Positions 1 to 20,884 of a stretch of DNA of 20,884 nucleotides are shown here, in pieces (the stretch's first letter is position 1; each line of letters starts with the position of its first letter). The notes under the pieces were generated by a model. It searched no databases, was not told where the DNA came from, and saw nothing but the letters and a program-made list of their open reading frames with translations. The DNA is from a virus. Both the position numbers and the translations under genes were made by a program. The stretch is taken from the IMG/VR virus record IMGVR_UViG_3300031759_000173, positions 1 through 20,884 of that record; one strand, given 5' to 3'.

Positions 1-284
1 CGGTAAGACATCTCGACCACCTGGTGCATCACCCGGCCGCGAATCAGCGCGGCGCCGGGCGGGTCGGGCAGATTAAGGCCGGTCGAGTACCACCATTTTG
101 CGCTGCAATCGAGGTACGTGCGCACCTGGGACGGCGAGAGAACCTCGGCGACCGCGTCCGCGATACCTCCGGAGGCCTCCGGACGCGCTGGCGGGCAGCC
201 AGGCGCTGCGGTTGCGGTGTTTTTGCGCGGTTGGCGAACGGCGGGGGCGCATGCGCGCCCCCTTGTCTTCGTTTGGCGGATCAT
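1..284 (-). CDS. PD-(D/E)XK (RecB/Cas4-like) nuclease, N-terminal part, cut by the window edge
   Basis: Leftward reading frame open from the ATG at 284 to position 1, so only the first 94 residues are visible. From about residue 49 it reads LSPSQVRTYLDCSAKWWYS, then a segment ending RGRVMHQVVE. This is the usual beginning of phage and Cas4/RecB-type PD-(D/E)XK exonucleases (SxSxLxxYxxCP, then GxxxH). The catalytic D/ExK residues would lie beyond the edge. The start follows GGAGG by 8 bases and overlaps the previous stop as ATGA. Residues 1-45 are low-complexity, Arg/Pro/Ala-rich and span a GC hairpin, so they may be poorly conserved. It probably acts in phage recombination or DNA processing with the OB-fold-like gene two upstream. 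The family call is fairly sure; the exact role is inference. Confidence 0.75.
   Translation of the reverse strand, partial: MIRQTKTRGRACAPAVRQPRKNTATAAPGCPPARPEASGGIADAVAEVLSPSQVRTYLDCSAKWWYSTGLNLPDPPGAALIRGRVMHQVVEMSY
243..262. repeat. Perfect GC hairpin inside the 5' end of the nuclease gene
   Basis: GGGGGCGC, a four-base loop and GCGCCCCC form a perfect 8-bp stem at codons 8-14 of the leftward nuclease gene. No T-run follows. It could slow ribosomes or attenuate transcription just before the nuclease. A 14-bp palindrome CCGGAGGCCTCCGG lies nearby at 169-182, and its 12-bp core recurs at 287-298 over the nuclease ribosome binding site. Confidence 0.5.
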
Positions 285-553
285 TGCGGAGGCCTCCGGT
301 CAAACCGTGAATCGCGGATTAATACGGCGCCGTCCTTGACGCTGCCGCGAGCCTGGAAAAACCGTCCGCAGCAATCGCATAGACGCGAACCCGGAACGTA
401 TCCCGCCTCGTGCCAGCGGATCGTGCCACCGGCACAAACCGGACAGGGAACGTCGGTGACGTTAGCCCAGTAGTCTGTCTGAGAGACGACGGGCATAACG
501 TAGGCAGCGTGTTTCCGCACGCCGTCCCCGAGATCAAGCTCCTCATATCTCAT
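281..553 (-). CDS. Small zinc-ribbon protein, function unknown
   Basis: Ninety residues. CPVC at residues 37-40 and CDCC at 59-62 give a CxxC...CxC(C) zinc-ribbon pattern, with an acidic N-terminus and a basic C-terminus ending in RRPPQ. The start overlaps the upstream stop as ATGA, and its own stop overlaps the nuclease start in the same way, so translation is coupled along the operon. It has a G-rich Shine-Dalgarno (GGGGG). Such single zinc ribbons in phage early operons often bind nucleic acid, but nothing here shows a substrate. No family recognised. Confidence 0.75.
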   Translation of the reverse strand: MRYEELDLGDGVRKHAAYVMPVVSQTDYWANVTDVPCPVCAGGTIRWHEAGYVPGSRLCDCCGRFFQARGSVKDGAVLIRDSRFDRRPPQ

Positions 554-1398
554 CGGTGGCCCCCGTTCGCGGCGGCTTGCTTACCGATCATCAGTGTATT
601 TACTAAGCGGCAGTGCTCGTCGCCGTTGAACGCGGGCAGGTCGTATCCCTGCTCTTTCGCGAACGCGCGGGCCTTGACGCACGCTGCGATTACGGTGCAG
701 AGCGCGTCCTCAAGCATCGTCGCGGAGCGCTGTGGCGCGTGCGCGGCGGTGGTATTATGATTCTGCTGTGTTTCCGAAGCTGTGGTCTGGGCTGCAGCCG
801 GCGGCGCGGGCGGGTGAAGACCGTTCGCGCCGTTCGTTTTTGGCTTGGCCTTCTTCGCCTGCAGCAGCGCGAGTGAATCGCGAAGCTGCTTCTCCAACTC
901 GCTGGCGGGCTCGGCCACGCGGCCCTTCGCCAGCTTGCGCGCCTCGATCAGCATGATCGAGTCCTCCAACTGCTTCATCAGCGCCGCGTCGTCGGCCGCG
1001 GCCGGCGGCGGTGGGGTGGGTGGCTCCGGATCGGCGGGCTCAGGTGGGTACTGCGCGCTGCTGCGCCGCACCGCGAATGTCCCGTCGCCCTGCTCGCCCG
1101 TGAGGCCCACGCGGGAGAGGAACCAGCGCACGTTCTTGCGCCCGCCGGGCTGGGGCACATCGCGCTTCACGATCTCGATCAGCTCGCCGGCCTGTATGCC
1201 GGTCGAGCGAATCTGATCGTTGAAGATGTTCCCGACCGCCTCGCTCACATAAAACAGCTTGTCGTCGGTCGTGGAAAAAAGGTACTGCATCTGGGGCTTG
1301 CCGCGCACCTCGAATTTCGAGGGCGACGGCTTGCCCTCCGCGTAGCGCAGGCGCAGGCGGACCGGAATGTTTGTGGAGAACGTAATCTTTTCAGGCAT
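550..1398 (-). CDS. Phage protein with OB-fold-like N-terminus and C-terminal helical domain
   Basis: The start at 1398 is chosen because GGAGGAGG lies 6 bases upstream; an earlier in-frame start at 1425 has no such site. The product is 282 residues. Residues 1-85 are beta-rich (VRLRLRYAEGKPSPSKFEV, then a conserved-looking WFLSRVG), suggesting an OB-like nucleic-acid-binding fold. A proline-rich linker follows at about 93-112, then charged helices. A C-terminal segment (about 230-275) resembles helical tails of phage proteins encoded beside PD-(D/E)XK nucleases. A role binding single-stranded DNA for the nuclease two genes downstream is plausible but inferred from position and predicted fold only. 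No catalytic motif is seen. Confidence 0.75.
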   Translation of the reverse strand: MPEKITFSTNIPVRLRLRYAEGKPSPSKFEVRGKPQMQYLFSTTDDKLFYVSEAVGNIFNDQIRSTGIQAGELIEIVKRDVPQPGGRKNVRWFLSRVGLTGEQGDGTFAVRRSSAQYPPEPADPEPPTPPPPAAADDAALMKQLEDSIMLIEARKLAKGRVAEPASELEKQLRDSLALLQAKKAKPKTNGANGLHPPAPPAAAQTTASETQQNHNTTAAHAPQRSATMLEDALCTVIAACVKARAFAKEQGYDLPAFNGDEHCRLVNTLMIGKQAAANGGHR

Positions 1399-1570
1399 CG
1401 CGTTCCTCCTCCGAATCGTCATCACTCTCTAAAATCCGCACCGTCTCGTAGCCCTTGGCGGTCATAGCGATCGCCGCTTCCTCCGCGCGGGCACGCGAGC
1501 GGTAGGGGCCGGACGACATTTCGCCCCCCGCCCGATTCGAATAATTGGATACTGCCGTATACACTTTCAT
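1391..1570 (-). CDS. Small protein with GPYxSRxxAE motif (paralogue of the gene at 1928-2143)
   Basis: Fifty-nine residues from the ATG at 1570, which has GGAG 8 bases upstream; the frame is closed by a TAA shortly before 1618. It starts MKVYTAVSNYSN, then SGPYRSRARAEEAAIAM, then GYETVRILE and an acidic tail. The same plan, a short beta strand, GP(Y/F)xSRxxAE, a helix and a second strand ending in VRI or VRV, occurs in the 71-residue gene at 1928-2143, so the two look like diverged paralogues. Its end overlaps the next start by 8 bases. Function unknown. Confidence 0.7.
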   Translation of the reverse strand: MKVYTAVSNYSNRAGGEMSSGPYRSRARAEEAAIAMTAKGYETVRILESDDDSEEERDA

Positions 1571-1732
1571 GTGTTTTTTCTCCAGCTCGATTACCCGCGA
1601 GCCGCGGACGGCCTCCATAAGCGCTGGCCAGGCGCGCGAACGTTACCGCTCGCTTTCTGCTAGTGGCGTCCTCGCCGAATCCATCCGAGTCGCCGTCCCA
1701 CTGGATCTGCGGGTGCGTCCCGCGCGCCGGGC

Positions 1733-1882
1733 TCAAAAGCTGCGCCCTGCCGCTTCATGCGGCGGGTCATTCTCCGCGTCGGCATCGGCGCATGTGCGAC
1801 ACAGGACCAGATCGTCTCCGCAGAAGCCCTCGGACTCGGGAAATTCGGCTCCGCAATCTTGGCACGTCCTTATTTCGTCCAT
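1733..1882 (-). CDS. 49-residue zinc-ribbon micro-protein
   Basis: Begins ATG at 1882 with GGAG 8 bases upstream and ends TGA at 1733. It reads MDEIRTCQDCGAEFPE, with a second pair LCRTC at residues 28-31. The four cysteines (7, 10, 28, 31) form a compact CxxC-x17-CxxC zinc ribbon, followed by an acidic then basic tail. It is collinear with the small-gene operon. About 160 bases (1571-1732) separate it from the next gene; I see no convincing gene in them. Function unknown; nucleic-acid or protein binding is the usual role for such ribbons. Confidence 0.7.
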   Translation of the reverse strand: MDEIRTCQDCGAEFPESEGFCGDDLVLCRTCADADAENDPPHEAAGRSF

Positions 1883-1927
1883 TTCATCCTCTCCATCCCC
1901 TGTATCGCTGGGGGAGCGGATCGCAAC

Positions 1928-2143
1928 TCACTTCTCTCCAGGGAGGTTCCCACCATGCACTCTGACTTCCGCCGCCTGGATCGTTGAGCGCGCGGACAAC
2001 TGCACCACACACTGCTCCGCCGCCTCGCGTGAGGCGAACGGGCCGAAGGTTTCCAAATACTGCCCCCCGGCATTTGGATTCTGTCGTTTCTCGCGGTCGG
2101 AAATGCCGACCTGGCGCTGCTTCGTTTCGATTGTGAAATACAT
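1928..2143 (-). CDS. Small protein with GPFxSRxxAE motif (paralogue of the gene at 1391-1570)
   Basis: Seventy-one residues. The ATG at 2143 is chosen because of the GAGGAA site just upstream; the frame extends further but without a ribosome binding site and with non-coding-like composition. The central motif FGPFASREAAEQCV aligns with SGPYRSRARAEEAAI in the gene two downstream, and both finish with a strand (AAEVRVHG here). This suggests a small beta-alpha-beta fold duplicated within the operon. No known function recognised. Confidence 0.7.
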   Translation of the reverse strand: MYFTIETKQRQVGISDREKRQNPNAGGQYLETFGPFASREAAEQCVVQLSARSTIQAAEVRVHGGNLPGEK

Positions 2144-2199
2144 CGATTCCTCTTTTTTGGCCTCCTTCGCGCTGGCCAGGCGCCGCGTTGTTACGCGCG

Positions 2200-2322
2200 T
2201 CAGAATTTTCGAATCTTGCGTCCGGAGATCCGTACGAACTCCCCGCGATTGTCGCAGTAAACGGCGCGGATCTGACCGTCCGCACACATCCGCATTCCGA
2301 CCAACCATTCCGTGTTTTTCAC
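2200..2322 (-). CDS. 40-residue protein, GTG start
   Basis: GTG at 2322 with GGGAGG 6 bases upstream; the GTG overlaps the upstream stop as GTGA. The product begins VKNTEWLVGMRMCADGQ, has CDNRGEFVRI, and ends in a basic KIRKF tail. The pattern looks like a tiny beta-sheet protein. A longer frame from 2406 exists but duplicates the coding space of the next gene. Function unknown. Confidence 0.6.
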   Translation of the reverse strand: MKNTEWLVGMRMCADGQIRAVYCDNRGEFVRISGRKIRKF

Positions 2323-2519
2323 GCGGCCTCCCTTTCTGCGTCCTTCATCGCCGCTTCGGCGCAAGCAATCGCCGTGCGGGCACTCCACAACAATCTCGAT
2401 CTGCACTCCTGCGTTCGCTGCGAGTCTCCCGTGAGCCTATCGGCGCGCGCCCGTAGGCGGCGGGCCCGTGTTTGCCAGCGGGCGGCCTCGGTGGTGTAGC
2501 TGCGGGCGAGGAAGGTCAT
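2319..2519 (-). CDS. Small helical, Arg/Ala-rich protein
   Basis: Sixty-six residues from ATG 2519, preceded by AGGAG. Almost entirely predicted helix: FLARSYTTEAARWQTRARRL followed by alternating basic residues and alanines, with an acidic end (KDAEREAA). It overlaps both neighbours by 4 bases, so it is translationally coupled in the operon. Probably a small DNA-associated or protein-interacting helix bundle; no family recognised. Confidence 0.65.
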   Translation of the reverse strand: MTFLARSYTTEAARWQTRARRLRARADRLTGDSQRTQECRSRLLWSARTAIACAEAAMKDAEREAA

Positions 2520-2764
2520 GCCGGTATCTCCTGACAAAGAGGGCAATAATCGCTCAGCGGAGCGTCCACCCAGTTGTCGCCGTCGTGATAGCTGAGATCG
2601 TCTCCGTCGAGCGGCCCGCTCTCATACTGCTCGACAGTCAGTTCCGAGGCAGTGCAGCGATTCCAGTTGCGGGACATGAAACACTCCTCTTGGACGTGCC
2701 CGTCGTGCATTTCAGCGACGTGGATGTGCTCGTTGGAAAATCGGCGGACTTTATAATCGGGCAT
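2516..2764 (-). CDS. Hypothetical acidic protein with C-terminal CxxC
   Basis: Eighty-two residues from ATG 2764, with GGGAGG 8 bases upstream and the upstream stop sharing one base (TAATG). The N-terminus is basic (MPDYKVRRFSNEHIHVAEMH). The middle is strongly acidic (SGPLDGDDLSYHDGDNWVD), and the end reads DYCPLCQEIPA. The single CPLC pair plus nearby histidines could bind a metal. No family recognised. Confidence 0.7.
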   Translation of the reverse strand: MPDYKVRRFSNEHIHVAEMHDGHVQEECFMSRNWNRCTASELTVEQYESGPLDGDDLSYHDGDNWVDAPLSDYCPLCQEIPA

Positions 2765-3150
2765 TATGCAACCTCCCGATAATCCCTATAATCCAATTCC
2801 CACTGCATCGACGCGGCCGGCTTCCGCAGCGGCTCCGACGTATACACGTCCGCGATTGTGTAGTCCGCGAGCACCCGCGCCATGATCGCGGCGGCGGGCT
2901 CGAGGGCGGGGACAATCGCCGGCAGCCGGTCCACGTATGGATCGCGGTGGCGGCAGTTCGGGCACTCGAAGAGCAGGAACTCCTCGTCGCCCATCTCCCA
3001 GCAGAGATCGAGCAGCCGTGGTTCGCCGATCCAATGGCATACCGGGCACTCCCAGGTCGATTCCGGTTCCTCGGGCTCGGGCGGGTCGTACGCGCCGCAG
3101 TAGCGGTCGTACTGGTCGGTGGTGGCGCCGTCGGGCATGTTCCAGCTCAC
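2764..3150 (-). CDS. Zinc-ribbon protein, 128 residues, GTG start
   Basis: The GTG at 3150 is chosen over the ATG at 3138 because it has GGGGAGG 7 bases upstream and makes a GTGA overlap with the upstream stop. CPVC (residues 35-38) and CPNC (63-66) frame a typical zinc ribbon, preceded by an acidic Pro/Glu stretch (about 20-33). The C-terminal half is helical with a Tyr/Asp-rich end. Residues 70-95 look like a helix with scattered prolines. Function unknown; the ribbon suggests binding to nucleic acid or to a host protein. Confidence 0.7.
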   Translation of the reverse strand: MSWNMPDGATTDQYDRYCGAYDPPEPEEPESTWECPVCHWIGEPRLLDLCWEMGDEEFLLFECPNCRHRDPYVDRLPAIVPALEPAAAIMARVLADYTIADVYTSEPLRKPAASMQWELDYRDYREVA

Positions 3151-3452
3151 TCCGACACCTCCCCTTCGAGCGCTGCCAGATCCGCCGGCAGCTCGTGGCC
3201 GTTGGCGATCAGCCAGCGCGTCGCCTCGTGGTTGCTCACCCACTCGGCGTGGGGCGTGCTCCCCTGCCACTGGCTCTCATGCTCGATGTAGTACCGCCCC
3301 TTGCGCGAGCGGTAGAGCGTCTGGTGATTCCACTGGCTCCCCGTGGCCACACTGATGTGATTGTTGCCGTTCCAGCGCGTCGCTTCCCCCCACATCGCGC
3401 TTCTGTTTTCCGTCTTGACTACCGTTCCGTCGTCCATGCGATACGTTGACAT
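3147..3452 (-). CDS. Conserved-looking hypothetical protein, 101 residues
   Basis: ATG 3452 follows GGGAGG by 7 bases. The product (MSTYRMDDGTVVKTENRSAM...) is aromatic-rich: a TRWNGNNHISVATGSQWNHQ stretch, YRSRKGRYYIEHESQW, then a HEATRWLIANGHELP helix. I recall similar small proteins in bacterial genomes and mobile elements but cannot name a family or activity. The tryptophan and histidine repeats suggest a compact single domain. It is at or near the head of the small-gene operon; 133 bases separate it from the gene upstream. Confidence 0.7.
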   Translation of the reverse strand: MSTYRMDDGTVVKTENRSAMWGEATRWNGNNHISVATGSQWNHQTLYRSRKGRYYIEHESQWQGSTPHAEWVSNHEATRWLIANGHELPADLAALEGEVSE

Positions 3453-3459
3453 CGTTTTT

Positions 3460-3478
3460 CCTCCCGCGTTTCCGCGTT
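3460..3478 (-). promoter_or_regulatory. Repeated leader / ribosome binding site (copy 1)
   Basis: On the coding strand AACGCGGAAACGCGGGAGG, ending in the Shine-Dalgarno of the gene starting at 3452. An identical 19-base copy precedes the gene starting at 4236. It holds a tandem AACGCGG direct repeat and may be a shared translational or transcriptional leader. Confidence 0.55.
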
Positions 3479-3585
3479 CGTGATCTCGCGCGGCCTTCGC
3501 CCGCGCCTGCGATTTTGGAGCGGGGGGTACGAGAATGCGAGCAGCAGCGCATTTCCTCCGCTCGCGCGAAGGCCCCCCGCGTAAG

Positions 3586-4236
3586 TTAGTCCGCCGTGGG
3601 CTGGGCGAAACCCCAGGTCTGCGCGCGCTTGCCGAGCTGGACGCGGTACAGTTTGGTCGGATTGAGCGGGGCGGCGACGAAGGGGTGCTGCCCCTTCTCG
3701 TGCCGGATCGACGCAAAGCCAGCGACGAAAATGCGATCATCGCTCTTGTCTTTGCTCGTGTAAACCTTGGCAGCGCGGATAATATGCGACTCGACCGCGA
3801 ACGTGCCAATCGGAAACTCCTCGACATCGCGAAAAGTAATGCCGCGCTCGGGGATAAGAGCCACATCGCCCTGGCGAATGATCTTGGGCAGGAGGGAGGG
3901 AGTGACGTCCCAGATGCGGCAGAGGGCCACCTCGACGCGGGCGTTGGTCGCGATTACGTTCACCGGGTGGGCAAACGCGTTCCCGTTCTCGTTGCGCCCG
4001 CACAGGAAATAATCCTTGCGCGTCCGCGTGTAGCGGCGCGGGTGGAAGTCGCTCTTGCGGACGCAGAGTACGAATAGCTGCTGTGCGCTGTCGTGGTCGC
4101 AAACCTCCACGTTTACCGCGCTCCCGCGCTGTTTCCGATCGGACTCTATGCCGACCTCGAAGGCTACCCCGTTCAGTTGCTCGATGATCGACTCCGTCCA
4201 CGTCGGGCCGTAGTCACTATATGCGTTACTCGTCAT
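3586..4236 (-). CDS. Hypothetical protein, 216 residues, first gene of the leftward unit
   Basis: ATG 4236 follows GGGAGG by 9 bases. The product begins MTSNAYSDYGPTWTESIIEQ. The C-terminal half has IIRQGDVALIPE and FASIRHEKGQHPFVAAP. RQGD(V/I) followed by a late His-rich GxHP segment and a terminal YRVxxxxR strand recur in phage-borne hypothetical proteins. I recognise no catalytic motif. It is the first gene left of the divergent control region, so it is probably expressed early with the downstream operon. The leader is shared with the next gene. Confidence 0.75.
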   Translation of the reverse strand: MTSNAYSDYGPTWTESIIEQLNGVAFEVGIESDRKQRGSAVNVEVCDHDSAQQLFVLCVRKSDFHPRRYTRTRKDYFLCGRNENGNAFAHPVNVIATNARVEVALCRIWDVTPSLLPKIIRQGDVALIPERGITFRDVEEFPIGTFAVESHIIRAAKVYTSKDKSDDRIFVAGFASIRHEKGQHPFVAAPLNPTKLYRVQLGKRAQTWGFAQPTAD

Positions 4237-4245
4237 TTTTTCGAT

Positions 4246-4264
4246 CCTCCCGCGTTTCCGCGTT
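4246..4264 (-). promoter_or_regulatory. Repeated leader / ribosome binding site (copy 2)
   Basis: Identical in all 19 bases to 3460-3478 (AACGCGGAAACGCGGGAGG on the leftward strand) and positioned the same way before the gene at 4236, with GGGAGG as ribosome binding site. Confidence 0.55.
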
Positions 4265-4285
4265 TGCTCTCGTTTGCTACTCTCT

Positions 4286-4300
4286 CATACTAGCGCAAGT
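4286..4300. promoter_or_regulatory. 15-bp direct repeat CATACTAGCGCAAGT, copy 1 (putative operator)
   Basis: Exact copy of 4356-4370, 70 bases apart, in the only divergent gap between the leftward early operon and the rightward AcrVA2-like operon. Read leftward, the motif ends in TAGTATG, which could be a -10 element. Binding by a phage regulator is inference. Confidence 0.55.
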
Positions 4301-4309
4301 AGCTGTGTT

Positions 4310-4340
4310 TTGCACTATTTTCTGCCACGGTGGGTATAGT
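4310..4340 (+). promoter_or_regulatory. Candidate rightward sigma70-type promoter
   Basis: TTGCAC at 4310-4315 and TATAGT at 4335-4340 with a 19-base spacer. The transcript would start near 4347 and enter the gene at 4389, about 40 bases downstream. The spacer is longer than optimal, so activity may need an activator. The copy 2 repeat lies just after the predicted start, where a repressor could block it. Confidence 0.4.
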
Positions 4341-4355
4341 ACTGTCGAAAGATAG

Positions 4356-4370
4356 CATACTAGCGCAAGT
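4356..4370. promoter_or_regulatory. 15-bp direct repeat CATACTAGCGCAAGT, copy 2 (putative operator)
   Basis: Identical to 4286-4300 and 19 bases before the first rightward start codon. Related shorter motifs (ACTAGCACG at 9932, ACTAGTGCG at 10368) occur in the other control region. Confidence 0.55.
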
Positions 4371-4388
4371 GTGGTAAAGTGGGCGAAC

Positions 4389-4553
4389 ATGAGCAATCCA
4401 GCGGCAGACCTGGCGCACAAGCGCTGGGCAAACACATCGGACGAAGAGCGCGCGGAACACGGGCGAATGATGGTGCAGGAGCGGTGGGCGAAGGAACGTG
4501 CGCGGCGCGCGGCGGCCAAGCCCGCGAAGAAGCGCGCGAAGGGGAAGCGATGA
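4389..4553 (+). CDS. Basic micro-protein, 54 residues
   Basis: ATG 4389; a GTG at 4371 is possible but extends into the repeat. It reads MSNPAADLAHKRWANTSDEE, then MMVQERWAKERARRAA and a Lys/Ala tail. This layout, a (R/K)RW motif, TxxERxEHxRMM, then a poly-basic tail, is common in tiny phage and plasmid proteins of unknown role, probably nucleic-acid binding. First gene of the rightward operon; its TGA overlaps the next ATG (ATGA). The Shine-Dalgarno is weak, so translation may be low. Confidence 0.65.
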   Translation: MSNPAADLAHKRWANTSDEERAEHGRMMVQERWAKERARRAAAKPAKKRAKGKR

Positions 4554-4687
4554 AAAAGACGATCAAGAAGACGAAGCGATCTACAGCATCGTGCGAGATC
4601 TATGTCACCGTGCCCGGCATGGCGTGCCCGCTTTGCCGCGCGGCGATTAAGCCGGGTGTGCAGCATCGCTGCCGGAAGGAAACGTGA
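4550..4687 (+). CDS. 45-residue protein with CxxC...HxC zinc motif
   Basis: ATG 4550 after GGGGAA. A Lys/Thr-rich start (MKKTIKKTKRST) precedes VPGMACPLCRAAIKPGVQHR, followed by C. The zinc motif is CxxC-x9-HxC. The DNA for this motif is almost identical (68 of 69 bases) to that in the gene at 5265, so one is a recent copy of the other. It is coupled by overlap to both neighbours. Function unknown; proximity to the AcrVA2-like gene makes it a candidate accessory. Confidence 0.65.
   Translation: MKKTIKKTKRSTASCEIYVTVPGMACPLCRAAIKPGVQHRCRKET
4606..4674 (+). repeat. 69-bp direct repeat, copy A (zinc motif)
   Basis: Matches 5297-5365 in 68 of 69 bases; the single difference (C at 4623, T at 5314) changes Ala to Val. 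Both copies are read in the same frame. The flanks diverge on both sides. Confidence 0.9.
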
Positions 4688-5265
4688 TGGACGGCGAGCG
4701 CGATGTGCGCCCCGGCGTGCCACCGAAGGGCACGCCCACGGTTCCTCCTCGCGTTAAATCGCTGATCGGATGCCGGTACGGCCGGCTGATCGTGCGCTAC
4801 TATGCGGGCCAGGATAAAAACGGAAAATCGCTGTGGTGCTGTCTCTGCGATTGCGGTACCATGTGCCGCGTTCCCGGCGGCCGGCTGCTGGGCAACACCG
4901 GCAAGGATCGCGGGCACGGGCAGAAATCGTGCGGCTGTGAGAAGGCCGACCCCGGCGTGCGCAAGGCGGCGCGGATGAAGGTGCCAGCGAAGCGGCGCAA
5001 GGATATCTGTCGCAACATGCGCGAGTCGATCAAAGCGCGCAAGCCCGCGTACTCGATGGATGCGCACCGCGCCGCGGAGCTGCTCGGCGTGACCGTCGAG
5101 CGCGTCGAGGTCCTGGCGCAGGATGGCATGATCGGATCCACGTTCCGGCGCGGGGCACTCTTTGTCAGCAGCCAGGATGTGAGCAACATGATCGCGGTTC
5201 AGCAGCGGAATAAAAAGCGCTGTCGCGTGATGGACGAATTGATGGGGCTTCGGAAGGAGGCGTGA
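4687..5265 (+). CDS. Zinc-finger plus HTH DNA-binding protein
   Basis: 192 residues from ATG 4687; a GTG three bases earlier overlaps the upstream stop and could also serve. AAGGA lies upstream. Residues 27-86 match the GxRYGRLxV...CxCDCG...SCGC module seen in many phage HNH and AP2-type DNA-binding proteins (Cys at 51, 52, 54, 56, 60, 82, 84). No HNH catalytic histidines follow. Residues 124-170 (MDAHRAAELLGVTVERVEVL) form an excisionase/MerR-like helix-turn-helix. This is probably a DNA-binding regulator of the operon. By position it could repress the acr operon, as Aca proteins do, but that is inference. Confidence 0.75.
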   Translation: MDGERDVRPGVPPKGTPTVPPRVKSLIGCRYGRLIVRYYAGQDKNGKSLWCCLCDCGTMCRVPGGRLLGNTGKDRGHGQKSCGCEKADPGVRKAARMKVPAKRRKDICRNMRESIKARKPAYSMDAHRAAELLGVTVERVEVLAQDGMIGSTFRRGALFVSSQDVSNMIAVQQRNKKRCRVMDELMGLRKEA

Positions 5266-5489
5266 TGCGATTCGAATTCGAAGGCAAGACGTATTCCACC
5301 GTGCCCGGCATGGTGTGCCCGCTTTGCCGCGCGGCGATTAAGCCGGGTGTGCAGCATCGCTGCCGAGAGGAGTGCGGAGTCCTAATATTCACCAGCGCGG
5401 AATTCGCGGGCGTGGAGATCGACGCGGCTGCCGGCACCGTGCGTGTCGCGTTCCTGCGCCGCGCTCCCGTGCAGCGGAGGATCGCGTGA
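5265..5489 (+). CDS. 74-residue protein with the duplicated CxxC...HxC zinc motif
   Basis: ATG 5265 with GGAAGGAGG immediately upstream; GTG 5262 is an alternative. It begins MRFEFEGKTYSTVPGMVCPL and continues with the same zinc motif as the 45-residue gene (CPLC, HRC), then adds a C-terminal part (FTSAEFAGVEIDAA, then VRVAFLRRAP) absent from the shorter one. It overlaps the AcrVA2-like start as GTGA, so the two are translationally coupled. Unknown function; the coupling makes a joint role with the anti-CRISPR homologue worth testing. Confidence 0.7.
   Translation: MRFEFEGKTYSTVPGMVCPLCRAAIKPGVQHRCREECGVLIFTSAEFAGVEIDAAAGTVRVAFLRRAPVQRRIA
5297..5365 (+). repeat. 69-bp direct repeat, copy B (zinc motif)
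   Basis: Second copy of 4606-4674, one mismatch, 691 bases downstream in the same orientation and frame. Confidence 0.9.
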
Positions 5490-6607
5490 AGGTCGACGAG
5501 GCCGCGGTGAAAAGATGTGTGCAGCATCTCGCCGCCGTCAAACGCGCGTATCCGGACGCGTGGAAGCAGGTGGATAGCTTCCGCGCTGCTCGCGGGAAGG
5601 ATCTCCAGCTATGGCCGCGGTGGTGTTACATGCCACTATCCGGAGCGTACGCGATTGTGAGTGGCGGAGGCAATGCAAGGCTCGACACGCAGCAGGTCGG
5701 ACGCGTGGGTCCGCTCGGCGCGCTTGCCGCATGGCGGCCGGCCAAGGCCATCTATCAGTTCGACCCGACCGTCTTCGAAGCGATCTGGGAGACGCCGGTG
5801 GATGGCCCGATTCCGATCGATGTGCTGCAAACACTTCCGACCTGGTGTTGTTATATTCCTTTCCCGGACCGGCGAACAGTCCTCGCGACCGAGAATGTGG
5901 TCGGATTTTATGTTCACCTCGAGCACGATGTGAACAGCGGCCGGATGGAGCTGCGATTTGTTTTCGATGTGGATTTTCCGGACTTTCCCGTCTCCCATTG
6001 GGGCCTGGTGCCTATCCCGCTGCATCTGGGTGGCTCGAATCTCAGTGAGAATTTCGAGTCTATGCTTGCCGAAGCTAACTCCCAGAAGTTGCGATTGGCC
6101 GAGAAAGAAGCTGGAATAATGGCCGACGCTGAGCGGGATATCGAGCTCCGCGAGTATGAGTGGGCCGCGAACGCGCTTAAAGCTGCCGGGGCTACCTCGC
6201 TCGCCCCGCTGGTCTCCCTCACTCTTTACCTGTGCTCTACCACCGCGGAGATCCGTCCGCGCGATCCGATGCGCGGCGTGCGCTGCAAGCCGGCCAAGAC
6301 GAAAAAAGGTCCGCGCGACTTCGGGCCGGATCAACCGGTGATGTGGGAGGTAGCGTACCGCCTCGGCGCGACGCTGCGGGCGGCCGCGGAGGCGCCCCGA
6401 TCAAGCGGCAACGGAGATGGAACGCACGCCAGCCCGCGTGCGCACATTCGACGCGCGCACTGGCACGCGTTCTGGACCGGACCGAAGGCCAAGCCCGGCA
6501 AAATCGTGGAGGGGACACGCGAGCTGATCCTGCACTGGATTCCGCCGACGCCCGTCATGGTCGGCGAGGACGGCGTGATCCCGACCGTGCATCGCGTTAC
6601 AACGTAG
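5486..6607 (+). CDS. AcrVA2-like protein (homologue of the type V-A anti-CRISPR AcrVA2)
   Basis: 373 residues from GTG 5486, preceded by GGAGG and overlapping the previous stop as GTGA. Recalled landmarks of Moraxella AcrVA2 occur in order: AAWRPAKAIYQFD (81-93; AcrVA2 has AWRNTLGIYQLD), LPTWCCY (117-123; LPDWCVY), a helical segment PLVSLTLYLC (241-250), and HIRRAHWHAFWTG (320-332; HIRRGHWHGYWQG), then a Trp-containing strand. The family member is about 320 residues; this one has an extra charged insertion near 195-230. AcrVA2 recognises nascent Cas12a and lowers cas12a mRNA. AcrVA2 relatives occur widely on mobile elements, not only where Cas12a is known, so the target here is not established. 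The homology comes from memory of the family, not a search. Confidence 0.82.
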   Translation: MKVDEAAVKRCVQHLAAVKRAYPDAWKQVDSFRAARGKDLQLWPRWCYMPLSGAYAIVSGGGNARLDTQQVGRVGPLGALAAWRPAKAIYQFDPTVFEAIWETPVDGPIPIDVLQTLPTWCCYIPFPDRRTVLATENVVGFYVHLEHDVNSGRMELRFVFDVDFPDFPVSHWGLVPIPLHLGGSNLSENFESMLAEANSQKLRLAEKEAGIMADAERDIELREYEWAANALKAAGATSLAPLVSLTLYLCSTTAEIRPRDPMRGVRCKPAKTKKGPRDFGPDQPVMWEVAYRLGATLRAAAEAPRSSGNGDGTHASPRAHIRRAHWHAFWTGPKAKPGKIVEGTRELILHWIPPTPVMVGEDGVIPTVHRVTT

Positions 6608-6608
6608 A

Positions 6609-6742
6609 GCTTCGGAAGGAGGCGTTAACGCGTCAAGGCCCTCGGGCGGCTGGTGGCCGCGCTGCACGGCCAGGGCAAAGGCATGCTGGCGACGCTCGTG
6701 TGGGACGCGTGGGAACACCGGCCGCGCGGCGTCACAACGTAA
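6609..6742 (+). pseudogene. Start-less short reading frame behind a strong ribosome binding site
   Basis: GGAAGGAGG at 6614-6622 lies in a 17-bp repeat of 5247-5263, where the same bases precede a real start; here the start triplet is TTA ACG instead of GTGATG. The following frame, open from 6628 to TAA at 6742, reads VKALGRLVAALHGQGKGMLA, then WDAWEHRPRGVTT, and looks protein-like. The first usable start is GTG 6653 (29 residues). Its end, GVTT-stop, resembles the RVTT-stop of the AcrVA2-like gene. It may be a decayed small gene, or one starting with a non-standard codon. Confidence 0.35.
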
Positions 6743-7103
6743 GCAGCGGGCGCGCCGCGTCCTTGCGTTTCGCGCGCGTGTCGCGATGCTGTTCCGCGTC
6801 CAAAAGAAAATGGCAGCGGGCGCATAACGCCTGGAGATTGTCGTCTGAGTCGTGGCCGGGCGTGTGATCCAGGTGGCAGACCTGCAGCACGATCCGGATC
6901 TCATGCCCCGCGCCGGCGCCGCGCCGGCGCCGCACGGGAACCGGATGAAACAGCTTCCCGTGATTCGTTCTTATTCCTACCGCCCCGTTCGCAAGTCCGC
7001 AACGCTCGCACCGGTACCCGGCGCGCTTCAGTATTCGCGGACGTACAATCGTACGCCAGACCACGCCGTAGAACCGCCGGCGGATGTCAGCGGGGATCGG
7101 CAT
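6732..7103 (-). CDS. HNH endonuclease
   Basis: 123 residues. CxxC at 32-35, CHLDH (76-80), N89 and CARCH (94-98) give the zinc-bound HNH nuclease arrangement (CxxC, DH-x8-N, CxxCH). A short insertion at 50-70 is Arg/Gly-rich. In phages with terminases, HNH proteins often help genome packaging, but this one is in the replication strand group, far from the terminase, so it could be a homing or free-standing nuclease. Its start overlaps the upstream gene by 17 bases and its stop overlaps the opposite-strand short frame. Confidence 0.85.
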   Translation of the reverse strand: MPIPADIRRRFYGVVWRTIVRPRILKRAGYRCERCGLANGAVGIRTNHGKLFHPVPVRRRRGAGAGHEIRIVLQVCHLDHTPGHDSDDNLQALCARCHFLLDAEQHRDTRAKRKDAARPLLTL

Positions 7104-7362
7104 ACCGCGCCTTGCGCACCCACGCGGGCTCGCTCAGCGCGAACCGTGGCATAGGCAGTAATGCGGCCTGTCTTGGCGCACGCGGCGGCGGGTCCCCCTG
7201 GGTGGCCTTACGCTCCCTCTCGCGGGCGTAGCGCGCCCTACGGGCCATTTCGCGGCGGCGCTGGCGCAACGCGAAGCCTCCGTCGGCCTCCATGGCGAGC
7301 CGCACGCGCTCGATGCGCGAACGGGAAGGCGGGCGGTAGGAAAAAAGCGATTGCTGTTTCAC
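7087..7362 (-). CDS. Basic hypothetical protein, 91 residues, GTG start
   Basis: GTG 7362 has AAAGGAG upstream and overlaps the replication gene stop as GTGA. It starts VKQQSLFSYRPPSRSRIERV and is strongly Arg-rich and helical in the middle (RQRRREMARRARYARERE), with Pro-rich turns. It is probably a nucleic-acid-associated helper of the replication module. No family recognised. Confidence 0.65.
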   Translation of the reverse strand: MKQQSLFSYRPPSRSRIERVRLAMEADGGFALRQRRREMARRARYARERERKATQGDPPPRAPRQAALLPMPRFALSEPAWVRKARYADPR

Positions 7363-9032
7363 GTGCCCGCTCCTTTCGCGTGGTCGCACTGCACGTAGCG
7401 GTGGCCGTCCCATCGCACACCTTTCCCGCGGCACTGCGGGCAATCTGGCGCGATATCGATTTCCGGCGCGCCCGGAGCGCGCGTGCGCTCGACCTGGCGC
7501 GTAGGCGGGATCGTGGCGCCGGGGATGGCCTGGCCGGCCGGGCAGCCGCATACGATTTCCTTCCCCTCCCACTTGTACTTTCCGCGGCCGTGGCACAGCT
7601 CGCAGGCCTCCGGGTGCGCGCGAAGATGTTTATCGCGTTTCGCCCGGGCGGCGTCGTCCGCGTTGCGCTGCGCGTCGGCTTGGTTGGCAAGATCCGCTTG
7701 CCGGCGCGCTTCGTCTTTTTTCGCCTGCTCCGCCTGCCACCACTCCTTGCGCACCTGGGGCGCCAGGTGCGTGCAGATCAGCCCCAGGGAATCTGTGCCC
7801 AGCCGCCATCTGCGGGTTACGATCAGCACGCGCAGCGAGTGGATGTTCGAATTCGTAACGGGTCCCATGCGCTTCGCCGTTTTCGCCACGAGCTGGTCGG
7901 TCACCTCCTGGCGCAGGGTTTTCGGGATGCCCGTTTTTTCGATCATCGCTTTGAGCGCGCGTAGGCTCGCGGGCGCGGCTTCCCCGGTCTCCGGAATCTC
8001 TGCCGCGTTTGGAAGCTCGGTTGCAGTTCGGCCCTCATCAGAAGGGTTTTCCGAAACGGACGCGCCGGACGCCAGTCCGGAGCAAGTTACCGGTAGCTGC
8101 TCCCCCCCAACTGACTGACTACTACTCTGCTCCTTTATCTCTACAGTGTTGGTAGTAGGAGTCTGTAGTCTGGACTGCAATAAGGGTGTGCCGGGCGTAC
8201 AAGTCGCGGATTCGGCTTGTACAGGGAAATCCGCCGGCGGCGCGGCCTGCTCGTGTACGGCGGCATTCGTCCCGTGTACAGGGGAAGGCACGGGGGCCAG
8301 GGTAAGTTCTAACTGCACCGACTTACTCCACTTAGCGGCTGCCTCTCTCTGCTTGCGCGGTTTGCACTTGACGCCAAGCGCCACGATGGCGTTATACTGT
8401 TCCTGATCGACCCGTTCGCGCGCTTGCGCGACGACAGCATTTATTTGATCGTCGCCCCAAACACTGAGCTTGGCGGCATACGGGATAAGTGTCTGTTTTC
8501 GCGCTTCATCGAGCGCATCGTAGTCGATATAAGGAAAAGCAGACAAGTTCCCGTGTACACGGGAACTTCTTTCCTCGAAAGTCCTTTGTTTCCGTGCGAG
8601 CGGAACATCGGATCGCAGCCCAACCCCGCCTCCGCCGTTCCGTCCCATGCGTTTCTCGCTTTCGCGCTCTCTGCAAAGGACCCCTTCCGTAACTCCGGCC
8701 GCCAACGTATTCAGCGCGTGCTTGAGTGAGACTCCGCGCTCTGGCGGCTTGCCGTCCTCCGGTTCCCGGGGCCACACGGCGGCGATCTCTGCCATGGTCA
8801 TAGGCTCGCCGTCGTCGTTCGTGGCCCACCTGGTTGGCGGATCGCGAAGGCTGCTGTTCTTCTTCACGATCCCGACCAATATATTCAGAGGGGTTTCTCC
8901 TCTGTTGGCTTGGTAGTGGACCAGCTCCGCCGGCTCTGGGTTCCAGAAGCCGATGCCCTTCCGCGGCGGCTGCTCCTCGCTCATCGATTTAATGAGCTTA
9001 GTTGTCGGCCCGTCTTCACGTTTCTCGCTCAT
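7359..9032 (-). CDS. Replication-initiator-like protein with internal putative origin
   Basis: 557 residues from ATG 9032 (ATGA overlap with the upstream stop). Residues about 10-150 look like a winged-helix DNA-binding domain (LNILVGIVKKNSSL; TMAEIAAVW; a helix ending TEGVLCRE). A low-complexity linker at about 235-300 is followed by helices and an Ala/Lys coiled coil at about 425-470. Two DnaJ-like zinc pairs end the protein: C477/C480/C495/C497 and C531/C534/C549 with H551. Architecture and neighbours suggest an initiator or helicase loader, comparable in layout to lambda O, whose gene contains the origin in its linker. GTAC-centred palindromes lie in the same part of this gene. The function is inferred; no named domain is certain. 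Confidence 0.6.
   Translation of the reverse strand: MSEKREDGPTTKLIKSMSEEQPPRKGIGFWNPEPAELVHYQANRGETPLNILVGIVKKNSSLRDPPTRWATNDDGEPMTMAEIAAVWPREPEDGKPPERGVSLKHALNTLAAGVTEGVLCRERESEKRMGRNGGGGVGLRSDVPLARKQRTFEERSSRVHGNLSAFPYIDYDALDEARKQTLIPYAAKLSVWGDDQINAVVAQARERVDQEQYNAIVALGVKCKPRKQREAAAKWSKSVQLELTLAPVPSPVHGTNAAVHEQAAPPADFPVQAESATCTPGTPLLQSRLQTPTTNTVEIKEQSSSQSVGGEQLPVTCSGLASGASVSENPSDEGRTATELPNAAEIPETGEAAPASLRALKAMIEKTGIPKTLRQEVTDQLVAKTAKRMGPVTNSNIHSLRVLIVTRRWRLGTDSLGLICTHLAPQVRKEWWQAEQAKKDEARRQADLANQADAQRNADDAARAKRDKHLRAHPEACELCHGRGKYKWEGKEIVCGCPAGQAIPGATIPPTRQVERTRAPGAPEIDIAPDCPQCRGKGVRWDGHRYVQCDHAKGAGT
8197..8286. repeat. Cluster of GTAC-centred sites in the linker of the replication gene (putative iterons)
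   Basis: GTACAAG (8197-8203) is inverted as CTTGTAC (8216-8222), which continues into AGGGAAA. TCGTGTACGG lies at 8251-8260, and GTCCCGTGTACAGGGGAA at 8269-8286, which differs from the 18-bp palindrome core at 8548-8565 by two bases. The coding region here is a low-complexity linker, so the DNA may be constrained more than the protein. Confidence 0.45.
8545..8568. promoter_or_regulatory. 24-bp perfect palindrome (protein-binding site, copy 1)
   Basis: AAGTTCCCGTGT followed by its exact complement in reverse. The inner 18 bases TTCCCGTGTACACGGGAA recur exactly at 10246-10263. Such long perfect dyads usually bind a dimeric protein; it sits inside the replication gene. Confidence 0.6.
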
Positions 9033-9208
9033 ACGCGCGCCGATCTCGCGCGCTGAACCTCGCGCGCCCGCCGCAGTTCGCGTATGCGCGCGGCCTCGCG
9101 TATCCCCGCCGCGCAATGGCACGGCTTCGTAGTGCCGTTCCCTCGATCGACTTTGCCGGTCCCGCCGCATGTCTGGCACGGGCTATCCCGGAATTCCCGC
9201 ACCGTCAT
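9029..9208 (-). CDS. DnaJ-type zinc-finger micro-protein
   Basis: Fifty-nine residues from ATG 9208. It begins MTVREFRDSPCQTCGGTGKV and contains CHC soon after: CxxCGGTGK and a CxC pair like the DnaJ cysteine-rich repeat, followed by an Arg-rich helix. It overlaps both neighbours by 4 bases. It may act with the zinc-tailed replication protein just downstream. Function unknown. Confidence 0.7.
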   Translation of the reverse strand: MTVREFRDSPCQTCGGTGKVDRGNGTTKPCHCAAGIREAARIRELRRAREVQRARSARV

Positions 9209-9801
9209 AAAGCCCCCCTTCCCGCGCGCGCCGAACGCGCTTTCGGCTGCACCAGCTCCGCCGCGATCTGCCGGCGGACCTCGCGCAACAGCCCCGTCAC
9301 GTTGGGGCGCCTGGCGTTGTCGCACCACTCGCGGATCGCGTCCACCGGCGCCGCGCACGTGGTGCAGAGATCCGGCGTCTCCGACCATCCGCAGCCGTTG
9401 GCGCACGCGTCAAGCTGCGTGCATCCGCACACGCGGCAACGCGCCAGACCTTGGCGATCGCGCCGCACCTTGTATACACCAAGGAACGCTTGTGCCCTTG
9501 GCTTCGGCTTTTTCATAGTTTCCTCCTTTAAAACCCATTCCAACTCCGCGATAGCGCGGCACGCGAGCAAGTGCTCCTCGTCCGCGATCCGCAGACTGCG
9601 CACCGCTTCGGCGAACACGTCCGGACGCGGTTCGACCATTGCTCTTATTCGCTCTTTGATGCGCGCGAATCTCGCCAGCGAATCGCGATAGGCCGCGCGC
9701 CGGCATTCGAGGCGCGCGCGGATCTCCGCGGCGGTCCGGACGCGGCTCTCCGGTCCCGCGTTATCGGGGGCTGGCTGCGGCGCAACTGAGTGTGCGGGCA
9801 T
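9205..9801 (-). CDS. Two-part protein with internal in-frame start: helical N-half and zinc-finger C-half
   Basis: 198 residues from ATG 9801 (GGGAG 8 bases upstream). Residues 30-95 are amphipathic helices (TAAEIRARLECRRAAYRDSL and following). At residue 96 a second ATG (9516) carries a perfect AAAGGAGG 5 bases upstream and in the same frame, giving a separate 103-residue product. The C-half holds a cysteine-rich finger (C122, C125, C127, C133, C137, C146, C149; RVCGCT...GCGW...CTTC), a motif common in phage zinc proteins. It appears to be two ancestral genes fused by loss of a stop, or a deliberate dual product. First gene of the leftward replication operon. Confidence 0.7.
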   Translation of the reverse strand: MPAHSVAPQPAPDNAGPESRVRTAAEIRARLECRRAAYRDSLARFARIKERIRAMVEPRPDVFAEAVRSLRIADEEHLLACRAIAELEWVLKEETMKKPKPRAQAFLGVYKVRRDRQGLARCRVCGCTQLDACANGCGWSETPDLCTTCAAPVDAIREWCDNARRPNVTGLLREVRRQIAAELVQPKARSARAGRGAL

Positions 9802-10173
9802 CGGTCGTCTCCCAGGGCAGGAAGACTTCGGGTACCGGCCGCGCCCTGAGTGTCTGGCGACACCATGCGGCCGGCCCGAATCCTGTACTACATCACCGCA
9901 ACCCTGGCCTGGGCTACAGCGAAGGAACCACACTAGCACGGTCTTCCGCGATTGTGCAAATGCGTTTGCGGGCGTGCTATATTGGCCCATAGAAATTGTT
10001 CGGGCCGGGCGAACTGGTCTCCCGGCTGAGAATCAACTTTCGGCGGCGGCGCGTTCCGTATGCGCGATCTTAGACGCGCCGCTTCGTTTCAATTCCGTGT
10101 CACTCTGACAGCTTACCTCCCGTACAGTTCTGCAAACCCCCCGAAAACAGTTAGGAAATTTACGAGGTTTCGC

Positions 10174-10200
10174 TTGACGTTCGTTCCGCTGTGATACAAT
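10174..10200 (+). promoter_or_regulatory. Rightward promoter with extended -10
   Basis: TTGACG at 10174-10179 and TACAAT at 10195-10200, spaced 15 bases, with TGA immediately before TACAAT making an extended -10 (TGATACAAT). Transcription would start near 10207. The spacer is short; the extended -10 may compensate. The palindrome at 10245 lies about 40 bases inside the transcript. Confidence 0.55.
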
Positions 10201-10207
10201 CTCCATC

Positions 10208-10312
10208 GTGACCCAGCGCGGCCGAAGACCGGCCCGCATAGTCAATTCCCGTGTACACGGGAATGGACTCGCATCCGCCAACACCGCTATTAGTATTGTT
10301 TCGTACATATAA
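10208..10312 (+). other. Possible leaderless 34-residue reading frame
   Basis: A GTG lies exactly where the promoter predicts the transcript start. The frame reads VTQRGRRPARIVNSRVHGNG and continues 14 residues to TAA. The palindrome is read in the same frame (SRVHGN) as in the replication gene. The basic start resembles that of small DNA-binding proteins, but there is no ribosome binding site or other support. It may be a broken gene or chance. Confidence 0.25.
10245..10264. promoter_or_regulatory. 20-bp perfect palindrome (protein-binding site, copy 2)
   Basis: ATTCCCGTGTACACGGGAAT; the inner 18 bases equal those at 8548-8565 inside the replication gene. Downstream of the promoter at 10174, this is a good position for a roadblock or autoregulatory operator bound by the replication protein or another dimer. 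Confidence 0.6.
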
Positions 10313-10437
10313 ATCCGCGAATCGCGCGCCCGCGCGTGCCATGGCCCCCGCAGTGCTTGCCCTGTAAACTAGTGCGATTGTAGTAGCCACCACGGGTGGT
10401 ATCGCGGGTATACATCCGCGGCGCACACTTAGGATGT

Positions 10438-10854
10438 ATGGTTCCAGTCGAGACACACGCCGCGGAATTCGATGAGTTCGCACGCCGCAAGCGCGCGCTC
10501 GACGATGCCTTAGCTCCCTTTAAGTCCGAGATCACGTGGTGCGAAAAGCAGCGCGAAACGATCCTTTCGTGGTATCCCGATTCCATCCTGCCGCCGGGCA
10601 AAACCAGCGTCGGCCAGGGAAAGGAGTTCGATGTCCTAATTTCAATGCGCGACAACGCGCGCCGCGTAACCGTCTCCGGCAAGCGCAAGCTGCGGACACT
10701 GTGGGGCGCGGCGAACTTCCTGCAGAAAATCCTTGTCCAACTGAAAGATCTCCCCGATCCCAAAGACCCCACCGGTCTGTATACCGAGGAGCAGCGCACC
10801 GGGCCGCGTCATCTCAGTCCCGTTCCCCGCGCTATCGCAGTGGTCACGTCGTAG
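10438..10854 (+). CDS. Hypothetical protein, 138 residues, coiled-coil start
   Basis: ATG 10438 has AGGA 4 bases upstream; the frame extends back to 10396 without support. Residues 8-45 are helical and charged (EFDEFARRKRALDDALAPF), followed by a WCEKQRETILSWYPDS motif, a beta-rich segment, and a helical end (AANFLQKILVQL). The helical-then-strand layout resembles small phage early proteins, but I cannot assign a family. It is the first convincing gene after the promoter at 10174. Confidence 0.65.
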   Translation: MVPVETHAAEFDEFARRKRALDDALAPFKSEITWCEKQRETILSWYPDSILPPGKTSVGQGKEFDVLISMRDNARRVTVSGKRKLRTLWGAANFLQKILVQLKDLPDPKDPTGLYTEEQRTGPRHLSPVPRAIAVVTS

Positions 10855-10934
10855 CCGTCCCCAAATCGGCTTGGGAAGATGCACCTGAAAACAGCCTGGC
10901 GGGACGGGCTCTGAAACTATTCCGGCTTCCAACA

Positions 10935-11303
10935 ATGACACCAGAACTGCGCGCGAATGACGAACGCTTGCACGACCGCGTGCCCGTAATGTGCGGCGAG
11001 TGGTGCATAGAATTGGCCGGCCCCGAGCGTAGAGCAATGCTGTTGAGATCGCCGAACGTGCGCGAGGTGCGGCGCCACAAATCGGGCGAACTGTTCCAGC
11101 TCGAAGTGACGACGCAAGGCAACGACGAGCGGATGCCCGCGCGGCTCGGCAACCCGCGGCGCTATTCGCACGACCACGAGACCGACGACAACCCCGCGCG
11201 GAATTGGATGCTGCGCCATCTGTTCGGCGGCCGCGATATCTACCAGCGGCCGGCGCTCGATTGCATCACGACTGGCTCGCGACCGAATCCTACGGCTCGC
11301 TGA
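10935..11303 (+). CDS. Hypothetical protein, 122 residues
   Basis: The frame is open well upstream. ATG 10935 is the first ATG after the previous gene, though no clear Shine-Dalgarno precedes it, so the start is uncertain. The product has a beta-rich front (VPVMCGEWCIELAGPERRAM) and an Arg/His/Asp-rich back (RYSHDHETDDNPARNWMLRH). Codon use matches its neighbours. No family or function recognised. Confidence 0.55.
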   Translation: MTPELRANDERLHDRVPVMCGEWCIELAGPERRAMLLRSPNVREVRRHKSGELFQLEVTTQGNDERMPARLGNPRRYSHDHETDDNPARNWMLRHLFGGRDIYQRPALDCITTGSRPNPTAR

Positions 11304-11324
11304 GAGGCCCCCCAATCCATGCCG

Positions 11325-11362
11325 CCCCGGCCTCACTCGTCAGGGTTTGAGGCGGCGGGGGC
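11325..11362 (+). terminator. GC-rich hairpin after the gene ending at 11303
   Basis: CCCCG GCCTCA pairs with TGAGGC ... CGGGG across a 12-base loop with a two-base bulge, followed by only three T residues. It sits between convergent genes, as a terminator should, but the weak T-run makes it uncertain. Confidence 0.4.
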
Positions 11363-11370
11363 TTTCCCTC

Positions 11371-11392
11371 ATACTGCACATCCGTGCAGTAT
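11371..11392. promoter_or_regulatory. Perfect inverted repeat ATACTGCAC-ATCC-GTGCAGTAT
   Basis: Nine-base perfect arms with a four-base loop in a 258-bp gap between convergent genes. No T-run follows on either strand, so a protein-binding site is as likely as a terminator. Confidence 0.5.
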
Positions 11393-11509
11393 CGTGGACC
11401 ACATGGCTGCCTACGATTTTGTTGGGGGAACTTGCTGAATCTTCAAGGGGTTGGCACCGTGGGGAGCGGCCAACCCCCTTGGAAAACAGATGGGTCTCGA
11501 AGCAGTGTT

Positions 11510-11529
11510 AAGTATGGTATACCATACTT
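11510..11529. promoter_or_regulatory. 20-bp perfect palindrome with GntR-like core
   Basis: AAGTATGGTATACCATACTT. The TGGTATACCA core resembles operators of FadR-type GntR regulators. It lies about 30 bases beyond the stop of the leftward HTH gene, in a gap between convergent genes where an operator is unexpected. Confidence 0.5.
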
Positions 11530-11561
11530 CGGACATCGGCGACAACGTCTGTCGAGAGTGG

Positions 11562-12044
11562 CTATAGCTCTTCGAGCGACCGGCGGCGCACGTACCAACT
11601 GCGGATCTTGATCGCCTCCAGTCGACAGCTCTTGATCATCTTGCGCAGATGCGATTGAGGCAGGCCCCAATACGCTTCCGCTTCCGCGAGCGTGAGCCAG
11701 CCCTTATCCTTGACCGATGCCGGCGGCGTGCGAATCGCGGCCACGAGCTGCTCGATAAAGTTCACCGGCGCGGCGCTCATCGATGTCAGCGCGGTGCTGG
11801 CGGCCGGCGCTTCCGGTTCCGGGCTGCCCGGCACCACGAATGCGGCAGACCGGTTCTGATCCGCCAGCTTTCTAATGTCTATCGGATTATAGACGGCGGC
11901 CGGCGGGCGCTTGGGCACCTGCCTGGAGGCCTGCTGAATCAATCCGCGAGCGGCCATTCGTTCGATGCTTTTCTCCGAACAGCGGAGCAGCGCGGCGGCT
12001 TCCTTCTTCGTCCACCAATCGGAATAATCGGGCGTTGGTTGCAT
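11562..12044 (-). CDS. Tandem helix-turn-helix DNA-binding protein
   Basis: 160 residues from ATG 12044. Two excisionase/MerR-type HTH segments are joined by a Pro/Ala linker: residues 9-62 (DWWTKKEAAALLRCSEKSIE) and 115-160 (GWLTLAEAEAYWGLPQSHLR). The ATG has almost no leader and no ribosome binding site, so translation may be leaderless. It diverges from the LuxR-type HTH gene at 12116 across a 30-bp dyad. Probably a transcriptional regulator or a recombination directionality factor; the double HTH suits binding paired or repeated sites. Confidence 0.75.
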   Translation of the reverse strand: MQPTPDYSDWWTKKEAAALLRCSEKSIERMAARGLIQQASRQVPKRPPAAVYNPIDIRKLADQNRSAAFVVPGSPEPEAPAASTALTSMSAAPVNFIEQLVAAIRTPPASVKDKGWLTLAEAEAYWGLPQSHLRKMIKSCRLEAIKIRSWYVRRRSLEEL

Positions 12045-12070
12045 ATAAGACAAGTGTATCAGACTCAATA

Positions 12071-12100
12071 GACAGATTCCGGACACGTGTCGGAACTGTC
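12071..12100. promoter_or_regulatory. 30-bp imperfect dyad between divergent regulators (operator)
   Basis: GACA-ga-TTCCG-GACAC faces GTGTC-GGAA-c-TGTC: nearly symmetric over 30 bases, centred on CACGTG. It lies 27 bases upstream of the leftward HTH start and 15 bases upstream of the rightward HTH start, so one protein bound here could control both. Confidence 0.65.
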
Positions 12101-12115
12101 CGAAGTGCAGAAAAC

Positions 12116-12334
12116 GTGAACCACCTCGCTCCCCGCGAAATCGAGATTGCCGGCCTCGTAGCGAAATCCTTGTCGAACAAAACCATCGCGTTCCAGCTCG
12201 CGATCTCGCAAGAGACGGTGCATTCGTTGCTCACGAATTCCTACCGCCGGCTGGAGATCTCGAAGCTCGACCACCCGCGCGTGGCGCTGGCGCTCTGGTA
12301 CATCGCGTACCGCAGTGGGATGGTGGGAGTGTGA
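12116..12334 (+). CDS. LuxR/GerE-type HTH protein, 72 residues
   Basis: GTG 12116 gives a stand-alone GerE domain: LAPREIEIAGLVAKSLSNKT (residues 4-23), the recognition helix SQETVHSLLTNSYRRLEI (31-48), and HPRVALALWYIAY. No receiver or sensor domain is present. An upstream TTG at 12035 would run across the dyad and is less likely. It probably binds DNA as a dimer and regulates the late or lysis genes that follow, since its stop overlaps the next start as GTGA. The target site, perhaps 12071-12100, is inference. Confidence 0.75.
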   Translation: MNHLAPREIEIAGLVAKSLSNKTIAFQLAISQETVHSLLTNSYRRLEISKLDHPRVALALWYIAYRSGMVGV

Positions 12335-12591
12335 CTCCCGTGGCGCGCGCACCCGCGTTCGTCGCGCGGCCGTCGGCGCTTCCGCAGATCGACCCGCCCG
12401 CAGAGCTGCGGCGGTCTGTCGCCGAGGCGAGTCTAGACGACGTGATGCGCGAGCAATTCGAGTGGCTGCTCTACGTGCGAACCGATAAGCGCGCGGCGCC
12501 GGCGGATGTCCACCGGCTGGAACTTTTGACGAAACTGCTGCTTTTGCCGTTCGCCGGCCCGAAAACGAAAGCGAGAAAAACGAAATGCTGA
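12331..12591 (+). CDS. Hypothetical protein, 86 residues, GTG start
   Basis: GTG 12331 overlaps the regulator stop (GTGA) with GGGAG close upstream. The N-terminus is Ala/Pro-rich. Residues 28-75 form two helices (DVMREQFEWLLYVRTDKRAA, then HRLELLTKLLLLPF), and the end is basic (KTKARKTKC). No family recognised. Tight coupling to the LuxR-type gene suggests co-expression. Confidence 0.65.
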   Translation: MTPVARAPAFVARPSALPQIDPPAELRRSVAEASLDDVMREQFEWLLYVRTDKRAAPADVHRLELLTKLLLLPFAGPKTKARKTKC

Positions 12592-12692
12592 TCCTCTTAA
12601 TCCTGGTCCTGCTCCTTTGCGGCGGCGGCTTCGGCTACTGGCAGCATGGCTACAATGGCGGCGGCATCGGCTTCGGGCGGCTCGGCTGGTAG
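12585..12692 (+). CDS. 35-residue membrane micro-protein
   Basis: ATG 12585 overlaps the end of the previous gene by 7 bases. MLILLILVLLLCGGGFGYWQ is one hydrophobic segment followed by a Gly/Tyr-rich tail ending FGRLGW. It resembles the start of the small Leu/Gly-rich membrane proteins annotated DUF3309 but lacks their second hydrophobic stretch. It may belong to the membrane part of the lysis cassette, which follows directly. Confidence 0.55.
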   Translation: MLILLILVLLLCGGGFGYWQHGYNGGGIGFGRLGW

Positions 12693-12697
12693 CAACG

Positions 12698-13216
12698 ATG
12701 CCTGCAGATGATGCCGGATGGACGCTCGAAACCTTGCGCGTGCACGTGCAGCAAATGCTTGATGGTTACACTCTGCGCAACGACGACCGCTTCGCCGCTG
12801 CGGCGGCGACCATCCTGCTGTCCAGAGAATCGCTCGATGCCCAGATCCTCGCGCAGAAACAAGCCGTGGATATCGCGCTGCAAGCGGCCGACCGCGCCGT
12901 GAGCAAAGCGGAGTCGGCGACGGAGAAACGATTCGACTCGGTAAACGAGTTCCGCGCCGCGCTGAACGACACCGCCCGTCTGCAGATGCCGCGCGCCGAG
13001 ATCGAGGCGCTCTTCAAAGGCCTCACGGACAAGATGGTCACCGGACTCCAAGCGACGGATGCGCGCATCATCGCATTGGGGACGCGAGTCACGGAACAGC
13101 GAAGCGAGCGCACCGGAATGGAAAGCGGCTGGGGCTATGCCGTCGGCGCGATCGGCGTGGTGGTAGCTATCATCTCGGTTGTGGCCGCGGTGTTCTTCCG
13201 GGTGAAGGGCTTGTGA
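12698..13216 (+). CDS. Phage membrane protein with coiled coil and C-terminal TM (lysis-region protein)
   Basis: 172 residues from ATG 12698. Residues 15-135 are helical with heptad-like Ala/Glu/Lys (VDIALQAADRAVSKAESATE, then VNEFRAALNDTARLQMPRAE). One transmembrane segment lies near the C-terminus (about 146-166). This design, helices with an MPRAE(I/A)E...F motif and a terminal TM, recurs in phages next to endolysins; it may be a holin-associated or anchoring protein. It overlaps the endolysin start as GTGA. Exact role unproven. Confidence 0.75.
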   Translation: MPADDAGWTLETLRVHVQQMLDGYTLRNDDRFAAAAATILLSRESLDAQILAQKQAVDIALQAADRAVSKAESATEKRFDSVNEFRAALNDTARLQMPRAEIEALFKGLTDKMVTGLQATDARIIALGTRVTEQRSERTGMESGWGYAVGAIGVVVAIISVVAAVFFRVKGL

Positions 13217-13677
13217 GCAACTTTTACCTTGACGTAATCCGCAACGACCCGCGCTTCAACTCTCCCATCGAATGCCGCGACGTGGACCTGCTGGAGCCCG
13301 CCACACACGCCGCTGTGGCCGGGATTATTCGGGACGCGTTCGACGTCGGCGTCGATCTGTTCGTGACGGAGACGTATCGCTCGGCCGCGCGGCAGCAGCT
13401 CCTGTTCGCGGAACACGCGACACAACTGCGCAGGGTCGGCGTGCATCACTTCGGCCTGGCCTGCGATTTTGCCAAGCTGATCGACGGCAAAGCCTCGTGG
13501 GCTGGCGATTGGGCGTTCCTTGGCCGGCTGGCCGCGAAGTACGGAATGATCGGCGGCATCGACTGGGGCAAGCCTGGCGTCGTTCACGACTGGGTGGACC
13601 CGGATCACGTGCAGCGATGTACGGTGGAGCAACAAGCCGCGCTGTTCGCCGGCAAGTGGTATCCGGAGACGGCGTGA
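13213..13677 (+). CDS. M15-family peptidase endolysin (L,D/D,D-peptidase)
   Basis: 154 residues from GTG 13213. The zinc-peptidase M15 motifs are visible: TYRS (54-57), HHFGLACDF (78-86) with a metal-binding His and Asp, and HDWVDPDHVQ (125-134) with the second His. The family cleaves the stem peptide of peptidoglycan. No signal peptide, so export would need a holin. It lies between the membrane protein and a small lipoprotein, the classic lysis order. Length fits M15 phage endolysins. Confidence 0.85.
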   Translation: MSNFYLDVIRNDPRFNSPIECRDVDLLEPATHAAVAGIIRDAFDVGVDLFVTETYRSAARQQLLFAEHATQLRRVGVHHFGLACDFAKLIDGKASWAGDWAFLGRLAAKYGMIGGIDWGKPGVVHDWVDPDHVQRCTVEQQAALFAGKWYPETA

Positions 13678-13865
13678 AGCTCGCGCTTGTGTTCGCGTGC
13701 GGGCTTGTGGTATTCGGCTGCGGAACGCGCCACTGGCAACGCCGATACAAGGAACTGTTCCGCATAGGCCCGCCCGCCGAGGTGCATTTCAACTTCTGCG
13801 ATACGTGCCGCATCCAGGATTCGCGTTCGCCCGGGTGCCAGGCCTGGTGCGCGAACGCTCAATAA
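13674..13865 (+). CDS. Small lipoprotein in the lysis cassette (possible o-spanin analogue)
   Basis: 63 residues from GTG 13674, overlapping the endolysin stop, with GGAG upstream. VKLALVFACGLVVFGCG is a signal peptide with a lipobox-like end (VFG-C16); a second Cys at 9 lies inside the hydrophobic core. The mature part is short with four more cysteines (CDTC, C, C). Position directly after the endolysin and lipoprotein type suggest an outer-membrane spanin component, implying a Gram-negative host. This is inference from layout; no partner i-spanin is obvious apart from the upstream coiled-coil TM protein. Confidence 0.6.
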   Translation: MKLALVFACGLVVFGCGTRHWQRRYKELFRIGPPAEVHFNFCDTCRIQDSRSPGCQAWCANAQ

Positions 13866-13870
13866 CGATT

Positions 13871-14128
13871 ATGGACACGCTCACTTACAAAAACGTCACC
13901 AACGGCCAGGTGCAAGCCATGCTGGTCAAGATGGAAGCCGACCACGACATCGTGGTCACTCCGAATGCCGACGGCAGCTATGCCTTCGCGGGCGACGGAA
14001 TCGTGGCGACTGCGACATACGACGCGCCCAGCTCCGTGCTCACCGTCGACGTCTCCAGGCACCCCGGCATTCCGTTTTTCATGCACGTGATGAACGGCAA
14101 AATCAAATTCGCGCTGAGCCAAAGCTAG
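13871..14128 (+). CDS. Hypothetical small beta-rich protein
   Basis: 85 residues from ATG 13871. It reads MDTLTYKNVTNGQVQAMLVK, then alternating strands (YAFAGDGIVATATYD, VLTVDVSRHP), and ends IPFFMHVMNGKIKFALSQS. A short helix followed by four strands and a (P)FF motif is common in small phage proteins near lysis genes. No function known. The Shine-Dalgarno is weak. Confidence 0.65.
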   Translation: MDTLTYKNVTNGQVQAMLVKMEADHDIVVTPNADGSYAFAGDGIVATATYDAPSSVLTVDVSRHPGIPFFMHVMNGKIKFALSQS

Positions 14129-14157
14129 GCCGCGCAAGAAACAAGGACACCGAACGT

Positions 14158-14586
14158 ATGAGTTTCAAATCGCTTTTTATCAAGATCACCGCGGACGCCG
14201 CGAAGTTTCTCGGCATCGCGTCGAAGATCGACACGGTGGCCGAGCCCATCGTGCTTCCCATTCTGGGCCCCGCCGCGGCCGGGCTGCTCGCGCTGATCGG
14301 CAACGCCATCAACGTGGCGGAGAACGCCATCGCCAGCGTGGAAGCGGGCATCACGAAGAAGGCCACGGCCACCGCGATCATCGCGGCGAATCTGCCGCTG
14401 CTCCCGTCCATCGTCTCCGCATTCGGCGGAGGCGTGACGCTGAGCCCGAAGGCCGCGGCGGCTCTTTCAACCGCTATCGACGCGGCCGTGGCGGTCAACA
14501 ACGCGCTGCCGGGCATCCTCGACAATCTGACGCCGGCATCCGCTGTTCCCCCGCCTGTCGCTGTCGCGGCCGTTCCTGTCGCGTAG
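14158..14586 (+). CDS. Hydrophobic Ala-rich protein, possible holin-like
   Basis: 142 residues from ATG 14158. A basic amphipathic start (MSFKSLFIKITADAAKFLGI) leads to several moderately hydrophobic Ala/Gly/Ile segments (VLPILGPAAAGLLALIGNAI; ATAIIAANLPLLPSIVSAFG) and an Ala/Pro/Val tail. No strongly hydrophobic TM is certain. Related phage proteins beginning with a basic amphipathic helix and Pro/Gly-rich hydrophobic middles are sometimes called holin-like. The role is a guess from position after the lysis genes. Confidence 0.6.
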   Translation: MSFKSLFIKITADAAKFLGIASKIDTVAEPIVLPILGPAAAGLLALIGNAINVAENAIASVEAGITKKATATAIIAANLPLLPSIVSAFGGGVTLSPKAAAALSTAIDAAVAVNNALPGILDNLTPASAVPPPVAVAAVPVA

Positions 14587-14588
14587 CT

Positions 14589-14927
14589 TTACGAGGCAGG
14601 CGCTGCGGGCGGCGTCGCTGCGGGCGTGTTGGCTACGACTGCGGCGGCCAGCGTGGCCGCGTTGGTTTGGAGCTGAGTCGCGAGCGCGGCCATGGCTACG
14701 GGATCGACTGTGTTGCCGATCTGCGTAGCGAGGTTCGTCAGCAGCGTCTCCGCGGCTGCCTCTGCGTTCGTCTCTGCGGTAACACCGGCAGTGAGGGCGG
14801 TGAGGTCAAACATGATGGTCGTTTCTCCTTTGGTCAGTGCCGCGAGGGCGGCGTCGATGCGGTCGAATCTTGGGCCCAGTGCGGCGGCGACAGCCGACAC
14901 GATACGGGGTATAAGGTTCCAGGCCAC
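14589..14927 (-). CDS. Ala/Thr-rich helical phage protein on the opposite strand, with internal start
   Basis: The frame from GTG 14927 encodes 112 residues. Residues 1-35 (VAWNLIPRIVSAVAAALGPR, then FDRIDAALAALTKGE) look like a short coiled coil. At 14813 an in-frame ATG preceded by AAAGGAG (11-base spacing) could start a 74-residue product (MFDLTALTAGVTAETNAEAA...), of a kind frequent in phages with repeated Ala-rich helices and a NTPA...P tail. The long start keeps coding-like sequence; the short one has the better ribosome binding site. It is convergent with the gene ending at 14586, two bases away. Confidence 0.6.
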   Translation of the reverse strand: MAWNLIPRIVSAVAAALGPRFDRIDAALAALTKGETTIMFDLTALTAGVTAETNAEAAAETLLTNLATQIGNTVDPVAMAALATQLQTNAATLAAAVVANTPAATPPAAPAS

Positions 14928-14951
14928 TGGCTACGATTCTACTCCCCGCAA

Positions 14952-15548
14952 ATGAAAATAGCCATCTACGCGCGCGTCTCGACCGTGCGGCAGGAAAACG
15001 ATATGCAGCTCACGCCGCTGCGGGAATTCGCCGCGCGCATGCAGTGGGACGCCGTCGAGTATCTGGAGAAGGAATCGAGCGTGAAGGTCCGTCCGGTCTT
15101 CGAACGGCTGATGGCCGACGCGCGGTTGAAGAAGTTCGAGCTGATCCTCGTTTGGAAGATCGATCGCTTCGCGCGATCGATAAAGCAGTTCATCGACTCC
15201 GTTTTGATTCTGGACGGCGTCGGCGTCACGTTGCAGAGCCTCACTCAAAATGTCTGCTCGAACAAAAACGATCCCATGGGGCGTTTCGTCCTCGATCTGT
15301 TTGCTCTTCTCGCTCAGTTGGAGCGCGCTATCATTGTGGAGCGCGTCCGCGCGGGTGTGGCGGAAGCGCAGAGGCGCGGCAAGCTCTGCGGCCGCCCGGT
15401 GAAAATCTTCAACCGCGAACGCGCCCGCAAACTGCGCAAAGAGGGAATGAGCTGGCGCAAAATTGCGGCCGACGTGGGCGTCCCGTTCTCGACGGTCCGC
15501 GACGAGCTGGGGCGTGTGCGAAAAGCCTCCCGGAAAATCGTGAAATAG
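14952..15548 (+). CDS. Small serine recombinase (resolvase/invertase family)
   Basis: 198 residues from ATG 14952. Catalytic domain: YARVST with nucleophile Ser10 and Arg8, then KIDRFARS (69-76) with the conserved D71, R72 and R75, and the long E-helix region (LDLFALLAQLERAIIVERVR). A C-terminal HTH_7-like domain follows (GRPVKIF...GMSWRKIAADVGVPFSTVRDEL, about 148-187). The length is that of Tn3 resolvase/Pin invertase, not of large serine integrases. It could invert a tail-fibre segment, resolve dimers, or integrate the phage. No obvious paired inversion sites are seen in this window. A terminator follows. Confidence 0.85.
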   Translation: MKIAIYARVSTVRQENDMQLTPLREFAARMQWDAVEYLEKESSVKVRPVFERLMADARLKKFELILVWKIDRFARSIKQFIDSVLILDGVGVTLQSLTQNVCSNKNDPMGRFVLDLFALLAQLERAIIVERVRAGVAEAQRRGKLCGRPVKIFNRERARKLRKEGMSWRKIAADVGVPFSTVRDELGRVRKASRKIVK

Positions 15549-15586
15549 ACGTTGCAAACACGCGGCTTGAGTCGCGCGATTTGGGC

Positions 15587-15619
15587 GTGCGAAAACCATT
15601 AGTTTTTCGCACAGTTTTT
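15587..15619 (+). terminator. Rho-independent terminator after the recombinase
   Basis: GTGCGAAAA (15587-15595) pairs perfectly with TTTTCGCAC (15604-15612) across an eight-base loop, followed by AGTTTTTG. It lies 39 bases after the recombinase stop. Confidence 0.7.
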
Positions 15620-15724
15620 GTCCGTAACGTCAACAAAACGCACGCCTGACGGCGCGGCGGCGCGCGTTCGGCCCCGTCCCAACCGCACCGAACGTGCAAC
15701 TTACCCCCCGGCACCCCGGAGATT

Positions 15725-15949
15725 TCACGCCGGCCGATTGTGCTCGTTGATCGCGATGGACGCGTTGGCCCACATGATCGCGTTCTGAAGATGCGTAATC
15801 GCAAGCGCCTTCTCGCGCGACTCGGGGCAGCAGTCGTTGATTATCATCGCGATTTCCCGCGCGTTTTCGCGGATCATCTCGTAGCGTTTCGCCTGGTCGC
15901 CGAAAGGCGCGTGGTAGGTAAACAAATTGTCGATCTGTTTTTGATCCAT
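15725..15949 (-). CDS. acb2: Acb2/Tad1-type cyclic-nucleotide sponge (anti-CBASS)
   Basis: 74 residues from ATG 15949. The family signature is complete: FTYHAP (10-15), DQ (18-19), RYEMIR (22-27), PESREKALA (42-50), then THLQNAIMWANASIA (52-66) and NE. The length matches the family (Acb2/Tad1 hairpin domain). Acb2 forms a hexamer that binds CBASS cyclic di- and trinucleotides, and Tad1-type members bind Thoeris signals, so effectors are not activated. An in-frame start at 16000 would add 17 atypical residues. Its ATG shares CATG with the start of the ParB-like gene on the other strand. Family call very likely; ligand not determinable from sequence. Confidence 0.9.
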   Translation of the reverse strand: MDQKQIDNLFTYHAPFGDQAKRYEMIRENAREIAMIINDCCPESREKALAITHLQNAIMWANASIAINEHNRPA

Positions 15950-16697
15950 GCCTAAGTCTAAGCCCGCTCCAGACCCGTTGCGCATCGACCCGCTCCACAT
16001 CGAGTGGTGGCCGGTGGACCGCCCCGTGCCCTACGGAAAAAACCCGCGCCTGCCTTCGGATCGCGCGGTCGGCAAAGTAGCCGCATCGATAAAAGAATTC
16101 GGCTGGCGGCAGTGCATCGTGGTGGACGCCGACGGCGTGATTGTCGCGGGCCACAAACGCCAGCTCGCGGCGAAGCTGCTGGACCTGGCCGTGGTGCCCG
16201 TTCACGTGGCGAAGGACCTCACGCCTGCGCAGGCGAAGGCGTACCGATTGATGGACAATCGCGCGCAAGAGGACAGCGAGTGGGATCTCGACTTGCTCGC
16301 GAGCGAGATGGGCGAATTGGCCGCGCTGGAAATGGATCTGCCCAAGCTTACCGGTTTCGAGCAGGCGGAAATAATCGAGTTCCTGAAGGCGAGCGCGGGC
16401 GTTCCCGAGGATCTCGGCGGCCCTCCGGATTCCGTCGAAGAAAACGCGGCGGAATTGCAGGACATGAAAGACCTTCGCAAGAAGGGCAATGCGGCTATCC
16501 AGTCCAAGACGGACACCGAGCGGTACCTCGTGATCGTGTTTCCGTCCCGAGAGGCCAAGGAAGCGAAGCTCTCCGCGATGGGCGTTTCACCGAGCGAGCG
16601 CTACCTGAGCGCGGGTTCCGTGAGGCTGCAATATCTCGGCGGCAACATCACCCATGGCGAAGCGGCTCCCCTCAACAAATCCGGCGCAACCGGATAA
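15948..16697 (+). CDS. ParB-like (ParB/Srx fold) nuclease-domain protein, IbrB-like
   Basis: 249 residues from ATG 15948. Residues 17-115 form the ParB N-terminal fold: VDRPVPYGKNPRLPSDRAV, then VIVAGHKRQLAAKLL with the GHxR variant of the ParB nucleotide-binding box, then TPAQAKAYRLMDNRAQED. Phage proteins with this box are common near terminases. No methyltransferase domain follows, unlike many relatives; the C-terminus is a separate alpha/beta unit (TERYLVIVFPSREAKEAKLS). The next gene is a PAPS-reductase-like protein, overlapping by 44 bases, the same pairing as IbrB-IbrA. No Shine-Dalgarno is seen. Confidence 0.8.
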   Translation: MPKSKPAPDPLRIDPLHIEWWPVDRPVPYGKNPRLPSDRAVGKVAASIKEFGWRQCIVVDADGVIVAGHKRQLAAKLLDLAVVPVHVAKDLTPAQAKAYRLMDNRAQEDSEWDLDLLASEMGELAALEMDLPKLTGFEQAEIIEFLKASAGVPEDLGGPPDSVEENAAELQDMKDLRKKGNAAIQSKTDTERYLVIVFPSREAKEAKLSAMGVSPSERYLSAGSVRLQYLGGNITHGEAAPLNKSGATG

Positions 16698-17424
16698 CTC
16701 GCATCTCACATCCGCGACGAATTTGCTCGCGCTGGTGCGGGCCGAGACGGACACGATTGGATGCGCGGTGAGCTTCGGGAAAGACTCGCTCGCCACGCTC
16801 GACTTGTGCTGTCGGATGTTCCGGCGCGTCGAAGGCTACTATCTTTATCGCGTGCGCGGCCTGGAGATCGTGGACGAATGGGCCGAGGAAGTCTTCAAGC
16901 GGTGCGGCGTCAGAGTGCGAATGTATCCGCACTTCGATTTATCGCGCTGCTACCGGAATGCGGTCCTCCAGCCGCACTGGACCGGCAACCGCAGAGTTCC
17001 GCGCGTGGTGATGGCCGACGTGGAGCGCAAGTTCCGCGCGGATGCGAACGTGCTTTGGATCGCGTATGGCTGGCGGCGTTCGGATTCCTTCAGCCGCGCG
17101 CTGATCATGAAGCAGACCGGCGGATATCACGAGCGCGCGCACCGCGTCTTTCCGCTGCGGGTCTGGCGCAACGGACAGGTATACGATTATCTGGAGTCGA
17201 GAGGGATTGCGAAACCGCCGACGCTGGGCAGGAAGGAACAAGGGGGCCTCGACTTCCACCCGGAGGCCCTGCGGGCATTATCGGAGCGCGACAGAGAGCG
17301 TTGGCTACAGGATTTTCCCTTCGCCGGCATGCAGCTCATAGATGCCGAGCCGCCCGGTGACGGGGATCTGCTCGACGGGCCGGACGTCGGTCAGGACCCA
17401 GGCCCACGCGCCCTCGCCCGGTAG
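16654..17424 (+). CDS. PAPS-reductase-like PP-loop ATPase, IbrA-like
   Basis: 256 residues from ATG 16654. The PP-loop AVSFGKDSLATLDLCC (residues 38-53) matches SxGKDS of adenine-nucleotide alpha hydrolases. The conserved C-terminal ECGLH-type redox cysteine of true PAPS reductases is not present, so it is unlikely to make sulfite. Phage and DNA-modification relatives (DndC, IbrA) use the fold otherwise. Its last 40 residues overlap the antisense ASCH gene and may be a non-conserved extension. With the ParB-like gene it forms a two-gene unit that may regulate transcription or modify DNA or tRNA. Confidence 0.75.
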   Translation: MAKRLPSTNPAQPDNSHLTSATNLLALVRAETDTIGCAVSFGKDSLATLDLCCRMFRRVEGYYLYRVRGLEIVDEWAEEVFKRCGVRVRMYPHFDLSRCYRNAVLQPHWTGNRRVPRVVMADVERKFRADANVLWIAYGWRRSDSFSRALIMKQTGGYHERAHRVFPLRVWRNGQVYDYLESRGIAKPPTLGRKEQGGLDFHPEALRALSERDRERWLQDFPFAGMQLIDAEPPGDGDLLDGPDVGQDPGPRALAR

Positions 17425-17655
17425 CGCGCTCATAGCAGCCGTTTCGTCGCGCTTGGTCATCGGGCGGCAGTCGGCGAGCGTCGCGACGCACAGCGATACG
17501 CCGTAAGGGCCGCCATATTGGTTGCCGCGTCTAGCGGCACACGAGACGATCAGCAGCTCGCCGCGATGGCGCGTGGGCCACGAGCGGACCTCGATCGACT
17601 TCTGTCCGCTCAGGATCTGGTTGGCGTACGGCTGGCGGACGGAGAGGGCCTTCAT
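17305..17655 (-). CDS. ASCH (PUA-like) domain protein
   Basis: 116 residues from ATG 17655. The ASCH signature is clear: MKALSVRQPYANQILSGQKS, IEVRSWPTRHRGELLI, then a C-terminal GAWAWVLTDVRPVE and GRLGIYEL. ASCH domains bind RNA and some hydrolyse modified nucleosides or act in nucleic-acid metabolism; the phage role is open. It overlaps the upstream micro-gene by 4 bases, and its 3' 120 bases are antisense to the PAPS-reductase-like gene. It could matter for modified nucleotides if that neighbour modifies DNA, which is speculation. Confidence 0.85.
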   Translation of the reverse strand: MKALSVRQPYANQILSGQKSIEVRSWPTRHRGELLIVSCAARRGNQYGGPYGVSLCVATLADCRPMTKRDETAAMSALPGEGAWAWVLTDVRPVEQIPVTGRLGIYELHAGEGKIL

Positions 17656-17774
17656 CGGCCCCCCGCGAGCGCGAGGATCGCGTTGAGATGCGCGACGGCG
17701 GGCGCGACAATCGAGTGGACATATAGGCCGATGGCGAGCGTGGCCGGAAACGCGAGAACGGTAAAGGCGTTCAT
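17652..17774 (-). CDS. 40-residue membrane micro-protein
   Basis: ATG 17774 overlaps the upstream stop (ATGA), and its TGA overlaps the ASCH start (ATGA). MNAFTVLAFPATLAIGLYVH then an Ala/Leu-rich tail to LALAGGR gives a hydrophobic, possibly membrane-spanning peptide. It is too short for family recognition; the two exact overlaps and sensible codon use support a real gene. Confidence 0.55.
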   Translation of the reverse strand: MNAFTVLAFPATLAIGLYVHSIVAPAVAHLNAILALAGGR

Positions 17775-17998
17775 GCTGCCCGCCTCCCGGCAATCATCTT
17801 GACGTAGGATGCGCGCCACACCTGCTTGCGGCCGATTTTGCGGCCGTGGACGATATCGCCGCGCTCGATGCGATGATAGACGGTCGCGCGATTGATGTCA
17901 AGGGCGCTGGCGAACTGCTTGGCGTCCATCTGCTGTGACTCCGGAATGGAAGTCGGGACGTGACGGCGGCGTGTAATACTGCTCATTAGGTTGGACAT
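17771..17998 (-). CDS. Small HTH DNA-binding protein (excisionase-like)
   Basis: 75 residues from ATG 17998 with GGAG 8 bases upstream. An Arg/Ser-rich start (MSNLMSSITRRRHVP) is followed by a helix-turn-helix MDAKQFASALDINRATVYHR and the wing IERGDIVHGRKIGRKQVWRAS, as in HTH_17 excisionase/MerR-like binders. It heads a leftward trio with the micro-membrane and ASCH genes and probably autoregulates or regulates the divergent terminase side. The target is unknown. Confidence 0.75.
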   Translation of the reverse strand: MSNLMSSITRRRHVPTSIPESQQMDAKQFASALDINRATVYHRIERGDIVHGRKIGRKQVWRASYVKMIAGRRAA

Positions 17999-18001
17999 TG
18001 G

Positions 18002-18169
18002 TCATTCTCCAGTGTTTGATTTAGAGGCAGGGGGCGCTTCGAACGCTCTCTGCTCTCGTCTGACTCTCTTACGATAGCGGAGTTCCGCAAGGAAACCAAG
18101 GACTTTACCTTCAATGGTTTCAAGGACTACCGCTCCTATCGGAAGTAAACTCCGCACCAAATGGCCCAT
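18002..18169 (-). CDS. Possible small basic protein (weak)
   Basis: A 55-residue frame from ATG 18169 ends 3 bases before the HTH gene start, with that gene's GGAG inside its last codons, as in a coupled pair. It reads MGHLVRSLLPIGAVVLETIE, a hydrophobic start, then RYRKRVRREQRAFE. Its start overlaps the terminase small subunit start on the other strand, and the DNA is more AT-rich than neighbours, which also fits a promoter region. It may be non-coding. Confidence 0.35.
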   Translation of the reverse strand: MGHLVRSLLPIGAVVLETIEGKVLGFLAELRYRKRVRREQRAFEAPPASKSNTGE

Positions 18170-18763
18170 CCCGTCGTCCCCCGCCAGCACGGTCCGCGAT
18201 CCGCGCACGCGTTCCTCCGCGCCTATCGCAGATTAGGCAGCGTCACCGAGGCGGCCAAGATCGCGGGGATTGGCAAGTGGACACACTATAGGTGGCTGGA
18301 GGGCGTCGGCGCGGGGTACGAGAACTACCGCACCGCGTTCGCGGCGGCGCGTCGGCGCATCACGGATCTGGATGGCGACGCCGGCGAGGAAGAGATCAAG
18401 CGCCGCGGAATCGACGGCGTGCTGGAGCCCGTATTTTACAAGGGCAAGCCCGTCGGCGCGATTCGAAAGTATTCGGACTACTTACTCCTTTGCTTCGTCC
18501 GCGCGCGCAAGGCCGCGTACCGCGAGAGCAAGCTGGAGCTGGTGGGCAAGGCGGGCGGGCCGATCCAGACGCAGGAGCAGCCCTACGATTTATCGCGACT
18601 GAGCACCGAGGAGCTGCAAACCATTGAGCGCATACTCACCAAGACTGTTCCTCGAATCGGCGCAGACGGAACTGGCGCGGCGGAATCTGATCCCGTTCAT
18701 CCAACGCCTGAAGCCGGATTATCTGGCGGACCCGTTCCACCGCTCGGTAGCGAAGATCGTTGA
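18161..18763 (+). CDS. Terminase small subunit
   Basis: 200 residues from ATG 18161. The N-terminal HTH FLRAYRRLGSVTEAAKIAGI and WTHYRWLEG (18-48) is the DNA-recognition part of phage small terminases. VFYKGKPVGAIRKYSD followed by a helix and AYRESKLELVG fits the middle of the family. The C-terminal 45 residues (acidic Pro/Gly-rich) overlap the start of the large subunit by 140 bases. It directs packaging to the pac or cos site together with the next gene. Confidence 0.85.
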   Translation: MAHPVVPRQHGPRSAHAFLRAYRRLGSVTEAAKIAGIGKWTHYRWLEGVGAGYENYRTAFAAARRRITDLDGDAGEEEIKRRGIDGVLEPVFYKGKPVGAIRKYSDYLLLCFVRARKAAYRESKLELVGKAGGPIQTQEQPYDLSRLSTEELQTIERILTKTVPRIGADGTGAAESDPVHPTPEAGLSGGPVPPLGSEDR

Positions 18764-20327
18764 GCGATTCTACGCGGACGTGGCGGCCAGGCGCCGGCCG
18801 CGAGTGATCCTGGTAGCGCCGCCGCAGCACGGCAAGAGCGAGATAGTCTCGCGCAAGTTCCCCGCGTGGGCGCTGGGCAAGAATCCGGACCTGCGCATCA
18901 TCGCTGGCTCGTATTCGTCCTCATGGGCAGAGTCGCTCGGCAGCGACGTGCAGCGGACGATGGACAGCGCGGAATATCACGCGATCTTCCCGGAGACGTG
19001 CATCGCCGGCAACTTCTCGAATAAGCACGCGGCCAAGCGCGTCTCGGATTATTTCGAGGTAGTCGGCCGCAAGGGATTCCACCGCGCGGCCGGCCGCGGC
19101 GTCGGCGTAACCGGGCGCAGCGCGGACGTGCTTCTGATCGACGACCCGGTCAAGAACGCGGAAGAAGCGCTATCGGAAACCACGCGCGAAAGCACGTGGA
19201 ACTGGTATTTGCAGGATCTGTATACCCGCCTCCAGCAAGGCGCGGGCGTGCTGATCATGGCCACGCGCTGGCATACAGACGATCTCATAGGTAGACTGAT
19301 CGAAGCCGAAACGCAGGGCGGCGACGCCTGGGACGTATACATTTTCCCGGCTCTGAGCGCAACCGGCGAAGCGCTGGCGCCCTCGCGATTCGACGCGGAC
19401 GCGCTGTTGAGGACCAAGGCGGCGTTGTCGTCCGCCATCTGGTCGTCGCTCTACGATGGATCGCCGACGGCGCTTGAAGGAAACATCTTCGAAGCGTCGA
19501 AGTGGAAATATTACGGCGGCCTTGGCCAGCCGGCGCTTCCCGACCTAAAGCAATTCGACATGATCGTCGAAACGTGGGACGGCTCGTTTAAGGATTCGGC
19601 CGGCAGCGATTTTTGCGCGGGACAGAAGTGGGGCACGCGCGGCGCGGAGCGCTGGCTGCTCGCTTACGTGCTCGAGAAGATGGCGTACCCGCGATTCAAG
19701 CAGGCCATCCGGCAGTTGAGCTACCAGGAGCCGGCCGCGTCCTACAAGCTGATCGAGGAAACCGCGAACGGCGCGGCGGTGATCTCAGAACTCAAGATTG
19801 AAATCGGCGGCATCAAAGCGATTAAGCCCGAGGGCGGAAAGATCGCACGCGCATGGGCCGCGTCGGCCGACCAATCCGCCGGCAACTGCTTTCTGCCGGA
19901 TCCAAGTATCGCTCCGTGGGTCGGCGGATTCGTGGCGCGCTGCGCCGCGTTCCCCGGCAACATCGATAAGGCGGGCCAGGACGACGATATCGACGCGTTC
20001 ACCCAGATGGTGAATTGGTGCCGCACGCACGGCAGCGGGCTATTCGATTTGTGGAGACAGCAAGCCGAAGCGCTGAAAAAAGGCGAGCCGCATCCGGAAG
20101 GGCGGCCGACGCTGACACCGCACGTTCCGGTTACTCCGCTGGACCTGGCCGCGGCGCAGAAGGAAGCCGAGGATTCGTGGACCACGCAACTCAGCCCGAA
20201 AGCCGTGCTCGCGGAAACCAAGCAGACGCCCGATTGCCCGAGCTGCCACGGCGCGCTGGCGCGATACCGCGAGGGCGTGTGGGTTTGCGGCGGATGCGGA
20301 GCGAAGGGACAGGACAAAGAAGAATGA
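18624..20327 (+). CDS. Terminase large subunit, with extra C-terminal zinc ribbon
   Basis: 567 residues from TTG 18624, the earliest start, inside the small-subunit gene. ATPase: Walker A APPQHGKSE (65-73) and Walker B ADVLLIDDP (167-175), then ATRWHTDDLIG. RNase H-like nuclease: ETWDGSFKD (316-324, D319) and D329, IEETANGAAVISELK, and the late DDDIDAFTQ. It packages and cuts concatemeric DNA. Unusual: residues 535-561 add a CPSC...CGGC zinc ribbon (C538, C541, C555, C558) after a Pro/Glu linker, not part of the usual terminase. The start is uncertain; the family is sure. Confidence 0.92.
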   Translation: MSAYSPRLFLESAQTELARRNLIPFIQRLKPDYLADPFHRSVAKIVERFYADVAARRRPRVILVAPPQHGKSEIVSRKFPAWALGKNPDLRIIAGSYSSSWAESLGSDVQRTMDSAEYHAIFPETCIAGNFSNKHAAKRVSDYFEVVGRKGFHRAAGRGVGVTGRSADVLLIDDPVKNAEEALSETTRESTWNWYLQDLYTRLQQGAGVLIMATRWHTDDLIGRLIEAETQGGDAWDVYIFPALSATGEALAPSRFDADALLRTKAALSSAIWSSLYDGSPTALEGNIFEASKWKYYGGLGQPALPDLKQFDMIVETWDGSFKDSAGSDFCAGQKWGTRGAERWLLAYVLEKMAYPRFKQAIRQLSYQEPAASYKLIEETANGAAVISELKIEIGGIKAIKPEGGKIARAWAASADQSAGNCFLPDPSIAPWVGGFVARCAAFPGNIDKAGQDDDIDAFTQMVNWCRTHGSGLFDLWRQQAEALKKGEPHPEGRPTLTPHVPVTPLDLAAAQKEAEDSWTTQLSPKAVLAETKQTPDCPSCHGALARYREGVWVCGGCGAKGQDKEE

Positions 20328-20815
20328 AAACGTCACCTATCGACATCGACGAAGCCGGCCACGGCATCTATGGATTGATCGCGGCTGTCATCCTCGCCGC
20401 GCTTGGACTTTTCTTGCTCGGGTGGCCGGCGAACGCGCAGACGCGTCCGCGCGCCATCAACAATAGCTGGCAGATCAAGCCCACGCTGATCACAGTTACC
20501 TCCGCAGTGGACATCTGCTCACTGCCCGGCGGTCCGCCGTGCCACGCCGATGTATACGTGTGCTGGATGGACGCGAGCACCAACTCCACCGGAACGACGC
20601 TGAGCCTGACGGATGAGCAAGCCACGCCGGTAGTCCGTCCGGACACAGTTGCCATCGCGGCCAATACGACGTACGCGCCGTTCGGTCCACAGAATTTGAC
20701 CGACGCTTGCATCGGCGCGTGGTACCCCGGCGGAATGACGATCACGGTGGGCAACGCGAACGCGTTGAAGCTTTTCATCGCGGGCAAATATTGGAGCGGG
20801 CCGAAGTTGTTTTGA
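20324..20815 (+). CDS. Exported or membrane-anchored hypothetical protein
   Basis: 163 residues from ATG 20324 (ATGA overlap with the terminase). A TM or signal segment (GLIAAVILAALGLFLLGW, 17-34) ends in ANA-QT, a possible signal peptidase I site. The rest is a beta-rich, Thr/Asn-rich domain (SLTDEQATPVVRPDTVAIAA) with paired cysteines (ICSLPG, CHADVYVCW), like small secreted or virion-surface beta sandwiches. No known structural protein is recognised. It sits where a portal or virion gene usually follows the terminase. Confidence 0.7.
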   Translation: MKTSPIDIDEAGHGIYGLIAAVILAALGLFLLGWPANAQTRPRAINNSWQIKPTLITVTSAVDICSLPGGPPCHADVYVCWMDASTNSTGTTLSLTDEQATPVVRPDTVAIAANTTYAPFGPQNLTDACIGAWYPGGMTITVGNANALKLFIAGKYWSGPKLF

Positions 20816-20823
20816 GGCTTTTA

Positions 20824-20884
20824 TGGGCGCGCGTAGCTCAAAGGTAGAGCGCCGGCGTGGCGGTGGACTGTCCGTCTATGCTCG
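20824..20884 (+). CDS. Start of next gene, cut by the window edge
   Basis: ATG 20824 has GAGG 5 bases upstream. The open frame reads MGARSSKVERRRGGGLSVYA and continues off the end. Too little remains to name it. By position after the terminase it might be a portal or other head gene; that is only positional inference. Confidence 0.5.

Follow-up and report, generated by a model that had tools for sequence, protein, structure and literature searches.

The cluster of GACA/TGTC half-sites at positions 12071–12107 of the window, by which we mean the whole 20,884-base virus record IMGVR_UViG_3300031759_000173 analyzed here, is in our assessment probably an autoregulatory operator of the tandem-HTH protein that is encoded leftward of it. 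We infer this from four features that we computed from the sequence, namely, the anatomy of the repeats, the link between the cluster and the tandem-HTH gene in two divergent phages, a match to the operator of the Streptomyces regulator BldC, and the two HTH_17 domains of the protein itself. What is said about regulators in uncultured phages is for the most part guesswork; in the present case, a candidate site, a likely protein, and a solved analogue (the BldC–DNA complex) coincide, and control of the tandem-HTH gene is thus directly testable, as footprinting together with a small set of point mutations would be decisive. If true, this would show that a phage protein with two domains can use recognition of the BldC type, and would provide a rule for finding such sites elsewhere, namely, TGTC direct repeats beside an HTH_17 gene.

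The window is identical over 8000–16000 to a second record, IMGVR_UViG_3300032677_000072 (G001, 39,643 bases), and we refer to the two combined as phage A (42,678 bases). Both records are fragments and phage A is incomplete; the same dyad is present in each of them, and the two copies are therefore not independent evidence. The first bases of G001 (G001:1–131) are a near-copy (99%) of window positions 3481–3611, which is an assembly flaw, and sequence comparison did not find the left end of the window at the right end of G001. The second, independent phage is IMGVR_UViG_3300044710_000137 (G003, 84,545 bases), which was reached through L174, a relative of the window’s endolysin. Phage A and G003 are the only two independent genomes in which we found the tandem-HTH gene, and this is the main weakness of the analysis. 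The features discussed below are collected in Table 1.

Table 1. Positions of the half-site groups and neighboring genes in the window, with the basis for each assignment.
Feature	Position	Strand	Basis
Putative operator cluster (“dyad”)	12071–12107		Only spot in 42.7 kb with at least four GACA/TGTC within 40 bp
BldC-type tandem 9-bp repeat, CACTTCGGACAGTTCCGACA	12088–12107	−	17/20 identity to BldC whiI-opt
Left half, GACA(g)ATTC(c)GGACA, a similar unit that is longer by two bases (period of 11 bp)	12071–12085	+	Sequence reading, direct-repeat listing
Fifth GACA, near the start codon of the leftward gene	12049–12052		Half-site list
Downstream half-site group: GACA 11532, GACA 11541 (9-bp period), TGTC 11550	11525–11553		Half-site list, tetramer test, direct-repeat listing
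Tandem-HTH regulator, 160 aa, two HTH_17 domains	11562–12044	−	PF12728, E 1.4e-13; ATG at 12044
Stand-alone LuxR/GerE-type HTH protein, 72 aa, GTG start	12116–12334	+	PF00196, E 2.3e-10
86-aa protein, start overlapping the end of the GerE gene	12331–12591	+	ORF list; no family match
35-aa hydrophobic peptide	12585–12692	+	Translation
VanY/M15-like endolysin	13213–13677	+	phrog_465, E 1.8e-8; PF02557 (VanY) below cut-off; three relatives at 48–68%

The first-pass annotation had placed the dyad between a leftward tandem-HTH gene and a rightward LuxR-type HTH gene leading to lysis, and the domain matches to PF12728 and PF00196 support both genes. The rightward gene indeed heads a run of small genes that contains the VanY/M15-like endolysin, with a 172-aa protein lying between the 35-aa hydrophobic peptide and the endolysin. 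Among phage protein families, the tandem-HTH protein resembles excisionases and MerR-like proteins, most strongly phrog_66 (E 1.7e-8). A consensus scan found no sigma-70-type promoter in 11000–13300 or 8000–12400. Phage A encodes a second GerE domain beyond TerL, and three GerE domains above the cut-off are found in G003, such that stand-alone GerE proteins recur in both phages independently of the dyad. Further small ORFs with a GerE/LuxR-type HTH were noted in both phages, at 1575–3320 of L200 (from G003) and at 2978–3295 of L009.

The dyad itself, at 12071–12100, reads GACAG-A-TTCCG-G-ACAC / GTGT-CGGAA-CTGTC. Its arms pair at 14 of 14 positions only when A12076 and G12082 of the left arm are skipped, and the only gapless perfect palindrome that it contains is the 10 bp of GACACGTGTC at 12082–12091, which occurs once in the window. 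When the window was scanned for inverted repeats with gaps allowed, the dyad ranked third with a score of 22. Three centers reach at least 22, whereas 60 dinucleotide shuffles had 0.28 such centers on average and never more than 2. The inverted repeat is thus real and exceeds chance, yet it is less regular than first described, and “near-perfect” over 30 bp overstates a gapped structure with a 10-bp gapless core. The two centers that outscore it are TTCCCGTGTACACGGGAA palindromes at 8545–8568 (24 bp, perfect) and 10245–10264 (20 bp, perfect), to which an imperfect copy at 8269–8286 can be added. Two of these palindromes lie inside a leftward 606-aa ORF, and they were not found in L009 or in the G003 pieces; they could be operators of another regulator.

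Four half-sites make up the dyad (GACA at 12071 and 12082, and TGTC at 12088 and 12097), the left pair being spaced 11 bp apart and the right pair 9 bp apart, with the pairs facing each other. The two “bulges” account for the 2 bp by which the left spacing exceeds the right one, and so the element is better read as two facing head-to-tail tandem repeats.

A cluster of four such half-sites recurs in G003, at the corresponding gene. Two HTH_17 domains lie in one reading frame of this genome, and the encoded homologue of the window’s tandem-HTH protein is 35% identical to it by tblastn over 161 columns (42% in the alignment). This homologue is surrounded by leftward ORFs, and a tyrosine integrase gene in the same direction lies upstream of it at a distance of about 0.9 kb; no GerE or lysis gene adjoins it. 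Phage A (42.7 kb) and G003 (84.5 kb) each contain a single cluster of at least four GACA/TGTC within 40 bp, in both cases at the start of the tandem-HTH gene, with the G003 cluster overlapping the start of the homologue. As 100 dinucleotide shuffles also yield some such clusters (mean 0.14 for phage A and 0.31 for G003, with maxima of 1 and 2, respectively), it is the shared location and not the count that carries weight. In addition, three half-sites are found just past the tandem-HTH stop codon in both phages, with the two groups that bracket the gene being about 530–560 bp apart in each.

Across the four gene flanks (71–76 bases each), GACA/TGTC ranks first of the 136 tetramer classes; its Poisson p-values multiply to 1.9e-8 for the upstream flanks and to about 6e-13 for all four, compared to about 2e-5 over all flanks for the next class. 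We note that these p-values are rough, as they are based on whole-genome frequencies that ignore non-coding composition, and GACA/TGTC had been spotted by eye beforehand. Direct comparison of the flanks gave a divided result: the best match of the window’s intergenic region in all of G003 is the 3′ flank of the homologue (score 26, next 25), and that 3′ flank, compared to the whole of phage A, in turn matches the dyad best (26, with 22 for the runner-up), whereas the other two comparisons were best elsewhere, with the window’s downstream flank matching G003 77925 (33) and the upstream flank of the G003 gene matching window position 4356 (27). TGTC direct repeats with a period of 8–11 bp show no excess as such, with three in phage A and seven in G003 compared to 3.2 and 7.3 in shuffles, and it is all three of those in phage A and two of the seven in G003 that stand beside the tandem-HTH gene, the latter with an 8-bp period.

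Among the characterized systems closest to this one is BldC, a Streptomyces HTH_17 protein which binds 9-bp direct repeats and contacts bases through Lys26 and Arg30 (PMC5859096). The operator in its crystal structure, whiI-opt, was optimised by its authors and contains CAATTCGGACAATTCGGACA (PMC5859096). The minus strand of the dyad is identical to whiI-opt at 17 of 20 positions in the same register, with the next best site in phage A reaching 14, and a value of 17 was attained by none of 400 shuffled genomes, 5000 shuffled intergenic regions, or 5000 permuted repeat units, in a comparison that is post hoc in that it was made after reading of the BldC paper. Using an 18-base version of whiI-opt, the dyad is still the best site at 15/18, a value that was attained in 9 of 200 shuffled genomes. 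Against the natural whiI sequence, it matches at 15/22, tied with two other sites. The window’s downstream half-site group resembles whiI-opt weakly (13/20, equalled in 7 of 300 shuffles), and the repeats flanking the G003 gene reach 11/20 and 10/20 (equalled in 74 and 244 of 300 shuffles, respectively).

An AlphaFold2 model of the tandem-HTH protein built from the two phage sequences alone is weak (pLDDT 64, pTM 0.37), and has a winged helix at its N-terminus. When this model was submitted to Foldseek, there was no match at E < 0.001; ranked by E-value, the MerR protein PbrR691 came first (E 0.034, probability 0.87), followed by the BldC–whiI DNA complex 6amk (E 0.047, probability 1.00, TMt 0.74–0.78), with Pukovnik Xis (4j2n, probability 1.00) in sixth and eighth positions. 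When the PDB was searched with a sequence profile, Pukovnik Xis was recovered at E 0.22 and BldC was not recovered at E 1. The base-contacting Lys26 and Arg30 of BldC align with a lysine and an arginine in the N-terminal domain of each phage protein, while the C-terminal HTH has no equivalents of these residues in either protein (S, and K or D, at these positions).

The likeness to BldC (PMC5859096) comprises a winged helix of the HTH_17/MerR-like kind, head-to-tail repeats of 9 bp that include the C-G contacted by Arg30 (present here at 12088–12107), and equivalents of Lys26 and Arg30 in the N-terminal but not the C-terminal phage domain. The two systems differ in that BldC is a 68-aa single-domain bacterial regulator and the phage protein is a 160-aa protein with two domains, and in that two tandem units face each other in the phage, with the AATT core only partly kept (PMC5859096). 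Given its length of 160 aa and its two HTH_17 domains, we do not class the phage protein as a BldC. A literature search of limited depth found no description of a BldC-like operator combined with a tandem-HTH_17 phage protein.

Taking these observations together, the recognition unit would consist of TGTC and a few further bases in head-to-tail repeats with a period of 9–11 bp, a BldC/Xis-type arrangement, with two such units facing each other, and the presence of two domains suggests that one tandem-HTH chain could contact two repeats. The tandem-HTH protein probably binds the dyad and would thereby limit its own expression. The last base of the dyad (12100) lies 16 bp ahead of the GerE start codon, and so binding would probably also affect the rightward GerE–lysis transcript, making control of the GerE–lysis genes by the dyad plausible. 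The second half-site group, past the stop codon, would complete the bracketing of the tandem-HTH gene. A more elaborate version of this mechanism, in which a chain with two BldC-like domains acts through the bracketing operators to form a DNA loop over the gene, thereby adjusting its own abundance as well as, by way of the divergent GerE gene, when lysis takes place, and additionally governs excision in relatives that have an integrase, is speculative, and we consider it unlikely in this full form.

The alternative that survives best is that the main role of the tandem-HTH protein is that of a recombination directionality factor (excisionase), with the repeats as its architectural sites and autoregulation as a secondary function, as in RdfS or Apl of phage 186. 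We regard this as a serious possibility to which we would nevertheless assign less than even chances, and we note that it is compatible with the operator reading and does not exclude it. Excisionase PHROGs are among the matches of the protein, and the tyrosine integrase of G003 is close to the gene and in the same direction. Moreover, the joint best 20-base match to whiI-opt in G003 (15/20, tied with 57631) lies about 260 bp upstream of this integrase, in a 9-bp-type repeat that was equalled in 1 of 300 shuffles of that stretch only, which is a local control. Against this, searches of G000 and G001 (both fragments) turned up no tyrosine integrase, and no attP was found. The combination of the G003 integrase and a candidate BldC-type site upstream of it is hinting at an Apl/RdfS-like excisionase-regulator, by analogy with those two proteins, each of which has a promoter site together with a site in the integrase region (PMC7498355, PMC11963761).

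The parallels are partial. Apl is a small HTH-motif phage protein with direct-repeat operators of 10–11 bp spacing in a regulatory region, as here, and it has its sites at attP and in the region separating pR from pL, whereas the half-sites of phage A bracket the protein’s own gene (PMC7498355). RdfS of ICEMlSymR7A is a group-17-type wHTH protein that binds its own promoter and attP, to which the candidate site near the G003 integrase offers a counterpart; it differs in having a unique oligomerising N-terminal helix and is reported to have no apparent consensus motif (PMC11963761). The repressors of Cluster A mycobacteriophages likewise carry two DNA-binding domains in one chain, but act through asymmetric 13-mer stoperators located genome-wide, whereas the half-site cluster of phage A is beside the gene only (PMC9283540). 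A separate 75-aa excisionase-like HTH_17 protein is encoded at 17771–17998 on the minus strand of the window (phrog_9834, E 7.2e-9), and the ORF at 14943–15548 resembles a small serine recombinase when its sequence is read by eye.

The first-pass annotation had also likened the region to a lysogeny or late-gene switch built from non-cI regulators, with the dyad as a switch site bound by both the tandem-HTH and the GerE proteins. A regulatory-looking site tied to a non-cI regulator is indeed what we find, and no HTH_3 (cI-type) domain exceeds the cut-off in either G001 or G003 (window positions 1–3035 lying outside G001), with one sub-cut-off match in G001 (E 0.009). GerE-type domains bind DNA as a family, and the dyad does lie between the two start codons, ending close to that of the GerE gene. 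However, the part of the claim that makes one site common to both proteins is not supported, as the cluster follows the tandem-HTH gene into G003, where the GerE domains above the cut-off are about 8 kb from the genome’s sole cluster (one sub-cut-off GerE match falls inside the G003 tandem-HTH gene itself). There is no such cluster at any of the three G003 GerE domains or at the second GerE domain of phage A, and an informal look recognised no GerE-type box. The sequence comparisons thus lend no support to a link of GerE itself to the dyad, and we consider a site shared by both proteins to be distinctly unlikely.

Another way to account for the inverted repeats is that they act as RNA, forming a hairpin in the leader through which translation of the leftward gene would be controlled. 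The minus strand of the dyad is predicted to fold at −15.3 kcal mol–1 (z −2.86), and the equivalent strand in G003 gives z −4.55; the plus strands also fold, with z of −2.33 and −5.06, and an inverted protein site folds by construction. A leader hairpin would, in addition, leave unexplained why the direct repeats keep their register, why the site matches that of BldC, and why there are copies beyond the stop codon, and we consider this explanation improbable. Rfam gave no match in the window. Finally, a parS-like or other ParB site, as might be considered from the CACGTG center and from the ParB/methylase-like gene at 15948–16697, was rejected and is given almost no credence: CACGTG occurs nine times in the window, and the best window match to the parS consensus is 11/16 and is located elsewhere, at 1240.

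Further relatives of the two regulators were sought in several collections. When viral contigs were searched with the tandem-HTH protein, either by itself or as an alignment, only phage A and G003 were found, and the search with the GerE protein found phage A only. Among eight chosen records searched for HTH_17, four gave matches, and two domains in the same stretch were found only in G001 and G003. The window’s tandem-HTH protein had no match at E 0.01 in phage and plasmid records; the G003 protein matched one phage, Shambre1 (two records, 34% identity over 32% of the query, E 0.05), and had no match in plasmid records. Six chosen genomes gave no matches, and in two 396-genome samples, evidently of the same group, 6 of 396 gave weak partial matches, to the C-terminal half. 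Relatives identified through TerL (the best 80 of 304 genome loci and the best 80 of 595 viral loci) contained no tandem-HTH or GerE tblastn match at E ≤ 1 in their flanks, which extended to at most 10 kb and were in many cases shorter. Among the endolysin relatives L174–L176, no notable GerE match stands beside the endolysin, and a tandem-HTH match in L176 (E 0.004 over 40 aa) was taken as chance.

Several other repeats in the window are recorded here. The palindrome AAGTATGGTATACCATACTT at 11510–11529 abuts the downstream half-site group, with two further inverted repeats close by, at 11371–11392 and 11447–11477. Farther to the left, an 88-nt duplication (4593–4680 and 5284–5371, 91% identical) gives two different ORFs the same VPGMxCPLCRAAIKPGVQHRC stretch.
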